Assembly (NCBI RefSeq): GCF_000717025.1
Contig: NZ_JNXG01000002.1
Coordinates: 1 to 64,000 of the forward strand
From: Streptomyces atroolivaceus
Lineage (GTDB): Bacteria > Actinomycetota > Actinomycetes > Streptomycetales > Streptomycetaceae
DNA length: 64,000 nt
Direction: 5' to 3'
Shown: positions 1 through 64,000 of the stretch, one piece after another
Position numbering within the stretch: position 1 is the stretch's first letter
How the letters are laid out: each line of letters opens with the position of its first letter
The notes under the pieces: model-generated
The model's database searches: none
Told to the model about the DNA's origin: nothing
The model's input: the letters and a program-made list of their open reading frames with translations, nothing else
Translations under genes and position numbers: made by a program

Positions 1-48
1 ATGGTACTGCAGGGGGGACCCTGTGGGAGAGTAGGACGCCGCCGAACA
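1..48 (+). rRNA. rrf: 5S ribosomal RNA, 3' end (partial)
   Basis: The first ~48 bases match the conserved 3' portion of actinobacterial 5S rRNA: a GGTACTGC segment, the GGGGGACCCTGTGGGAGAGTAGG helix region and a GCCGCCGAAC end. The 5' part lies outside the window, so a ribosomal RNA operon on the + strand ends here. The exact 3' end is uncertain by a few bases. A strong hairpin follows at 61-89. Confidence 0.93.
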
Positions 49-60
49 ATTATTCCGGGA

Positions 61-93
61 AAGCCCCGTGCCCTTGTGGCACGGGGCTTTTCT
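61..93 (+). terminator. Intrinsic terminator of the rRNA operon
   Basis: Perfect 12-bp stem AAGCCCCGTGCC (61-72) and GGCACGGGGCTT (78-89) with a 5-base loop, followed by a T-rich tail (88-93). It sits 12 bases after the 5S end, the usual place for the rrn terminator. The other strand has only a short T tract, so it may weakly stop the leftward operon that ends at 181. From 94 to 180 I see nothing else. Confidence 0.93.
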
Positions 94-180
94 GCGTTCT
101 GCTGCCCGAATCACGCGCGAGCCCGGCCGACGAGACCGGTGGGACCGGTGAGCCGTGCCGGGGGTCCCAGGCCCGCGGGG

Positions 181-849
181 TCAGCGCAGGTTCACCAGCC
201 GGGTGTCGTACGCCAGGATGACGGCCTGGACGCGGTCGCGGGAGCCCGTCTTGGCGAGGATGCGCGTGACGTGCGTCTTCACCGTCGATTCGGCGAGGTG
301 GAGGCGTGTGGCGATCTCGGTGTTGGTCCACCCCTGTCCGATGACCGTGAGGATCTCCCGCTCCCGCTCCGTCAGTGAGGCGATGCGCGGGTCTGCCGAG
401 GCGGTGCCGGCGCCGGGTGCGGGCGGCAGATGGTGCACGTAGGCGTCCAGGAGCCGGCGGGTCAGGCTCGGGGCGACGACTGCGTCACCGCTCGCGACGG
501 CCCGGATGCCGGAGAGGAGCTCTTCCGGCATCGCGTCCTTGACCAGGAACCCGCTCGCCCCGGCCCGCAGGCCGTCATAGGCGTACTCGTCCAGGTCGAA
601 CGTCGTCACGATGAGGACCCTCGTCCGGGCCCCGGACGTGATGATGCGGCGCGTCGCCTCGATGCCGTCGAGGCCTGGCATCCGGATGTCCATGAGGGCG
701 ACGTCCGGGTGGTGGCGGGCGACCATGTTCACCGCCTCCGTGCCGTTCGCTGCTTCACCGACGACTGTCATGTCGTCCTGGCTCTCCAGCAGCATGCGGA
801 AACCGAAGCGCTGCATTGCCTGGTCGTCGGCGATGAGTACCGTCGTCAC
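181..849 (-). CDS. LuxR/NarL-family two-component response regulator
   Basis: 222 aa, the normal length for NarL-type regulators. An N-terminal receiver carries acidic residues D8/D9, the phospho-acceptor D54 (LMDIRMPG) and the lysine of GFLVKDA. A C-terminal LuxR-type HTH (about residues 155-215) reads LTEREREILTVI, then TNTEIATRLHLAESTVKTH. It is the last gene of a leftward operon and overlaps the kinase by 4 bases (ATGA), so the two are almost certainly a cognate pair. By family precedent it probably controls the ABC transporter genes upstream in the operon, but no target site was identified. Confidence 0.93.
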   Translation of the reverse strand: MTTVLIADDQAMQRFGFRMLLESQDDMTVVGEAANGTEAVNMVARHHPDVALMDIRMPGLDGIEATRRIITSGARTRVLIVTTFDLDEYAYDGLRAGASGFLVKDAMPEELLSGIRAVASGDAVVAPSLTRRLLDAYVHHLPPAPGAGTASADPRIASLTEREREILTVIGQGWTNTEIATRLHLAESTVKTHVTRILAKTGSRDRVQAVILAYDTRLVNLR

Positions 850-2117
850 GGGTGTGTGTCCTCCAAGGGAAGGCGAAGTCGTGTCTGCCAGCCGCCGGTG
901 GGGAGCCGGCCTGATTCGAGTGTGCCGTTGTAGAGCGAGGCTCGTTCACGCATTCCGCTGATGCCCCGCCCGTGGGAGGGGCTCTCGTTCCGCGGGGGCT
1001 GCGGGGCACCACCCGAATCCGTGGCCCGTACGTCCAGTCCGGTGGGCGTGTAGGTGAGGGTGACCTCGGCCGTGGCCCGGGGCCCCGCGTGCTTGAGGGT
1101 GTTGGTGAGGGATTCCTGGACCACGCGGTACACGGCGAGCTGCTGGCCGGGCGAGGCGGGGACGGGCGGGGGACTGCCGTGGACGGTCAGCCCGACGGGC
1201 AGCCCCGCCTCCCGTACGCCGGTCAGCAGGGTGCCCAGGTCCGCGAGTGACGGTTGGGGTGTGAGGTCGGCGGCCGGGGCCGGTTCGCTCAGGACGCCGA
1301 GCACGCGGCGTAGTTCCGCGAGGGCCTGGCGGCTCGTGGTGCCGATGGCTTCGAGCGCCTGGCCGGCCCGTTCCGGGTTCTTGGCCGCGGCGTACGCTCC
1401 GCCGTCGGCCAGGCCGGTGATGACGGACAGGTTGTGGCCGATGATGTCGTGCATCTCCCGCGCGATACGGGCGCGTTCTCCTGCTGCCGCGAGTCGGGCC
1501 TGTTGGTCGCGTTCGCGTTCGAGCCGGTGGGCGCGCTCGACGAGGGCCTCGGTGTACTCCCGGCGGGTGCTTACCGCGATCGCGAGCAGGGTGACGAAGG
1601 CGAACGCCCACAGGTAGGAGACGAGTTGCCGGTCCGCGGTGCCGCGGATCGCGATCGCTCCGGCGGCGGCGGGCAGGCACATCAGCAGCCCTGCCCCGGC
1701 CAGGTTCTTGAGGGGCAGCCGCAGGGCGATCGTGTAGGCGGGGATCAGCTGGAGCAGGGCGGCCTGGACGACGGCGCCCGTCCAGATGTTGAGCAGGGAG
1801 GCCGGTGCCATCAGGACGAGCACGGCCATCGGGCGGCGGCGGCGCCACAACAGGGGGACGGAGAAGCACAGGCTCATCAGCAGGACCAGTGGCTCCGGCG
1901 CATCCACGTTCCGGGCGACGCTGCGCCAACCTCCGGTGCTGTAGTCGAGCACCGCGACGACGACCCAGAAGCCGGTGACCGAGAGGTCCCACATCATCGG
2001 GCGGCGGCGGTCGAAGGCCCTGAGCCGTTGCAGGAGGTGCTGGATGTACAGGGTCAGCGGGGCGGTGCCGGTGGTCAGGTGCCCTGGGGGCGGGGGCGGG
2101 GCCTTCTCGTCACTCAC
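846..2117 (-). CDS. NarL-type sensor histidine kinase
   Basis: 423 aa from a GTG start. The N-terminal half has several hydrophobic membrane segments (about residues 40-180) with little extracellular domain, as in intramembrane-sensing kinases. A HisKA_3 dimerisation box follows (IAREMHDIIGHNLSV, His of MHD as phospho-acceptor), then a HATPase domain (VQESLTNTLKHAG N-box; GRGISGMRERA G-box). It lies 60 bases after the permease gene and overlaps the regulator gene by 4 bases. Kinases of this type next to an ABC-2 exporter often sense envelope stress or membrane-active antibiotics; the ligand here is unknown. Confidence 0.92.
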   Translation of the reverse strand: MSDEKAPPPPPGHLTTGTAPLTLYIQHLLQRLRAFDRRRPMMWDLSVTGFWVVVAVLDYSTGGWRSVARNVDAPEPLVLLMSLCFSVPLLWRRRRPMAVLVLMAPASLLNIWTGAVVQAALLQLIPAYTIALRLPLKNLAGAGLLMCLPAAAGAIAIRGTADRQLVSYLWAFAFVTLLAIAVSTRREYTEALVERAHRLERERDQQARLAAAGERARIAREMHDIIGHNLSVITGLADGGAYAAAKNPERAGQALEAIGTTSRQALAELRRVLGVLSEPAPAADLTPQPSLADLGTLLTGVREAGLPVGLTVHGSPPPVPASPGQQLAVYRVVQESLTNTLKHAGPRATAEVTLTYTPTGLDVRATDSGGAPQPPRNESPSHGRGISGMRERASLYNGTLESGRLPTGGWQTRLRLPLEDTHP

Positions 2118-2177
2118 CCTGTCCGTCCTCGGTCCGTCCGCACCGCTCCGCCCTCTCCGTCGTACCGCATCGTCCCG

Positions 2178-2966
2178 TTACGCGTCCCTGCGGCGCAGGA
2201 GCACCGCGCCGGCGCCCAGGGCAGCGCCGGCCCACAGGCACAGGGCCAGCAGCGCCGGACCGGCGGTAGCGGCGTCCGGGAGAGGTGTGGCCGAACCGAG
2301 TACCCCGGCGGCCTGAGTCGGGAAGTACTTCAGCGCGCTGTCCACGGCATCGTACGGAAGCATTCCGAGGACCTCGGGCAGGATCAGGACACCGCCGATG
2401 TACGCCCCTGTGCTGCCGGGCACGGAGCGCAGGGTGGCGCCGAGGCCGAGGGCGATCAGGCTGAGCAGGGTGACGGCGGCCGCGCTGCCCGCGATCGCTC
2501 CGAGGACGCCCGGGTCCGTGAGAGCGGCGGCCTTGTCGGTGTCGTGCAGGAACAGTTGCGCGGCGAGGAACGTGATCAGGGCGGTGGCGAACATCGAGGA
2601 GTAGGCGACGACGGTGAACACCGCGGCCTTCGCCCACAGGACGGGGAGCCGGTGCGGTACGACGGTGAGCGATGCCCGGATCATCCCGGAGGAGTACTCG
2701 CCGGCTGTGACGAGGATGCCGAGGACCGCGAGGCACATCTGGCCGAGCTGGGTGCCGAAGAGGACGAGGACGACGGTGTCGATGTCGGCGTCGCCGCCGC
2801 CCGAGGTGTAGGTGGCGCCCATGAGGAGTCCGACACCGAGGATGACGGCGCCCGCGGACAGGAGGGTGACCCAGGTCGAGCGCAGGGACCACAGCTTGTG
2901 CCACTCGGAGCGCACGACACGACGAGGGGTGACGCGGTACGGGGAGGGCGCGGTCGCGGTGGTCAT
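2178..2966 (-). CDS. ABC-2 type transporter permease
   Basis: 262 aa with about six transmembrane segments. The N-terminus SEWHKLWSLRSTWVTLL is the typical start of streptomycete ABC-2 permeases paired with NatA/BcrA-type ATPases. Its start overlaps the ATPase stop by 4 bases, so both subunits are translationally coupled. It forms the membrane half of an exporter, substrate unknown. The downstream kinase/regulator pair suggests the exporter is induced by a signal at the membrane. Confidence 0.88.
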   Translation of the reverse strand: MTTATAPSPYRVTPRRVVRSEWHKLWSLRSTWVTLLSAGAVILGVGLLMGATYTSGGGDADIDTVVLVLFGTQLGQMCLAVLGILVTAGEYSSGMIRASLTVVPHRLPVLWAKAAVFTVVAYSSMFATALITFLAAQLFLHDTDKAAALTDPGVLGAIAGSAAAVTLLSLIALGLGATLRSVPGSTGAYIGGVLILPEVLGMLPYDAVDSALKYFPTQAAGVLGSATPLPDAATAGPALLALCLWAGAALGAGAVLLRRRDA

Positions 2967-3889
2967 ACGAGGGCTCCGGTCAGGGGTGCGGCCGTCCGGT
3001 ATTCGACGGATTCCTGGGTGAGGTCCATGAAGGCCTGTTCCAGGGAGACGGTCTGCGGGGTGAGTTCGTGAAGCGGGATGGCGTGGGCGGCGGCGGTACG
3101 GCCGATGTGCACGGAGTCGGTTCCGTGGACGGTCAGTTCGTCGGCGGTGCCGGTGGTGATCCGTACACCGGGTCCGGCCAGCAGGGTGCGCAGGGCGTCG
3201 GCCTGCGGGGTGACGACCCTGACCGAGGCGCCGCCCGCGGTGCGGATGAGGTCGCCGACGGTGGTGTCGGCGAGGAGCCGGCCGCGGCCGATGACGACGA
3301 GATGGTCGGCGGTGAGGGCCATCTCGCTCATGAGGTGGGAGGAGACGAGGACGGTCCGGCCCTCCGCGGCGAGGGACGTGAGCAGGTTGCGGATCCAGAG
3401 GACGCCTTCGGGGTCGAGCCCGTTGACCGGTTCGTCGAGGATGAGGGTCGCCGGGTCACCGAGGAGCGCGGCCGCGATGCCGAGACGCTGCCCCATCCCG
3501 AGCGAGAAGCCCTTGATCCTCTTGTGTGCGGCTCCGGTGAGGCCGGCCAGGTCCGGGACGTGTTCGACGCGGCTGCGGGGGATGCCGTGGGTGTGGGCGA
3601 GTGCCATGAGGTGGTTGAAGGCGGTGCGCCCCGGATGGACCGAGCGGGCTTCCAGGAGGGCCCCGACCTCGGTGAGCGGCGCGGGGTGGGTGGTGTAGGC
3701 GCGGCCGCCGATGGTGGACCGGCCGCGGGTGGGGGCGTCCAGTCCGAGCAGCATGCGCATGGTGGTCGACTTCCCGGCTCCGTTGGGCCCGAGGAAACCG
3801 GTGACGGTGCCAGGCCGCACGGTGAAGTCGAGGCCGTGGACGACGGTCGTGTCCCCGTACCGCTTGGTGAGTTCGTATGCCCTGATCAT
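2963..3889 (-). CDS. ABC transporter ATP-binding protein (BcrA/NatA type)
   Basis: 308 aa from the ATG at 3889 (MIRAYELTKRYG). In-frame codons run further upstream but lack family similarity. Nucleotide-binding motifs in order: Walker A GPNGAGKST, a degenerate signature SLGMGQRLGIA, Walker B LILDEPVNGLDPEG, and the H-loop VLVSSHLMSEM. A C-terminal extension is typical of the BcrA/DrrA group of drug and lantibiotic exporters. First gene of the leftward operon 3889-181, with the permease overlapping by 4 bases. Confidence 0.92.
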   Translation of the reverse strand: MIRAYELTKRYGDTTVVHGLDFTVRPGTVTGFLGPNGAGKSTTMRMLLGLDAPTRGRSTIGGRAYTTHPAPLTEVGALLEARSVHPGRTAFNHLMALAHTHGIPRSRVEHVPDLAGLTGAAHKRIKGFSLGMGQRLGIAAALLGDPATLILDEPVNGLDPEGVLWIRNLLTSLAAEGRTVLVSSHLMSEMALTADHLVVIGRGRLLADTTVGDLIRTAGGASVRVVTPQADALRTLLAGPGVRITTGTADELTVHGTDSVHIGRTAAAHAIPLHELTPQTVSLEQAFMDLTQESVEYRTAAPLTGALV

Positions 3890-4121
3890 GTCGTCGACGC
3901 TACGGAGGGCGCGCGGGGCGGTCGTCCGACCGGGGGCTTGAGGTGAGGCCTGCGGTAGTACCTGGGTACGACGCCGATAGCGGGCTGAGCGCGCCGCTGT
4001 CGTCACCGCGCAGGGGCGCCCCGCTCTCGTACGGCGCGCCCCGGTGGCCGCACGGCCGTCTGTGATGACCGGCCGGCGTATCTCGTTTGCCGTGGTGAGG
4101 GCGGAAGGGCACGATCGGCGG

Positions 4122-4679
4122 ATGGAATACGTGGTGCGTGCGGTGCGGGCCGAGGAGTGGCAGCGGGCCAAGGAGCTCCGGCTGGCGGCTCTGCGGGATC
4201 CGGCTGCCCCGATCGCGTTCCTGGAGACGTACGAGCAGGCGCTGTCCAAGCCCGACGTGTTCTGGCAGGAGCGGACGGCGGGCGCTGCCGTGGGGGAGCA
4301 CAGCCGTCAGTTCATCGCCGAGGCGCCCGACGGGCTGTGGGCGGGGACCGTGTCGGTACTCGTCGAGCGGCCGGCGGGTGAGCCTGGTTTCGGGGAGGCG
4401 GCCGAGGTCGACCAGGCCCACCTGGTGGGGGTGTTCGTCCGGCCGGGGCACCGGGGGCGCGGGCTGGTGGACGCGCTGTTCCTCGAAGCGATCGAGTGGT
4501 CCTGGTCGTTGTCCGGGCCGCCGCTGGAGCGGGTGCGTCTGTACGTCCACGAGGCCAACGCGCGGGCCGAAGCCTCCTACCGCCGGATCGGCTTCGCACC
4601 GACCGGGCGGACGCTGCCCATGGAGGGTGATCCCACGGCCCTGGAGCTGGAGTTCGAGATCCGCCGTCGGAAGCGGTAG
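4122..4679 (+). CDS. GNAT-family N-acetyltransferase
   Basis: 185 aa from the ATG at 4122; the region upstream in frame (from 4044) does not look like protein. The GNAT core is visible: a beta strand HLVGVFVRPGHRGRGLVDAL containing the R/Q-x-x-G-x-G/A acetyl-CoA loop (RGRGLV), then the late helix ANARAEASYRRIGF with the usual Tyr near the C-terminus. Substrate unknown. It stands alone, convergent with the T4SS-like cluster, with stop codons only 4 bases apart. Confidence 0.88.
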   Translation: MEYVVRAVRAEEWQRAKELRLAALRDPAAPIAFLETYEQALSKPDVFWQERTAGAAVGEHSRQFIAEAPDGLWAGTVSVLVERPAGEPGFGEAAEVDQAHLVGVFVRPGHRGRGLVDALFLEAIEWSWSLSGPPLERVRLYVHEANARAEASYRRIGFAPTGRTLPMEGDPTALELEFEIRRRKR

Positions 4680-4683
4680 GGGA

Positions 4684-6285
4684 TCAGCCCGGTCCGGGTG
4701 CCGGAAGGCGTTCCCGCCAGCGGGCGCGGGCCTGTTCCTCGGAACGGAGCAGGACCAGTGCGGGCAGTCCCTGGTCCCGGCCGGCCGAGAGCAGCTCCGG
4801 AAGCTGGGGAAGCGGAGCCACGGCCGCGACGTCGTCGAGGACGAGCGTCATTGGTGGGTCGAGCCGACCGTCGGTTGACCGTGCGGCCATGCGGCGGCCG
4901 TGCTCGACCACGTGCGAGGCGAGTGCGGTGAGCAGGGGCATCGCACCGGGGTGGTGGCGGGGATCCTCGATGGGTTCACCGACCACATAGAGCGTTCCCC
5001 CTTCGCGTGCAAAAGAATCCAGCACGAGCGCATCGGATCGGTTGGGCGTGCACGCCTCACGGATGTGGACCGAGGAAAGGGCGGCGAAGGCCCGTACGGC
5101 CAGTTCCTGGGCCATTTCCCGGCGTTCGGGGTGGGCGGTGAGGGCGGATTCCAGGAGCCCTGCGAGCCCGGAGGCCGCCTTGGGGTGGGTACGGAGCAGC
5201 CGTACCGGTTCGTGGCCGCCGGAGCCGGAGGCCCAGCGGTGGACCTGGCGGAACGGGCGGCCGTCCACGGCAGCGGCGTGCAGCCAGCACTGGAGCAGTG
5301 TCTGGGCGGTGTCGGCGACGGCCGCGTCGACCCTGGCCGTCGGGCGGACCGGGGTGAGGAGTGCGGCGGCCCGGGAGGCCGCCGTGGCGGGGTCCTCGCA
5401 GCCGGCGGTGGGCGACCAGTGGAGGCGGGCCGGGGTGTCGCAGAGGTGGCCGGGGTCGTAGACGAGGACCGGGCCCAGCTTGCTGCGGGCGTCCTTCGTC
5501 TCGGCCCAGACGGTGGGGTCCGAGGTCACGACGAGCGCGGAGCCGGCGGCGTCCCTGATGGCCTGGACGACGGTGGGGCGCCGGGTGGCGGAAGCGCCGT
5601 AGAGGACTTGAGGGGTGCGTGGTGCGGGGACCGGTGGGGAGGTCTCCTGCGCGTAGGCGGCGAGGGCTCCGGCGGGTGAGGTCTCCTGCGTGTGGGGGGT
5701 GAGGGGTGCCGGAGCTGGTGAGGGCTCCTGCGTGGGAGGGGCGACGGCTGCGGGCGCCGGAGCCGTCTCGACGGGCGCCGGAGCGGTGGCGGTCACGGCA
5801 GGGGCCGGGGGTGCTTCGGCGGGCGTCGTCCGCCGCGCAGGTTCCTGGGCCGCCTGGTGGGTGCGTACGGGTTCCCCTTCGGGCTCGTACGGTGCCGGGG
5901 CCGCGCTCTGCTGCTTCCGGACCAGCCGCCAGCGCGCCACCACCCCGACCGCGAACACCGCCAGGACCAGCAACACCATCACTTCGCCGATGAACAGGCC
6001 CCAGAACAACCCGTATCCGGAGAGCTCGCCCGGCGGGGTGTCCGGCCAGGCGCCCGGCAGGTCCGCCGGCTCGACGGCCAGGGCGCGCAGGGCCAGGGGA
6101 GTCCGCATGAACGTGACACCGTCCGGCCACCCTCCATGGGCGAACAGCCCGGCCAGGCCCGTGGCCGTCCAGGCCAGCACCATGAGCCCGAAGAGACAGC
6201 CGAGGAGGCCGATCAGCAGGCCGTCCGGGATGCCGCCCTGGCCCTCGCCGCCGCGTCCCGGGCCTGATGGTGCCTGGCGTGCCAT
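4684..6285 (-). CDS. VirD4/TraG-like coupling-protein homologue with degenerate Walker A
   Basis: 533 aa. Two N-terminal membrane segments (about residues 22-48 and 90-112) precede a Pro/Ala/Thr-rich linker of ~100 residues with imperfect APAPxx and QETSP repeats. A RecA-like domain follows that resembles VirD4/TraG from just after the P-loop: SALVVTSDPTVWAETKD, a VLVYDPG strand, and Walker B MTLVLDDVAAVAPLP near residue 490. Where Walker A should lie the sequence reads YGASATRRPTVVQ, with no GxxGxGK[ST], so ATP hydrolysis is doubtful. Last gene of the six-gene cluster, 1 base after the VirB4-like gene. Could be a structural or DNA/protein-recruiting subunit. By recalled synteny this is part of the S. 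coelicolor cmdABCDEF locus (SCO4126-4131). Confidence 0.8.
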   Translation of the reverse strand: MARQAPSGPGRGGEGQGGIPDGLLIGLLGCLFGLMVLAWTATGLAGLFAHGGWPDGVTFMRTPLALRALAVEPADLPGAWPDTPPGELSGYGLFWGLFIGEVMVLLVLAVFAVGVVARWRLVRKQQSAAPAPYEPEGEPVRTHQAAQEPARRTTPAEAPPAPAVTATAPAPVETAPAPAAVAPPTQEPSPAPAPLTPHTQETSPAGALAAYAQETSPPVPAPRTPQVLYGASATRRPTVVQAIRDAAGSALVVTSDPTVWAETKDARSKLGPVLVYDPGHLCDTPARLHWSPTAGCEDPATAASRAAALLTPVRPTARVDAAVADTAQTLLQCWLHAAAVDGRPFRQVHRWASGSGGHEPVRLLRTHPKAASGLAGLLESALTAHPERREMAQELAVRAFAALSSVHIREACTPNRSDALVLDSFAREGGTLYVVGEPIEDPRHHPGAMPLLTALASHVVEHGRRMAARSTDGRLDPPMTLVLDDVAAVAPLPQLPELLSAGRDQGLPALVLLRSEEQARARWRERLPAPGPG

Positions 6286-6286
6286 G

Positions 6287-7705
6287 TCATGCCACCGTTG
6301 ACTCGGACGACTCGTTCAGCCGTTGCTGGTTCTCGATCCGTGCCGCGCGCTGCTCCGCCTCCAGCTCCGCGGCGCGTACGTCCTCGGGGAGCAGGTCCAT
6401 CGCGGAGCCTTCGGTCATCGCCCGGTCGGTGAACACCAGGGGGCGTTCCGCTTCCGTGATCAGGTGCTTGACGACCTGTACGTTGCCGTTGACGTCCCAT
6501 ACGGCGATGCCCGGGGTCAGCGTCGGGATGATCTCGACAGCCCACCTGGGCAGGCCGATGACCTTGCCGGTCGCTCTGGCCTCGTCCGCCTTCTGGGCGT
6601 AGATCGTGCGGGTGGAGGCCATCTTCAGAATGGCCGCCGCTTCCTTTGCCGCGGCTCCGTCGACGACGTCGCTGAGGTGGTGGACGACCGCCACGAAGGA
6701 CAGCCCGAGGCGTCGCCCGAACTTCAGCAGCCGCTGGAAGAGCTGGGCGACGAAGGGCGAGTTGATGATGTGCCAGGCCTCCTCGACCAGGAAGATGCGC
6801 TTCTTCCGGTCGGGCCTGATCCAGGTGTGTTCGAGCCACACGCCGACGATCGCCATGAGGATCGGCATCGCGATGGAGTTCCGGTCGATGTGCGAGAGGT
6901 CGAAGACGATCAGCGGTGCGTCGAGGTCGATGCCGATCGTCGTCGGGCCGTCGAACATTCCGCGCAGGTCACCGTCGACGAGCCGGTCCAGGACGAGGGC
7001 GACGTCCAGGCCCCAGGCCCGTACGTCGTCTATGTCCACGTTCATCGCTTCGGCGGACTCGGGTTTCGGGTGGCGCAGTTGCTCCACGATGTCCATCAGG
7101 ACCGGCTGGCGTTCGGTGATGGTCGCGCCGACGTACGCGTGGGCGACCTTGAGCGCGAAGCCGGACCGCTCGTCGAGGCCATGGCCCATGGCGACCTCGA
7201 TGATCGTGCGGAGCAGTGCGAGCTGCCCGGTCGTGGTGATCGACGGGTCGAGGGGGTTGAGCCGGATCCCGTCGTTCAGCGCGGCGGTCGGGTCGAGCCG
7301 GATGGGCGTGATGCCCAGTTCCTGGGCGATGAGGTTCCACTCGCCGACGCCGTCCTCGCCCTGGGCGTCCAGGACGACGACCTGGCGGTCGCGGAAGCGG
7401 AGCTGGCGGAGCACGTACGTCTTCTCCAGGGCCGACTTGCCGTTGCCGGACTCGCCGAGCACCAGCCAGTGCGGGGCGGGGAGCTGCTGCCCGTACAGCT
7501 GGAAAGGGTCGTAGATGTAGCCCTTGCCCGAGTACACCTCACGCCCGATGATCACGCCGGAGTCCCCGAGGCCGGGTGCGGCGGTCGGCAGGTAGACGGC
7601 CTGTGCCTGGCCCGTCGACGTACGCACGGGAAGGCGGGTCGTCTCGACGTTCCCGAAGAGGAAGGCGGTGAAGGCGTCCGACAACGCGGACAGCGGATCT
7701 CGCAT
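6287..7705 (-). CDS. VirB4/TraC-like secretion ATPase (C-terminal RecA domain)
   Basis: 472 aa. A short N-terminal region (~85 residues) precedes an intact RecA-like motor: Walker A LVLGESGNGKSALEK, a post-P-loop VVVLDAQGE strand, Walker B RIFLVEEAWHII, and the FVAVVHHLSDV motif typical of VirB4 C-terminal domains. This is the only apparently competent ATPase in the cluster. The usual VirB4 N-terminal domain is absent; it seems to be carried by the preceding gene (7724-9274), separated by 18 bases. Probably the energy source for a membrane translocation or DNA-handling complex; by recalled synteny part of the cmd locus affecting differentiation. Confidence 0.88.
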   Translation of the reverse strand: MRDPLSALSDAFTAFLFGNVETTRLPVRTSTGQAQAVYLPTAAPGLGDSGVIIGREVYSGKGYIYDPFQLYGQQLPAPHWLVLGESGNGKSALEKTYVLRQLRFRDRQVVVLDAQGEDGVGEWNLIAQELGITPIRLDPTAALNDGIRLNPLDPSITTTGQLALLRTIIEVAMGHGLDERSGFALKVAHAYVGATITERQPVLMDIVEQLRHPKPESAEAMNVDIDDVRAWGLDVALVLDRLVDGDLRGMFDGPTTIGIDLDAPLIVFDLSHIDRNSIAMPILMAIVGVWLEHTWIRPDRKKRIFLVEEAWHIINSPFVAQLFQRLLKFGRRLGLSFVAVVHHLSDVVDGAAAKEAAAILKMASTRTIYAQKADEARATGKVIGLPRWAVEIIPTLTPGIAVWDVNGNVQVVKHLITEAERPLVFTDRAMTEGSAMDLLPEDVRAAELEAEQRAARIENQQRLNESSESTVA

Positions 7706-7723
7706 GGCGTGACTGCCCTCTCG

Positions 7724-9274
7724 TTAGCGTCGGATGCCGGTGGCGAACGGCAAGGTGTTCACGAAGGCGCGGTGGTGCTCACGGTCGCACCACTCCAGCT
7801 TCAGATACGACTTGCCGGCGGAGGCCCGGATCGTCCGCTTGTCGCGGGCGAGTGCCTCGGGGGACCGGGACGACACGGTGATGTACCCCACCAGGTTCAC
7901 CCCGGCCGCTCCGCTCGCCAGATCTTCACCCCGCTGGTCGAGCCTGCCGTGGGCGGCGATGTCGCGGGGGTCGACTGTGCGGTTCATCTTGGCCTGACGG
8001 CTCGCCTCGGCGTCGTCGTTGGTCTTCTCCGTCAGCATCCGCTCGATGGCCACTTCGGTGGGTTCGAGGTCCATGCAGACCGCGACCGTGCGGATGACGT
8101 CGGGCGTGTGGACGAGGAGGGGGGCCAGGAAGTTGACCCCTACGGGGGTCATCGGCCATTCCTTCACCCAGGCCGTGGAGTGGCACCAGGGGGCACGCGT
8201 CGTCGACTCGCGTGTCTTGGCCTGCAGGAACGTCGGCTCGACCGCGTCCAGTTCGGCCGGCCAGGCGTTGCGCTTCGTCATCGCCTGGATGTGGTCGATG
8301 GGGTGGTCCGGGTCGTACATCGAGTGGACGAGGGAGGCCAGCCGGCTCTGGCCGAGGGGCTGGCGGACCCGGATGTCGGCCTCGGCGAGCCGGGCGCAGA
8401 TGTCGGTCAGTTCGCGTGCCATGACGACGGCGAGACCCGCGTCGCGGTCGATCCTGCGGCCGCCCTGGGGGCGGATGGCACGGGCCATGGCGTTGGCCTC
8501 GGCGGCCAGGTCGCGGCTGTAGTGCATGCAGGCGACGAGGTAGGCGCGGTGCTGCTCGCTGGAGGTGGAGACCATCGACTGGAGCTGGTCGTACGACTCC
8601 TGGAGCCAGCCTGGCGCGGTCCTGTCACCGCGCTGGGCGACGTCCTTGGCGTGAGCGTCGGGGTCGGCGGGGAGCGTGCGGGCCAGCATCTGCAGGCGCG
8701 TCACGAAGCCGTCGCCGTTCGCCACGTGCTTGAGCAGGGTGCCGAAACGGTCGACCAGGGCCTCCTGGTCCTCGCTGTCGCGAAGGCCGACTCCGGGGCC
8801 CTCGATCTCGATGGCGGCGGTGACCGTACGCCGGTCCGCGTGCAGCAGCACGGCGATCTCGTCAGGGCCGAACGGTGCGGCGAGCCAGCTGATCCGGCCG
8901 ATGCCGGGCGGCGGTCCGATCTCCACCTCGCGCCCGTCGGCGCTTACGCCCGCCTCCATGGCGGAGGACCGGTAGGCGGTGCCGCGGCGCAGGGTGCGCT
9001 TGAAGCTGCGGTTGATCTCGAACCACTTGTAGAAGGTGCGGCCCTTGTAGGGGACGTACACGACGGCCAGGGCCAGCATGGGGAAGCCCACGAGCGCCAC
9101 GATCCGCAGGGAGAGGACCGGGACGAGGAGCCCGCTCATCATGCCGAGGAACGCTCCGGCGATGATCAGGGCGATCTCGCCCGTCTCCCGGTTCTTGCCG
9201 ACGATCGCGTTCGGCCGGGCACGGCCGATGAGATACGTACGGCGGGGCGCGATCGTGTGGGACTGGGTCGTCAA
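7724..9274 (-). CDS. SCO6880-family protein (PrgI/VirB3 plus VirB4 N-terminal-like)
   Basis: 516 aa. The N-terminus (TYLIGRARPNAIVG) is followed by two close membrane helices (about residues 32-75) and then YKGRTFYKWFEINRSFKR, the layout of PrgI/VirB3-type proteins. The remaining ~430 residues resemble the non-catalytic N-terminal domain of VirB4 and lack a P-loop. It overlaps the TrbL-like gene by 4 bases and precedes the ATPase by 18. Together with that ATPase it appears to make up a VirB3-VirB4 unit split differently from the usual one. The family name is recalled from actinobacterial annotation; its biochemical role is unknown. Confidence 0.82.
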   Translation of the reverse strand: MTTQSHTIAPRRTYLIGRARPNAIVGKNRETGEIALIIAGAFLGMMSGLLVPVLSLRIVALVGFPMLALAVVYVPYKGRTFYKWFEINRSFKRTLRRGTAYRSSAMEAGVSADGREVEIGPPPGIGRISWLAAPFGPDEIAVLLHADRRTVTAAIEIEGPGVGLRDSEDQEALVDRFGTLLKHVANGDGFVTRLQMLARTLPADPDAHAKDVAQRGDRTAPGWLQESYDQLQSMVSTSSEQHRAYLVACMHYSRDLAAEANAMARAIRPQGGRRIDRDAGLAVVMARELTDICARLAEADIRVRQPLGQSRLASLVHSMYDPDHPIDHIQAMTKRNAWPAELDAVEPTFLQAKTRESTTRAPWCHSTAWVKEWPMTPVGVNFLAPLLVHTPDVIRTVAVCMDLEPTEVAIERMLTEKTNDDAEASRQAKMNRTVDPRDIAAHGRLDQRGEDLASGAAGVNLVGYITVSSRSPEALARDKRTIRASAGKSYLKLEWCDREHHRAFVNTLPFATGIRR

Positions 9275-10602
9275 CGCCCTCCCCCTCCTGTGCTCGTGTT
9301 ACCTGTGCTGCCTGAACCGCCTCGTGGGGAGCGGCTGCCGTGGGGGGTGCCGGCGGTGGGCCCGGCCCCGCTGCGGGGCGAGGGCGCGGAGCCGCCGCCC
9401 GTGTTCCGGGAGCTGTGGGCGGCGACACCGCCGCTGACCGGGTTGGAGGGCCGGGCGCCTCCGCCACCGCCGTCACCGCCACCGCTGCGGCCGCTGTGGG
9501 TCTTGATGCCCTGGGAGACGAGAGCGGCGGGCGAGCTGATCATCGCTGCGGCCTGGGAGCCGTCGGTGGCCTGCTTGCGGTTGGTGCGGGCGCCCTGGAT
9601 CTCGTCACCGAAGCCGGGGACGAAGCGGTAGATCATGGCGGACGCGAAGATGGCCAGCAGGATGATCGCCAGGCCGGACACGACGGCCGAGAAGGCGTTG
9701 GGCCCGTCGTCCGCGGAGAGCGCGCCGGCCAGCCCGAGCACGATGACGATGACGGGCTTCACCATGATCACGGCGATCATGATGCCCGCCCAGCGGCGGA
9801 CGTGGCCCCACATGTTCTTGTCGACGAGCCCGGAGTACACGACGACACCCAGCAGGGCGCCCACGTACAGCAGGGCGGCCCGGATCACGAGCTCCAGCCA
9901 CAGGATGCCGGCGGCGAGGATCGACACGAGCGAGACGACGATCAGCATGATCGGCCCGCCGCCGATGTCCGTGCCCTTCTTCAGGGCCTCGGCGAAGGAC
10001 CCGAAGAAGACGTCGGTCTGCCCGCCTGTCGCGGCGGAGATGACCTCGGTGACGCCGTCGGTGGCCGAGACGACCACGTACAGGATGAGCGGGGTGAAGG
10101 CGGAGGCGAGGACGGTGAGCCAGAGGAACCCGATGGCCTCGGAGATCGCGGTGGTGAAGGGCACGCCTCTTATGGCGCGCTTGGCCACGGCGAAGAGCCA
10201 GAGGACCAGGGTCAGGATGGTGGACGCCGCGAAGACGACGGCGTACTGGGTGCGGAAGGTGGGGTTGGTGAAGTCGACGGTCGCCGTGCTCTCCACGGCC
10301 TCGCTGAGCTTGCCGACGAGGTAGGCGGCGGCGTCGGCACAGCCGCGGGCGAGGGAGGTGAGGGGGTCCAGGGCGTCGGGGGTGGTGGAGGGGGTGCTGC
10401 GCGCGCCGGCGCCGGCTTCGCCGTCCTCGCAATAGTCCTTGGCGAGCCCGACGATGAGGTCGCAGGGGTTGTCGCTGGTGCTGGGCGATGGAGTCGGTGT
10501 GGGGGCAGCGTAGGCACGAGATGCCAGAGCAACCGTCCCCGCCGACAGGCCACCCAAGAGCCCGGCGATCGAGAAGCCGCGGGACCGGCGGTTATCGGGC
10601 AT
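9271..10602 (-). CDS. Polytopic membrane protein, TrbL/VirB6-like
   Basis: 443 aa from the ATG at 10602, chosen because GGAGG lies 9 bases upstream; an earlier in-frame start at 10632 lacks a site. A signal-like N-terminal helix (about 10-32) precedes an extracytoplasmic Pro/Ser/Asp-rich stretch with a Cys pair, then about six strongly hydrophobic helices (residues 125-340), and a Gly/Ser-rich cytoplasmic tail of ~90 residues. This matches TrbL/VirB6 channel components. It overlaps the upstream gene by 11 bases and the downstream gene by 4, so expression is tightly coupled. Confidence 0.8.
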   Translation of the reverse strand: MPDNRRSRGFSIAGLLGGLSAGTVALASRAYAAPTPTPSPSTSDNPCDLIVGLAKDYCEDGEAGAGARSTPSTTPDALDPLTSLARGCADAAAYLVGKLSEAVESTATVDFTNPTFRTQYAVVFAASTILTLVLWLFAVAKRAIRGVPFTTAISEAIGFLWLTVLASAFTPLILYVVVSATDGVTEVISAATGGQTDVFFGSFAEALKKGTDIGGGPIMLIVVSLVSILAAGILWLELVIRAALLYVGALLGVVVYSGLVDKNMWGHVRRWAGIMIAVIMVKPVIVIVLGLAGALSADDGPNAFSAVVSGLAIILLAIFASAMIYRFVPGFGDEIQGARTNRKQATDGSQAAAMISSPAALVSQGIKTHSGRSGGGDGGGGGARPSNPVSGGVAAHSSRNTGGGSAPSPRSGAGPTAGTPHGSRSPRGGSGSTGNTSTGGGGR

Positions 10603-11461
10603 AGGTGAAGCCTCCATATCCCTCAACCGCACCGGCGATTTCGTCCGCAGTCGAGGCCCGGTTGTCCCCGTTGACGGGTGTCGGCCCTTCTGCCTGACTC
10701 GACGACTCGATCTTCCAGTCGCCGCCCACCCACCTGAGCTTCTCGGTGATGGTGAACCAGGTGGCGGTGACGGGTTTGGTCGATCCTTGGCCCGCCATGC
10801 CGACGAGACCCGTACACCAAACTTCCACGGTCGCGGCGTCCGCGCCGTGGGCCGTGACCTTCGTGCCCACTGGAATGGTCCTGGAGACGAAAGTCAGCCC
10901 GCTGGGCGTGCTGCCGTCTTCGTTCAGTCCGACGTTCGTAAGGAAGCCTGCGGAGTATGCCTCGGCCATGTCGGCCTTGAGCGTCGCCACGACGGCGGGG
11001 TCGTGGGTTGCCTCCAGGATGCCGTCACGCTTCGTCTTGTCGAACATCTCCGCAGACCCCAGCGCGACCGCGTAATTCGCCGCCGCGCTCTGCGCCCCCT
11101 GCTCGTCATGCGCGAAGCCCGAGGCGATCGTGCCGTTCTTGCCCTGGACAGGCTTCGTGCCCGTCGCGGCCGTGGGGCCTGCCCCTGCCGCGTCAGGCTT
11201 CTTCTCGCCGTCACTGCCCGAGGCCCCGCCCCCGCCCTGGTTCGCGAACGCGATCGCCGCGATCAACAGCACCACCACGCCCACCACCATGATCAGCGAG
11301 CGGGAGTTCCGTGCCGGCCGGCGGCCGTAGCCGTCTCCGTCGTCGACGCCGCCGGGCAGGCGCGTGCGCGTCTGGCGCGTCCCGCCGAGAGTGCTGTACG
11401 CGTCGTCCGCGCGGCCCCCCGGTTCGTTCCCGCCGTATCCGCGCTCATCACCCTGGCTCAT
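10592..11461 (-). CDS. Single-pass membrane protein, TcpC/VirB8-like
   Basis: 289 aa. A charged, Gly-rich cytoplasmic N-terminus (~55 residues) and one membrane helix (SLIMVVGVVVLLIAAIAF, about 55-73) precede a soluble outer domain of ~200 residues beginning after a Gly/Ser linker. The outer domain has the alternating strand/helix character of NTF2-like VirB8/TcpC proteins (ATVEVWCTGLVGM; TWFTITEKLRWVGGDWKI). Position between the pilin-like and TrbL-like genes supports a VirB8-type scaffold, though sequence similarity alone is modest. Confidence 0.72.
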   Translation of the reverse strand: MSQGDERGYGGNEPGGRADDAYSTLGGTRQTRTRLPGGVDDGDGYGRRPARNSRSLIMVVGVVVLLIAAIAFANQGGGGASGSDGEKKPDAAGAGPTAATGTKPVQGKNGTIASGFAHDEQGAQSAAANYAVALGSAEMFDKTKRDGILEATHDPAVVATLKADMAEAYSAGFLTNVGLNEDGSTPSGLTFVSRTIPVGTKVTAHGADAATVEVWCTGLVGMAGQGSTKPVTATWFTITEKLRWVGGDWKIESSSQAEGPTPVNGDNRASTADEIAGAVEGYGGFTYAR

Positions 11462-11647
11462 GCCGCGTACGCCCCCTCGACCGTGTGCAGTTCCGCGTAG
11501 TACGACGGTAGCGGTGCTGGTTTCCGCGTGGGCGCGGTGTGGTGACTCGACATCAGGGGACGCAACCTCTGCCGGTGGGCACGACGGACGGATGGTGTGG
11601 GGTGGACGGGGGCGGGCCCGGGGGCAGGGTGGCGGAACGGCAGCCGG

Positions 11648-11956
11648 TCAGACAGCCATTCCGTACACGATCGTGAACAGTGTGCCCAGCGATCCGATGA
11701 TGAAGACGCCGGTCAGCCCTGCCACGATCAGGCCCTTGCCCTGTTCCGCGCTGAAGGTGTCGCGCAGCGCCGTCGCGCCGATGCGCTGCTTCGCCGCGCC
11801 CCAGATCGCGATGCCGAGGCAGAGCAGGATGGCGATCGCCATCACCACTTCGATCATGATGCGTGCTTCGTTGCCCAGGGTCCCGAACGGCCCCCAGTTC
11901 GGGGCGATTCCGCCGATGATGGTGGTGATGTCGCCCTTTTCCGCTGCCAGGATCAT
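11648..11956 (-). CDS. Small two-helix membrane protein, VirB2-pilin-like
   Basis: 102 aa from the ATG at 11956 (MILAAEKGDITTI); AGGGG lies 11 bases upstream. Two hydrophobic helices (about 34-54 and 77-100) flank a short basic loop (AAKQRIG), the topology of VirB2/TrbC pilins, although no classic long signal peptide is seen. It opens the leftward T4SS-like operon; 186 bases separate it from the next gene (11462-11647), where no ORF or convincing terminator was found. It could form an oligomeric membrane ring rather than a pilus. Confidence 0.7.
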   Translation of the reverse strand: MILAAEKGDITTIIGGIAPNWGPFGTLGNEARIMIEVVMAIAILLCLGIAIWGAAKQRIGATALRDTFSAEQGKGLIVAGLTGVFIIGSLGTLFTIVYGMAV

Positions 11957-12689
11957 GTAAGTCACCGCCCCTGTTGGGTAGTTCGCAGCCCGCGCCGTGC
12001 GACACGGGTCGGTCTCTATCTTCGCTGATGAAACCGGCATCGCACGACGCCTTCCCGGGTCTCTTTACCCGGATCTCGCACGTTTGACCGGAGAAGCTGC
12101 CCTGACCTGCGGCTCCTGTCGGGATCTGCCTGCATATGCATGGTTACTCTGTGTATCACGAGGTGTGACGGCTAGCAACGACGGAGGCCATGGGTTCCGG
12201 GTCCGGTTGGTGCGTTCACGGGATGTCAGGCATTCGTACGCGCTGTTCGAGAGCCGTGTACGCGCCGGTGGCTTCAGGCCGACGCGTCGTCAGGTGCCGG
12301 GCCGGGAAGGGCGCGCGGCCTCGGAAGCCGGAGCGCTGTGTGTACGGGCGTCGGGCCTCCGGGTGGGGCCGGTCGGTGGGACGGTGGCTTGAAGTCGCAC
12401 CAGGTTCCGCCGAACGGATGTGCCCTGGACTTGGCGAGGCGGGCCGCATGCTCACCCTCGGCGCGAACCGCAGTCGCCTTTTGCGCGGACCGGTGGGCGG
12501 GGTGTCCGGTCGTCTCCTCGAACGACCGCTCGTCCTTCCATTTCCGGCTGCGGTCCGCCGCCACGCGTCGGCCGGCTCGTGCCCGGTCGGGCCGGTGTCC
12601 TGCCGTGACGGGTCCGGCGCTCCGGGTTCTCGTAGCAGCTGCCGAACTCCTGCTTCCGCCCGAACGGCCGGAACGCCGCGTGCCCGTGG
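11957..12689 (-). other. 733-bp gene-free interval upstream of the T4SS-like operon
   Basis: No ORF here has plausible protein composition on either strand; the longer open frames are Arg/Pro/Gly-rich by-products of GC skew. The part next to 11956 must hold the promoter of the leftward T4SS-like operon, but no unambiguous -35/-10 pair stands out. A slightly AT-richer patch lies at about 12125-12180. The aldo/keto reductase gene ends at 12690, so this is also the boundary between the core cluster and the accessory stretch. Confidence 0.5.
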
Positions 12690-13592
12690 TCACCGCGTGA
12701 GGAGGGCCAGGTCGTCGGCGCTGAGCCGGAGGGCGCCGGCGGCCACGTTCTGTGCGAGGTGATCCGGATTGCCGGTACCGGGGATGGCCAGAACGTGAGG
12801 CCCCTGGTGGAGCGTCCAGGCCAGCCGCACCTGTGCGGGTGTGGCCCCGTGGCTGCGGGCGACGGTCAGCAGCGCCTCGCTCTGGGCGCCGTTCGAGCCC
12901 TCCTCGCGCCCGGCGCCGGCGATGGCGAAGAACGGCACGAAGGCGATGCCCTGCTCGCCGCAGTCGCGCAGGAAGGCGTGGTCTCCGGCCGGGGAGTCGA
13001 TGCCGTACGCGTTCTGTACGCAGACCACGGGTGCGATGGCGTGGGCCTCGGCGAGCTGTTCCGGCGAGGTGTTGGAGATGCCGAGGTGGCGTATGAGCCC
13101 GGCTTCGCGGAGGTCGGCAAGGGCGCCGAAGTGATCGGCGACGGATGCGGAGGCCTGACTGGTCGAGAGGCGCAGGTTCACCACGTCCAGGTGCTCGCGG
13201 CCGAGTTGGCGCAGGTTCTCCTCCACCTGGCCGCGCAGCTGCTCAGGAGTGGCCCAGACCCATGCGCCGGAGGGGTCGCGGCCGGGGCCGACCTTGGTGG
13301 TGATGACCAGGTCGTCGGCGTACGGGGCGAGGGCGCTGTTAATGAGCTCGTTGGCGGACCGCAGCGGTGAGAAGTAGAAGGCCGCGGTGTCGATGTGGTT
13401 CACGCCCAGCTCGACGGCCCTGCGCAGGACGCGCAGGGCCCGGTCCCGGTCGCTGGGGGCTCCGTCGGCGAACGCCGCGCCGCTCTGGGTGAGGCGCATG
13501 GAACCGAAGCCGAGACGGTTGACCGTGAGGTCGCCGAGCTTCCAGGTGCCGGATGCCGATGCGTTGATCGTTTCCGATGATGAGGGCATCAT
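12690..13592 (-). CDS. Aldo/keto reductase
   Basis: 300 aa, near full length for single-domain aldo/keto reductases. NADPH-dependent TIM-barrel motifs: LGFGSMRLT at strand 1, HIDTAAFYF (catalytic Asp and Tyr), VITTKVGPG (catalytic Lys), and a cofactor loop AIPGTGNPDHLAQNV near the C-terminus. The usual His at the end of strand 4 is replaced (DVVNLRLS), as in some family members. Substrate unknown. It sits alone in the accessory stretch, 9 bases downstream of a kinase remnant on the same strand. Confidence 0.92.
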   Translation of the reverse strand: MMPSSSETINASASGTWKLGDLTVNRLGFGSMRLTQSGAAFADGAPSDRDRALRVLRRAVELGVNHIDTAAFYFSPLRSANELINSALAPYADDLVITTKVGPGRDPSGAWVWATPEQLRGQVEENLRQLGREHLDVVNLRLSTSQASASVADHFGALADLREAGLIRHLGISNTSPEQLAEAHAIAPVVCVQNAYGIDSPAGDHAFLRDCGEQGIAFVPFFAIAGAGREEGSNGAQSEALLTVARSHGATPAQVRLAWTLHQGPHVLAIPGTGNPDHLAQNVAAGALRLSADDLALLTR

Positions 13593-13601
13593 CGGATTCT
13601 T

Positions 13602-13748
13602 TCACCCGTCCTGCTGCCCCAGGCGGTTGATGACGGCCTCCGCGACGCGGGACGCCGGTATGCCGGTGGTGTCGACGGCCTCCGCCTCCCTGCGCGGCAA
13701 CGGCAGGGCGTCCCGGTAGGCGGACAGGTGGTCGAGGTGCCACTGGGC
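13602..13748 (-). pseudogene. C-terminal remnant of a P-loop kinase/AAA-type protein
   Basis: About 48 residues ending at a stop at 13602 read like the tail of a small nucleotide-binding kinase: WHLDHLSAYRDALPLPRREA, then VDTTGIPASRVAEAVINRLG. No Walker A, start codon or RBS is present upstream; the frame continues as Arg/Pro-rich nonsense antisense to the DUF3291 gene. It looks like a 5'-truncated gene left by a rearrangement. The exact 5' limit is unclear. Confidence 0.5.
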
Positions 13749-13831
13749 GGCGTCGGCGCTCCCGGGCGGACGCGGTCCTCGCGGTCCGGAGGGCGGGTGC
13801 GGGCTGCGGGTGAGATCCGCGAATCCGCCGG

Positions 13832-14341
13832 TCACGTGGCCGGTGAGCTGCCGATCATGGTGTCTGGCGGTACGGGGGCGGGCGGCGGGTGCGGTGCCCG
13901 GAAGGTGAACGCCCCGGGTCCCTCGCCGTTCTTGCGGATCAGGGCGATGCGTTCCATCGCCTCGTCCACGCTCGGGCGGTGTCCGGCGGGGATCCACCAC
14001 ATCGCGTGGTGGAAGTCGGCGAGACGCTCGAACCATTCCCGGCGCCGCGCGAGCACCTTGAGGTGTGCGCTTCGGTAGGTGTAGTCCTGGAGGGCTTCGA
14101 CCGATTCCCAGACCGAGCAGTTGATCAGGAACAAGTCGTCGTCGTCCTGGGGGCGCAGCCCTGTCGAGTCGGCCCCGCCGCCGTCGACCATGCGCCAGAC
14201 GAAGCCGGGAGCCTGATCGGCGAGGGCGTTGATCTCCGGGAGCTGGGCGACGAAGCCGGCCAGCTGAGGACTGTCGAGCGGGGCGAGGATGCGCCCGACG
14301 TTGACCTGGGCGAGGTGGAATTCGTTCACGGGGCCAAGCAT
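13832..14341 (-). CDS. DUF3291 domain-containing protein
   Basis: 169 aa covering one DUF3291 domain: FHLAQVNVGRILAPLDSPQL at the N-terminus, then a VWRMVD strand and SVWESVEALQDYTYRSAHL, which give it a ferredoxin-like monooxygenase fold. The conserved AHLKVLARRREWFE and MWWIPAGHRPS segments are present. Function is not established; the fold suggests a small oxygenase or ligand-binding role. It lies 37 bases downstream of a Cys-rich ArsR-type regulator on the same strand, so that regulator probably controls it. Confidence 0.85.
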   Translation of the reverse strand: MLGPVNEFHLAQVNVGRILAPLDSPQLAGFVAQLPEINALADQAPGFVWRMVDGGGADSTGLRPQDDDDLFLINCSVWESVEALQDYTYRSAHLKVLARRREWFERLADFHHAMWWIPAGHRPSVDEAMERIALIRKNGEGPGAFTFRAPHPPPAPVPPDTMIGSSPAT

Positions 14342-14378
14342 GCCCGGGTGAACCTTCTAAAGTCAATGAATGCTGTTT

Positions 14379-15083
14379 TTAGACCTCCTTGGTGACTTCC
14401 TTGGTGCCGTCCTGGGCGTCCTGGGCGTCCTCGGCGACCGCGAGGGAGACGCAGCACCCTCGCGGAAGCGGATCCATGGCCGCGCTCCAGTCCTGACCGT
14501 CCGGCAGCCCTGCGAGCAGGCCCTCGATCCCGGCCAGGTTCATCCCGCAGACGAGGGCGGGGAACTGATCTGCCAGCGCGTGGAACGGGCAGTTGTTCAG
14601 CCGCAGCCTGTCGCCGTCCCAGAACGGCTCGTAGCCACGTGCGCGCAGGATCTCGACCGGGTCCGCCTCGCCGTCCGGGGCGCCGCCCTCGGACTCGCCG
14701 GCCGCCCTTGCCGCCGCCTGCAGGTCCCCGTCGAGCCCGGCCCGCTCCACCACCTCGGCCAGCAGCCGGCTCACCGCGTCGTACGAGCGGGGCGGCACGG
14801 ACACCGTGTGCTCCCCCTCGGCCCGCCGGTACATCTTCGAAGGCCGCCCGGCTCCCGGCCCGCTGCGCCCCGAGAGCCGCCGGAAACACACCTCGAGCAG
14901 CCCGGCCTCGACCAGTTTGTCCAGGTGGAACGCGGCCAGTGAACGGGAGATCCCGGCCGCCTCGGCCGCGGCGTCCCGGCCCACCTCGCCCGGTGTGCCG
15001 GTGACGTGCCGATACAGTCCACGCCGCACCGGATCACCCAGCACGACCAACGCCTCGATGGCGGAATCCTCACTGCTGCTCAC
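14379..15083 (-). CDS. ArsR-type HTH regulator with SufR-like C-terminal cysteine motif
   Basis: 234 aa. A winged HTH occupies about residues 8-80 (DPVRRGLYRHV, AAAEAAGISRSLAAFHLDKL, then a wing with GPGAGRPSKMYRR). The C-terminal part has a motif seen in Fe-S sensing SufR-like regulators: NNCPFHALADQFPALVCGMN, then 30 residues later a GCCVSL Cys pair. The cysteines are well placed to bind an iron-sulfur cluster, so this may be a redox or Fe-S responsive repressor of the following DUF3291 gene. Metal binding is inferred from cysteine spacing only. Confidence 0.8.
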   Translation of the reverse strand: MSSSEDSAIEALVVLGDPVRRGLYRHVTGTPGEVGRDAAAEAAGISRSLAAFHLDKLVEAGLLEVCFRRLSGRSGPGAGRPSKMYRRAEGEHTVSVPPRSYDAVSRLLAEVVERAGLDGDLQAAARAAGESEGGAPDGEADPVEILRARGYEPFWDGDRLRLNNCPFHALADQFPALVCGMNLAGIEGLLAGLPDGQDWSAAMDPLPRGCCVSLAVAEDAQDAQDGTKEVTKEV

Positions 15084-15150
15084 GGCACAATTCTATGACC
15101 AACGGCGGTTGGTGATTCGGGAGCGGCGGCCGGGTGACCGAACGGTTCCG

Positions 15151-17748
15151 TCAGGACCTCTCGCGCAGGGTCGCGGTGAAGCTTCGGCCGTAGGCGTGGT
15201 GGGTCGTCACGTCGAGGCGGGTGCCACCGGGGACAGGGCGGACGCGGACTCCGGGGTCGGCCGAGACGCGCCGCAGGGGCGGGCCGTGGAGGGTGACCGA
15301 CAGGGAGCGCCGCGTCGTCGTCGGGTCGGACACCGCGATGGAGTACGTGCCGCCCCTGGTCCGCCACAGCATGACCGACGCCGGACCGTCGATCGAGAGG
15401 TGTCCGGCGCGGTGCGTCCCAGGGGTGAACGTATTGGCGGCGGTGATGCCCAGCCGGCTGTGTTGTGCGGCCTGCAGGCGGACCGTGTTGGACAGCACGG
15501 AGAGCGGGCCGTGGGCGTAGGACGCCAGCTGTTGCGCGGAGGCGTTCGGGACGAGTGCGTGCGCCATGGAGGCCGGCCGCTCTCCGGCAGCCTGTTCGTA
15601 GGACAGTGTGAAGACCTGTTTGGTCACTGCGGTGTCCGGGTTGGCGAGACGCACGAGCCGCCTGCTGCGGGTGACCGTGTCGAGGGCGACGAGTACGGGC
15701 GGGCCGGACAGGAAGACGTACCCGACCGCGGTCTTCTGCTCCTCGTCGGCGTACCGCAGCCAGGCCGGCGGGGAGGATCCGGCCCTCTGCCAGGGTGCTC
15801 CGTCACGGAGGCCCCCGGTGATGACGACGGGAGCGGAGGGGGCGGCGATGCGGCTGTCGACCGTCGTGGTCACCGCGCGGCCCGACAGGCCGGTCACACC
15901 TGCCGAGAGCACGAGGATCTCGTCGTCGAACATGAACCACGACCTGGTGGCGCCGGCCGCCCGGTACGCGACGAGGTCCTCGGGGAGCGTGCCTGCCTCC
16001 CGGGCGGCGTACGCGGCGTCGTCGGACTGCACGAGACCGGCCACGCCGTAGGCGCCGAGGCGGGCGCCGCCGGAGTACCGGTGGGTGCCGCGAGGGAAGT
16101 AGACGTAGGTGTTCTGCGACTCGGAGGACGACGTGAAGCCCCGCCCGGGGTTGTCGTACCAGAGGGTGCCGTAGAGCTCGGGGACGGTGCGCCGCGTCTC
16201 GACGGGAGCGGTGACGCCTGCGAGGCGGTAGGGCTCGACAGCGGTGAGGTAGTCGATGCCGAACGCCTGCCGCTGGTCCGCACCGGAGAGGTAGAGGTGG
16301 TGGGCGCCGTCACCCTGGAACCAGGGCATCAGGTTCTCGCCGCTCATGTACTCGTACTTGCTGATCCGGTCGGAGCTGCGGGCGAGGGCGAAGGCATAGC
16401 CGGGCCGGCGGTGGACGGTCCGGTCCATCGCGTTGAACGCCGAGTGGGAGGCGGCGGGGCCGAGGTCCTTGGCGGGCGTGGGGGAGGCCAGGATGTCGGC
16501 GTGGCGGACGATGCTGACGGGGGAGACGAAGGACGTGGTGTCGAGGCTCGCCTTCGAGGTCTGCCGGAGGAACTTGACGTAGCCCTCCAGGGCCTCGGCG
16601 TCGCTGCCGGACGTGTGCGCGGACAGGTCGACGACGGCCTCGACGACGGCGGTGACGTCCGCGTACCCGGTGCCGGTCCGTGAGACCGCGCGCCCTTTGA
16701 CGATCTCCATCATCCAGCCCTCGAAGATCAACGGGGCGAAGCCGTCGGTGATCCACCCCTGGACGACGCCGGCCAGGCTGTCGTCAGGGATGTAGCCGGT
16801 GCCGTCCAGGATCTTGAGGGTCTGGACGATCCGGGTGAGAAGTCCCTTGCCGTAGGAGCCGGTGTACGCGACGGAGGCGTGCTGGACGAAGGAACCGTCG
16901 GCGTAGAAGCCGTCGGTGACCCCGTGGCGCGGCGCGTACGGGTCGATCGTCGCGAAGACGGTCAGCTGGTCGGCGAGGGCTTTGCTGATGCGGGCGTCGT
17001 CGCCGAGCAGGGCGCCCTGGAGGATCCGGTTCGTCGTGATGTCGGCGAGATTGGCGCCGGTGTGGAAGCGTGAGTCGAGGTCGACGTCGCCGTCCTTGCC
17101 GTTACGGAGGTACGCGTCCATGGAGGCGACGTACGTCGCTGTGAGTTCCGGCCGGTACGCCGCCACCTCGTCCCTGAGCAGGACGAGGGTCTTCGTCACG
17201 TGGGCCGGGATCCCGATCTCCCAGTGGAACCAGTTGCCGTAGTAGCCCTTCGCCTGGTCGCCGAACCAGTCGTCGTGGAGGCGTACCAGGCCCTCGACGA
17301 CCCGGCGCCGGATCTCTGTGCCGTCGGAGGCGGTGGCACCGGGCAGGCAGGTGGCCAGGGCGATCTCGTAGAGGTACTGGTACGACGTGCTCAGGTTGGG
17401 GTCGCTCGTGCCGAGTGGGAGGCCCTTGAAGAGCTCGTCCCGCCCGGCGCCGTCCATCGCGGCGAGCCGGGCGTGCGCCGTCGTCCGCAGGGAGGCCAGT
17501 TTCGCGGCGGCCTCGGGGCGGGCGTTGGAGGCGGCGGTGCCGGCGAAGATCGCGACGGTATTGCGGAGGAGGGCGGCCCGGACCTCGGCCGAGGGGCCCG
17601 AGCGGTTCGGGGAGCCCGACGAATTCCCGGAGCGCGGGGCGGCAGCCCGGCCGGGCCGGGGATCCGCCTCGGCCCGCAGCGCCTGGGACACCGCCCAGAG
17701 CGTGGCGGCGGGGATCACGGACAGTGCGGAACGACGAGAGAGCTCCAC
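15151..17748 (-). CDS. Secreted polysaccharide lyase family 8 (hyaluronate/xanthan lyase type)
   Basis: 865 aa from the GTG at 17748; a GTG at 17754 is only one base from the GGAG site and less likely. A Tat-like signal (SRRSALSVIPAATLWAVS) predicts export. The alpha/alpha toroid holds the PL8 active-site segments: NWFHWEIGIP, TGANLADITTNRI (catalytic Asn), a His/Tyr segment DGSFVQHASVAYTGSYG, and arginines near MDRTVHRRPGYAF with SGENLMPWFQGDG. Beta-sandwich domains follow. It would cleave uronate-containing polysaccharides by beta-elimination; hyaluronate, chondroitin and xanthan are all possible. Monocistronic. Confidence 0.92.
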   Translation of the reverse strand: MELSRRSALSVIPAATLWAVSQALRAEADPRPGRAAAPRSGNSSGSPNRSGPSAEVRAALLRNTVAIFAGTAASNARPEAAAKLASLRTTAHARLAAMDGAGRDELFKGLPLGTSDPNLSTSYQYLYEIALATCLPGATASDGTEIRRRVVEGLVRLHDDWFGDQAKGYYGNWFHWEIGIPAHVTKTLVLLRDEVAAYRPELTATYVASMDAYLRNGKDGDVDLDSRFHTGANLADITTNRILQGALLGDDARISKALADQLTVFATIDPYAPRHGVTDGFYADGSFVQHASVAYTGSYGKGLLTRIVQTLKILDGTGYIPDDSLAGVVQGWITDGFAPLIFEGWMMEIVKGRAVSRTGTGYADVTAVVEAVVDLSAHTSGSDAEALEGYVKFLRQTSKASLDTTSFVSPVSIVRHADILASPTPAKDLGPAASHSAFNAMDRTVHRRPGYAFALARSSDRISKYEYMSGENLMPWFQGDGAHHLYLSGADQRQAFGIDYLTAVEPYRLAGVTAPVETRRTVPELYGTLWYDNPGRGFTSSSESQNTYVYFPRGTHRYSGGARLGAYGVAGLVQSDDAAYAAREAGTLPEDLVAYRAAGATRSWFMFDDEILVLSAGVTGLSGRAVTTTVDSRIAAPSAPVVITGGLRDGAPWQRAGSSPPAWLRYADEEQKTAVGYVFLSGPPVLVALDTVTRSRRLVRLANPDTAVTKQVFTLSYEQAAGERPASMAHALVPNASAQQLASYAHGPLSVLSNTVRLQAAQHSRLGITAANTFTPGTHRAGHLSIDGPASVMLWRTRGGTYSIAVSDPTTTRRSLSVTLHGPPLRRVSADPGVRVRPVPGGTRLDVTTHHAYGRSFTATLRERS

Positions 17749-17867
17749 CAGCACGCTCCAAAGTCCGGCCTGTAAGCGCTTGTTCCCGTATCACCCAGCC
17801 AAGCAACGGTCTCTCGCCGGTGTCAACGGCCGGGGCGTTGTCAGTGGCCTCGACTACGGTCGACCGC

Positions 17868-20141
<2,274 letters not shown>

Positions 20142-20228
20142 CGGGGCGGTCCGTGCCGTCCTCGTCCGCGTCGTGGAGGCCTGCGTCTCACGTACAGCAC
20201 CACTGCTTCAACTCGCCGGGCCGACGTT

Positions 20229-20245
20229 GACTAGAATCGTCTCTC
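20229..20245 (+). promoter_or_regulatory. Putative -10 element for a leaderless transcript
   Basis: TAGAAT at 20232-20237 ends 8 bases before the ATG at 20246, and no Shine-Dalgarno sequence is present. This spacing would put transcription start at or next to the A of the ATG, the arrangement of leaderless mRNAs common in Streptomyces. A weak -35 (TTCAAC, 20207-20212) is 19 bases upstream. Confidence 0.5.
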
Positions 20246-20605
20246 ATGTCGAAGCCTGACGAACTGCTCGTTGACGTCGCCACGCTGGTGGAGTCCGGGC
20301 ACAGCAATCAGATGTCTCTGACCGTGGTCGCCGGTGGCGCTGTCATCACCGGCCGGCTGGCTCCTGAAGCGGTCTGGCGGCAGCGGGTGTCGGAGGTCCT
20401 GGCGGACTCGGCCCGCCTGAGTGATTTCTCCGCCGTCTTCACTGCCACGATGCGCGAGGAGAAGCCGCCCACACATCTGCACTTCCACGTGGCGCGGATT
20501 CTGCAGGGCACGGTGGGAATCCCCGAGACCGGCGGGATGTACCGCGTGGCCATCGACGACGTCAGCGCCTGGACCATGGGCGACTTCAGCTACTCCGATC
20601 ACTGA
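20246..20605 (+). CDS. Conserved hypothetical protein, 119 aa
   Basis: 119 aa, acidic, no membrane segment or signal peptide. Composition and codon use are typical of the host, so it is a genuine gene. I do not recognise the family. The hydrophobic N-terminal third (LLVDVATLVESGH, MSLTVVAGGAVITGRL) and the central PPTHLHFHVARILQG strand suggest a small alpha/beta fold. No RBS is visible; translation may start from a leaderless mRNA. Downstream is another unrecognised small gene in the same direction. Confidence 0.72.
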   Translation: MSKPDELLVDVATLVESGHSNQMSLTVVAGGAVITGRLAPEAVWRQRVSEVLADSARLSDFSAVFTATMREEKPPTHLHFHVARILQGTVGIPETGGMYRVAIDDVSAWTMGDFSYSDH

Positions 20606-20728
20606 CCTGGCTCGCCCTCAGCAACCCGTCGGTGCCGCCGGATGTGCGGTACCCGGCGGGTGGCGCGGCTCCCTCTCCACGAGCCGGCCGGCCGGTCACG
20701 GTCGTGGGCGGTCCGGCATGACGCCAGG

Positions 20729-21163
20729 GTGAGCATCATCGTCGAGTTCTTCGCCGCTCCGGATGACGCGTCAGCGGCTCTGGTTCTCCGGACCGGGCCG
20801 CAGCGCGTCTTCGAGTCGCTCTCCTTCGGCACCTTCGATCCCGAGGAAGCTGTGGTCGAGTGGCAGTGCCTTCTTGCCGGGGACAGCTTCGAGGAACTCG
20901 TCGAAGCCGGTGAGCCTCGTCCCGTCGCCGACGCGGGCGATGACGGGTGCCTCGTCTTCGCGATCGCGCCTCGCCTGTCCGCGGCACTGGCCGAGGCTGA
21001 GCAGTCCGAGTTGAAGGATGCCGCTCTCACGTGGTCGTCACAGCGTGCGGAGGACGGGGAGGTCATCGACACGGAGATGGCCTCCGTGATCCTCGGTGAC
21101 CTGGCCGCTCTCGTCCGCAGCGCCCGAAGCCAGGGCCAGGGTGTCTACTGCTGGGTCGCGTAG
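20729..21163 (+). CDS. Hypothetical protein, 144 aa
   Basis: 144 aa from the GTG at 20729 (VSIIVEFFAAPDD); codons upstream to 20642 are unlike protein. Acidic and soluble, with strands at the N-terminus, a central helix-rich part and a C-terminal LAALVRSARSQGQGVYCWVA. Small acidic streptomycete proteins of this style are common, but I cannot name the family. No strong RBS is visible. It lies 123 bases after the preceding hypothetical gene and could be co-transcribed with it. Confidence 0.65.
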   Translation: MSIIVEFFAAPDDASAALVLRTGPQRVFESLSFGTFDPEEAVVEWQCLLAGDSFEELVEAGEPRPVADAGDDGCLVFAIAPRLSAALAEAEQSELKDAALTWSSQRAEDGEVIDTEMASVILGDLAALVRSARSQGQGVYCWVA

Positions 21164-21367
21164 GGGCCTGCGGTCGGAACCTGACCGTCGCCGACGCCGC
21201 GGTGGCGATGGCGGACGACGTGGCCGCGCTTGCCGTAGCCCGCGCTGGGCCTGGCGCGTCGTGACCGCAGGGGAATCACGCGTGGCGGCGGCGCGGGCCA
21301 CGGCCCCGGGCCTTGGCGGTCCCCTCGTCCGGAGGGGGCCGCCGCCGGTACGGCCCGCCGGTCGGCG

Positions 21368-21718
21368 TCAGGCGCCCGGGGCGGAGGCCTGCGGTGCGTT
21401 CTCCGCGTCTGCGGCGCGGCGGTACTCGGCGTTGATGCGCTGGGCTTCCTCGAGTTGGTCCTCGAGGATGATGATGCGGCAGGCGGCCTCGATGGGGGTG
21501 CCCTGATCGACGAGTTCCCGGGCTCGGGCGGCCATGCGCAGTTGGTAGCGGGAGTAGCGGCGGTGTCCGCCCTCTGAGCGGAGCGGCGTGATCAGGCGGG
21601 CTTCGCCGATCGCGCGGAGGAATCCCTGGGTGGTGCCTAGCATCTCGGCGGCCCGGCCCATGGTGTAGGCGGGGTAGTCGTCGTCATCGAGCCGGCCGAA
21701 CGAGTCGTCCGCGGTCAT
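21368..21718 (-). CDS. MerR-family transcriptional regulator
   Basis: 116 aa with a single MerR-type HTH (about residues 15-65): AYTMGRAAEMLGTTQGFLRA, then ITPLRSEGGHRRYSRYQL, followed by a short coiled dimerisation helix (LEDQLEEAQRINAEYRRA). No C-terminal ligand domain, and no cysteines for metal sensing. This short form is widespread in actinobacteria as a stand-alone DNA-binding protein; its targets are unknown. A perfect 14-bp hairpin lies 26 bases upstream of its start, on the far side of which is a rightward terminator. Confidence 0.88.
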   Translation of the reverse strand: MTADDSFGRLDDDDYPAYTMGRAAEMLGTTQGFLRAIGEARLITPLRSEGGHRRYSRYQLRMAARARELVDQGTPIEAACRIIILEDQLEEAQRINAEYRRAADAENAPQASAPGA

Positions 21719-21743
21719 CGCACCTCTCTGTGGAACGCGTGGA

Positions 21744-21774
21744 GGGGCCCTGGTGCCATTGGCACCAGGGCCCC
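21744..21774. promoter_or_regulatory. Perfect 14-bp inverted repeat upstream of merR
   Basis: GGGGCCCTGGTGCC (21744-21757) pairs with GGCACCAGGGCCCC (21761-21774) around an ATT loop. No T run follows on either strand, so it is not a classical terminator alone. It could be an operator for the MerR protein (start at 21718, opposite strand), the 5' hairpin of a small rightward RNA ended by the terminator at 21796-21828, or a mRNA-leader structure of merR. Confidence 0.6.
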
Positions 21775-21795
21775 GAAGGAACTGCTACACCATCT

Positions 21796-21828
21796 GCCGG
21801 CCCTCGTACTGCGCCGGCCATCTTTTTT
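21796..21828 (+). terminator. Rightward intrinsic terminator
   Basis: Arms GCCGGC (21796-21801) and GCCGGC (21813-21818) are self-complementary and form a 6-bp stem over an 11-base loop, followed by CATCTTTTTT (T run to 21828). There is no rightward gene between 21164 and this point that clearly needs it; the previous rightward gene ends 630 bases upstream with an antisense gene between. That makes a short non-coding transcript (about 21730-21828) a possibility. Confidence 0.6.
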
Positions 21829-22016
21829 CCGCGGGCCCGACCTTATTGCTGTCGGGGGCGCGGGGATCGCGGTTGCTCGACCGGAGACCACCTCACTATC
21901 GATGTCCTGCGGTACCCGGGCTCGGTGAATCCACCCGGGCGATCCTGATGGCGCTCAACTCCTCCGTTCTTCCCTCGTGATGAACTGCTTGCCTTACGGG
22001 TCATGCGTACTGCTGG

Positions 22017-22275
22017 TACTGCGGTACTGCTTGTGGCGGCCCCTGATGACTGCGGGCTGCCCGGTCCGGTCGTCAGTTCCGTTGCCGTCCTGCGACTGCT
22101 GTGGCTTCGGGACTCCACCACCGCACCGTTTTGTGTACTGCGGTACTGCTTGTGGCGGCCCCTGATGACTGCGGGCTGCCCGGTCCGGTTGTCAGTTCCG
22201 TTGCCGTCCTGCGACTGCTGTGGCTTCGGGACTCCACCACCGCACCGTTTTGTGTACTGCGGTACTGCTTGTGGC
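22017..22275. repeat. Tandem repeat, 119-bp unit, 2.2 copies
   Basis: Unit 1 22017-22135, unit 2 22136-22254, then 21 bases of a third (22255-22275). The two full units differ by one C/T change, so the duplication is recent or homogenised. The unit begins TACTGCGGTACTGC, itself a short internal repeat. 119 is not a multiple of three, so the repeat shifts frame and is unlikely to encode protein. The surrounding 21829-22449 carries no convincing gene. Confidence 0.9.
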
Positions 22276-22449
22276 AATGTCTACTCCCGTCGGAATAGAT
22301 TTCCGAGCACGAGCCAGAGAGGAAATCGGCCTCGATCATGAGGGGCAGTCTCGGCCCGCTGCGCGTGGGAGCTGCAGCTCAGGGCCCGGCCGTCGCGCCT
22401 GTTCCAGCATCGGTCCGACCGTGCAGGCCTGCCTGTTCGGCCGGCCGGA

Positions 22450-22686
22450 CTACTCGGAGGTGTGCAGGTCCGCCTCGGCGAAGTGGTCGAATTCGCCGGC
22501 CACGACGCCTTTGGTGAACGCCTCCCACTTCTGTGCGGTGGTGGTCACGACCGTGTCCGGGTCGCCGGTCTCTCGGAGGTGCACGAGGTCCCCGGGGCCG
22601 AACGCGATCTCGATCCAGGGGCCCGGCCCCTCGGCGTCGTCGGGGGCGGCACGGGTCCAGGTGAGGGCGGTGGGGTGATCAGGCAC
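22450..22686 (-). CDS. DUF397 domain-containing protein (C-terminal type)
   Basis: 78 aa DUF397 protein: LTWTRAAPDDAEGPGPWIEI in place of the usual W-x-KSS-Y-S start, then VHLRETGDPDTVVTTTAQKW and AFTKGVVAGEFDHFAE, the hallmark end of the family. DUF397 proteins partner with XRE-DUF5753 regulators in Streptomyces and probably modulate their DNA binding. It overlaps the preceding DUF397 gene by 8 bases, giving two DUF397 genes in tandem behind one regulator. Confidence 0.88.
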   Translation of the reverse strand: MPDHPTALTWTRAAPDDAEGPGPWIEIAFGPGDLVHLRETGDPDTVVTTTAQKWEAFTKGVVAGEFDHFAEADLHTSE

Positions 22687-22867
22687 GGTCGTGGGTCTCT
22701 TTGACGGTACGGACGAGCGCGGCCCAGGCGGTGGGGCTGGTCCGGAGTATCGCGCCGCTGGGGTCGCTGCTCTCGGTGAGGGCGACGGAGTGCTGGTCGG
22801 CGGCGACGTGTATGCACGAGTTGCCCTGAGCGCAGTAGGACGACTTCTGCCAAGCGGGTGCGGACAT
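22679..22867 (-). CDS. DUF397 domain-containing protein
   Basis: 62 aa from the ATG at 22867, with a strong GAGGAG 8 bases upstream. Family motifs are clear: PAWQKSSYCAQGNSCIHVA, then VALTESSDPSGAILRTSPTA and a final WAALVRTVKE helix. It starts 11 bases downstream of the XRE-DUF5753 stop and overlaps the second DUF397 gene. The trio reads as one regulatory operon; likely a small partner or antagonist of the XRE protein. Confidence 0.9.
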   Translation of the reverse strand: MSAPAWQKSSYCAQGNSCIHVAADQHSVALTESSDPSGAILRTSPTAWAALVRTVKETHDRA

Positions 22868-22878
22868 CTTGAATCTCC

Positions 22879-23724
22879 TCACAGATTCCGGGCGATGGTG
22901 TGTACGAAGTCGCGTGACTGGCTGGGGGTGAGCGCGATGGCCTCGATGCGGTTCAACAGCGCTCGGTACTTCTGCAGTTGCGCGTCCGCGTCCAGGAAGA
23001 CGGGCCCGTGTGACTGATCCAGGTTGACGCTGTCGAGCTGCGGTACGGCGCCGTGGATGTAATAGACCGACTGCCCCGAGCCGGCGAACGCTCCGGCCGA
23101 GAACGGGATTACCTGAAGCACGACATGGGAGTGCTCGCTCATTTCCACAAGGTGTCCCAGCTGTCGGCGGGCCACCTCCGCGCCTCCGAACTGCATGCGC
23201 AGGGCGGCCTCGTGAATGACTACGTGCTGGTGGGTCGGCGGATCGCGGAAGAGTACGGCTTGCCGCTTGATGCGGAACGAGATGCGGTGCTCGATGTCGG
23301 GCGGTGAGAGTTCCGGCGCGTCCTGGCGGAAGATCTCGCGGGCATGCTCCGGGGTCTGGAGAAGGCCGGGAATGTGGACGGTGACCGCCGTGCGCAACAT
23401 CGCTGCGTGATGCTCCACTTCGGCGAGGTCCAGGAGGGGTGCGGGCAGGACCTCTCGGTACTCCTCCCACCAGCCGCGCGTGCGGTCGGCGGTCATGTCG
23501 CAGAGCGCCTCGACGACCGCCGACTCGGTACACCGGTAGTGGTCGGCCAACGTGCGGACCCTTGCCGGGCTCACTCCTACGCGACCGGCCTCCATATTGC
23601 TGATCTGGTTCTGCTTCACGCCCAGGAGTTGGCCGGCCTGTGTCGCGGTGAGCCCGGCGTGTTCACGGAGCTTGCGCAGTTCATTTCCGAGGCGGAGTTG
23701 ACGACCCGTCGGGTTGGTCCTCAC
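22879..23724 (-). CDS. XRE-family regulator with DUF5753 domain
   Basis: 281 aa. The HTH covers residues ~10-60 (LGNELRKLREHAGLTATQAG, KQNQISNMEAGRVGVS). The DUF5753 ligand-like domain fills the rest: RTAVTVHIPGLLQTPEHARE, IKRQAVLF, VVIHEAALRMQFGG, and VVLQVIPFSAGAFAGSG. It is the streptomycete WhiJ/AbaA-associated type. Immediately downstream are two DUF397 genes; divergently, 203 bases away, is a HATPase gene. All three gene types recur together in actinomycete regulatory loci linked to development or secondary metabolism. Confidence 0.93.
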   Translation of the reverse strand: MRTNPTGRQLRLGNELRKLREHAGLTATQAGQLLGVKQNQISNMEAGRVGVSPARVRTLADHYRCTESAVVEALCDMTADRTRGWWEEYREVLPAPLLDLAEVEHHAAMLRTAVTVHIPGLLQTPEHAREIFRQDAPELSPPDIEHRISFRIKRQAVLFRDPPTHQHVVIHEAALRMQFGGAEVARRQLGHLVEMSEHSHVVLQVIPFSAGAFAGSGQSVYYIHGAVPQLDSVNLDQSHGPVFLDADAQLQKYRALLNRIEAIALTPSQSRDFVHTIARNL

Positions 23725-23927
23725 CGGTCTTGTCGCCCCTTTGCGCGCCTTGTCACCCGAACGGGTGGTAGTTCACTCATTACTCAAATTGCGGTTAATG
23801 CGTTAGCTGTGGGTGGCTACCGTGGACCCAGGCCACCCGCCCGGAAGCACCCCGCTCGACGGAGCGACCTCGTCACCGGGCCATGCGACACGCATATCCC
23901 GACTCTCCTCCTTGAACGGAGACTTCC

Positions 23928-24383
23928 ATGGCTCTGGCCACCGTAACGCCGCCTTGGGCGTACACCCTCCAACTTCCGCAGGATCCCCGTGGGCCCGGGA
24001 TCGCGCGGGCGACCTTGCGGACCGTGCTGCAGGTGCACGGGATGAGGGATCTCATCGAGACCGCCGAGCTGCTGGCCGGCGAGCTGGTCACCAACGCGTA
24101 CCGGCATTCCTCGGCGCCGTACTCGCTCCGGTTGCGCGGGGCGGGGCGGAATCGGGTGCGGGTCGGGGTGTGGGACAGCAATCCGGTGATCCCGGATCCG
24201 TTCGGTGGTGGGATCCGGGACGAGCCGTGCGCCCTGGCGGAGAGCGGGCGTGGACTGCGCATCGTCCGGGAGTGCGCGGAGAGCTGGGGCGCCTACCCGA
24301 TCAGGGGCGGCCTGCCGGGGCAGGGCGGGAAGGTGCTGTGGGTGGAGTGCACGCCCCGTGCCGCCCCTGATCGGACCGGGTGA
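23928..24383 (+). CDS. HATPase_c ATP-binding protein (RsbW/anti-sigma-like)
   Basis: 151 aa single GHKL ATPase domain: ETAELLAGELVTNAYRHS (N-box), VRVGVWDSNPVIPDPF, and GRGLRIVRECAESWG (G-box). No other domain. RBS GGAGA 6 bases before the ATG. In Streptomyces such proteins accompany XRE-DUF397 pairs, as in the divergent operon here, and may act as serine kinases or partners rather than classical anti-sigma factors. Its stop is 2 bases from the convergent adenosine deaminase stop. Confidence 0.9.
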   Translation: MALATVTPPWAYTLQLPQDPRGPGIARATLRTVLQVHGMRDLIETAELLAGELVTNAYRHSSAPYSLRLRGAGRNRVRVGVWDSNPVIPDPFGGGIRDEPCALAESGRGLRIVRECAESWGAYPIRGGLPGQGGKVLWVECTPRAAPDRTG

Positions 24384-24385
24384 GG

Positions 24386-25969
24386 TCAGCCCGCGTAACG
24401 GGCCTCGAAGGCGCGGAAGGACTGCTCCTGGCGCCACTCCAGCCGGGCCTTCGGGCTGTTCGCCAGCAGACGGGCGCAGCGCACCGACTGCTGCGCCTCG
24501 CACTCCTGGACCGGGCGGAAGCCCTGGCGCACGGGGTCGGGACGCCACAGGCTGCGGCCCGGCAGGAAGGCGTACTCCAAGGACGCCCGGGCCAGGTCCT
24601 TCAGCGCGGGGTAGTCGAGTCCGTAGGCGCGGGCCGCCCGGTGGTACTCCTGGCCGATGTCGCCGCGCGACACCCCCGGGTCGTCGGTGGAGAGCACCAC
24701 CGGGACTCCGTACTTCCGGTAGACGGGGAACGGATGATCGTCACCCTCGACCTGCAGGATCTGTGCGTTGCTGGTGAGCGGCACCTCGACGGCGATCTGG
24801 CGGCGGGCCATGTCGCGGGCCAGGCGCTGCCAGTCGTCCTCCTGTACGAGATCGACGCCGTGGCCGATGCGTTCGGCCTGGCCGGTGCGCACGGCGTCGT
24901 CGATGTGGAAGGTGAGGTCCTCGGGCTTCACCAGGCCGGGGACGAGCTCGCCGGCGTGCAGGGTGATGTGGGCGTCTGGGTAGACCCCGTGCAGGTGGTT
25001 CAGCATCCGCATGTGCAGGCGGTAGTCCCGCAGGGAGATCTCGCCGTCCTCCGGCTGGACCAGGTTCACGGCGACGAACCGCTGGTCGCGTTCGGCCAGG
25101 CGGAGGCCCAGGGCGATCTGGGTGAAGACGCGCTCCGGGGCGCTGTTGCGGGACACCTGGGAAACCCAGCGCACCGTGATCCGGCACGCCGGGGCGGGGG
25201 TGGTGGTCGCGCAGTGCGCCGTCTCGCGGAACTCCGCGTCGGCGCTGTCGGCCTCCTGCTTCGCAGCCGTCACCAGCTGGTCGAGCCTGCCACCGGCGAG
25301 GAGTTTGCGGTGCATGGAAGCCAGGTCCGCGTCCCAGCCGACGTCGGCGGCCAGCTGCCTGGCGCCCGCAGCGGCGGGGCTGACCATGGTTTCCAGGTAT
25401 GTCTGGTTCTGTGTCGCCGCGGTGCCTGCCACGTCGGCCAGCATCTTTCCACGGTGTGCCGTCGCGGCGCCGAACTTCCCGAACGTGGCGAAGAAGTGGT
25501 CGTGCCCCGATTCGCCCTCGGGAAAGTCCTGCATCGACCACGCCCGGACGATCTTCTGCCGGAAGCCGGCATCCGTGAGAGCGTCGGCGGCGGGCCGGGA
25601 GCCGGCGGCACACGGGGGCGCGACGGCGGTCATCGTGGCGTCGACACAGAGGCCGTCGTCGGCTGCGAGTTGGATGAGGGACTCGGTGCGTACCGCGCCG
25701 GACAGGTGATTGTGCAGGTCACCGCCCTTGGGCAGGTCCCGGAAGAAGCGGGTGGCCTGCTGCGGATGGGCCTTGAGCCAGGCGGCGGTGCGGGCCTCGG
25801 CGGGAGTGGCCGTCCGGGGCTGCGGTACGGGCGCGGTGGTGGCCGCCGATGCGGATGGTCCGGCGGGCAGGGACGCGGCGAGAGCCGCCGCAGCGAGCCC
25901 AGCGGCGGTCAACAACCGTCGGACGCGTGCTGAGTTGTGGAGTACGGAGATCACGCCTCGCATGATCAC
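24386..25969 (-). CDS. Secreted adenosine deaminase-like protein
   Basis: 527 aa (GTG 25969 or ATG 25963). A basic start and hydrophobic segment (LLTAAGLAAAALAASLPAG) followed by AxA sites predict secretion. TIM-barrel deaminase motifs: the metal pair GDLHNHLSGAV, TLHAGEL, the catalytic IGHGVDLV, and VVLSTDDPGVSRG. The length and signal resemble the secreted growth-factor/ADGF-like adenosine deaminases more than the ~340-aa cytosolic enzyme. It probably scavenges extracellular adenosine by converting it to inosine. Single gene. Confidence 0.9.
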   Translation of the reverse strand: MIMRGVISVLHNSARVRRLLTAAGLAAAALAASLPAGPSASAATTAPVPQPRTATPAEARTAAWLKAHPQQATRFFRDLPKGGDLHNHLSGAVRTESLIQLAADDGLCVDATMTAVAPPCAAGSRPAADALTDAGFRQKIVRAWSMQDFPEGESGHDHFFATFGKFGAATAHRGKMLADVAGTAATQNQTYLETMVSPAAAGARQLAADVGWDADLASMHRKLLAGGRLDQLVTAAKQEADSADAEFRETAHCATTTPAPACRITVRWVSQVSRNSAPERVFTQIALGLRLAERDQRFVAVNLVQPEDGEISLRDYRLHMRMLNHLHGVYPDAHITLHAGELVPGLVKPEDLTFHIDDAVRTGQAERIGHGVDLVQEDDWQRLARDMARRQIAVEVPLTSNAQILQVEGDDHPFPVYRKYGVPVVLSTDDPGVSRGDIGQEYHRAARAYGLDYPALKDLARASLEYAFLPGRSLWRPDPVRQGFRPVQECEAQQSVRCARLLANSPKARLEWRQEQSFRAFEARYAG

Positions 25970-26049
25970 GAAGAGCGGACGGCCTCGCCCCGGACCGCGT
26001 GGGAGGGGCCTCGGAAACCATCCGTCCGAGGGACAGCCAACCGCCCGGT

Positions 26050-26685
26050 TCAGGCACGGAGCTCCGGCGGGAAGCCGGTCCAGCGGAGGTCCGCCGGGAG
26101 GTGGCCCATGTCGTTGACCATGAGCAGGGACGCCGGCCTGCCGGGCGCGTAACGGATGACGGTCAGTGCGGCGTTGGCGTGGTTGAGGCCCATCCAGCGC
26201 CAGGCGGGCGCGTCGAGGGCATCCCGTACCAGCCAGGCGGCCAGGAAGGCGTGGGTGACGACCAGTTCATGGCGGGGCCCGTCGCCGTCCACAGGCCCTG
26301 TGAACCGTGCCTGCGCAGCGTCTGCCAGCTCCGGGCCCCGGCTGCGTTCGTCCGCGGGGAACTGCTCCACGAACGCGAGAGGCCGGTCCGCCGACTCGTT
26401 CGGGAGCTCTGCCCGGCGTGGGACGTACGGGATGTAGTCCCCGGCCGCCTCCGAGACCTGCAGCGGGATGTCCCGCCCGAGCCGCTGATGGACCAGCCGG
26501 GCGGTCTGCGTGGCGCGGGGGAGTGGGCCGTGGTGGACGGCGGACAGCGGTACGCCCCGGAGCCGCTCGCCGAGCAGGGCGGCCTGGCGCCTACCCCGCT
26601 CCGTCAGCTCGGTCTCGTCCGGTGACGCCTCGCCGTGCCGGGCGATGTAGAGGAAGCGGGTCGACGCCGAGGTCGCGGTGGTCAT
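26050..26685 (-). CDS. Histidine phosphatase family protein
   Basis: 211 aa from the ATG at 26685 (AGAAAGG 6 bases upstream); in-frame codons beyond are spurious. The phosphoglycerate-mutase-like core is present: LYIARHGEASPDETELTERG with the catalytic RHGE, HHGPLPRATQTA, and the second His in ELVVTHAFLAAWLV. Substrate unknown; streptomycete members hydrolyse various phosphomonoesters. Divergent from the ESX-like operon, with 196 bases between. Confidence 0.9.
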   Translation of the reverse strand: MTTATSASTRFLYIARHGEASPDETELTERGRRQAALLGERLRGVPLSAVHHGPLPRATQTARLVHQRLGRDIPLQVSEAAGDYIPYVPRRAELPNESADRPLAFVEQFPADERSRGPELADAAQARFTGPVDGDGPRHELVVTHAFLAAWLVRDALDAPAWRWMGLNHANAALTVIRYAPGRPASLLMVNDMGHLPADLRWTGFPPELRA

Positions 26686-26881
26686 GGTGGCCTTTCTGCT
26701 GGTCCGGTGGATGTCGGGGTGGACGGGTGGCGCCCCCGGGTCGGTTCCGGGTCGCGCGTTCGGGTGATGTCGGCGGGGGCGGTTCCTTGTGGGGACCGGG
26801 GTGCGACTCACGCCACCGGTATGCCCGGCGTGTCGGGTACGCCACGTTTGGCACAGTGCCGCTCCGTGACCGAGGAACGGG

Positions 26882-27268
26882 GTGAGCGGCATGACCGTGG
26901 TGCACGGAACGAGTGATCCGGCGGGACCGTCCGGCGGGGGTGGTTGCGGGCCGAGGCTGAAGCACAGCGACGGGCCCTGGCTCCGGGCCGCCGGGGGTGC
27001 GGAGGAGCTGGTGACTCATCTGGGGCCGGTACGGCATGACTTGGCATCGGCGCACGGGGGACTGCGGGCGGGGGCGGGCCGGCTGACGGCGCTCGCGGAG
27101 CTGGCGGCCGTAAGGGAGTCCTGGGAGCGGCGGATCCAGGCCGCGCAGGGGGAGTGCGGCAGCCTGGCGGGCAAGCTGCGGGAGGTCGCGCGTATCCAGG
27201 GCGCCACGGACGAGGCCGCCAGGTCGTCCCTTGCCGCGGTGGCCCCGTGCAAGGGCGACGAGCGGTGA
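26882..27268 (+). CDS. Small helical ESX/WXG100-like protein
   Basis: 128 aa from a GTG with AGGAA 4-5 bases upstream; ATG at 26891 is possible. After a Gly-rich N-terminus it is nearly all helical, with ELVTHLGPVRHDL and AAVRESWERRIQAAQGEC resembling a WXG100-type hairpin. It overlaps the DUF1023 hydrolase gene by 4 bases (GTGA). Such pairs are proposed type VII secretion substrates or chaperones in actinobacteria. No ESX machinery is in the window, and the family assignment rests on shape and context. Confidence 0.65.
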   Translation: MSGMTVVHGTSDPAGPSGGGGCGPRLKHSDGPWLRAAGGAEELVTHLGPVRHDLASAHGGLRAGAGRLTALAELAAVRESWERRIQAAQGECGSLAGKLREVARIQGATDEAARSSLAAVAPCKGDER

Positions 27269-29058
27269 CTCCGACGCTGACCTGGGCGCAGTTACGGGAT
27301 CTGAAATGCGCCGAGCTCGAGGGCGCGGCCGACGGGTGGGGCAGGTCGAGCAACCGGGCCGACGCGGCGCGGGACCGCATCGAGCAGCAGTTGCTCACCG
27401 GGCTCCGCGACACGCAGGAGGGCGAGGCGGCACAGGCGGCGGTCGCACGGCTGCGGCAGCTGGGGCGGAACTTCCAGTACGTGTACACCGAGTGCGGGCT
27501 GCTCCGTACGACGCTGAACTCCCTGGCCCACGAGGTGAAGACCCAACAGCGGGTGCTCAAGGAGGCGCTGGACGACGCGGCCGCGCTGAAGTTCACGGTG
27601 CACGCCGACGGGTCGGTGACCTACCCGGCGGGGGGCGAAGGGCTCATCGACGGTGCACCGCTGTGGGGAGGGACGGCGTCGTCGAGCGGGGCTCCTGGGC
27701 TGCTACCGCCTTCCGGCCTGGTCGCACCGAACCCCCACGCGGCCAGGGCCCAGGACATCGCGGACCGGGTGACCGGGGCGGTGCGGGCGGCGGCCGAGAT
27801 CGACTGGCGGTATGCGGGGATCCTGCGCCGGCTGAGGGCGGAGGAGGGCCTGAAGGTCCCGGACTCCACATGGAAGGACGCGGCGGGCGACGCGGCGGAG
27901 GTCCGTGATGCGGCGGGGGCGTACCTCAAGGACGCCATCCCGCACGATGCGTCTCCTGCGGAGCGGCGCGACTGGTGGGCGGGGCTGACGCAGGAGCAGC
28001 GCGAGGAGTACCTCGCGGTGTACCCGGACCAGATCGGGAACCTGGACGGAATCCCGGCGCTGGTACGCGACGCGGCCAACCGGGACAACCTGCAGCTGCT
28101 GATCGGCAAGCTGGAGGGGCGGGACGACGAGAAGTCGGTCACGCAGCTGGCGGGGCTGAGGGAGATCGACCGGCAGTTGGGGGCGGCGGCCAAACCGGGG
28201 GAGCCGCCGATGTTCCTTCTGGGCGTCAGTGACGAGGGGAATGGACGAGCGATCGTCTCGTACGGCAATCCGGATACGGCGAAGAATGTTGCGGCGTACG
28301 TGCCCGGCCTGAATACTTCGTTGGACGAGGATTTCGCGAAGAACGACCTCAAGCGTGCTTTGGACACTGCTAAGGGTGCCCGATACCACGATCCCTCGAG
28401 TGCTGCAGTTGCCTGGCTAGGGTACGACGCGCCGCAGGCGATCGACGGACTCAGTAGCTTGGCAGTAGCTGGCGACGGGCGAGCGGTAGAGGGTGGTAGA
28501 CGCCTAAGCGAGTTTACGGCAGGGCTGTCCGCGACGAACGAGAATGATGACCTCCACTTGACGGCCATCGGTCACTCCTACGGATCTCGCACAGTGGGTG
28601 CGGCGACGCAACAGGGTAGCGGCATTCCTGGAGTTGATGACATCGTTTTAGTCGGCAGCCCGGGGGTGGGTGTCGACCATGCCGAAGATCTTGGAGTAGG
28701 GAAAGGGCATGTGTTCGTCGGGGCGGCAGAGAACGACGTGGTGACGATATTGCCGTCGAAGCAGCAGGCGGCAGCCGGGGTAGCAGGATCTCTGTTCGGT
28801 CCATTTGCCTATGTCGCAGGCGACCTTGCAGATCAAGGAGATGATGATCTCTGGTTCGGCAGGGATCCGGCGAGCGAGTCATTCGGCGCTAAACGCTTCC
28901 GCGTTGACGACGGCCCTGGCTTGGTAGGAGGTGCAGGGCCTTCTATCGCCGCGCACTCGCAGTATTTTGACCCGAAGAGAGACGCGGCGTCAGCGCATAA
29001 CATCTCACTCATCTCTGCAGGGCGTTCGGATAAAATCAACACCCAGGAGTATCGATGA
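27265..29058 (+). CDS. DUF1023 alpha/beta hydrolase, putative secreted effector; two TTA codons
   Basis: 597 aa from the GTG at 27265. An N-terminal helical domain (~1-130) resembles WXG-type secretion targeting regions (LTWAQLRDLK; WGRSSNRADAARDRI). A linker leads to a middle helical region and then an alpha/beta hydrolase: LTAIGHSYGSRTVG (nucleophile Ser), DDIVLVGSPGVGV, and a late His in IAAHSQYFD. From about 28240 base composition drops and codons become mixed, unlike the first 950 bases. TTA leucine codons occur at codon 10 (27292-27294) and codon 462 (28648-28650), so translation probably needs the bldA tRNA. It overlaps the lipoprotein gene by 4 bases. Confidence 0.85.
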   Translation: MTPTLTWAQLRDLKCAELEGAADGWGRSSNRADAARDRIEQQLLTGLRDTQEGEAAQAAVARLRQLGRNFQYVYTECGLLRTTLNSLAHEVKTQQRVLKEALDDAAALKFTVHADGSVTYPAGGEGLIDGAPLWGGTASSSGAPGLLPPSGLVAPNPHAARAQDIADRVTGAVRAAAEIDWRYAGILRRLRAEEGLKVPDSTWKDAAGDAAEVRDAAGAYLKDAIPHDASPAERRDWWAGLTQEQREEYLAVYPDQIGNLDGIPALVRDAANRDNLQLLIGKLEGRDDEKSVTQLAGLREIDRQLGAAAKPGEPPMFLLGVSDEGNGRAIVSYGNPDTAKNVAAYVPGLNTSLDEDFAKNDLKRALDTAKGARYHDPSSAAVAWLGYDAPQAIDGLSSLAVAGDGRAVEGGRRLSEFTAGLSATNENDDLHLTAIGHSYGSRTVGAATQQGSGIPGVDDIVLVGSPGVGVDHAEDLGVGKGHVFVGAAENDVVTILPSKQQAAAGVAGSLFGPFAYVAGDLADQGDDDLWFGRDPASESFGAKRFRVDDGPGLVGGAGPSIAAHSQYFDPKRDAASAHNISLISAGRSDKINTQEYR

Positions 29059-29615
29059 ATGGCAGAACTTTTGCATCGATCTTTTGCTTGGCCGCTGCGC
29101 TACTACTCGCGGGTTGCGCATACGCCCTTGACCCCCTGAGGGGGAGCGAGAAGCCTAAAATGAACATGCAGCAGGCCGCACAACGAGCGGACGACATTCT
29201 TGATGGTCTCCTAGGAGATATTCATCCGGAAGTGAAGTGGACCCACGACACCACCAGCGTCGGAAGTTGCGACGTAACCAGAAGGCGCGCCGTCATGACC
29301 ATCGTGTCAGCGGAGCGCAGAGGTAACTTCCTGGGCGTAGTGGAGCGCGCCTGGCGCAGCAGTGGGTACCGGATGAAGTCCATCAACAATGACCCGGACG
29401 TCCCGGCAATCTTTGCGCAGACGCAGGACGGGTTCGGTGTCAGCCTGATCGTCGGAGGCGAAGGGCAAGTGTTCTTCGAGGTCGACACCCCCTGCGTAGC
29501 GGAGTCCGAAGTGGCCGAGTCCACCACCCGGGCGACCGCACCCACCTACGAGGGCATGGAGCACATCCCCCGCCCCAACATCCGCTCCCCCTTCTGGTCC
29601 GCCGGCGCCCCCTGA
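29055..29615 (+). CDS. Putative lipoprotein, 186 aa
   Basis: 186 aa with a lipoprotein signal: MNGRTFASIF then LAAALLLAGC, lipobox Cys21. The mature part is soluble, with paired strands (GSCDVTRRRAVMTIVS; FGVSLIVGGEGQVFFEVDTP) and a C-terminal low-complexity tail. No family recognised. It overlaps the hydrolase gene by 4 bases and shares its lower GC content, suggesting both arrived together. Position and cell-surface location would suit an immunity or accessory protein for the hydrolase, but that is inference. Confidence 0.82.
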   Translation: MNGRTFASIFCLAAALLLAGCAYALDPLRGSEKPKMNMQQAAQRADDILDGLLGDIHPEVKWTHDTTSVGSCDVTRRRAVMTIVSAERRGNFLGVVERAWRSSGYRMKSINNDPDVPAIFAQTQDGFGVSLIVGGEGQVFFEVDTPCVAESEVAESTTRATAPTYEGMEHIPRPNIRSPFWSAGAP

Positions 29616-29697
29616 CCCCCCGTAGCCGCCCCTGACGCCCCCTCATGCACCCATCCGTCCGTACACACCAGCGAATCGCGTCGTGAACCACGCCCGA

Positions 29698-30720
29698 ATG
29701 GGGGATGGTTGGGGGGTGCGGAAATACTGGGTGTTCGTCGGCGGTGGGATCGGGCTGGGCCTGTGCTTCATCGCCCTGCTCGTCGTCGGTACGTACTCCG
29801 CCGCCGCCGGGATCGCCGGGGCGGGCGGGGCCGTCGGGTTGGCCAAGGGGGCGGTGCCCGCGCGGTACCAGCCGCTCGTGGAGAAGTGGGGCAACCTCTG
29901 CCCGGCCATCAACCCCGCTCTCTTGGCGGCGCAGTTGTACCAGGAGAGTGGCTGGAATCCGCGCGCCCAGAGTCATGCCGCAGCACAGGGCATCGCGCAG
30001 TTCATTCCCGGGACCTGGGCCTCGCACGGCATCGACGGGGACAAGGACGGGGACCGGGACGTATGGGATCCGGCCGACGCGATCCCGTCCGCCGCGTCGT
30101 ACGACTGCGAGCTCGCCGGGTACGTCCGGAAGGTGCCGGGTGACCCGACCGACAACATGCTCGCCGCGTACAACGCGGGCGCCTACCGGGTGATCCAGTC
30201 GGGCGGGGTGCCCAGGATCAGCGAGACGCAGAATTACGTCAAGATCATCCGGTCCCTGGAGAAGAGCTTCGCCAAGCCGGTCGGCCGGGTGCAGCCCTCG
30301 CAGCAGGCGGCCGGGGCGATCTACTTCGCGCAGGAGAAGCTCGGCACCCCCTACCTCTGGGGCGGGAACGGCACGGCCGACCAGGGGGGCCGGTTCGACT
30401 GTTCCGGGCTGACTCAGGCCGCGTACCGGACGGTGGACATCGAGCTGCCCCGGGTGGCCAACGATCAGTACAACGCCGGGCCGCACCCTTCCAGGGACGA
30501 GCTCCTTCCCGGTGACCTGGTGTTCTTTTCGGACGATCTGAACAACTCGCGGGCGATCCGGCACGTGGGCCTCTACGTCGGCGGCGGCTACATGATCAAC
30601 GCGCCGTACACCGGTGCGGTGATCCGGTTCGACAAGATCGACACCCCGGACTACTTCGGTGCGACAAGGGTCACCAAGGACGGCGCTGCGGCCCTCCCGA
30701 CCGCGCTCCCGGAAAGCTGA
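29698..30720 (+). CDS. Bifunctional lytic transglycosylase / NlpC-P60 peptidoglycan hydrolase
   Basis: About 340 aa; ATG 29698 is given, GTG 29683 or GTG 29716 are alternatives (a G-rich stretch precedes the last). One N-terminal membrane helix (VFVGGGIGLGLCFIALLVV) anchors it. An SLT domain follows (LLAAQLYQESGWNP with catalytic Glu, AAQGIAQFIPGTW, NMLAAYNAGAY). A C-terminal NlpC/P60 domain has FDCSGLTQAAY (Cys), RHVGLYVGGG (His) and a third polar residue further on. This two-domain type serves as the VirB1/TcpG-like wall-opening enzyme of Gram-positive T4SS. By recalled synteny it belongs just beyond the T4SS-like cluster. Confidence 0.92.
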   Translation: MGDGWGVRKYWVFVGGGIGLGLCFIALLVVGTYSAAAGIAGAGGAVGLAKGAVPARYQPLVEKWGNLCPAINPALLAAQLYQESGWNPRAQSHAAAQGIAQFIPGTWASHGIDGDKDGDRDVWDPADAIPSAASYDCELAGYVRKVPGDPTDNMLAAYNAGAYRVIQSGGVPRISETQNYVKIIRSLEKSFAKPVGRVQPSQQAAGAIYFAQEKLGTPYLWGGNGTADQGGRFDCSGLTQAAYRTVDIELPRVANDQYNAGPHPSRDELLPGDLVFFSDDLNNSRAIRHVGLYVGGGYMINAPYTGAVIRFDKIDTPDYFGATRVTKDGAAALPTALPES

Positions 30721-31020
30721 CGGGCAGTCGGCCATGGCCGGAACTCTCCGTGAAGCCCGGGCCCTGAGCTGCGACGATGAGTCACTCTTCGATAACGTCA
30801 TGGTGATCATTCGGTGGAGAACGGAACGTACGCAGCTGACAGGCCGTTCCCTGGACTGGGACAGATGCGCACATGACCATGCGTGACTGCCCGGACCAGT
30901 CGGGCGCGACGGCATCATGGCGTGGCGCGGCACTGAATCCGCACCGACCACGGGGGTCAGACCAAGGCGACGCACGCCGTTGTGCGTCGCAGCAGCAGAC
31001 AAGGCAAGGGGCCGCGGCAG
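30721..31020 (+). other. 300-bp intergenic region before the PAP2 gene
   Basis: No plausible ORF on either strand. It must carry the promoter for the PAP2 phosphatase gene. A short AT-richer patch (about 30785-30830) is the best candidate region, but I could not assign a confident -35/-10 pair. No terminator hairpin with a T run follows the hydrolase stop. Confidence 0.45.
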
Positions 31021-31752
31021 ATGGCTGGACTCGCACTCGATGGGTCGAACCCCGATGTCGGCCTGCTCTACGACATCAATGGGCTGGCGAAGGCCGCTCC
31101 GACCTGGTTCGACCGGGTCATGGAGTTCGTCGGTGAATTCGGGATCATGTTCGCCATGGTCCTGGTGGTCCTGTGGTGCTGGTGGAGCGTGCGCCGACGC
31201 GGGACGACCGAAGACTCGGTGACGGCGGTTGCCGGGCTCGTGTGGGCGCCTCTGGCCGCCGGGATCGCGTTGCTCATCAACATCCCGATCCGCGGCTTCG
31301 TGGAGAGGCCCCGGCCGTTCTTCGACCACAAGGGGCTCGAAGTCCTGGTCAAGGGCAAGACCGACTTCTCCTTCGTGAGTGACCACGCGACGATGGCGAT
31401 GGCGATCGCGGTGGGGCTCTTCGTGGCCAACAGGAAGTTCGGCCTGGTGGCGATCGGGCTGGCGCTGCTGGAGGGCTTCTGCCGCGTCTACATGGGCGTG
31501 CACTACCCCACCGACGTGATCGGTGGCCTGGCTCTCGGTACGGCGGTGGCGTTGCTGCTCGCCCCGCTCGCGATGATGCTGCTGACGCCCGTGGTGGGGG
31601 CCGTGGCCCGCGCCGGAAAGGTCGGCCGCCTCGTCCGCTCGGGCGGAGCGGTCGCCACGGCGGACGGGCGGGGTGAGGCGCGCGGGATTCCTGAGCCGAG
31701 CCCGGGGTCCGGCCGTGGTGACGGGGCCGGTGAGAGGGACCTCGCCGCGTAG
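31021..31752 (+). CDS. PAP2-family membrane phosphatase
   Basis: 243 aa from the ATG at 31021 with AAGGGG ~9 bases upstream. Five to six membrane helices. The three phosphatase motifs are present: FVERPRPF (KxxxxxxRP-like), SFVSDHATM (PSxH-like with the catalytic His), and CRVYMGVHYPTDV (SRxxxxxHxxxD-like). Acts on lipid phosphates such as undecaprenyl pyrophosphate or phosphatidic acid; the exact substrate is unknown. A hairpin at 31772-31797 probably terminates it. Confidence 0.92.
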   Translation: MAGLALDGSNPDVGLLYDINGLAKAAPTWFDRVMEFVGEFGIMFAMVLVVLWCWWSVRRRGTTEDSVTAVAGLVWAPLAAGIALLINIPIRGFVERPRPFFDHKGLEVLVKGKTDFSFVSDHATMAMAIAVGLFVANRKFGLVAIGLALLEGFCRVYMGVHYPTDVIGGLALGTAVALLLAPLAMMLLTPVVGAVARAGKVGRLVRSGGAVATADGRGEARGIPEPSPGSGRGDGAGERDLAA

Positions 31753-31771
31753 GCGGAGCGGTTCGAGCGTG

Positions 31772-31797
31772 AGGGGTGTCCCGCCGGGGGCACCCCT
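31772..31797 (+). terminator. Hairpin after the PAP2 gene
   Basis: AGGGGTG (31772-31778) pairs with CACCCCT (31791-31797), with an inner CCC/GGG extension. No long T tract, but it lies 20 bases after the stop codon, a typical position for streptomycete terminators. Confidence 0.55.
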
Positions 31798-31812
31798 TCT
31801 GCGTGCCCCACA

Positions 31813-31906
31813 GGCCCCCGTGTCCGCACCGGCCCCCGTACCTGCACCGGCCCCCGTGTGTCCGGTAAGGGAGACACGGCAGGCCCGGGAGACACGGCAG
31901 GCTCGG
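31813..31906. repeat. Two adjacent 18-bp-period tandem repeats
   Basis: Three units beginning GGCCCCCGT start at 31813, 31831 and 31849 (18-bp spacing), followed by two units of GAGACACGGCAGGCYCGG at 31871-31888 and 31889-31906 that differ by one base. The 18-bp period preserves reading frame, and one rightward frame reads (APVxAP)n then (RETRQA)2, but no convincing start or RBS was found. The rest of 31798-31992 has no gene. Confidence 0.7.
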
Positions 31907-31992
31907 GAGGTCCGGGAGCCCCGGGTGCCCCCGTTAGCCCGGGTGGCGACAGAGGCCCTCGCCGTCCTCGAGCGGCGGCTGCGGGCAGCGCT

Positions 31993-32208
31993 CTAGCGGG
32001 GTTTCTCCTGGTGCGAGCGCGACGAGCCGGACGCGTGCGACGAGCGGTGCTCCTCCGCGTCGGTACGGGCCCGGTCGCGGGAGCGCCGGGCAGGGCCTGA
32101 CCAGCCGCAGGCGCAGCGGGCGAGGCAGAACGAGCCCCGTTCGACGGTCGTGGTGGTGTGCGTAGGCGTGGGGCTGTGGACGGGGGAGTCCGAGGGGTCC
32201 TGATACAC
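31993..32208 (-). CDS. Small Cys-containing hypothetical protein
   Basis: 71 aa from the GTG at 32208 (VYQDPSDSP). The central FCLARCACGWSGPARRSRDRA with a C-x3-C-x-C-GW pattern and the Arg-rich helix recur in small streptomycete proteins of unknown function, so I consider it real despite its size. The cysteines might bind zinc. Longer in-frame extension to 33087 is antisense to the lipoprotein gene and rejected. No strong RBS. Confidence 0.6.
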   Translation of the reverse strand: MYQDPSDSPVHSPTPTHTTTTVERGSFCLARCACGWSGPARRSRDRARTDAEEHRSSHASGSSRSHQEKPR

Positions 32209-32361
32209 GCGTCCACGGTACCGGGGGCGTCCTGCGGCAGTCAGGGAGTGGGCCGATCGGCTGCCGGAAGGGCCCGGGTGGCGTGACGGGGTGCCCCGGC
32301 CGTCGTTAGGCGAGACGGGCGGGAACTCGGTCAGGTGTACGTCGTTGGGGGTTGGCAGGCG

Positions 32362-33243
32362 ATGGTGGTGCGACAGCACAGATGCGGAGGCGGGGCGCTG
32401 GCTGTGTGCGCCCTGGCGGTCGCAGGCGTGATGGCGATGGGCAGCGGGTGCTCCGGTGCGAGCGGCGAAGGCGCTGCCGGTGAGCGCGCCGTCGCCCGCG
32501 ACGGCCCGGCCGGCGCTCCGGCGGCCGTGGTCCGGCGGGCGGCCGAGGAGCTGGCCGGTGCGGGCAGCGCCGAGACGCGTACGTCGATGGAGACCGCGGC
32601 CGGCGGGACCCGGGTGACGATCAGGGGCCAGGGAGCGTACGACTTCCGCAGGCAGCTGGGCCGGATCAAGGTCGTCCTGCCGAAGGACGCCGCCGGGGCG
32701 GACGAGCACCGGCCCATCACGGAACTGCTGGCACCCGGGGCGCTCTACATGAAGAACCGTGGTGCGGGGGTTCCCGACGGCAAATGGGTGCGTATCGACA
32801 CGACGGCACTCGAGGACGGCAATCTGGTCACGGGCGGTGTGACGGATCCCACCGCCTCCGCCGAGCTGCTGCGCGGAGCGGACGACGTGACGTATGTCGG
32901 ACGGACGGAGCTGGCGGGGGTGGCCGTCCGGCACTACCGGGGGACCGCGGACATCGGGCGGGCGGCGCGGGCGGCCTCGCCGTCCTCGCGCGGGGCGCTG
33001 GCCGCCGCGGCGGAGGGGTTCAGCACGGACGCGGTCCCCTTCGACGTCTATCTGGACGACGAGGGGCTGCTGCGGAAGGTCCGCCACCGCTTCACGTTCG
33101 CGACCGAGGGGCCGGCGGTGGCGGTGGTGTCGACGATGCTGCTGTACGGCTTCGGGGTGCCGGTCTCCGTGGAGCTGCCGCCCGAGACCGACCTCTACAC
33201 CGGCCGGGTCCAGCAGGGCGGGGATGGCCCGGAAACGCCGTAG
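32362..33243 (+). CDS. Putative lipoprotein, 293 aa (LppX/LprG-like character)
   Basis: 293 aa from the ATG at 32362 (a G-rich site precedes it). The signal peptide runs through ALAVCALAVAGVMAMGSGC with a weak lipobox Cys30. The mature domain has repeated strands (MKNRGAGVPDGKWVRIDTTA; DVTYVGRTELAGVAVRHYRG; FDVYLDDEGLLRKVRHRFTF) reminiscent of the LppX/LprAFG lipid-carrier fold of actinobacteria. Ligand unknown. Single gene on the + strand. Confidence 0.75.
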   Translation: MVVRQHRCGGGALAVCALAVAGVMAMGSGCSGASGEGAAGERAVARDGPAGAPAAVVRRAAEELAGAGSAETRTSMETAAGGTRVTIRGQGAYDFRRQLGRIKVVLPKDAAGADEHRPITELLAPGALYMKNRGAGVPDGKWVRIDTTALEDGNLVTGGVTDPTASAELLRGADDVTYVGRTELAGVAVRHYRGTADIGRAARAASPSSRGALAAAAEGFSTDAVPFDVYLDDEGLLRKVRHRFTFATEGPAVAVVSTMLLYGFGVPVSVELPPETDLYTGRVQQGGDGPETP

Positions 33244-33351
33244 GGAGGGGGCCGAAATGGTCCGTCCGTGCCATGCGCGGCGCCCACCGCGATCCCTACG
33301 CTAGGGAGTCGGTGCGCCAGGAGTCGGCGACAGCAGAGAAAGGTGACGCAG

Positions 33352-33552
33352 GTGGTGACGCTCAGCGCTCCGAACGCTCAGGACTGTGTGGCCCTCGCCG
33401 AGATCGAACTCTGTGGCGAGCTCATGATCGCGGCTGCGGACGCATGTGAGGAACGGCTCAGCCCCGACCGTATCGACGAGGTGCTCAACGTCGGGGTGCA
33501 CGCTGCCGAGCCGGCGCCGACGATTCCCCGGCAGTGCCGTCACCGGGGATGA
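33352..33552 (+). CDS. Small conserved hypothetical protein, 66 aa
   Basis: 66 aa from the GTG at 33352 (GTG at 33343 or 33355 possible), with AAAGG 8 bases upstream. The sequence TLSAPNAQDCVALAEIELC then ACEERLSPDRIDEVLNVG has normal host codon use, and I recall near-identical small proteins at this position in other Streptomyces. Acidic, helical, no signal peptide. Function unknown. Confidence 0.65.
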   Translation: MVTLSAPNAQDCVALAEIELCGELMIAAADACEERLSPDRIDEVLNVGVHAAEPAPTIPRQCRHRG

Positions 33553-33573
33553 CTCTCCGCTTCCCGGGCGCTC

Positions 33574-33921
33574 TCATGTCCGCAGGAGGCGGGCGATCGC
33601 CTTCGTGGCCTCCTCGACCTTCGCGTCGATCTCCTCACCGCCCTTGAGGGCGGCATCCGCGACGCAGTGGCGCAAATGCTCCTCCAGCAGTTGGAGCGCG
33701 AAGGACTGCAGGGCCTTCGTGGAGGCTGAGACCTGGGTGAGTATGTCGATGCAGTAGACGTCCTCGTCCACCATCCGCTGGAGGCCGCGGATCTGGCCCT
33801 CGATGCGGCGCAGCCGCTTGAGGTGCTCGTCCTTCTGGTGGTGGTAACCGTGGATACCGCGGTCGTGGTCGGTGACGACCGCTGCCGTACCGGCTGCGTC
33901 GGTGGTCTCGGTGGTGGTCAT
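33574..33921 (-). CDS. csoR: CsoR-family copper-sensing repressor
   Basis: 115 aa from the ATG at 33921 with GGGAGGA 5 bases upstream. The all-helical CsoR fold is clear (LKRLRRIEGQIRGLQRMVDED). The Cu(I) ligand set is complete: C57 in VYCIDIL, H82 and C86 in EHLRHCV, with the same 25- and 29-residue spacing as the characterised S. lividans protein. It represses copper-efflux genes and usually itself when copper-free. A perfect operator-like palindrome lies upstream at 33978-33996. No copA/copZ genes are adjacent. Confidence 0.92.
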   Translation of the reverse strand: MTTTETTDAAGTAAVVTDHDRGIHGYHHQKDEHLKRLRRIEGQIRGLQRMVDEDVYCIDILTQVSASTKALQSFALQLLEEHLRHCVADAALKGGEEIDAKVEEATKAIARLLRT

Positions 33922-33977
33922 GGGGTCCTCCCGTTGTCCTCTTGGCCTGCGGTGATCGCACCGTTCTGTGCCGTCTG

Positions 33978-33996
33978 TATACCCCTGCCGGGTATA
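33978..33996. promoter_or_regulatory. CsoR operator-like palindrome upstream of csoR
   Basis: TATACCC (33978-33984), a CTGCC spacer, and GGGTATA (33990-33996): a perfect inverted repeat of the TACCC-N5-GGGTA type bound by CsoR. It is 57 bases upstream of the csoR start, where it could cover the promoter. It may also read toward the DUF47-pit operon starting at 34143. Confidence 0.82.
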
Positions 33997-34142
33997 TCGT
34001 AACGAATCCAGCCGAAACGTGACCGGGGGGCCGTGCTGATCACTGTGCCTGATGCGCGACACTGAAGAACGCCGGTTAGCCGTGGCCGGATGATGCGCCT
34101 AGCATCAGCCTGACCGAATCCAAAGCACCCCGAGGACCCCAC

Positions 34143-34763
34143 GTGCGCTTTCGTCTGACCCCCAGGGAGACGAGCTTCTACGACATGTTTTCCGCATCCG
34201 CGGACAACATCGTCACGGGCTCGAAACTCCTGATGGAACTGCTCGGGGCGGATTCTGCCTCCCGAGTCGAGATCGCGGAGCGTATGCGGGCAGCGGAGCA
34301 CGCGGGGGACGATGCCACCCACGCGATCTTCCACCAGCTGAACTCCTCCTTCATCACGCCGTTCGACCGCGAGGACATCTACAACCTCGCCTCGCAGCTC
34401 GACGACATCATGGACTTCATGGAGGAGGCCGTCGACCTGGTCGTGCTGTACCAGATCGACGAGCTCCCGAAGGGTGTCGAGCAGCAGATCGAGGTCCTGG
34501 CCAGGGCGGCGGAACTGACCGCCGAGGCCATGCCGAGTCTGCGGACCATGGAGAACCTCACCGAGTACTGGATCGAGGTCAACCGCCTGGAGAACCAGGC
34601 CGACCAGATCCACCGCAAGCTGCTGGCCCAGCTCTTCAACGGCAAGTACGACGCCATGGACGTGCTGAAGCTCAAGCAGATCGTGGATGTGCTGGAAGAG
34701 GCGGCTGACGCGTTCGAGCACGTCGCCAACACCGTGGAGACCATCGCGGTCAAGGAGTCCTGA
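34143..34763 (+). CDS. DUF47 (PhoU-like) Pit accessory protein
   Basis: 206 aa, GTG start, all-helical PhoU/DUF47 fold: FRLTPRETSFYDMF start, AEHAGDDATHAIFHQLNSSF, PFDREDIYNLASQLDD (conserved metal-binding acidic motif) and a matching second three-helix half (ENQADQIHRKLLAQLF). DUF47 proteins regulate the Pit permease they are encoded with. The pit gene follows after 5 bases, so the two form an operon for low-affinity phosphate uptake. Cytoplasmic. Confidence 0.92.
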   Translation: MRFRLTPRETSFYDMFSASADNIVTGSKLLMELLGADSASRVEIAERMRAAEHAGDDATHAIFHQLNSSFITPFDREDIYNLASQLDDIMDFMEEAVDLVVLYQIDELPKGVEQQIEVLARAAELTAEAMPSLRTMENLTEYWIEVNRLENQADQIHRKLLAQLFNGKYDAMDVLKLKQIVDVLEEAADAFEHVANTVETIAVKES

Positions 34764-34768
34764 ACCTC

Positions 34769-35767
34769 GTGGACACCTTTGCGCTGATCGTGACCATCGG
34801 TGTCGCGCTCGGCTTCACGTATACGAACGGCTTCCACGACTCGGCGAACGCCATCGCCACCTCGGTCTCCACCCGGGCGCTGACCCCGCGTGCGGCTCTG
34901 GCGATGGCCGCTGTGATGAACCTCGCGGGCGCCTTCCTGGGCCAGGGGGTCGCCAAGACCGTCAGTGAAGGCCTGATCGCCACGCCCGAAGGCCAGAAGG
35001 GGATGGGCATCCTCTTCGCGGCGCTGGTCGGCGCGATCATCTGGAACCTGGTCACCTGGTACTACGGCCTGCCGTCGTCGTCCTCGCACGCCCTGTTCGG
35101 CGGCATGGTCGGCGCGGCGCTGGCCGGCGGGACGATGGTGCACTGGGACGGCGTTCTCTCCAAGATCGTCATTCCGATGTTCCTGTCGCCGGTCATAGGT
35201 CTGGTGGCCGGCTATCTGGTGATGGTCGCCATCATGTGGATATTCAGGAGGGCCAACCCGCACAAGGCCAAGCGTGGATTCCGTATCGCGCAGACGGTCT
35301 CCGCCGCGGGCATGGCGCTCGGTCACGGTCTGCAGGACGCCCAGAAGACGATGGGCATCGTGGTGATGGCTCTGGTCATCGCCGATGTCGAGGGCCCGAA
35401 CGACGAGATCCCGATCTGGGTGAAGATCGCCTGCGCGACGATGCTGTCCCTCGGCACGTACGCCGGTGGCTGGCGCATCATGCGGACGCTCGGCCGCAAG
35501 ATCATCGAGCTGGACCCGCCGCAGGGTTTCGCCGCCGAGACGACCGGCGCCTCGATCATGTTCGGCTCGGCGTTCCTCTTCCACGCACCGATCTCCACGA
35601 CTCATGTGATCACCTCGGCGATCATGGGCGTCGGCGCCACGAAGCGGGTGAACGCCGTGCGCTGGGGGGTGGCCAAGAACATCATCCTGGGCTGGTTCAT
35701 CACGATGCCGGCCGCGGCCCTGATGGCCGCGCTGAGCTACGGGATCGTCGTCCTGCTCTTCGGGTGA
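34769..35767 (+). CDS. pit: Pit-family inorganic phosphate transporter
   Basis: 332 aa from a GTG, about ten membrane helices. The duplicated Pit signature is visible: GFTYTNGFHDSANAIATSVS in the first half and MALGHGLQDAQKTMGIV in the second, together with SSSHALFGG and STTHVITSAI motifs. It is a metal-phosphate/proton symporter, low affinity, active when phosphate is plentiful. The DUF47 gene precedes it, and a bidirectional terminator (35797-35840) separates it from the convergent pst operon. Confidence 0.94.
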   Translation: MDTFALIVTIGVALGFTYTNGFHDSANAIATSVSTRALTPRAALAMAAVMNLAGAFLGQGVAKTVSEGLIATPEGQKGMGILFAALVGAIIWNLVTWYYGLPSSSSHALFGGMVGAALAGGTMVHWDGVLSKIVIPMFLSPVIGLVAGYLVMVAIMWIFRRANPHKAKRGFRIAQTVSAAGMALGHGLQDAQKTMGIVVMALVIADVEGPNDEIPIWVKIACATMLSLGTYAGGWRIMRTLGRKIIELDPPQGFAAETTGASIMFGSAFLFHAPISTTHVITSAIMGVGATKRVNAVRWGVAKNIILGWFITMPAAALMAALSYGIVVLLFG

Positions 35768-35796
35768 CACCATCCGCACCGCCTGACAGCGGGAAT

Positions 35797-35840
35797 GGGT
35801 CCGCCCCTGCTCTCCACCGGAGAGCGGGGGCGGACCCTTT
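35797..35840. terminator. Bidirectional terminator between pit and pstB
   Basis: Long hairpin: GGGTCCGCCCC continuing into GCTCTCC, an ACC loop, then GGAGAGC and GGGCGGACCC (35797-35837), followed by TTT on the + strand. It lies between two convergent operons, 30 bases past the pit stop and 46 before the pstB stop, so it can serve both. Confidence 0.82.
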
Positions 35841-35885
35841 GCCTTGTGGTGGCACCGCCATGCAGCACCCCAAGGCCGTCTGTGG

Positions 35886-36662
35886 TTATCCGAAGCGGCC
35901 CGAGATGTAGTCCTCGGTCGCCTGCACGGACGGGTTGGAGAAGATCCGCTCCGTGTCGTCGATCTCGATCAGCCGGCCCGGCTTGCCCACCGCCGAGAGG
36001 TTGAAGAAGGCCGTACGGTCCGAGACGCGCGCCGCCTGCTGCATGTTGTGCGTCACGATGACGATCGTGAAGCGCTCCTTCAGCTCGCCGATCAGGTCCT
36101 CGATGGCGAGGGTCGAGATCGGGTCGAGCGCCGAGCACGGCTCGTCCATCAGCAGCACGTCCGGCTCGACCGCGATCGCGCGGGCGATGCACAGGCGCTG
36201 CTGCTGACCGCCGGAGAGGCCGGAGCCCGGCTTGTTGAGGCGGTCCTTGACCTCGTTCCAGAGGTTGGCGCCCTTGAGGGACTTCTCGACGATGTCCGAC
36301 AGTTCGTTCTTGCGGTACGAGCCGTTCAGCCGCAGGCCCGCCGCGACGTTGTCGAAGATCGACATGGTCGGGAAGGGGTTCGGGCGCTGGAAGACCATGC
36401 CGACCGTGCGGCGCACGGTGACGGGGTCGACGCCGGGACCGTAGAGGTCCTCGTCGTCCAGCAGCACCTTGCCCTCGACGCGGCCACCGGGGGTGACCTC
36501 GTGCATGCGGTTCAGGGTGCGCAGGAAGGTGGACTTACCGCAGCCGGACGGGCCGATGAAGGCGGTCACGGAGCGGGGTTCCACGGTCATCGAGATGTCC
36601 TCGATGGCCTTGTGGGAGCCGTAGTAGGCGTTGAGGCCGCCGATGTCGATGCGCTTGGCCAT
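35886..36662 (-). CDS. pstB: Phosphate ABC transporter ATP-binding protein
   Basis: 258 aa from the ATG at 36662, exactly the standard PstB length; a TTG three codons earlier sits too close to the AGAAAG site. ABC motifs: Walker [18 protein letters not shown], signature [16 protein letters not shown], Walker [15 protein letters not shown]-loop IVTHNMQQA. Energises high-affinity phosphate import. Last gene of pstSCAB, 26 bases after pstA. Confidence 0.96.
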
Positions 36663-36688
36663 GTGAATCAACTGCTTTCTGCGTGGCC

Positions 36689-37777
36689 TCAGCGGCCGGT
36701 CTTCGGGGCCTTCCAGCGGGCGATGCCGCGGGCCACCAGATTGAGGATCATGACGAAGGCGATCAGCACCAGGGCTGCGGCCCAGGCGCGGTCGTAGGAC
36801 GCGACCTCGCCGACCTTGTACTGCTCGTAGATGTAGAACGGCAGCGAGGACTGGGCGCCTTCGAAGGGGTTGCTGTTGATCAGCTGGCTGCCGAAGACCA
36901 GCAGCATGATCGGTGCCGTCTCACCGGCGATACGGGCGATGGCGAGCATGACGCCCGTCGTGATGCCGCCGATCGCGGTCGGGAGGACCACCTTCAGGAT
37001 GGTGCGCCACTTCGGGATGCCGAGCGCGAGGGAGGCCTCGCGGAGCTCGTTGGGGACGAGCTTGAGCATCTCCTCGGTGGAGCGGACCACGACGGGGAGC
37101 ATCAGGATCGTCAGGGCCAGCGCGCCCATCAGGCCGGACGGCTCGATGCCCGCCATCAGCATGATCGACAGGATGAAGAGACCTGCCACGATGGACGGGA
37201 TGCCCGTCATGACGTCGACGAAGAAGGTGACGGCCTTGGCGAGCGAGCCCTTGCCGTACTCGACCAGGTAGACCGCGGTCAGCAGACCGAGCGGTGCGGC
37301 GATCACCGTGGCGATCCCGACCTGCTCCAGGGTGCCGATCAGCGCGTGGTAGACACCACCGCTGTGCTCGGGTCCGAGGACGCCGGCCATCGAGTGGGTG
37401 AGGAAGTAGCCGTCGAGGCGCTCGGAGCCACGGACGATCGTGGTCCAGAGCAGTGAGGCGAGCGGGACGACGGCGATGAGGAAGCAGACCCACACGATGC
37501 TGGTGGCCAGGCGGTCCTTTGCCTGGCGCTGGTTCTCGACCACGGTCGTCACGACGTACGAGACGGCGAGGAAGAGCAGGGCGGAGATCAGGCCCCACTG
37601 GATGCGGCTGTGCCAGCCGGCTGCCAGGGAGATCCCCACCCCGAGGGCGATCGCCACGACGGCGAAGCCGATCGGGGACCAGCGCGGGAGGGTGCGGCTG
37701 CTGAGGCCGCCCTTGGCGGGCTCCGGTGCGATCCGCGGACGGTCGTCCTGGATGTCGGTGGTGGTGGCGTGGGTCAT
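36689..37777 (-). CDS. pstA: Phosphate ABC transporter permease PstA
   Basis: 362 aa, longer than the enterobacterial protein (~296) because of an N-terminal extension with two additional hydrophobic segments. Six core helices and the permease EAA-type loop ([22 protein letters not shown]) are present. Overlaps pstC by 4 bases (translational coupling). Forms the membrane channel with PstC. Confidence 0.94.
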
Positions 37778-38766
37778 GCGTTGGCCCCCGAGTACTCCTT
37801 GCGGCGGGCGATGATGAGCCGGGCCGCGCCGTTGACCAGCAGGGTGAGGATGAAGAGGACGAGACCCGAGGCGATCAGGGCGTCGCGTCCGAGGGGGTTG
37901 GCCTCACCGAACTTGGCCGCGATGTTCTGGGCGAAGGTCCCGCCGCCCGGATTGAGCACGTGCAGCGAGACGAGGAAGCTCGGCGACAGGACCGTGGCGA
38001 CGGCCATCGTCTCGCCGAGCGCACGGCCCAGGCCGAGCATCGAGGCCGAGATGATGCCGGAGCGGCCGAAGGGCAGCACCGAGAGACGGATGACCTCCCA
38101 CCGGGTGGCGCCGAGGGCGAGCGCCGCTTCCTCGTTCATCTTCGGGACCTGGAGGAAGACCTCGCGGCTGACGCTGGTCACGATCGGCAGGATCATGATC
38201 GCGAGCAGGATGCCGACGGTGAAGAGTGAACGGGCGGCGCCGATCTCGGTCTTCTCGAAGAAGTACGTCCAGCCGAAGAACTGGTCGAGCCAGAGGTTCA
38301 GGCCCTCCAGGTACGGGACGAGGACGAGAGCGCCCCAGATGCCGTAGACGATGCTGGGTACCGCGGCGAGCAGGTCGATCACGTAGGCGAGGGGGGCGGC
38401 CAGCTTGCGCGGCGCGTAGTGCGAGATGAAGAGGGCGATGCCGACAGCGATCGGAACCGCGATGACCATCGCGATGATCGAGCTGATGACGGTGCCGAAG
38501 AGCAGGACCGCGATGCCGAAGACCGGCGGGTCACCGGCAGGGTTCCAGTCGAAGGTGGTGAGGAAGTTCCCCTCGTTCTCCGAGAGCGCGAGGTAGGCGC
38601 GGTAGCTGAGGAACACGGCGATCGACGCCATGATCACGAGCAGCAGAATGCCCGAGCCGCGTGAGAGGCCCAGGAAGACCTTGTCGCCCGCCCGCCCGGT
38701 GGACCTGGGGCGGCTGCGTGTTTCCGGCGGAGCCGGTGGAATGTCGAGTGGTGTCGTGGAAGCCAT
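37774..38766 (-). CDS. pstC: Phosphate ABC transporter permease PstC
   Basis: 330 aa, six core helices plus an N-terminal cytoplasmic extension. The EAA-type motif reads EEAALALGATRWEVIRLSVLP. An LFLSYRAYLALSENEGNFLT segment near residue 50 is typical of actinobacterial PstC. Second gene of the operon; separated from pstS by 135 bases holding a stable hairpin (38838-38870). Confidence 0.95.
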   Translation of the reverse strand: MASTTPLDIPPAPPETRSRPRSTGRAGDKVFLGLSRGSGILLLVIMASIAVFLSYRAYLALSENEGNFLTTFDWNPAGDPPVFGIAVLLFGTVISSIIAMVIAVPIAVGIALFISHYAPRKLAAPLAYVIDLLAAVPSIVYGIWGALVLVPYLEGLNLWLDQFFGWTYFFEKTEIGAARSLFTVGILLAIMILPIVTSVSREVFLQVPKMNEEAALALGATRWEVIRLSVLPFGRSGIISASMLGLGRALGETMAVATVLSPSFLVSLHVLNPGGGTFAQNIAAKFGEANPLGRDALIASGLVLFILTLLVNGAARLIIARRKEYSGANA

Positions 38767-38837
38767 GGTCTTTCCGGTCTGTGTGGGGGAGCGGCTGGCT
38801 CCCCTGGCGGCGGTGCACCGGATGGGTCGGGCGGTGG

Positions 38838-38870
38838 GGGCCGGTCCGGAGGGGTGCGCCGGACCGGCCC
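38838..38870 (-). promoter_or_regulatory. Stem-loop between pstS and pstC
   Basis: Perfect 12-bp stem GGGCCGGTCCGG (38838-38849) with CCGGACCGGCCC (38859-38870) and a 9-base loop. No T run on the - strand. In other pst operons an intercistronic hairpin here stabilises the pstS message or partly terminates transcription, giving excess binding protein over permease; that role is inferred. Confidence 0.72.
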
Positions 38871-38901
38871 GCCTGTGCGTGCGTGTCGTGCGGTGGCGGT
38901 G

Positions 38902-40035
38902 TTACTTGAGGCCGGCGACCGTCTCGCGGACCTTGGCGTTGATCGCCTCGGGGATCGGGGCGTAGCCGGCGTCGGTCAGGACCTTCTGGCCGTCCGCGGA
39001 GGCGGCGTAGCCCAGGAAGGACTTGACGGTGTCGAGGGTCTCGGGCTTGTTGCCGGTGTCGCAGACGACCTCGTACGTCACCAGGACCAGCGGGTAGGCG
39101 CCCTCGGCCTTGGTGGTGTAGTCGAGCTCGAGCGCCAGGTCCTTGCCGGTGCCCTTGACCTTGGCGGCGGCGATGGCCTTGGAGGCGTTCTCCGAGGTGG
39201 CCTCGACCGGGGCGGCGCCGCCGGTGTTGATGTCGACGGTGGTGATGTCCTGCGACTTGGCGTACGACAGCTCGAAGTAGCCGATGGAGCCGTCGACGGC
39301 CTTCACCTGGCTGGCGACACCGGAGGACCCGGACGCGGCCTGGCCACCGGGGGCGGGCCACTTCTTCTCGGCCTCGTACTTCCAGTCGCTCGGGGCGGCG
39401 GCGTTCAGGTACTTGCCGAGGTTCTGCGTGGTGCCGGAGTCCTCGGAGCGGTGGTAGGGCTGGATGGCCTTGTCCGGCAGCTTGACGCCCTCGTTGAGCT
39501 TGGCGATCGCCGGGTCGTTCCACTTCTTGATCTTGGTGTCGAAGATCTTGGCGAGCGTGGAGGCGTCCAGCGTCAGGCTGTCGACGCCCTCGAGGTGGAA
39601 GCCGATCGCGACCGGTCCGCCGACCATCGGGAGGTTGATGCCCTGGCCCGTCTTGCAGATCTTCTTCGAGTCGGCGACCTCGTCGGGCTTCAGGGCCGAG
39701 TCCGAGCCGGCGAAGCCGACGGTGCCCTGGTTGAACGCGACGATGCCCTCGCCGGAGGAGGAGGAGGCGTAGTTGATCTCCACACCGGAACAGGCGGCCA
39801 TGTAGTTCTTGACCCAGAGGTCCATCGCGTTCTTCTGGGCGCTGGACCCGGAAGCGCGCAGCTGGCCCTCGGCGCCGTCGCACTTGATGTTCGACGCGGC
39901 GGCGCTCGTCTTGCCGCCCTCCGCGTCGGTGCCGGTGTTGTCGTCCGAACCGCACGCCGTGAGGACCAGGGCGCCGGAGACGGCGAGGGCACCGAGCGCG
40001 GTGGCACGAAGCCGGTTCTTGCGCTGAAGCTTCAC
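38902..40035 (-). CDS. pstS: Phosphate-binding lipoprotein PstS
   Basis: 377 aa from the GTG at 40035 with GGAAGGA about 12 bases upstream; an earlier in-frame ATG at 40125 gives an implausible His/Pro-rich lead. Lipoprotein signal ending LVLTACGSDD (lipobox Cys28). Phosphate-binding loops: LRASGSSAQKNAMDLW, SSSGEGIVAF, YHRSEDSGTTQ. Captures phosphate at the outer face and delivers it to PstCA. First gene of the operon; preceded by a PHO box (40153-40192), so PhoP-dependent induction under phosphate limitation is expected. Confidence 0.95.
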   Translation of the reverse strand: MKLQRKNRLRATALGALAVSGALVLTACGSDDNTGTDAEGGKTSAAASNIKCDGAEGQLRASGSSAQKNAMDLWVKNYMAACSGVEINYASSSSGEGIVAFNQGTVGFAGSDSALKPDEVADSKKICKTGQGINLPMVGGPVAIGFHLEGVDSLTLDASTLAKIFDTKIKKWNDPAIAKLNEGVKLPDKAIQPYHRSEDSGTTQNLGKYLNAAAPSDWKYEAEKKWPAPGGQAASGSSGVASQVKAVDGSIGYFELSYAKSQDITTVDINTGGAAPVEATSENASKAIAAAKVKGTGKDLALELDYTTKAEGAYPLVLVTYEVVCDTGNKPETLDTVKSFLGYAASADGQKVLTDAGYAPIPEAINAKVRETVAGLK

Positions 40036-40152
40036 TTTCGGGGTGTTCCTTCCAGGAGCCGCCGCGGCTGGTGGGGTCGAGGCGGCGTGCGATGAGGAGT
40101 GGTGCGCCGGCTTGGCGCCGTGCACCGTGTACGTCCGAAATTAGGCAGAACA

Positions 40153-40192
40153 GGTGAAGCGCCCTACGGGGCAGAGTGAACGGCAGGTGAAC
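40153..40192 (-). promoter_or_regulatory. PHO box upstream of pstS
   Basis: On the - strand two direct repeats GTTCACC (40186-40192) and GTTCACT (40175-40181) are spaced exactly 11 bases, and a third CTTCACC (40153-40159) stands in the same 11-base register (33 bases from the first), with one degenerate unit between. This is the streptomycete PhoP-binding pattern (11-bp direct repeat units). It lies 118-157 bases before the pstS start. Confidence 0.87.
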
Positions 40193-40404
40193 CGTGCTGG
40201 GCGGGCTGGTTCCGCGGCGTATGGGGCGTGGCGCGGGTGGGCCTGGTCACGTCACCAGGGGCGGGACGGGCCTCCTGGGGCCTGGGTGACCTGGCCGGTT
40301 CGTGCGTGCGTGCTGCCGGGCGGGCGCGGGAGCGCTCCGGGTGGCGGGGAGCGTCCTCGGCCGCCGGGCGGGCCCGGTGGTGCGGTGCGGCTTGAATCCG
40401 ACGG

Positions 40405-40821
40405 TCAGGCGTGCGCGTCCGCCGGCCCGGCGCGCAGGAAGGCGTCCAGCTGGACCCGGTCTCCGGGGCGGCTCAGGCGGTCGCGGGCGGAGCCGGGGGA
40501 GAGCCATGCCAGCCGGTCGACCTCGTCGTTGGGCACGAATGCGCCGTCCGTCGCCTCCGCCGCCCAGTAGCTGACCTCTTTGGGCCGCCCGTTCGCCGTG
40601 TACCGGGCCGTCGGCAGGCCTGCGCCCACGGCACAGTGGTGGCCCGTCTCCTCCAGCACCTCGCGCAGGGCGGCCTCCAGGGCCGTCTCGCCGCGCTTCA
40701 GCTTGCCTTTGGGGAAGGACCAGTCGTCGTAGCGGGGTCGGTGGACCAGGCAGATCTCCAGGCCGCCGTCCGGGGACCGGCGCCAGAGCACGCAGCCGGC
40801 CGCCCGGACGAGACCGTTCAC
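40405..40821 (-). CDS. Nudix hydrolase (MutT/DIPP type)
   Basis: 138 aa. The Nudix box is complete: GKLKRGETALEAALREVLEETGH (G-x5-E-x7-RE-x-x-EE-x-G), preceded by WSFPKGK. The short N-terminus with CVLWRR is typical of actinobacterial MutT1-like domains. Overlaps the CHAD gene by 4 bases, in the order ppk-CHAD-Nudix; that context suggests a polyphosphate, diadenosine polyphosphate or inositol-like pyrophosphate substrate, but oxidised nucleotides remain possible. Confidence 0.92.
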   Translation of the reverse strand: MNGLVRAAGCVLWRRSPDGGLEICLVHRPRYDDWSFPKGKLKRGETALEAALREVLEETGHHCAVGAGLPTARYTANGRPKEVSYWAAEATDGAFVPNDEVDRLAWLSPGSARDRLSRPGDRVQLDAFLRAGPADAHA

Positions 40822-41810
40822 GGCGCGGTCACGGCCGCCGCGTACGGCCAGGTCTCCCGGAACACGGCGCGCGCCGCCTCCACCTCGTGCCGCTGGTCGG
40901 CGTGGAGCACCCCCAGGGCGTACGCCGTCGTCGGGGCGATGCGCGGGGTGCGCGCCGCCGCGGACGCCGCCGCCGCGGCCTCCGAGGCGTCCCGGTGCAG
41001 GTCCAGGGCGTGTCCCGGGCCGGCCAGGGCCGGATCGGGGGCGCCCCGCAGCATCTCGTGGGCGTACCGGTGCAGCCGCAGCAGGAGGCGGGCCTGGTGC
41101 CAGAGGGCGTCCTGGGCCTCGTTGTACGGCTCCACGGCCTCGTCGGGCGGGAGGGCTGCCACAGCGTCCAGCATCCGCTGCTCGGCCAGCTCCGCCGGGG
41201 CGTGCAGCACCGAGGCGGCCGGTTCCGCGGCCGCGGCAGACAGGGGGACCTCGGAGGCGAGCAGCGCGACGGCGTCGGCGACCGCGTGGAAGCGGGAGGA
41301 GCCCAGCGCCTGGAGCGCAGCCGAGTGCGCGCGGGTCCGGGCGAGGGTCAGCCGCCGTTCCAGGAGGGCGCCTGCCCGGGCCGTGCCGACGCCGAGCGCC
41401 GCCCGCTCCTTGTCGCTCCCGTCCGGGCCGTCCCCCGAAGGGGTCCTGGCCGCCGGGAGCGAGGCACCGGAGAGCTGGTGCAGGGCCTCCAGCAGCCGCC
41501 CGAGCCGGGTGGCGTACGCGTGTTCCCGGGCGAGGGTGCCGGAGAGCCAGGCGAGTTCCGCACGGAGCTGGTCGGACCAGGCCGGCTCGAGGGCTCCCCG
41601 GAAGGTGTGCAGGGTGCCGCTGATCCGGCGCGCCGCGTGGCGCAGCGCGCGGGCGGCCTCGTCGGCGCTCTGTGTGCCGGCGTCCGCGGGGGCGCTGTGC
41701 TCGCGGTGCAGCCGCAGCCCCCGTAGGAAGCAGGCGGCCTGTTCGCGCAGGTAGGGCGCGAGGACCGCTTCCGCGGTAAGGGTCGTCGTCTGGTGGTCAG
41801 GGCGTCGCAC
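40818..41810 (-). CDS. CHAD domain protein (polyphosphate-associated)
   Basis: 330 aa from the GTG at 41810, chosen because GGAGG lies 7 bases upstream; a TTG at 41831 is less likely. A helical CHAD domain (histidines and basic residues on repeated helices: [55 protein letters not shown]) fills the protein. CHAD domains bind polyphosphate. The ppk gene overlaps by 14 bases upstream, so both act on the same polymer; probably a granule-associated protein. Confidence 0.9.
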
Positions 41811-44043
41811 GCCGGCGCCTCCGGGCGTCAATGAGCATCTCTTGTACGTGCCTCAGCGGCTGCCCGTCCGCGTCCGTGGAGTGCCGGGTCCAGTTTCCGT
41901 CGGGGCCCAGGTGCCAGGAGGCGGTGGTGTCGGACATGCCTGTTTCCAGGAGCCTGCTGAGGGCGGCGCGATGCGCGGGGTCGGTGACGCGGACCAGTGC
42001 TTCGATCCGGCGGTCGAGGTTACGGTGCATCATGTCGGCGCTGCCGAACCACACTTCGGGCTCGCCACCGTTGCCGAAGGCGAAGAGCCGGGAGTGTTCG
42101 AGGAAGCGGCCCAGTATCGAGCGGACCCGGACGTTCTCGGAGAGGCCGCTGACACCGGGGCGGATGGCGCAGATGCCGCGCACCCAGATGTCGACCGGCA
42201 CGCCGGCCTGTCCCGCCCGGTAGCAGGCGTCGATGACCGCTTCGTCGACCATCGAGTTGACCTTGATGCGTACGTAGGCGCTGCGGCCGGCGCGCTGGTG
42301 GGTGATCTCCTTGTTGATGCGGGCGATCAGACCGTCGCGCAGGGACTTGGGGGCGACCAGCAGCCGGCGGTAGGTCTCGCGGCGGGAGTAGCCGGAGAGC
42401 CGGTTGAAGAGGTCGGAGAGGTCCGCGCCGACCTGCGGGTCGGCGGTCAGCAGGCCGAGGTCCTCGTAGAGCCGCGCCGTCTTCGGGTGGTAGTTGCCGG
42501 TGCCGACGTGGGAGTAGCGGCGCAGCGTGTCGCCCTCCTGGCGGACGACGAGCGACAGCTTGCAGTGGGTCTTGAGGCCGACGAGGCCGTAGACGACGTG
42601 GCAGCCGGACTCCTCCAGCTTGCGCGCCCACTTGATGTTGGCCTGCTCGTCGAAGCGCGCCTTGATCTCGACGAGGACGAGGACCTGCTTGCCGGATTCC
42701 GCCGCGTCGATCAGGGCGTCCACTATCGGCGAGTCGCCCGAGGTCCGGTACAGCGTCTGCTTGATCGCGAGGACGTCGGGGTCACCCGCCGCCTGTTCCA
42801 GGAAGGCCTGGACGGAGGTGGAGAACGAGTCGTACGGGTGGTGCAGCAGCACGTCGCGTTCGCGCAGGGCGGCGAATATGTCGGGCGCGGAGGCGGATTC
42901 GACCTCGGCGAGATCGCGGTGGGTGCCGGCGATGAACTTGGGGTACTTCAGCTCGGGACGGTCCAGCGACGCGATGCCGAACAGTCCTGTGAGGTCGAGC
43001 GGGCCCGGCAGCGGGTAGAGCTCGGTCTCGGAGATGTTCAGCTCTCGGACGAGCAGGTCCAGGACGTACGGGTCGATGGACTCCTCGACCTCCAGGCGGA
43101 CCGGCGGGCCGAAGCGGCGCCGCATGAGTTCCTTCTCCAGGGCCTGGAGCAGATTCTCGGCGTCGTCCTCCTCGACCTCCAGGTCCTCGTTCCTGGTGAC
43201 CCGGAACATGTGGTGCGCGAGGACCTCCATGCCCGGGAAGAGCTCTTCGAGGTGGGCCGCGATGATGTCCTCTATCGGGACGTAACGCTGCGGGGACGCC
43301 TCCAGGAAGCGGGTGAGCAGCGGCGGTACCTTGACGCGGGCGAAGTGCCGGTGACCGCTGACGGGGTTGCGCACGACAACGGCGAGGTTCAGCGACAGCC
43401 CGGAGATGTACGGGAACGGGTGCGCGGGGTCGACGGCCAGCGGGGTCAGCACGGGGAAGACCCGCTGCCGGAAGAAGGTGAAGAGGCGGGCCTGTTCCTT
43501 CTCGGTCAGGTCGGGCCAGCGGACGAGCTGGATGCCCTCGTCGGACAGGGCGGGCGCGATGTCCTGCTGGTAGCAGGCGGCGTGGCGGGCCATGAGCTCG
43601 CGGGAGCGGGTCCAGATGAGGTCGAGGACCTCGCGGGGCTGCAGCCCGGACGCGGACCGGGTGGCGACACCGGTCGCGATACGGCGCTTGAGACCGGCGA
43701 CCCGGACCATGAAGAACTCGTCCAGGTTCGAGGCGAAGATCGCGAGGAAGTTAGCCCGTTCGAGTAGCGGGGTGGCGGGGTCCTCGGCGAGTTCCAGAAC
43801 GCGTTCGTTGAACGCGAGCCAGCTGCGTTCCCGGTCGAGGAACCGGCCCTGCGGCAGCTCGTCGCCGTCCGTCTCGGGCTCGTACGCGTCCGGGTCGTTG
43901 TCCAGATCGGGGTCCAGATCGGCCGCTGTGGACAGAGCTGCGGGCACCGAGCCCGCGACGGCGTGCGGCCGGTGGGCGGCGAGGGAGCCGACCGACGGCT
44001 GCGCGGGCTGGACGGGGACCTCGGAGCTGGGCTGCTGGCTCAT
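41797..44043 (-). CDS. ppk: Polyphosphate kinase
   Basis: 748 aa from the ATG at 44043 ([10 protein letters not shown]). After an acidic, disordered N-terminal ~85 residues the four Ppk domains follow: [38 protein letters not shown], the catalytic region [52 protein letters not shown] (phospho-His) and [20 protein letters not shown]. It reversibly polymerises ATP gamma-phosphate into polyphosphate. First gene of ppk-CHAD-Nudix. In streptomycetes ppk is induced under phosphate limitation; one GTTCACC element on the same strand at 44285-44291 is a weak hint of that. Confidence 0.96.
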
Positions 44044-44290
44044 GGACCTATTCTTCCGCGCCTTCGGCTCCTCAGGCGCGTCGGAGCCCATAAAGATCGC
44101 GGAAGAAGCGGAAGCGGGCCCTGGACGGGGGCCGCTCCCGTTGCGGGGGGCGGGCACAGCTGGCTGCATCCCGTGAGGGTCGCAAGGCTGTCTGAATGGC
44201 CGGTAACGGTGACATGACGTACAGGAAGCGGTGTGACTGCGGGGGGCGTCCCCGTACTCCCCGTACTCCCCCGTCCTCACCGTAGGTGAA

Positions 44291-44328
44291 CCCCCTGTCC
44301 GGACTCCCCCCGGGGCCCGGACAGGGGG
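44291..44328 (-). terminator. Terminator of the ABC permease gene
   Basis: Perfect 12-bp stem CCCCCTGTCCGG (44291-44302) and CCGGACAGGGGG (44317-44328) with a 14-base loop, 7 bases past the permease stop at 44335. No T run, as is usual in Streptomyces. The remaining 44044-44290 is the ppk promoter region and holds no gene. Confidence 0.75.
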
Positions 44329-44334
44329 CGGCTC

Positions 44335-45309
44335 TCAGCCGGTGCGGCGGCGCAGCATCCGGAAGGCGAGGGCGAGGGCCAGGGCGGCGAGGGCGAGCAG
44401 GATGCCGGTCTCGACGAGCTGGATGGGCCAGAAATGGGAGGCGGGGTGGTAGTCGAGGTAGTGCCCGGTGATGTCGTGGTCGGCCAGGCACTGGAGCCGG
44501 TCCGCCTCGGACGCGGACTGTGAGCACGCCGTCTGCGTCAGCCGTTCGCCGCTGCTGGTGAGGTCGCCTGTCTCCACCCACCACATGCCCTCTGCGGCGT
44601 TCAGGGTCTCGCCGGTGAGCGTTCGCGGGGGCCACAGCTCCTGGCGCCAGTACGTAAGGGCAGTGAGGGCCGTGCCGGTGACGAGAGCGGAGACGGTCAG
44701 CGCGGGGAGGGTGCGGCGTACCAGCAGGCCGGCGAGCGCTCCGACGCACATCCCGAAGAAGGCATGGGCGAGGGGGAGCACTCCCGAAGTGCTGAAGACA
44801 AGTGCGTCATGCCACTGGACCGGGTAGGGCGTGTCCGCATAGGACCGCGCCCAGGTGAGTACGGCCGTCAGTACGGACACACCGGCCAGCAGCAGCGCGG
44901 CGGGCACGGCGAGCTTGGCGGCGAGCCATCGGGCGGGCGACACGGACTGCGTCCAGGAGACCTTGAAGGTGCCGCTCTCCAGTTCCCTGGCGATCATCGG
45001 TCCCGCGACGAACACGCCGATGAGCAGCGGCAGGGCCATGAGCACCGTGGCGGTGTGGTCGAACGCCTTGCTGAGGGCGAAGATGGTGTCCATGTAGTCG
45101 CGCACGGGCTGGTAACAGCTGCGGCCCGGATCTCCCTCGGCAGAGCAGGGGCCCGACTCGAAGGCGTCGACGACGTGGGCCGACCACAGCGCGGTCACGA
45201 TCAGGATGATCACCCCGGCCAAGGCGAGCCCGCCCGCGATCCACAGCGTCCACCGGTGCTGGCGCACGACGACGCGGGCGGGCCCGCGCAGCGTGGTGAG
45301 GGTGCTCAT
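44335..45309 (-). CDS. ABC transporter permease
   Basis: 324 aa from the ATG at 45309 (AGGAGGTGG ~9 bases upstream). Six membrane helices with a large extracytoplasmic loop between TM1 and TM2 containing a Cys pair (GPCSAEGDPGRSCYQPV) and a second Cys-bearing loop near the end, which may form disulfides. Translationally coupled to the ATPase gene (4-base overlap), third gene of a YtrA-type regulated operon. Substrate unknown; YtrA-linked exporters usually respond to cell-wall antibiotics. Confidence 0.88.
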   Translation of the reverse strand: MSTLTTLRGPARVVVRQHRWTLWIAGGLALAGVIILIVTALWSAHVVDAFESGPCSAEGDPGRSCYQPVRDYMDTIFALSKAFDHTATVLMALPLLIGVFVAGPMIARELESGTFKVSWTQSVSPARWLAAKLAVPAALLLAGVSVLTAVLTWARSYADTPYPVQWHDALVFSTSGVLPLAHAFFGMCVGALAGLLVRRTLPALTVSALVTGTALTALTYWRQELWPPRTLTGETLNAAEGMWWVETGDLTSSGERLTQTACSQSASEADRLQCLADHDITGHYLDYHPASHFWPIQLVETGILLALAALALALAFRMLRRRTG

Positions 45310-46199
45310 ACCGCGGCCACCTCCTGGCGGGCGTGCGCGCTCGGGGTGAGCAGCGGCGGGGCCTCGGGGGAGCGGAGGTGGGCCAGGAGCAGCTCTTCCA
45401 GGGAGGGTTCCGTGACGTCCCACACGGTGTCGTCCAGCGGGCCTTCCCTCCGTACGAGCGCGGTGAGCTGACGCCCCGTCGTGCGGGACTCGACGACGGT
45501 GTGCGGGGCGAGGTCACGGGCCTGCCCGGTGACCAGGGCGTGCGCCGCGACGATGTCGTCGCTCTCGCCGCCGAGCCGCACCCGGCCGCCGTCGACGAAC
45601 AGGAGGTAGTCGCAGGAGCCTTCCAGCTCGGTGAGGATGTGCGAGGACATCACGATGGTGGTCCCGTGCTCCGCGGCCTCGGCCATCAGGAGGCCCATCA
45701 GCTGGTGACGGGCGAGCGGGTCGAGGTCGGCCATCAGCTCGTCCAGCAGCATCAGTTCGGGCCGTTTGCCCAGTGCGAGCGCGAGGGCGAGGCGGGTGCG
45801 CTGCCCGCCGGAGAGCGCCCGGACCTTCGCGTCCTGCGGGAGTGGCCCGGCGATCCGGTCGGCGGCGGCGCGGTCCCAGGTGGCGGGATTCAACTCCGCA
45901 CCCGCCCACAGGGTGTCGGCCACGGTGAGCTGCGGGTACAGCGGCTTGTCCTGGGAGACGTACGCGATACGGGGCCGGGCCTCGGCGGGCGTGGAGCCGA
46001 GCACCCGTACCGAGCCCTCGGCGGGCCGCAGCAGGCCGGCCGCCAGGGAGAGGAGCGTCGACTTCCCGGCTCCGTTGGGTCCGACGAGTGCGCAGATCCG
46101 TCCGGCGGGCAGCCGGAACGAGCAGTCGCGCAGCGCCCACCCGCGCTTACGTCCGTAGGTCATGCCGAGGCCGTTCGCCTCGATCGCGGCGCCTGTCAT
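45306..46199 (-). CDS. ABC transporter ATP-binding protein
   Basis: 297 aa from the ATG at 46199. Walker A LVGPNGAGKSTLLSLAAGLL, signature LSGGQRTRLALALAL, Walker B LMLLDELMADLDPLA (Glu kept, Pro replaced by Leu), H-loop IVMSSHILTELE. The ATG overlaps the end of the GntR gene, so regulator, ATPase and permease are one operon. Drug or lipid export is likely. Confidence 0.92.
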   Translation of the reverse strand: MTGAAIEANGLGMTYGRKRGWALRDCSFRLPAGRICALVGPNGAGKSTLLSLAAGLLRPAEGSVRVLGSTPAEARPRIAYVSQDKPLYPQLTVADTLWAGAELNPATWDRAAADRIAGPLPQDAKVRALSGGQRTRLALALALGKRPELMLLDELMADLDPLARHQLMGLLMAEAAEHGTTIVMSSHILTELEGSCDYLLFVDGGRVRLGGESDDIVAAHALVTGQARDLAPHTVVESRTTGRQLTALVRREGPLDDTVWDVTEPSLEELLLAHLRSPEAPPLLTPSAHARQEVAAV

Positions 46200-46606
46200 C
46201 AGTGCTGGTCCCCCTTGAATGTGCTGTCCAGTACGTCGGTGAAGAGCGCGTGCACGTCGTCCCTGTCGAGTCCGGCGGCGCGGGCCCTGCGGGTCCACTC
46301 GGCCAGTTCGGCGCGCAGGGGCGGGTCGGTCGTCACCGCCGCGCTGCCGAGGGTCCGGCGGACGAAGGTGCCGAGGCCGCGGCGGGCCTCGACGAGGCCT
46401 TCGCGTTCCAGTTCGCGGTAGGCCTTGAGCACGGTGTTGGGATTGATCGCCGTGGCCTCGACGACCTCACGGGCCGTGGGCAGCCGGTCGCCCGGCTCCA
46501 GCACACCCAGGCGGAGTGCCTGCTTGGTCTGCTGCACGATCTGGAGGTAGGTGGCGACGCCGCTGCGCCGGTCGATGCGGAACTCGACCGCTGCGGACTC
46601 TGCCAT
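46199..46606 (-). CDS. GntR-family regulator, YtrA subfamily
   Basis: 135 aa from the ATG at 46606 with AAAGGG 8 bases upstream; a GTG at 46615 is inside the operator arm. N-terminal winged HTH: YLQIVQQTKQALRLGVLEPG, LPTAREVVEATAINPNTVLK, YRELEREGLVEARRGLGTFV; short C-terminal dimer helices as in YtrA. It probably represses its own operon with the ABC exporter through the palindrome at 46615-46642. Confidence 0.93.
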   Translation of the reverse strand: MAESAAVEFRIDRRSGVATYLQIVQQTKQALRLGVLEPGDRLPTAREVVEATAINPNTVLKAYRELEREGLVEARRGLGTFVRRTLGSAAVTTDPPLRAELAEWTRRARAAGLDRDDVHALFTDVLDSTFKGDQH

Positions 46607-46614
46607 GGTCACCA

Positions 46615-46642
46615 CCCTTTCACTAATTGAGTAGTGAAAGGG
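46615..46642. promoter_or_regulatory. YtrA-type operator (perfect 11-bp palindrome)
   Basis: CCCTTTCACTA (46615-46625), 6-base spacer, and its exact complement TAGTGAAAGGG (46632-46642). It begins 9 bases upstream of the GntR ATG and contains its ribosome-binding sequence, so repressor binding would block both transcription and an exposed start region. This position fits autoregulation of the GntR-ABC operon. Confidence 0.85.
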
Positions 46643-46648
46643 TGTCGA

Positions 46649-46680
46649 AAAGAAGGGGCGGCGTCAAGTGACGCCGCCCC
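46649..46680 (-). terminator. Intrinsic terminator of mshD
   Basis: GGGGCGGCGTCA (46655-46666) pairs with TGACGCCGCCCC (46669-46680); on the - strand the hairpin is followed by TTCTTTTC (46654 downwards). It sits 18 bases after the mshD stop (46699) and before the YtrA operator, insulating the two leftward operons. Confidence 0.85.
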
Positions 46681-46698
46681 GGAGTGGGTTGGGAGTGC

Positions 46699-47622
46699 TC
46701 AGGACTCCGTGCGGTACATCAGGTCGAGCTCGTGCGTCGCGAAGCCCATCCGCTCGTACACCGACAGGGCCGCCGGGTTGTCGGCGTCCACGTAGAGCAT
46801 CGCCGTGGGCAGTCCCCGGGAGGCCAGGTACCGCAGCCCGATCGCGGTGAGTGCCTTGCCGAGGCCGCCGCCCTGGGCGTCGGGCCGGATGCCGACGACG
46901 TAGACCTCGCCGAGTTCGTCCTCGGCGTGCACCTTCGTCCAGTGGAAGCCGATGATCTCGCCGTCCCGCTCGGCGAGGAAGAAGCCCTTCGGGTCGAACC
47001 AGGGCTCGGCCTTCCGGTCGTCCAGGTCCCGCTGCGTGAGGGAGCCCTGCTCGGGGTGGTGGGCAAACGAGGCGCTGTTGACGGTGAGCCAGGCCGCGTC
47101 GTCCTGGCCCGGCACGAAGGTGCGGACGGTGACGCCCGGCGGGAGGACCGGTTCGGCGATGTCGAGGTCGGACAGGGGACGGCGCAGCTGGCGCAGCTCG
47201 CGGAAGAGGGAGAGGCCGAGCACCTGGGCGAGGTGCCGGGCGGCCGACTTGCCGCCGTGCGCCCAGACCCGCAGCCTCTTCCCGGTCGCGGCGAGGAGCG
47301 CGGCGCCCAGGGCCCGGCCGTGTCCCCGGCCCCGGTGGGCGGGGGCCACGACCAGCTCGGCGGCCGGGGCCTCGACGGGGTCGGTGTCCTCCAGCTGCGC
47401 GTATCCGGCCAGTTCGCCGTTGACGGTGAGCAGGAAATGCCGGACGCCGTCACGGTGCCCGCCCCTCAACTGCAGCCGCCCTTGCTCGGAGACGGCCTGC
47501 CGGCCGTCGGTCCCGGCGGCCTCCACGAGGAGGGCGAGGACGGCGTCGGCCTGCTCGGGGGTGAGCGCGTCGAGGGTCTCGATCTCGCGCCCGGGGGAGG
47601 GGAGGGGTGCGTCAGTCGTCAT
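46699..47622 (-). CDS. mshD: Mycothiol synthase
   Basis: 307 aa, the standard length. Two tandem GNAT domains: the first has AELVVAPAHRGRGHGRALG, the second VYVVGIRPDAQGGGLGKALT and NPAALSVYERMGFATHELD. MshD-specific segments are present: LRVWAHGGKSAARHLA, FDPKGFFLAERDGEIIGFHWTK. Acetylates Cys-GlcN-inositol in the last step of mycothiol synthesis. A truncated DUF1016 gene overlaps its start by 11 bases; an intrinsic terminator follows. Confidence 0.95.
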   Translation of the reverse strand: MTTDAPLPSPGREIETLDALTPEQADAVLALLVEAAGTDGRQAVSEQGRLQLRGGHRDGVRHFLLTVNGELAGYAQLEDTDPVEAPAAELVVAPAHRGRGHGRALGAALLAATGKRLRVWAHGGKSAARHLAQVLGLSLFRELRQLRRPLSDLDIAEPVLPPGVTVRTFVPGQDDAAWLTVNSASFAHHPEQGSLTQRDLDDRKAEPWFDPKGFFLAERDGEIIGFHWTKVHAEDELGEVYVVGIRPDAQGGGLGKALTAIGLRYLASRGLPTAMLYVDADNPAALSVYERMGFATHELDLMYRTES

Positions 47623-47959
47623 GAGTACGAGCGTACGGGGCGGGGGCGGGGCGGCGGGGGCGCATGTACTCGACGTTGCTGTGGCTGAACCCCCGCTGGT
47701 TCGGGAACTCGGTCCGCAGCTCCGTGGCGATCCGGCCGACGACCTTCGTCCCCCACTTCTCCTCCCCCTGGCGCTTCAGGATCGTCCGCCCGGTCTCCCA
47801 GTACATCTGGAGCATCTCGGTGTTCACCTTGAGCTGTGCGCGCACATGCGCACCCCGCACGATCGGCTTGAGGTCGTCGACCATCTCGTGGAAGCCCGCG
47901 GGCAGTTCGGTCCGGCCCTGAGCCGGTACCGCCGCCTCGGTCGTGAGTTCGTTGTCCAT
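47612..47959 (-). CDS. Truncated DUF1016 (YhcG N-terminal domain) protein
   Basis: 115 aa from the ATG at 47959. It matches only the N-terminal domain of DUF1016/YhcG proteins: ELPAGFHEMVDDLKPIVRGA, LQMYWETGRTILKRQ, KWGTKVVGRIATELRTEFP, GFSHSNVEYMR. Full-length members have ~340-380 residues with a C-terminal PD-(D/E)XK nuclease domain, absent here; after YMR the frame runs briefly as a Pro/Arg tail and stops inside mshD. Either a decayed gene or a stand-alone N-terminal domain. Divergent from the 5'-nucleotidase gene. Confidence 0.75.
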   Translation of the reverse strand: MDNELTTEAAVPAQGRTELPAGFHEMVDDLKPIVRGAHVRAQLKVNTEMLQMYWETGRTILKRQGEEKWGTKVVGRIATELRTEFPNQRGFSHSNVEYMRPRRPAPAPYARTHDD

Positions 47960-48137
47960 GGACAGGCTTCCGGTACGTATGCGTGCGGTGACGTTTCTGC
48001 TCGCATATGTACGCTTTATGGGTGATCGGCACCTTTCCGAGCGCGAGGCAATCACTTCGTAACCCCGGATATCTGTCGCGCTACGCGCGTTGACCCTAGG
48101 CTGCGGCACGCAGGATCCAGAGACTCGAAGGGGACCG

Positions 48138-49943
48138 ATGTCAGCGACTCCGCAGAAGAACCGTGCGACCCGGCGGGTGCTCGCCGCCGTGGCCGGGCTG
48201 ACCACCGCAGGCGCGCTCGTCGCCGCGATGCCGGCCGGCGCCCAGGACCGGGGGTCCGGGCACGGCCACCCGTCCCGCACGGTCGACGTGCAGCTGCTCT
48301 CCTTCAACGACCTGCACGGCAACCTGGAACCGCCGGCCGGATCCGCCGGGACGGTCAGTGAGACGCAGGCCGACGGCACGGTGAAGTCCGTCCCGGCCGG
48401 TGGCGTCGAGTACCTCGCCACCTCGCTGCGCACCGCGCGCCAGGGGAACCCGTACTCCGTCACCGCGGCCGGCGGCGACATGGTGGGCGCGAGCCCCCTG
48501 CTGTCGGGACTCTTCCACGACGAGCCCACCATCGAGGCGCTCAACGGGCTCGACCTCGACGTGACGGCCGTGGGCAACCACGAGTTCGACGAGGGGGCCA
48601 TCGAGCTCGCCCGTCTCCAGAACGGCGGATGCCACCCGGTCGAGGGCTGCTACGAGAAGGGCAAGAAGTTCAAGGGCGCGGACTTCCCGTACCTCGCCGC
48701 CAACGTGACGGAGGAGAAGACCGGTAAGCCGGTCCTCAAGCCGTACACGGTGTGGAAGAAGAACGGCGTCAAGATCGGCTTCATCGGGGTGACCCTGGAG
48801 GGCACGCCGAACATCGTCACGGCCAACGGTGTCAAGGGCCTGAAGTTCCACGACGAGATCGAGACGGTCAACAAGTACGCCAAGGAGCTGGACCGCAAGG
48901 GCGTCAAGTCCATCGTGGCCCTGATCCACGAGGGCGGGGCCCCGGCCTCCACCTCGTACAACTACGACTGCGACAGTCCGGGCGCCGGTGACGGCATCTC
49001 CGGGCCGATCGTCGACATCGCCAAGGGCATCACGCCGAAGGTCGACGCCCTGGTCACGGGCCACACCCACCAGGCGTACGTGTGCACGGTCCCTGACCCG
49101 TCCGGAAAGCCGCGCATGGTCACCTCGGCTTCCTCGTTCGGCAAGGTCTACACGGACACGACCCTCACCTACGACCGCCGTACCAAGGACATCGTCCGTA
49201 CGTCGGTGAAGTCGGCCAACCACGTCGTCAGCCGGGACCAGGCCAAGGCCGCCGACATGACCGCGCTGATCGCCCGCTGGAACGCACTCGCCGCGCCGAT
49301 CGCGGGCCGTCCGCAGGGCTTCATCTCCGCCGACATCAACGGCCGCGGCTCCACGGCCCCGGAGAAGCCGCTCGGCAACCTGATCGCCGACGCCCAGCTT
49401 GAGGGCCTGGCCCCGGCGGACAAGGGCGGCGCGGTCGTCGCGTTCATGAACCCGGGCGGTATCCGCTCCGACCTGGTGTACGCGGCGTCCGGCGGTGAGG
49501 GCGACGGGGTGGTGACCTACGGCGAGGCGTTCACCGTCCAGCCGTTCACCAACATGATGAACGTCGTCGACCTGACCGGCGCCCAGCTGGTCACCGCGCT
49601 CCAGCAGCAGGTCAGCGGCTCCAACGCGGCGTCCCCGAAGATCCTTCAGGTCTCGAAGGGCCTCACCTACACGCTGGACCTGACGAAGTCGGGCGCCGAG
49701 CGGGTGGTGGCGGACACGATCCGTCTGAACGGGGAGGCGATCGACCCGGCGAAGACGTACCGCGTCGCGATGAACGAGTTCCTCGCGGGCGGCGGCGACG
49801 GCTTCGCGGCCCTCGGCCAGGGCACGAACAAGCTGGTCGGCGCATCCGACCTGGACCTGTTCAACGCCTACCTGGCGGCGCACTCCACGGCTGACGCCCC
49901 GCTGGCCCCGCCGGCCACGGACCGGATCACGATCGTGCAGTAG
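48138..49943 (+). CDS. Secreted 5'-nucleotidase / metallophosphoesterase (UshA-like)
   Basis: 601 aa from the ATG at 48138 (GAAGGGGA ~5 bases upstream). A signal peptide (RRVLAAVAGLTTAGALVAAMPAGAQ) predicts secretion. The N-terminal metallophosphatase domain has its metal ligands (LLSFNDLHGNLE, GGDMVGASP, AVGNHEFDEG, LVTGHTHQAYV); the C-terminal 5'-nucleotidase domain has the NPGGIRSDL substrate loop and the EFLAGGGDGF aromatic-clamp region. Releases phosphate from extracellular nucleotides, consistent with the phosphate-acquisition neighbourhood. No PHO box was seen directly upstream. Confidence 0.95.
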   Translation: MSATPQKNRATRRVLAAVAGLTTAGALVAAMPAGAQDRGSGHGHPSRTVDVQLLSFNDLHGNLEPPAGSAGTVSETQADGTVKSVPAGGVEYLATSLRTARQGNPYSVTAAGGDMVGASPLLSGLFHDEPTIEALNGLDLDVTAVGNHEFDEGAIELARLQNGGCHPVEGCYEKGKKFKGADFPYLAANVTEEKTGKPVLKPYTVWKKNGVKIGFIGVTLEGTPNIVTANGVKGLKFHDEIETVNKYAKELDRKGVKSIVALIHEGGAPASTSYNYDCDSPGAGDGISGPIVDIAKGITPKVDALVTGHTHQAYVCTVPDPSGKPRMVTSASSFGKVYTDTTLTYDRRTKDIVRTSVKSANHVVSRDQAKAADMTALIARWNALAAPIAGRPQGFISADINGRGSTAPEKPLGNLIADAQLEGLAPADKGGAVVAFMNPGGIRSDLVYAASGGEGDGVVTYGEAFTVQPFTNMMNVVDLTGAQLVTALQQQVSGSNAASPKILQVSKGLTYTLDLTKSGAERVVADTIRLNGEAIDPAKTYRVAMNEFLAGGGDGFAALGQGTNKLVGASDLDLFNAYLAAHSTADAPLAPPATDRITIVQ

Positions 49944-50010
49944 TCCGGCCGGGACGCACGGCACAGCCGTCACCGCCCACCGGTCCGACGGCGCCGCCGC
50001 GCGTCTCTCC

Positions 50011-50042
50011 ACGGCCCCGAGCCCTCCACGGTTCGGGGCCGT
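50011..50042 (+). terminator. Terminator after the 5'-nucleotidase gene
   Basis: ACGGCCCCGA (50011-50020) pairs with TCGGGGCCGT (50033-50042) around a 12-base loop, 68 bases past the stop. No T run follows on the + strand. Position supports a stop for the secreted nucleotidase transcript. Confidence 0.65.
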
Positions 50043-50106
50043 CGTGCGTCCGGGGGCAGGGGCGCACCGCTGCGGCGGCCGGGTGGCACGTCTTCGACTT
50101 GCCTGC

Positions 50107-50159
50107 CAGGAAAGCTTGCCCATCAGGAAAGTCGGAGGTAACTTTCCCAGCAGGAAAGT
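50107..50159. promoter_or_regulatory. Cluster of GGAAAGT half-sites (putative operator)
   Basis: CAGGAAAG occurs at 50107-50114, 50124-50131 and 50151-50158, and the inverse ACTTTCC at 50141-50147. The last two form a perfect ACTTTCC-N5-GGAAAGT palindrome (50141-50159); the second and third form another with a wider spacer. It lies 54-106 bases upstream of the operon starting at 50213, a natural binding region for the winged-helix regulator encoded at 50698. Confidence 0.72.
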
Positions 50160-50212
50160 CGAGCGGGGTGACGTGCCCCGACCGTCTCGGAACGTCAGGG
50201 GAGGCGACGGCC

Positions 50213-50701
50213 GTGAGCACGCCGGTGGATGCCGAACAGGCATGGAACGACCTGCAGCGCATCCGTGTGCCGCAGGAGCGGGTGTACGACGAGATCGAGC
50301 GGAGCGCGTCCGGCGGCCCCGGCGCGGCCTACGCGACGGCCGCGATCATGTGGGTCTTCCTGGCGGGCCAGGGCCTTGACCTGCCCTTGTGGGGGGTCCT
50401 GCTGTCCCTCGCCGGGTACGTGGCGCTGCTGGGCGCGGTGGCCGTGATCTGCGGTCGCAGGAGCCGGATGAGACTGCACCACTCCCGCTGCAACCGGCGG
50501 ATGTCGGCCATGTTCGCCGCCGGGGCGGTGGTGACCGGCGGGACGACCCTGCTGTCCGGTCACCTGGCAGGTGGGCTGGAGCCGATGGCCGCCGGTCTGA
50601 TCCAGGCCACGGCCTCGACGGCCGTGTTCCTGCTGTTCGTCGGGCCGGCGCGCCGCTGGGTCGCCGACTCGGTGCGCGTCGGCGAACGGGCGGGCCGATG
50701 A
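50213..50701 (+). CDS. Hypothetical four-helix membrane protein
   Basis: 162 aa from the GTG at 50213 with GGGGAGG about 9 bases upstream; in-frame codons up to 50099 run through the operator repeats and are rejected. A ~40-residue acidic N-terminus precedes four membrane helices in two pairs (AAIMWVFLAGQGLDLPLWGV, YVALLGAVAVICG; then MFAAGAVVTGGTTLLSG, IQATASTAVFLLFVG), separated by a basic loop. No family recognised. First gene of a four-gene operon with a regulator and ABC exporter; overlaps the regulator by 4 bases. Confidence 0.8.
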   Translation: MSTPVDAEQAWNDLQRIRVPQERVYDEIERSASGGPGAAYATAAIMWVFLAGQGLDLPLWGVLLSLAGYVALLGAVAVICGRRSRMRLHHSRCNRRMSAMFAAGAVVTGGTTLLSGHLAGGLEPMAAGLIQATASTAVFLLFVGPARRWVADSVRVGERAGR

Positions 50702-51090
50702 GCACCCCCGCCGGCTTCGACGAGCTGATCCATCCCGCCACCCGGCTGTCGGTGGCCGCGTTGCTCGCCGCCACCGAATGGGCGGACTTCGCCTTCGTCC
50801 GCGACAGCCTCTCGCTCAGTGACTCCGCGCTCTCCAAGCAGCTGCACACCCTGGAAGAGGCCGGATACCTGGAGGTCCGCAAGGAGGGCGGCGGACGCAA
50901 GCGCCGCACGAGGGTGCGGCTGACGGACCGTGGCCGCGCCGCCTTCGACGGGCATGTGGCGGCGCTCAGGGCGATCGTCGAGGGCGCCGGGGCCACGGCG
51001 CCGGCCGGCCCCGTGGCGGACGGCGACACGGTGACGGCCGCGACCGGGGCGGCGCCAGGGCAGCAGCACCACGCGGAGGCAGGACGATGA
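50698..51090 (+). CDS. Winged-helix transcriptional regulator (HTH_34 type)
   Basis: 130 aa. A single winged helix fills the first ~95 residues: TRLSVAALLAATEWADFAFV, LSLSDSALSKQLHTLEEAG, and a basic wing GGGRKRRTRVRLTDRGR. The Ala/Thr-rich C-terminal tail looks disordered. Related regulators sit beside ABC exporters and repress them. It overlaps both neighbours by 4 bases. The half-site cluster at 50107-50159 is its most likely target. Confidence 0.88.
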   Translation: MSTPAGFDELIHPATRLSVAALLAATEWADFAFVRDSLSLSDSALSKQLHTLEEAGYLEVRKEGGGRKRRTRVRLTDRGRAAFDGHVAALRAIVEGAGATAPAGPVADGDTVTAATGAAPGQQHHAEAGR

Positions 51091-52028
51091 CGACACCCAG
51101 GCCCACACCCGTACGACCCGCACCGCCCGGCGCGACCGCCCTCCCCGTCATCCGGGCACGCGGTGTGACCATGGCGTACGGCGACGTCGACGTCCTCCAC
51201 GGCATCGACCTGGACATCCACCAGGGCGAGGTCTTCGCACTGCTCGGGCCCAACGGCGCGGGGAAGACCACAACGGTCGAGATCCTGGAGGGCTTCCGGC
51301 AGCGCTCCTCGGGCGAGGTCAGCGTCCTCGGCGCGGACCCGGAGCGGGGAGACGACGCCTGGCGCGGCCGGATCGGACTGGTCCTGCAGTCCTGGCGTGA
51401 TCACCGCCGCTGGCGGGTCGCCGAGCTTCTGACGCACTTCGCGACGTACTACCCCGATCCGCGTGACCCGGCAGGGCTGCTGGACCTCGTGGGCCTCACG
51501 GGCCAGGCGGGCCAGCAGGTGGACCGGCTGTCCGGCGGCCAGCGGCGGCGGCTCGACGTCGCGCTCGGCATCGTCGGCCGCCCCGAACTCCTCTTCCTGG
51601 ACGAGCCGACCACCGGTTTCGATCCGGAGGCGCGGCACGAGTTCCACCTCCTGGTCGAGCGGCTGGCCCGCGAGGAGGGCGTCACCGTCCTGCTCACCAC
51701 ACACGACCTGGTGGAGGCCGAGCGGCTCGCCGACCGGATCGCCATGCTGGTCGGCGGCCGGATCCGGGCCTGCGGGACCCCGGCGGAACTGGCCCGGCGG
51801 GCCGCCGCGCAGGCGGAGGTCCGCTGGACCGCCGACGACGGCACGGCCCACCGCGAGCGCACCGAGGACCCGTCACGGCTGGTCTGGGAACTCCACCAGG
51901 ACGCGACCGGTCCGATCGCCGGCCTGGAGGTCCGACGCCCGACGCTGGAGGACACCTACCTGCACATGGTGCACCGGGAGGACGACGGCGCGGACGAGGC
52001 CGTGGAAGGGGAGGCGCAGGCCGTATGA
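51087..52028 (+). CDS. ABC transporter ATP-binding protein (DrrA/NatA type)
   Basis: 313 aa. Walker A LLGPNGAGKTTTVEILEGF, signature LSGGQRRRLDVALGI, Walker B LLFLDEPTTGFDPEAR, H-loop LLTTHDLVEAERLA. The ~80-residue C-terminal extension (ELARRAAAQAEVRWTADDG onward) is usual for daunorubicin-resistance type ATPases. Overlaps both neighbours by 4 bases; pairs with the permease that follows. Confidence 0.93.
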   Translation: MTTPRPTPVRPAPPGATALPVIRARGVTMAYGDVDVLHGIDLDIHQGEVFALLGPNGAGKTTTVEILEGFRQRSSGEVSVLGADPERGDDAWRGRIGLVLQSWRDHRRWRVAELLTHFATYYPDPRDPAGLLDLVGLTGQAGQQVDRLSGGQRRRLDVALGIVGRPELLFLDEPTTGFDPEARHEFHLLVERLAREEGVTVLLTTHDLVEAERLADRIAMLVGGRIRACGTPAELARRAAAQAEVRWTADDGTAHRERTEDPSRLVWELHQDATGPIAGLEVRRPTLEDTYLHMVHREDDGADEAVEGEAQAV

Positions 52029-52975
52029 AAGGGACGAGCATGACCGGGAAGACGGACGAGGCCGGCGTGGCAGACGTGGCGGAAGTGAACGGCGCACCGG
52101 GTGGGACGAAGAGGTCCCGCCCCACCCGCACCTACTGGCGGGCCGGCTTCCTCCGGGGCGGCATCGAGCTGCGGCACCTCCTCCGCAACCCCAAGGAGCT
52201 GTCGGGTCATCTGACCAACGTCGTCGTCGCGTTGCTGGTCGCCGTCTACATCAACGACGACGTGCCCGGTACTCAGACGCCGATGTCCCATCTGGTGATC
52301 GCGGGCTTCGCCGCCTATCTGCTGTTCCAGGTCGGGCTGATCAGTCTTCCGCAGATACTCGTGACCGAGCGGGAGGAGGGCGCCCTGCTGCGGCTGCGCG
52401 CCACGCCCGGCGGGATACCGGCCTACCTCATCGCCAAGTGCCTGCTGGTGGTCGTCACGGCGGTCGGCTCCCTGGCCCTGCTCCTGGCGGCCACGGCGCT
52501 GGTGGCGGACGGGCCGCTGCCTCGCGGGCCGGGGGACTGGCTGACGCTTGCGTGGGTCACCACCCTGGGGCTGCTGGCCGTCGTACCGCTGGGGGCGGCC
52601 ATCGGGGCCGTGCTGCCCAACCCGCGCGAGGCGCTGGCGTTGATCATGCTGCCCACGATGGGACTGCTCGTCACCTCGGGGGCGGTGTTCCCCATTACCG
52701 TGCTTCCCGTCCCGGTCCAGCAGGTGGCCTCCGTCTTCCCGTTGAAGTGGATGGCGCAGGGGCTGCGCTCCGCGCTGCTGCCGGATTCCGCGCAGGCCGC
52801 CGAGCCGGCCGGCTCCTGGGAGCTGCCCATGGTCGCCCTGGTGCTGACCGCCTGGGCGGTCATCGGCTTCCTCCTCGCGATCCCCCTCCTGCGCCGCGCC
52901 GCTCGCCGTGAGTCCGGCTCCCGGATGAGCGCACGCCTGCGCAAGGCGGAACAGGGCGGGGCGAAGGCCTCGTAG
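52025..52975 (+). CDS. ABC-2 type transporter permease (DrrB type)
   Basis: 316 aa. A polar N-terminus of ~45 residues leads into six helices; the conserved ABC-2 pattern VTEREEGALLRLRATPGGIP (the cytosolic coupling region), MLPTMGLLVTSGAVFPI and QQVASVFPLKWMAQGLRSAL are present. Last gene of the operon 50213-52975. Exporter substrate unknown. Confidence 0.92.
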   Translation: MKGTSMTGKTDEAGVADVAEVNGAPGGTKRSRPTRTYWRAGFLRGGIELRHLLRNPKELSGHLTNVVVALLVAVYINDDVPGTQTPMSHLVIAGFAAYLLFQVGLISLPQILVTEREEGALLRLRATPGGIPAYLIAKCLLVVVTAVGSLALLLAATALVADGPLPRGPGDWLTLAWVTTLGLLAVVPLGAAIGAVLPNPREALALIMLPTMGLLVTSGAVFPITVLPVPVQQVASVFPLKWMAQGLRSALLPDSAQAAEPAGSWELPMVALVLTAWAVIGFLLAIPLLRRAARRESGSRMSARLRKAEQGGAKAS

Positions 52976-53054
52976 GTACGGTTCCGCGAGGGGCGCGCAG
53001 GCCCTGGGGGAGGCCCCATTCCCTGGTTGTTCTGTACGCGCCATAATCCGGTCC

Positions 53055-53987
53055 ATGGTGACCCTGGGCGCGACCGAGCGAAGCAACGACGGCAGCCGCG
53101 GTATCGACCGCCGGCGCTTCCTGACCGGAGCGGCGGGCCTCACCGCGGGCGCCCTGCTGAGTGCCGTACCGGGTACGGCGGGTGCCGCGTCGCGTTCGGT
53201 GCGCGGCACCCAGGACTGGATGGGCGCACTCGCGGACAGCACCCCGCTGCGCCGCCTGACGATCCCGGGAACACACAACTCGGGTGCGCGCCACGGCGGC
53301 CTCTGGACCGCCTGCCAGAACACGACGGTCGCCGAGCAGCTCGACAGTGGCATCCGCTTCCTCGACATCCGCTGCCGGATCAGCGGCGACGCGTTCGCGA
53401 TCCACCACGGAGCGTCGTACCAGCACCTGAACTTCGACGACGTCCTGACCGCCTGCCGGAACTTCCTGACCGTCCGTCCGTCCGAGACGGTGCTGATGCG
53501 GGTCAAGCAGGAGTACTCCGAGGAGAGCGACGCCGCGTTCCGGCGGATCTTCGACCTCTACCTCGACGGCAAGGGCTGGCGATCGCTCCTCCGGCTCGAC
53601 CCCACGCTCCCGGACCTGGGCGGGGCACGCGGCAAGGTCGTGCTGCTCGCCGACAACGGCGGTCTCCCGGGCGTCAGGTACGCCGACTCCGCGCTCTTCG
53701 ACATCCAGGACGACTACATGGCGGAGCCGTTCGCCAAGTACCCCAAGATCGTCGCGCAGTTCCGGAGGGCCGCGCAGCAGCCCGGCAAGCTGTTCATGAA
53801 CTACGTGAGCACCGCCGCCCTGCTGCCACCGCGCTGGAACTCGGACCGGCTCAACCCGCAGGTCCACGCGTTCCTCGGCGGGGCGGAGGCGGCGGGCTGG
53901 ACCGGGCTCGGGATCGTCCCGTTGGACTACCCCGCGACCCGTTCGGGGTTGGTGGAGTCGCTGATCCGGCACAACCCGACCGGTTGA
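53055..53987 (+). CDS. Tat-exported phosphatidylinositol-specific phospholipase C-like protein
   Basis: 310 aa. A twin-arginine signal (RRRFLTGAAGLTAGALLSA, residues 19-37) predicts Tat export. The PI-PLC X-type barrel is visible: LTIPGTHNSGARHGG (first catalytic His), RFLDIRCRISGDAFAIHHG (second His), VLMRVKQEYSEES, VVLLADNGGLPG. The bacterial metal-independent type cleaves phosphatidylinositol to a cyclic inositol phosphate. Single gene. Confidence 0.93.
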   Translation: MVTLGATERSNDGSRGIDRRRFLTGAAGLTAGALLSAVPGTAGAASRSVRGTQDWMGALADSTPLRRLTIPGTHNSGARHGGLWTACQNTTVAEQLDSGIRFLDIRCRISGDAFAIHHGASYQHLNFDDVLTACRNFLTVRPSETVLMRVKQEYSEESDAAFRRIFDLYLDGKGWRSLLRLDPTLPDLGGARGKVVLLADNGGLPGVRYADSALFDIQDDYMAEPFAKYPKIVAQFRRAAQQPGKLFMNYVSTAALLPPRWNSDRLNPQVHAFLGGAEAAGWTGLGIVPLDYPATRSGLVESLIRHNPTG

Positions 53988-54028
53988 GAGGTCACTGCGC
54001 CCAGTGGGCGGCCCGTTCGGCGGCGTAG

Positions 54029-54124
54029 GTGCACAGCCGGCTGGACCGGACCGAGGAGAAGTCGCTCGATCCGGAGGGTTCGCGGGACTTCATTCGCGGC
54101 ATCGCGCAGAGCACGAAGGTGTGA
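54029..54124 (+). pseudogene. C-terminal remnant of an XRE-DUF5753 regulator
   Basis: After an in-frame stop at 54026-54028, about 31 codons read like the tail of a DUF5753 regulator: DRTEEKSLDPEGSRDFIRGI followed by AQSTKV and a stop at 54122. No HTH or remaining DUF5753 sequence exists upstream; the phospholipase gene is there instead. It overlaps the start of a DUF397-like ORF, the normal downstream partner. A truncated gene left after recombination. Confidence 0.6.
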
Positions 54125-54339
54125 GGATCCGGGTCCTGGAAATCCAGAGGCGCACGTCCTCGAAGTCCTCGAAGTCCTCGAATGCCGAGGGCTCCGACTG
54201 TCTCGAACCGGCCGAGCACGAAGGCGAGATACTGCTGCGTGAGAGCGACCGGCCCGACGTGGTCGTGCGTACGTCTCGCGCCAAGCTCCGGGCCTTCCTC
54301 GGCGGAGCCAAGGAGGGCGAGTTCGACGACCTGGCCTGA
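54121..54339 (+). pseudogene. Degenerate DUF397 gene
   Basis: 72 codons from a GTG overlapping the DUF5753 remnant stop. The C-terminal half is a good DUF397 match (NAEGSDCLEPAEHEGEILLR, then ESDRPDVVV and LRAFLGGAKEGEFDDLA). The N-terminal W-x-KSS-Y-S motif is missing; in its place is a TCCTCGAAG 9-bp triplet repeat (54155-54181) coding SSKSSKSSN. Motif loss plus the truncated partner suggests decay, although the frame is open. Confidence 0.6.
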
Positions 54340-54476
54340 ACCGCACGGTGCCCAGGCCTCGTGCGGAAGGTGTCCGGGCCCGTGCGGCCGACCGGGGTCG
54401 GCCGCACGGTGAGTTCCTCAGGCCTCAGCAGTGGATCGCCGAGCACGAGGGGCGGTTCCAGAAGTGCCGGCCGGTC

Positions 54477-55316
54477 TCAGCGGAACGCGGCGACATTGCG
54501 GGCGGCCCAGTCGGCGAAGGGGCGCGGGGGGCGGCCGAGGACCTGCCGCACGTCCGGGCTGACGCGGAGCTCGGACGGGTGCGGGGAGCCGAGTATGTCC
54601 AGGGTGTCGTCGGCGAGCTCCGCCGGCATGCTCCGCGTCATGGCGGCCTTCGCCTCGTCGCGTGTGAGCTCGTGAAACCTCACCGGTGAGCCCAGCGCGG
54701 CGGCGATGGCCTCCGCCTGCTGGCGCGGAGTGACCACCTCCGGGCCGGTCAGTTCGTACACGCCGCCGGTGTGCCGGTCGTCCAGAAGGCAGGCCGCTGC
54801 CACCGCAGCGATGTCCGCCGGGTCGATGACCGGCACCCCGATGTCGCCGAAGGGCGCGGCGACGACCCGTTGTGTGCGGACGGACTCGGCCCACCACAGG
54901 GCATTGGAGGCGAAGCCGCCCGGTCGCAGGATGGTCCACTCCAGGCCGGACTCCCGCAGCGTGTCCTCCAGTGCGCGCATCGCGATCCGTGTGGGGCCGA
55001 AAGGCCTGGTCGCCACGCCCAGCGTGGAGAGCAGGACGACCCGGCGGACCCCGCCGGCCACGGCTTCGCCGATGAGGTCGACAGGGCTGGCTCCCGTGGC
55101 GTGCAGGTCGCCGGACAGCAGCAGGAACAGCGCCTTCGCACCGGCCAGCGCGGGCTTGAGGCTGCCCGGTTCGGACAGGTCGGCCGCCACGTGGCGGACG
55201 CCGGCAGGTACCGCTGCCGTGTGCCGTGACACGGCGATCACCGGCCGGCCCGCCTCGGCGAGGGTCTGCGTCAACGGTCGGCCGATGTTGCCGGTGGCCC
55301 CGGTTACTACGATCAT
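54477..55316 (-). CDS. NAD(P)H-binding NmrA/SDR-type protein
   Basis: 279 aa. Rossmann start MIVVTGATGNIGRPLTQTLA with the atypical-SDR glycine pattern GATGNIG, then VVLLSTLGVA and LEWTILRPGGFASNALWW. Resembles NmrA/quinone-oxidoreductase-2-like proteins that sense or reduce via NAD(P)H. Divergent from an HxlR regulator 91 bases away; such pairs commonly form redox- or electrophile-responsive units, where the regulator controls the reductase. Confidence 0.9.
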   Translation of the reverse strand: MIVVTGATGNIGRPLTQTLAEAGRPVIAVSRHTAAVPAGVRHVAADLSEPGSLKPALAGAKALFLLLSGDLHATGASPVDLIGEAVAGGVRRVVLLSTLGVATRPFGPTRIAMRALEDTLRESGLEWTILRPGGFASNALWWAESVRTQRVVAAPFGDIGVPVIDPADIAAVAAACLLDDRHTGGVYELTGPEVVTPRQQAEAIAAALGSPVRFHELTRDEAKAAMTRSMPAELADDTLDILGSPHPSELRVSPDVRQVLGRPPRPFADWAARNVAAFR

Positions 55317-55366
55317 CTTCAGCTCCTGGTCGGAAGTCCTCGGTGGCCTGCACGCTAGGAGCGGGG

Positions 55367-55399
55367 CTTACTTTTGGTAAGGACGTACCTCAAGGTAAG
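55367..55399. promoter_or_regulatory. Putative HxlR operators in the divergent promoter
   Basis: Two palindromes stand close together: CTTAC-TTTTG-GTAAG (55367-55381) and TACCT-CA-AGGTA (55386-55397). GGTAAG also recurs directly (55376-55381 and 55394-55399). The region lies 9 bases upstream of the HxlR ATG and about 50 bases from the NmrA start, so binding could control both promoters. Confidence 0.65.
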
Positions 55400-55407
55400 T
55401 TCATGAC

Positions 55408-55779
55408 ATGAGGGAAGGCGTGCAGCGCAAGCGGGTCGAGGCGGGGGAGCGGTATGACGTGTTTCACACCGACTGTCCCGCGCGCGACATGGTCGACCAC
55501 GTGACCAGCAGGTGGGGTGTCTGGGTGCTGATCTCCTTGCGGAGCAACAACCTCCGGTTCTACGAGCTGCGCGAGAGCATCCAGGGCATCAGCGAGAAGA
55601 TGCTCTCCCAGACCTTGCGCGCGCTGGTCGAGGACGGCCTGATCTGGCGGAAGGTGGAGCCGACGACGCCCCCTCAGGTCACCTACGGGCTGACCGAGTT
55701 CGGCCGGGACGTCGGCGAGCCGCTGACGGAGCTGTTCGACCGGATCACGCGGCGGCTGTCACCGCGCAGCGCGGGATAG
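55408..55779 (+). CDS. HxlR-family winged-helix regulator
   Basis: 123 aa. HxlR pattern: DCPARDMVDHVTSRWGVWVL (with the family Cys just before the first helix), NNLRFYELRESIQGISEKML, SQTLRALVEDGLIWRKVEPT, PPQVTYGLTEFGRDV. The single N-terminal Cys is the residue oxidised or alkylated in redox-sensing HxlR/YodB/QorR members. It probably represses the divergent NmrA/SDR gene and itself. Confidence 0.93.
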   Translation: MREGVQRKRVEAGERYDVFHTDCPARDMVDHVTSRWGVWVLISLRSNNLRFYELRESIQGISEKMLSQTLRALVEDGLIWRKVEPTTPPQVTYGLTEFGRDVGEPLTELFDRITRRLSPRSAG

Positions 55780-55813
55780 CGGGCCCCGCCGACGGCTCTG
55801 AGCCGCCCCGCCC

Positions 55814-57238
55814 TCACCCCTCCGGCGGTGGCGTCGGCGCCCCCGGCAGTCTGATCGACGCCACCGTGCCGGCTCCGCCCTCCGCCGGGCTCAGGGCGAC
55901 CTCGCCGCCGGCGTGCTGGACCGTGCGGGCCACGATGGACAGGCCGAGGCCCGAGCCGGGGAGCTGACGGGCCGAGGGGGAGCGCCAGAACCGGTCGAAG
56001 ACGTGCGGGAGGTCCTCGGCCGGGATGCCGGGGCCGTGGTCCCGTACGGTCAGTTCGCCGCGGTGCAGGTTCACCTCGATCGTTCCGCCGGCCGGGCTGA
56101 ACTTCACCGCGTTGTCGAGCACGTTGACGACCGCCCGCTCCAGGGCCGCCGGTTCGGCGCGTACGTACCAGGGGGCCAGCTCGGCGGTGATGGTCAGCTC
56201 GGGGCCGCGCAGCCGGGCACGCTGCAGGGCGTTACGGGTGATCTCGTGCAGCGCGACCACCTGGAGGGGGCCGGGCTGGGCGGCGTCGGGACGGGAGAGC
56301 TCCTGGAGGTCGCCGATGAGGGCGGCCAGCTCGGTCATCTGGGCCTTGACCGAGGACATCAGTGCCCTGCGGTCGTCGGGCGGGATGGCGCGGCCCGTGG
56401 CGTCACTGCGGGCGAGCAGCTCGATGTTCGTACGGAGCGAGGTGAGCGGGGTGCGCAGTTCGTGCCCCGCGTCCGCGATCAGCTGCGACTGGCGGTCGCG
56501 GGAGGTGGCCAGGGAGCCGGCCATGGCGTTGAACGAGCGGGACAGGCGGGCGATCTCGTCCTCGCCCTCGACCGGGATCCGGACGGTGAGGTCCTCGGTC
56601 TCGGCCACGTGCGCGACGGCGTGCGCGAGGTCGTCGACGGGGCGCAGCCCGGTGCGGGCGATCCACAGGCCCGCGGCACCCGCGCCGACGACGCCGATGC
56701 CCGAGACGAGGAGCAGCACCCAGGCGAGGGTGGAGAGGGGGTCGGTGACCTCGCTCAAGGGGCGGGCGATGGAGACCGCTAGGCTCCCTGAACCCGCGCC
56801 GGGGTCGCCCCGGACGGCCAGGGGGGAGGTGTGGACACGCATGTCCTCACCGTTCTCGGCGGTCGCCGAGTGCAGGGCGTAGGCCCGTTTCCGCTCGGCC
56901 ACCTCCCGGTCCCGGTCGCCGACAGGCAGTTTCGAGGCGGCGTCGGGAGCGATGCACACCGTGCCCTGGGAGTCGATGAGCTGGACCGTCGCACCGGTGA
57001 AGGGCCGGGGCGGCAGCGGGGTGGTGCCCCGGCAGTAGGCGTACAGATCGGCCAGGTAGGGCTCGTCCACCTTGGAGCCGCGCAGCGACTCGTCCAGCTG
57101 GTGCTCCAGCTGCTCCCGCGTCACGAACCAGCAGGCGGCGGCCACCGCTGCCACCGCGACCGCGACCGCCATGGCGACCAGCAGGGCGAGGCGTGAGCGG
57201 AGCGGCAGTGCGCGGAGCCGGCGGGGGAGGCCGGTCAC
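55814..57238 (-). CDS. HAMP-type sensor histidine kinase
   Basis: 474 aa. TM1 ([20 protein letters not shown], about 17-38), an extracytoplasmic sensor of ~115 residues with a Cys pair (YCRG, TVCIAP), TM2 ([20 protein letters not shown]), then HAMP, HisKA ([19 protein letters not shown]) and HATPase ([31 protein letters not shown]). Overlaps the response regulator by 4 bases. By recalled synteny the SCO4155-type kinase; signal unknown, possibly envelope state given the HtrA-like protease upstream in the cluster. Confidence 0.94.
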
Positions 57239-57966
57239 CCGTCACCGCCGCCGGAGCGCAGGGCGTAACCGACGCCCCGGACCGTGTGGACGAGGCGGGG
57301 CTCGCCCCCCGCCTCCGTCTTGCGGCGCAGGTACATCACGTACACGTCCAGGGAGTTGGAGCTGGGCTCGAAGTCGAAGCCCCAGACCGCCTTGAGGATC
57401 TGCTCGCGGGTCAGCACCTGCCGGGGGTGGGCCAGGAACATCTCCAGGAGGGTGAACTCGGTGCGGGTCAGCTCGACCCGGCGGGTACCCCGGGTGACCT
57501 CGCGGGTGTTCAGGTCCATGCGGAGGTCCGCGAAGGACAGCACGTCGTCGTCGGGGAGCGGTCCGCCCGCCGCGACGGCGTACGAGCTGCGGCGCAGCAG
57601 GGCGCGGATGCGGGCGAAGAGCTCGTCCAGCTCGAAGGGCTTGACGAGGTAGTCGTCGGCGCCGGCGTCGAGACCGGTGACCCGGTCGCCGACGGTGTCA
57701 CGGGCGGTGAGCATCAGGATGGGCGTGGTCGACCCGGTGGACCGGATGCGCCGGGCGGCGGTGAGGCCGTCCATGCGGGGCATCTGGATGTCCAGGACGA
57801 TCAGGTCGGGGGCGTACGACTCGGCCTTGGCCAGGGCGTCGTAGCCGTCCACGGCCACCTCCGTCCCGTACCCCTCGAACGCGAGGCTGCGTTGCAGCGC
57901 CTCGCGTACGGCGGGCTCGTCGTCGACGATCAGGACGCGCTGGGGATCGTCTTCGGCGGGGCTCAT
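57235..57966 (-). CDS. OmpR-family response regulator
   Basis: 243 aa from the ATG at 57966. The receiver has D15/D16, phospho-acceptor D59 ([12 protein letters not shown]) and the switch Lys in [12 protein letters not shown] trans-activating winged helix lies in the last ~95 residues ([50 protein letters not shown]). Encoded directly before and overlapping the kinase. In this cluster the protease upstream is a candidate target. Confidence 0.95.
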
Positions 57967-58009
57967 CGCTTCTTCGTCCTCTTCCCTCGTTCCGGGTGTG
58001 CTGCGGCTC

Positions 58010-58195
58010 TCAGCCTCGCACGGCCGCCGCGCGGCGTCGCGCGGCACGTCGCCCGCGGCCGGTGCCGCTGCGGACCTCGGACGGGCGGGCACCGGACGCG
58101 GCGGCGGTGACCGGGGCGGCCAGTTCTGCGGCCAGGGCCAGCGGGAGGGCCAGAGCGGCCGGGCCGGCGGCCACGGGACCGGTGTCGGGGTTCAT
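58010..58195 (-). CDS. Small Ala-rich hypothetical protein
   Basis: 61 aa from the ATG at 58195. GAGGAGGT lies 4-5 bases upstream, a strong if close site, and the start is 13 bases after the protease stop. The N-terminal half is hydrophobic ([20 protein letters not shown]), the C-terminal half strongly basic ([18 protein letters not shown]). No known family. It may be a small membrane-associated peptide or simply a spurious frame in Ala/Arg-rich DNA. Confidence 0.42.
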
Positions 58196-58208
58196 CGGGA
58201 CCTCCTCG

Positions 58209-59375
58209 TCAGGAGCCGTCGCCGGCGCGCAGGGCGTCCAGGTCGGCCTTGAGGGTGTTGACCGGGATGGCGAAGCCGAGGCCCACGCTGCCCGCCGCCG
58301 AACCACCGGAGGCACTGGCCGAACTGGGCGAGTACATCGCGGAGTTGATGCCGATGATCTCGCCGTTCATGTTGATCAGCGCGCCGCCGGAGTTGCCGGG
58401 GTTGAGTGAGGCGTCTGTCTGGATGGCCTTGTACGTCGTCTTGGACGAGCCGGTGTCGCCGTTGAACTGCTGTCCGCCGAACTCGAACGGCCAGTTCTGG
58501 CCGCCCTGTTGTTGCTGCTGTTCCGGCTCCTCGTCCTTGGCGACCGTGACGTCGCGGTCCAGCGCCGAGACGATGCCGCTGGTCACCGTGCCGGTCAGAC
58601 CCTCGGGGGAGCCGATCGCCACGACCTGGTCGCCGACCTTCACCGACGAGGAGTCGCCGAGCGAGGCCGTCTTCAGTCCGCTCGCGCCCTGGAGCTTGAT
58701 GAGCGCCAGGTCCTTGTCCGGGTCCGTACCGACGACGTCGGCCGTGTACGTCTTGCCCGTGCTGAGGGCCACCTCGATCTTGGAGGCGCCGGAGATGACG
58801 TGGTTGTTGGTGACGATCTCCCCGTCCGCCGTGATGACGACACCGGAACCGGTGGCCTCGCCCGACGAGGACGTCGCGCTGATCTCGACGATGGCCGGCG
58901 ACACGGCCGCCGCCACACCGGAGACCGTGCCGGCGCTGCTCTGCGAGACGGTGGTGCCGCTGACGACGCCGCCGGAACCGGAGCTGCCGGAGCCACCGCC
59001 CGCGAGCTCGCCGATGAGGGTGGCGGTGCCGCCGCCGATCGCCGCGGCGGCGATCGCCACGGCGGCCAGCAGCGCGAGCGGCCTCTTGACCCGGCGCTCG
59101 GGCTTCGGGGTGTCCGGGGCCGGGAAGGGCTGGGGCGCCGGGGCGGGCCAGGCGTAGGCGGCGGTGGGCTCCTCGGCGGTCGGCCGCCCGGGTCCGTAGG
59201 CCGGGGGCGGCGGGTAGGCCGCCTCGCCACCGCCGTACGCGGCGCCGGCGTACGGACCGGTGCCGTGCGAAGCGCCGGCGTACGACCCCGTGCGGTAGGC
59301 GCCGTCGTCGTACGAACCGTTGTCGTGCGAGGGGGACATCGGGGACTCGCCGCTCGGGCGGTGGCTGTCGGTCAT
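58209..59375 (-). CDS. Membrane-anchored HtrA/DegP-like serine protease without PDZ
   Basis: 388 aa. A long cytoplasmic Tyr/Gly/Pro-rich N-terminus (~90 residues) precedes one TM helix (PLALLAAVAIAAAAIGGG, about 92-115) and an extracellular trypsin-like domain: TNNHVISGASK (His), DPDKDLALIKLQG (Asp), LNPGNSGGALINMNGE (Ser195-type). It ends soon after the protease domain, with no PDZ, unlike most HtrA. A Gln-rich insertion (EEPEQQQQQGG) lies before the Ser loop. Likely envelope quality control; by recalled synteny SCO4157. Confidence 0.93.
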   Translation of the reverse strand: MTDSHRPSGESPMSPSHDNGSYDDGAYRTGSYAGASHGTGPYAGAAYGGGEAAYPPPPAYGPGRPTAEEPTAAYAWPAPAPQPFPAPDTPKPERRVKRPLALLAAVAIAAAAIGGGTATLIGELAGGGSGSSGSGGVVSGTTVSQSSAGTVSGVAAAVSPAIVEISATSSSGEATGSGVVITADGEIVTNNHVISGASKIEVALSTGKTYTADVVGTDPDKDLALIKLQGASGLKTASLGDSSSVKVGDQVVAIGSPEGLTGTVTSGIVSALDRDVTVAKDEEPEQQQQQGGQNWPFEFGGQQFNGDTGSSKTTYKAIQTDASLNPGNSGGALINMNGEIIGINSAMYSPSSASASGGSAAGSVGLGFAIPVNTLKADLDALRAGDGS

Positions 59376-59469
59376 GTCTACGAGAGTGGCCAGCGAACAT
59401 GAGAGCAGCCTGAGTACGTCCTGAGAAGCCCGGCAGAACCTCGTATGCCCGAAATAAGGAAGCGCCCCG

Positions 59470-60513
59470 CTACGGCGCGGGCACCGTCGGCTCGCCGCAG
59501 CCGCACGACCGGCGCACCACCAGAGCGGACGGGAACTGCTTCAGCCGCTCGCGCCTCGAACCCGAGACCCGCAGCGAGTCGTCGAGGACCAGGTCCACGG
59601 CTGCCCGGGCCATCGCCGGACGGTCCGAGAAGACCGTCGTGAGCGGCGGATCGGTCAGCCCGGCCTCCTTCACGTCGTCGAAGCCCGCGACCGCGAGCTC
59701 ACCCGGCACGTCGATGCGCAGCTCGCGCGCGGCCCGGAGCACCCCGATGGCCTGGTCGTCGGTCGAGCAGAAGATCGCCGGGGGCCTGTCGGGGCCGGAG
59801 AGCAGCTTCAGGGCCACCTGGTAGGCGTCGTAGCGGTTGTAGGGGGCGTGGAAGAGCCGGCCCTCCGTCGGCCGCCCGGCCTCCTGCATCGCCCGGCGCC
59901 AGCCCTCGATGTGGTCGGCGACCGGGTCACCGACCACCGGGGTCGACTCCATGCCGCCGAGGCACGCCACGTAGGCGTTGCCGTGCTCCAGGAGGTGGCG
60001 GGTGGCGAGCTGGGCGCCGCCGACGTCGTCGGTGACGACCGCGACGTCGTCGATCGCCTCGGGGCGTTCGTGCAGCAGGACCACACGGGCGTCCCATGCC
60101 TCTATCTCGGCGGCCGCGCGCTCACTCGGACCCTGGCTGACCAGGATCAGCCCGGAGACCCGCATGCCGAGGAAAGCCCGCAGATAGTGGACCTCGCGCT
60201 CGTCGCGGTAGTCCGAGTTGCCGACGAGCACCATTTTCCCGCGCTCGGCCGCCGCCTGTTCGACCGCGTGCGCCATCTCGGCGAAGAACGGCTGCCGGGC
60301 GTCCGGCACGATCATCCCTATGAGGTCGGTGCGCCGCGAGGCCATGGCCTGGGCGACCCGGTCGGGCCGGTAGCCCAGCTCTTTGATCGCGGCCAGCACC
60401 CGCTCGCGCGTGGCCGGGGCGACCGGCCTGGGTCCGTTGTTGATGACGTAGCTGACGACCGCTGTCGAGGTCCCCGCCAGTCTCGCCACATCGTCCCGCG
60501 TCACCTTGGCCAC
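59470..60513 (-). CDS. LacI-family transcriptional regulator
   Basis: 347 aa. LacI HTH at residues 1-50 ([20 protein letters not shown], with the hinge region [15 protein letters not shown]), followed by a periplasmic-binding-protein-like effector domain ([30 protein letters not shown]). A final Cys-rich tail RRSCGCGEP is common in streptomycete members. It starts 24 bases after the glnR stop, so may be co-transcribed. Effector unknown. Confidence 0.94.
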
Positions 60514-60537
60514 GCGCGGCAGTCTACGCGGATCGAC

Positions 60538-61341
60538 CTACCGCTTGGCAGGCCGGACCGGGGCTTCTTCCACGATTTCGGCATCCGCCGACTGCTCCGT
60601 ACGGGTGACCTCCCCGTCCGCGGGCCTGGACGCCGCCTTGGCCTTGGCGTCCTCGCCTCCCCGGTCCGCCTTCTCGGGGGTGACGAAGCGGTAGCCGACG
60701 TTGCGCACGGTGCCGATCAACGACTCGTGCTCCGGGCCGAGCTTGGCCCGCAGCCGCCGTACGTGGACGTCGACCGTGCGGGTGCCGCCGAAGTAGTCGT
60801 AGCCCCAGACCTCCTGGAGCAGCTGGGCGCGGGTGAAGACCCGGCCCGGGTGCTGGGCGAGGTACTTGAGCAGTTCGAATTCCTTGAAGGTCAGGTCGAG
60901 GACCCGGCCCTTGAGCTTGGCGCTGTACGTCGCCTCGTCGACCGACAGGTCGCCGTTACGGATCTCCATGGGGGAGTCGTCGGCGGTGATCTGCTGGCGG
61001 CCGGTTGCCAGCCGCAGCCGGGCTTCGACCTCGGCGGGGCCCGCGGTGTCCAGCAGGACGTCGTCGATGCCCCAGTCGGCGGTGACGGCCGCGAGACCGC
61101 CCTCCGTGACGACGAGGATCAGCGGACAGCCGGGTCCGGTGGACCGCAGCAGCTGACAGAGCGAGCGCACCTGGGGGAGGTCGCGACGGCCGTCGATGAG
61201 AATGACGTCGGCACCAGGGGTGTCGACGAGGGCTGGCCCCTCGGCGGGGGCCACCCGCACGCTGTGCAGCAGAAGGCCGAGGGCGGGGAGCACCTCCGTC
61301 GACGGTTGAAGGGCATTCGTCAGAAGCAGCAGTGAACTCAT
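60538..61341 (-). CDS. glnR: Global nitrogen regulator GlnR
   Basis: 267 aa. N-terminal atypical receiver ([31 protein letters not shown] with the conserved D50) lacking the usual acidic pocket and switch residues, followed by an OmpR-type winged helix ([51 protein letters not shown]). A charged ~45-residue C-terminal tail follows. This orphan regulator controls glnA, amtB and other nitrogen genes in actinomycetes. Its ATG overlaps the stop of an 18-codon leader ORF (61338-61394). Confidence 0.95.
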
Positions 61342-61394
61342 CGCCGCCCACCTGCCTGGGTCGTCGGTCGATCGTGCACGTTCAGCTCGCCCAT
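61338..61394 (-). CDS. 18-aa leader ORF overlapping the glnR start
   Basis: ATG at 61394 with a strong GAGGAGG ~9 bases upstream encodes [18 protein letters not shown] and stops at 61338-61340, overlapping the glnR ATG in an ATGA arrangement. The glnR start has only a weak site of its own, so translation of glnR may depend on ribosomes ending this short ORF. Coding status is inferred from the RBS and overlap; too short for composition tests. Confidence 0.6.
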
Positions 61395-61638
61395 TACGTC
61401 GGTCCTCCTCGTTCCCTGCGAGAGGGGCACTCCCGGGTCGGACCCGGGGGAGTATGCGGCACTGCTTCGTACTCCCGTACGGCCATCACCCGCGACGGCC
61501 GTCATACGGTTCTTACCTTGCGGCCCCGCGCCCGGGGACCGCTGAGCTTGTGGAAACGTCGCCGTAACAACGCTCGGAAAGCACAAAAGGACCCGGGGGC
61601 TGCTTTGCCCGGATCCTCTTCGCAGCAGAATAGCCCAC

Positions 61639-62598
61639 ATGAGTTCTGTGTCCGAGGGTCGTTTCTCGAGTTCTTCTGTTCCCTCGATCACGCCGGCCCC
61701 TCGGCGCACCACGTTGCTGACCGGTGACGGGGTCCGTATCGAGGCGGTGTACACCCCGTGTACGGCGGGTTCCGGGGGCGCCGAAGGCGGTCGGTCCGGA
61801 GGGACCGCCGTCGTCCTCGCGCACGGGTTCACCGGCAGCGTCGACCGGCCGGCGCTGCTGCGGGCCGCCGAGGTGTTCGCCCAGCGTACGGCCGTGATCA
61901 CGTTCTCCTTCCGGGGCCACGGAAGGTCCGGCGGACGGTCCACCGTGGGTGACCGCGAGGTCCTGGACCTGGCGGCCGCGGTCGCCTGGGCGCGGTCGCT
62001 CGGACACCGTCGCGTCGTTACGGTCGGCTTCTCCATGGGCGGCTCCGTGGTGCTCCGGCACGCCGCTCTGTATACGGCTCGGGAAGCCGGTGAATCCGCG
62101 ATCGAGAAACCCGGGACAGCGGGAGCCGAACGGGTGGAGCGGCGCGCCGGAGCGCATAAGGCGCATGAGGGGCGCGTGGGAGCGCGCTTTGGCGGATCGC
62201 ATGCGCTGGCGGACGCCCATACGGACGTGGTCGTCTCCGTGAGCGCACCGGCCCGCTGGTACTACCGGGGCACCGCCCCGATGCGCCGGCTGCACTGGGT
62301 CGTCACCCGTCCCACGGGCCGGCTGGTCGGCCGCTACGGCTTCCGCACCAGGATCCACCGCGAGGACTGGGACCCCGTGCCGCTCTCGCCGGTGGAGGCC
62401 GTCCCGCTGATCACCGCGCCCCTGCTGATCGTGCACGGCGACCGCGACCCGTACTTCCCCGTCGACCACCCGCGGATGCTGGCAGGAGCGGCGGGCGACG
62501 GGGCGGAGCTGTGGCTGGAACACGGCATGGGCCACGCGGAGAACGCCGCTGACGGGGGACTGCTGGCCCGCATCGCCGACTGGACGGAGTCGGCGTGA
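61639..62598 (+). CDS. Alpha/beta hydrolase
   Basis: 319 aa. Alpha/beta hydrolase core: VVLAHGFTGSVDRPALLRAA (oxyanion HG), FSFRGHGRSGG, VTVGFSMGGSVVLRHA (nucleophile Ser in GFSMGG), LLIVHGDRDPYFP (acid) and a final His in EHGMGHAENA. A polar insertion of ~40 residues after the nucleophile helix (EAGESAIEKPGTAGAERVER) is unusual. Substrate unknown; recalled synteny SCO4160. A weak hairpin (about 61589-61615) upstream separates it from the divergent glnR region. Confidence 0.92.
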   Translation: MSSVSEGRFSSSSVPSITPAPRRTTLLTGDGVRIEAVYTPCTAGSGGAEGGRSGGTAVVLAHGFTGSVDRPALLRAAEVFAQRTAVITFSFRGHGRSGGRSTVGDREVLDLAAAVAWARSLGHRRVVTVGFSMGGSVVLRHAALYTAREAGESAIEKPGTAGAERVERRAGAHKAHEGRVGARFGGSHALADAHTDVVVSVSAPARWYYRGTAPMRRLHWVVTRPTGRLVGRYGFRTRIHREDWDPVPLSPVEAVPLITAPLLIVHGDRDPYFPVDHPRMLAGAAGDGAELWLEHGMGHAENAADGGLLARIADWTESA

Positions 62599-62639
62599 TT
62601 CATGATGGACAGCCGACGTACGACGAAAGGGGTGCTGCC

Positions 62640-62894
62640 ATGGCAGCGGGGACGATCCGCTACTGGGCCGCGGCCAAGGCCGCAGCGGGGACCGCGGAGG
62701 AGCCGTACACGGCGGAGACACTCGCCGAGGCGCTCGACGGTGTGCGCGAGCGGCACCCCGGTGAGCTGACGCGTGTACTGCTCCGATGCTCGTTCCTGAT
62801 CGACGGGGATCCGGTGGGGACCCGAGGTCATGAGACCGTACGGCTTGCCGAGGGCGGCACGGTCGAGGTGCTCCCGCCGTTCGCAGGAGGGTGA
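62640..62894 (+). CDS. MoaD/ThiS-family sulfur carrier protein
   Basis: 84 aa from the ATG at 62640 with AAAGGGG 8 bases upstream. Ubiquitin-like fold: GTIRYWAAAKAAAGTAEEPY start, then FLIDGDPVGTRGHETVRLAEGG and the ending VEVLPPFAGG with the C-terminal Gly-Gly that is thiocarboxylated. Probably a sulfur carrier for molybdopterin or another sulfur-containing product; the specific pathway cannot be set from context. Starts 42 bases after the hydrolase stop. Confidence 0.9.
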   Translation: MAAGTIRYWAAAKAAAGTAEEPYTAETLAEALDGVRERHPGELTRVLLRCSFLIDGDPVGTRGHETVRLAEGGTVEVLPPFAGG

Positions 62895-62904
62895 ACCGCA
62901 GACC

Positions 62905-64000
62905 ATGAGCAACAACGATCAGCAGTATCCGTACGACCCGGGACACGGGCGGCAGCAGGACGGGCAGCAGCAGCCCTACGACCCGGCGTACGGGCAGCAG
63001 GACCAGCAGCCGGTGTTGGGGCAGCAGGACCAGGTGCCCGCCTACGGGCAGCAGCCCTACGACCCCGCGTTCGGACAGCAGGACCAGGTGCCCGCGTACG
63101 GACAGCAGCCCTACGACCCCGCGTACGGGCAGCAGAGCCCTGATCCGGCGTACGGGCAGCCGACCCCTGACCCCGCGTACGGGCAGCAGCCCGCGCAGCC
63201 CGCGTACGGGCAGCAGCCCGCGCAGCCCGCGTACGGGCAGCAGCCGTACGCGCAGCAGCCGCCGCTGTACCCGGAGCCCGCCGTGTACCCGGAGCGGGGC
63301 GGTCCCCAGGCCGCCGGCGGCCAGGGCGCGGCCCAGACGTGGGAGGGCCAGACCTGGGACACCCGCTACCAGCCGACGATCCAGCCGCAGCACCACCGGG
63401 CGGCACCCCCCGCGCAGGTCGCTCCGGGTGCCCACCCGCTGCCGCCCGAGGCTCCGGCGGCCCCGTCCGCCCCGTCCGCCCCGCCCCCACCGAGGGCTTC
63501 GGCGACGGCTCCCGGCGGCTCCGACTACAGCGCGCCCACCACTCTGGGCAACAGCCGGATCACCGACGCCCAGCGAGCCCGTGCCGAGGGGCGTTCGCCG
63601 ATCATCGCGCCGGGGATGCAGCCGGCCGCGATCACCGCGGGACTCGGGCTGCTCCTCGCCCTCGGTGCCTCGGTCGGGCCCTACGCCCTGCTCGTGCCCC
63701 TGGTGCTGCTCCAGGCCGTGACGGCCGCCGGGTGGTTCCGGCTCAACGGCATGTGGCCGGCCAGGCAGGGCATCGCGCTCGCGTTCGCCGGCGGTGTCGT
63801 GGCCGATGCCGTGCTGCTCGCTGCGGGCCGGAGCAACGCTCCGGCGGCCATCCTCGGCACGCTCGGTGTCTGGGTGCTGCTCACGCTCGTCCTCCAGCTG
63901 CGCAGCCGTGCCGGGGCCGACGAGCGGATGTACGGCCTGACGGCCACCGTCGCGTCGGCCGCGCTCGCCGTGCTGGCCGCCGGGCACCTGGCGGCCGTCC
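62905..64000 (+). CDS. Repeat-rich N-terminus membrane protein (partial, cut by window end)
   Basis: At least 365 codons from the ATG at 62905; GGAGGG lies ~14 bases upstream. The first ~120 residues are imperfect repeats on a PAYGQQ(P) theme (QQPYDPAYGQQ, DPAYGQPTP, AQPAYGQQ), low-complexity and probably disordered. A Pro/Ala linker and a conserved patch (ITDAQRARAEGRSPIIAPGM) precede hydrophobic helices from ~residue 240 (ITAGLGLLLALGASVGPYAL and later segments). Recalled synteny suggests an SCO4162-like integral membrane protein; function unknown. The 3' end is outside the window. Confidence 0.85.
   Translation, partial: MSNNDQQYPYDPGHGRQQDGQQQPYDPAYGQQDQQPVLGQQDQVPAYGQQPYDPAFGQQDQVPAYGQQPYDPAYGQQSPDPAYGQPTPDPAYGQQPAQPAYGQQPAQPAYGQQPYAQQPPLYPEPAVYPERGGPQAAGGQGAAQTWEGQTWDTRYQPTIQPQHHRAAPPAQVAPGAHPLPPEAPAAPSAPSAPPPPRASATAPGGSDYSAPTTLGNSRITDAQRARAEGRSPIIAPGMQPAAITAGLGLLLALGASVGPYALLVPLVLLQAVTAAGWFRLNGMWPARQGIALAFAGGVVADAVLLAAGRSNAPAAILGTLGVWVLLTLVLQLRSRAGADERMYGLTATVASAALAVLAAGHLAAV

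What the first reader, a model, noticed from the sequence alone, without database searches (positions are those of the whole stretch)
4684..11956. Relaxase-free type IV secretion-like complex encoded as one six-gene cluster
Seen: six leftward genes with overlaps of 4-11 bases or gaps of 1-18 bases, apart from one 186-base gap, encode in order a two-helix pilin-like protein, a VirB8/TcpC-like protein, a VirB6/TrbL-like protein, a PrgI/VirB3 plus VirB4N-like protein, a VirB4 ATPase and a VirD4-like protein. There is no relaxase, integrase or mobility gene near. Known: by recalled synteny this matches the S. coelicolor cmdABCDEF locus, where mutants have differentiation and chromosome defects. 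Inference: a vertically inherited secretion or DNA/wall machine repurposed for development rather than conjugation, with an unknown substrate.
Basis: partly seen in the sequence, partly recalled or inferred. Interest (0 to 1): 0.8.

Follow-up and report, generated by a model that had tools for sequence, protein, structure and literature searches.

The report
Domesticated secretion machine for Streptomyces sporulation
Streptomyces and their close relatives carry, in their chromosomes, the core of a DNA-transfer machine whose DNA-coupling part is dead or missing; in a model species the genes are already known to be needed for normal spore formation, which suggests that the machine now works on the cell envelope instead of moving DNA.

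The parts
4684..6285 (-). cmdA: pseudo-VirD4, two hydrophobic segments plus RecA-like domain without Walker A, DD in place of the Walker B DE, TraG-D_C region matched only over its first 47 of 126 positions
6287..7705 (-). cmdB: VirB4 C-terminal ATPase domain with intact P-loop (Walker A lysine = K90)
7724..9274 (-). cmdC: two TM helices (VirB3-like) followed by the VirB4 N-terminal domain; NCBIfam SCO6880 family
9271..10632 (-). cmdD: polytopic membrane protein in the VirB6/TrbL place, weak match to SCO6881 family
   Evidence: assignment by place and topology only
10592..11461 (-). cmdE: one TM helix plus NTF2-like domain, VirB8/TcpC-like (precomputed Pfam domain PF26526 on its homologues)
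11648..11956 (-). cmdF: small two-TM, VirB2-pilin-like protein (longest ORF to 12040)
   Evidence: no profile match
12146..12160 (-). 15-bp upstream block CGTGATACACAGAGT, exact in 59 of 62 aligned upstream regions; resembles the (recalled) BldD box with one mismatch, not significant by motif count alone
29683..30720 (+). tgdA-like gene: SLT + NlpC/P60 hydrolase (VirB1-like), divergent partner of cmdF, 17.6 kb away with other genes between in this genome

Best explanation
The cluster is the chromosomal, vertically inherited core of an actinobacterial conjugation-type machine (same six genes, same order as on Streptomyces plasmids) that has been kept for development after losing its substrate-coupling half. 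TgdA (VirB1) opens peptidoglycan; CmdE (VirB8), CmdD (VirB6) and CmdC (VirB3 + VirB4 N-half) form a membrane and wall complex; CmdB (VirB4 ATPase) is its only motor; CmdF is the pilin-like subunit; CmdA is a dead VirD4 kept as a scaffold in Streptomyces and not found at the locus in family f3. SHOWN by computation: gene content, modelled folds of CmdC and CmdE, CmdA decay, TgdA and cmdF linkage, conservation, phylogeny. KNOWN from the literature: sporulation, septation and antibiotic phenotypes, membrane location of CmdB, failure of CmdB mutated at K90 to complement, and tgdA mutants with the same actinorhodin phenotype as cmdBCDEF mutants. INFERRED: that the machine works without VirD4-type recruitment, most likely by CmdB-driven mobilisation or assembly of CmdF across the wall of aerial hyphae, so that branching, septation and chromosome defects in mutants are secondary to an envelope fault.
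Confidence: 0.55

Rival explanations
1. Ptl-like export: the machine releases a protein (for example a developmental wall protein) that reaches the outer face by Sec or Tat and is then driven through the wall by CmdB, with no VirD4 needed.
For: VirD4-less T4SSs that do this exist (Ptl; passages of section 20 of PMC12857230 seen). Any substrate gene need not be linked. VirB1- and VirB8-like parts are kept.
Against: No candidate substrate. In an all-against-all comparison of the called ORFs of 16 loci (f2, f3, G137) only tgdA, F, E, D, C and B recur in 12 or more loci of all three groups; two other families recur in 4-5 loci and one in 2.
Confidence: 0.2
2. DNA channel: CmdB or its complex moves chromosome or plasmid DNA at sporulation septa (the suggestion in the 2009 paper).
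For: Uneven nucleoids and 6-8% anucleate spores in mutants; RecA/FtsK-like motor prediction; shared ancestry with conjugation-type systems.
Against: The coupling ATPase is degenerate in Streptomyces and not recognised at the locus in f3; no linked relaxase in the window; the cluster mutant did not change transfer of an SLP2-derived plasmid; a wall hydrolase is a linked partner with a shared phenotype.
Confidence: 0.15
3. Defective ICE: an inactive relic of a conjugative element.
For: A survey of 11 Streptomyces strains lists a defective ICE close to mid-chromosome in all strains (PMC9513070, passages seen); that it is cmd is my inference.
Against: dN/dS 0.10-0.14 for B, C and F, presence throughout the order sample, mutant phenotypes in three Streptomyces species.
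Confidence: 0.03

Closest known systems
cmdABCDEF (SCO4126-4131) and tgdA (SCO4132) of S. coelicolor
   Same: Same six-gene order, same CmdB Walker A lysine number (K90), tgdA-like gene divergent beside cmdF in relatives; published mutants defective in aerial growth and sporulation
   Different: The window's tgdA-like gene is 17.6 kb from cmdF; S. coelicolor sequences themselves were not fetched or compared. The three of four text parts of the 2009 paper that I read do not mention a dead VirD4 or VirB1, VirB3 or VirB8 roles
Streptomyces plasmid T4SSs (for example on NBC_00015 unnamed2 and pMDJK44.2; SLP2.19-23 per the 2009 paper)
   Same: Homologues of all six genes in the same order; SLT/C40 or M23 hydrolase gene upstream
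   Different: Intact VirD4 P-loop (APPREGKT, GPMGSGKT); mobF or MOBF typing on some; CmdB 40-49% identical in these two
VirD4-less T4SSs of Gram-negatives (Bordetella Ptl, Helicobacter ComB, Bartonella Trw)
   Same: VirB4-containing machine with no working VirD4
   Different: Those work in two-membrane envelopes; cmd is in single-membrane bacteria, chromosomal across an order, tied to sporulation, and in Streptomyces keeps a dead VirD4
Monoderm conjugation systems (pIP501, pCF10, Tn916)
   Same: VirB1, VirB3, VirB4, VirB6 and VirB8 set (VirB6 by place only)
   Different: No linked relaxase seen, no live coupling protein, VirB4 split into two genes

Membership tests
Type IV secretion system, core machine | VirB4 ATPase with intact P-loop | tested here: met
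   Pfam AAA_10 and P-loop_TraG above cut-off, solved VirB4 by sequence, K90
Type IV secretion system, core machine | VirB3 helices and VirB4 N-terminal domain | tested here: met
   [not shown]
Type IV secretion system, core machine | VirB8/TcpC NTF2-like domain behind one TM helix | tested here: met
   [not shown]
Type IV secretion system, core machine | VirB6-like polytopic protein | tested here: inconclusive
   CmdD has five hydrophobic segments and a weak SCO6881 match; no convincing solved-structure match
Type IV secretion system, core machine | VirB1-like wall hydrolase | tested here: met
   SLT + NlpC/P60, linked in 103 of 105 genomes, paired with cmdF even where both have moved, 44-50% identical to three plasmid hydrolases by T4SS genes; a fourth 33% over part, two M23 ones not similar
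Type IV secretion system, core machine | VirB2-like pilin | tested here: inconclusive
   CmdF has two hydrophobic helices; no relevant Pfam or solved-structure match
VirD4-dependent T4SS / conjugation system | Active VirD4 coupling ATPase | tested here: not met
   0 of 123 readable CmdA with GK[ST]; none recognised at 14 of 14 f3 loci; own genome has no full-length TraG-D_C match. By sequence only, no assay
VirD4-dependent T4SS / conjugation system | Linked relaxase and integration or replication genes | tested here: not met
   None in 46 of 56 window ORFs scanned; own genome has one weak TrwC match on another contig, 26.1 bits. Other relaxase families were not searched genome-wide
cmdABCDEF orthologue | Six genes in the published order, SCO4132-like hydrolase, Walker A lysine at 90 | tested here: met
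   sequence identity to SCO4126-4132 itself not measured
VirD4-less T4SS | Function without any VirD4 | not testable with these tools
   Inferred from CmdA decay and absence; needs mutants and biochemistry

The most novel reading that the evidence does not exclude
An entire bacterial order has turned a conjugation machine into a part of its own cell biology: a Gram-positive T4SS with a dead or lost coupling ATPase, run by a split VirB4 alone, that builds or moves a pilin-like structure through the wall of aerial hyphae so that they can septate into spores.
Probability: 0.35. Interest if true: 0.86.

Novelty: new variant of a known kind. Interest (0 to 1): 0.66.

Why it matters
[quoted passage not shown] A VirD4-independent T4SS derivative kept through an order of actinobacteria, with published development mutants, would make two old questions testable: what a VirB4 motor does on its own, and why this set of membrane proteins is needed for Streptomyces sporulation. 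It also gives most Cmd proteins a testable structural role and predicts that TgdA and CmdF work as a pair in the same machine.

Tried and rejected
Relaxase: the only TrwC match in the own genome is in a 158-residue open frame on another contig, 26.1 bits; not pursued. Direct sequence matches of CmdC, CmdD, CmdE or CmdF to solved structures: none convincing; CmdC and CmdE were therefore folded. BldD control of the operon: one very conserved BldD-like site, but the window holds 4 one-mismatch sites against 5.4 expected, and the 12 papers listed show nothing in title or abstract tying BldD to cmd; kept only as a lead. A diverged cmdA in f3: the open frame after cmdB in L144 and L147 is an arginase-family protein. 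The missing cmdB in G106: its contig starts inside cmdC. Three CmdA sequences with a GK[ST] elsewhere (L085, L087, L112) have it outside the P-loop place. SCO5677, which shares the phenotype, could not be identified. A first count by regular expression (112 CmdA taken, 88 readable at the P-loop) was replaced by the alignment-based count. Not examined: the VirD4 gene of L166, which the CmdA profile did not pick up, and other plasmid records beyond the seven regions fetched.

Novelty searches: (all ten searches; open-licence PMC papers only; listings capped). No listed title or abstract, and no passage that I opened, describes CmdA as a degenerate VirD4 or TgdA as its VirB1; Xie 2013 on SCO4132 is not held, so this stays open. 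Papers: PMC2782261, three of four parts of the text read; PMC6585502, passages; PMC12857230, passages and section 22; PMC9513070, PMC3218068 and PMC13037476, passages; all others, search listing only.
Full report
WHAT IS THERE. Median identity to the window is 93% for B and C, 94.5% for F, 76% for D, 69% for A and 60% for E.

IDENTITY WITH cmd. The order matches SCO4126-4131, cmdABCDEF, whose deletion gives aberrant branching, poor septation, 6-8% anucleate spores and early actinorhodin; CmdB is membrane-bound and CmdB mutated at lysine 90 fails to complement (PMC2782261). In the window protein the Walker A lysine is also residue 90; the second published lysine, 404, has no lysine near that number here. 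The paper already noted VirB4 similarity and relatives on plasmid SLP2, and speculated about a type IV-like channel. The locus and its link to T4SS are therefore not new.

A SEVENTH GENE. In f2 and in the 10 f3 loci that hold enough sequence, a bifunctional SLT + NlpC/P60 hydrolase lies directly divergent from cmdF; G137 has it too. The window's copy is at 29683-30720 on the plus strand, 17.6 kb from cmdF with other genes between. All 119 genomes of the order sample have a homologue (E 1e-60 or better). In 105 of the 118 with a cmdB match it is on the same contig, and in 103 of these it lies within 24 kb of cmdB, divergent on the upstream side in all 103; in two it is 257 and 899 kb away, and in 13 genomes the contigs differ. 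In the two far cases and in two of the 13 (G053, G047) I looked further: cmdF is missing beside cmdE-D-C-B-A and sits, divergent, next to the hydrolase instead. So cmdF and the hydrolase form a unit that has moved together; in these genomes cmd is split into cmdF-tgdA and cmdEDCBA. Three plasmid hydrolases beside T4SS genes are 44-50% identical to the window protein, a fourth 33% over part of it, while two plasmids have an M23 peptidase without similarity. By domains and place I take the window gene for TgdA/SCO4132, whose mutants overproduce actinorhodin like cmdBCDEF mutants (PMC6585502 passages).

ORIGIN. tblastn of CmdB finds 197 plasmid records, the best 49% identical; PLSDB types 116 of them non-mobilizable, 68 mobilizable and 13 conjugative. 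On NBC_00015 unnamed2 and pMDJK44.2 all six genes are recognised in the order F-E-D-C-B-A, as on NBC_01519 unnamed1 and NBC_01298 unnamed1. A Rothia plasmid shows E, C, B and A by profile (D and F not recognised) and a mobF relaxase gene beside them; NBC_01244 unnamed2 has an annotated mobF about 8 kb beyond its VirD4 gene, although PLSDB types it non-mobilizable, as it does NBC_00015 unnamed2 and NBC_01298 unnamed1. Not every relative is a proven conjugative system. In a 46-row tree the CmdB orthologues form one clade (99/98), next to the Streptomyces plasmid group (89/77, weak; long branches present, midpoint root). In the order sample cmdB is found in 118 of 119 genomes, and the last, G106, has F-E-D-C at a contig end. 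In a class-wide sample of 246 genomes, the only match of 78% identity or more outside the order is G137. This fits vertical inheritance since about the base of the order.

A DYING COUPLING PROTEIN. In CmdA the P-loop region reads, for example, GASATRRPT instead of GxxxxGK[ST]; of 92 sequences readable at Walker B, 87 have DD and 5 ED where VirD4 has DE; and the protein ends about 42 residues after that motif (median of 72). Of 143 CmdA sequences (142 loci plus the window, not all independent) 123 could be read at the P-loop: none has GK[ST], one has GKA. That one, L146, is 99% identical to a Carbonactinospora thermoautotrophica protein, keeps more of the C-terminal region and has DD: a half-decayed state; an unnamed relative (P0129) also reads GKA and DD. 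In f3 no cmdA is recognised at the cmd locus in 14 of 14 genomes, each with more than 3 kb of sequence beyond cmdB; in the four f3 genomes where I fetched the best CmdA-like gene elsewhere (G014, G016, G019, G020) it lies in another T4SS cluster and has GK[ST]. G137 cannot be judged because its contig ends after cmdB. For comparison, the 16 distinct non-cmd VirD4 genes give 12 GK[ST], 4 GKG and 0 without GK; the GKG lineages show that loss of the Ser/Thr alone is not unique to cmd. The dead domain is still under purifying selection in Streptomyces: median pairwise dN/dS 0.28 (CmdA linker 1.04, CmdA membrane part 0.40, CmdB 0.10, CmdC 0.14, CmdD 0.42, CmdE 0.44, CmdF 0.12; Nei-Gojobori, pairs not independent). 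In the own genome the single TraG-D_C match is CmdA itself, over 47 of 126 positions. By my count, 61 of 119 genomes have a strong match (E below 1e-10) and 58 have none; other coupling-protein families were not searched. In about half of the genomes the machine must therefore run without an intact VirD4 of this family. This fits the published delta-cmdA strain, which shows no apparent sporulation difference, and the transposon screen that hit cmdBCDEF.

MECHANISM. What remains conserved is a wall hydrolase paired with a pilin-like protein, a VirB3/4/6/8-like complex and one ATPase. VirD4-less T4SSs elsewhere export proteins already outside the inner membrane (Ptl), take up DNA with a possible VirB4-driven pseudopilus (ComB) or are thought to make pili (Bartonella Trw) (PMC12857230 passages). 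I therefore favour a CmdB-driven, CmdF-based envelope machine acting in aerial hyphae, with Ptl-like export as the first rival and a DNA channel as the second. Steps shown: parts, modelled folds, decay, linkage, conservation. Steps inferred: assembly, CmdF movement, site of action.

REGULATION LEAD. A 15-bp block upstream of cmdF (12146-12160) is exact in 59 of 62 aligned upstream regions; it resembles the BldD box (consensus recalled), but such sites are not enriched in the window. Published cmdB transcription rises with aerial growth.

VERDICT. The locus is known; the dead and locally absent coupling ATPase, the VirB1 link, the moving cmdF-tgdA pair and the split VirB4 make it a new variant of a known kind.

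Noticed in passing
L190:7995-9403, L191:8437-9875, L192:8207-9615, L193:8766-10211: In four small-genome members of the genus group (G077, G121, G053, G047) cmdF and the tgdA-like hydrolase have moved away from cmdEDCBA as a divergent pair.
   Followed up: partly
[not shown]
   Followed up: partly
L137/L159, L138, L139, L157: VirD4-like proteins of other actinobacterial lineages have GKG instead of GK[ST] in Walker A with an intact Walker B DE.
   Followed up: no
window 12690-29615: Between cmdF and the tgdA-like gene this genome carries an aldo/keto reductase, DUF3291, a helix-turn-helix protein, a polysaccharide lyase 8, an ABC-ATPase protein, an adenosine deaminase and others; in f2 and f3 the two genes are neighbours.
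   Followed up: partly
L002-L081, downstream of cmdB: Many contigs end 0.5-6 kb after cmdB, and the window's own contig starts just beyond its two-component genes; perhaps a repeat such as an rRNA operon lies there.
   Followed up: no
L141:20327-26899: On plasmid NBC_00015 unnamed2 a CATRA conflict system with a CHAT-domain protein sits just behind the T4SS genes.
   Followed up: no
L168 (G137, another family of the class): A cmd-like cluster F-E-D-C-B plus divergent hydrolase outside the order; the contig ends after cmdB, so cmdA is unknown there, and the assembly is given as 6% contaminated.
   Followed up: partly
[quoted passage not shown] it could be a further partner.
   Followed up: no
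window 33574-61341: Phosphate-uptake-like genes, polyphosphate kinase and a GlnR-like regulator gene place the locus in ordinary chromosomal surroundings.
   Followed up: no
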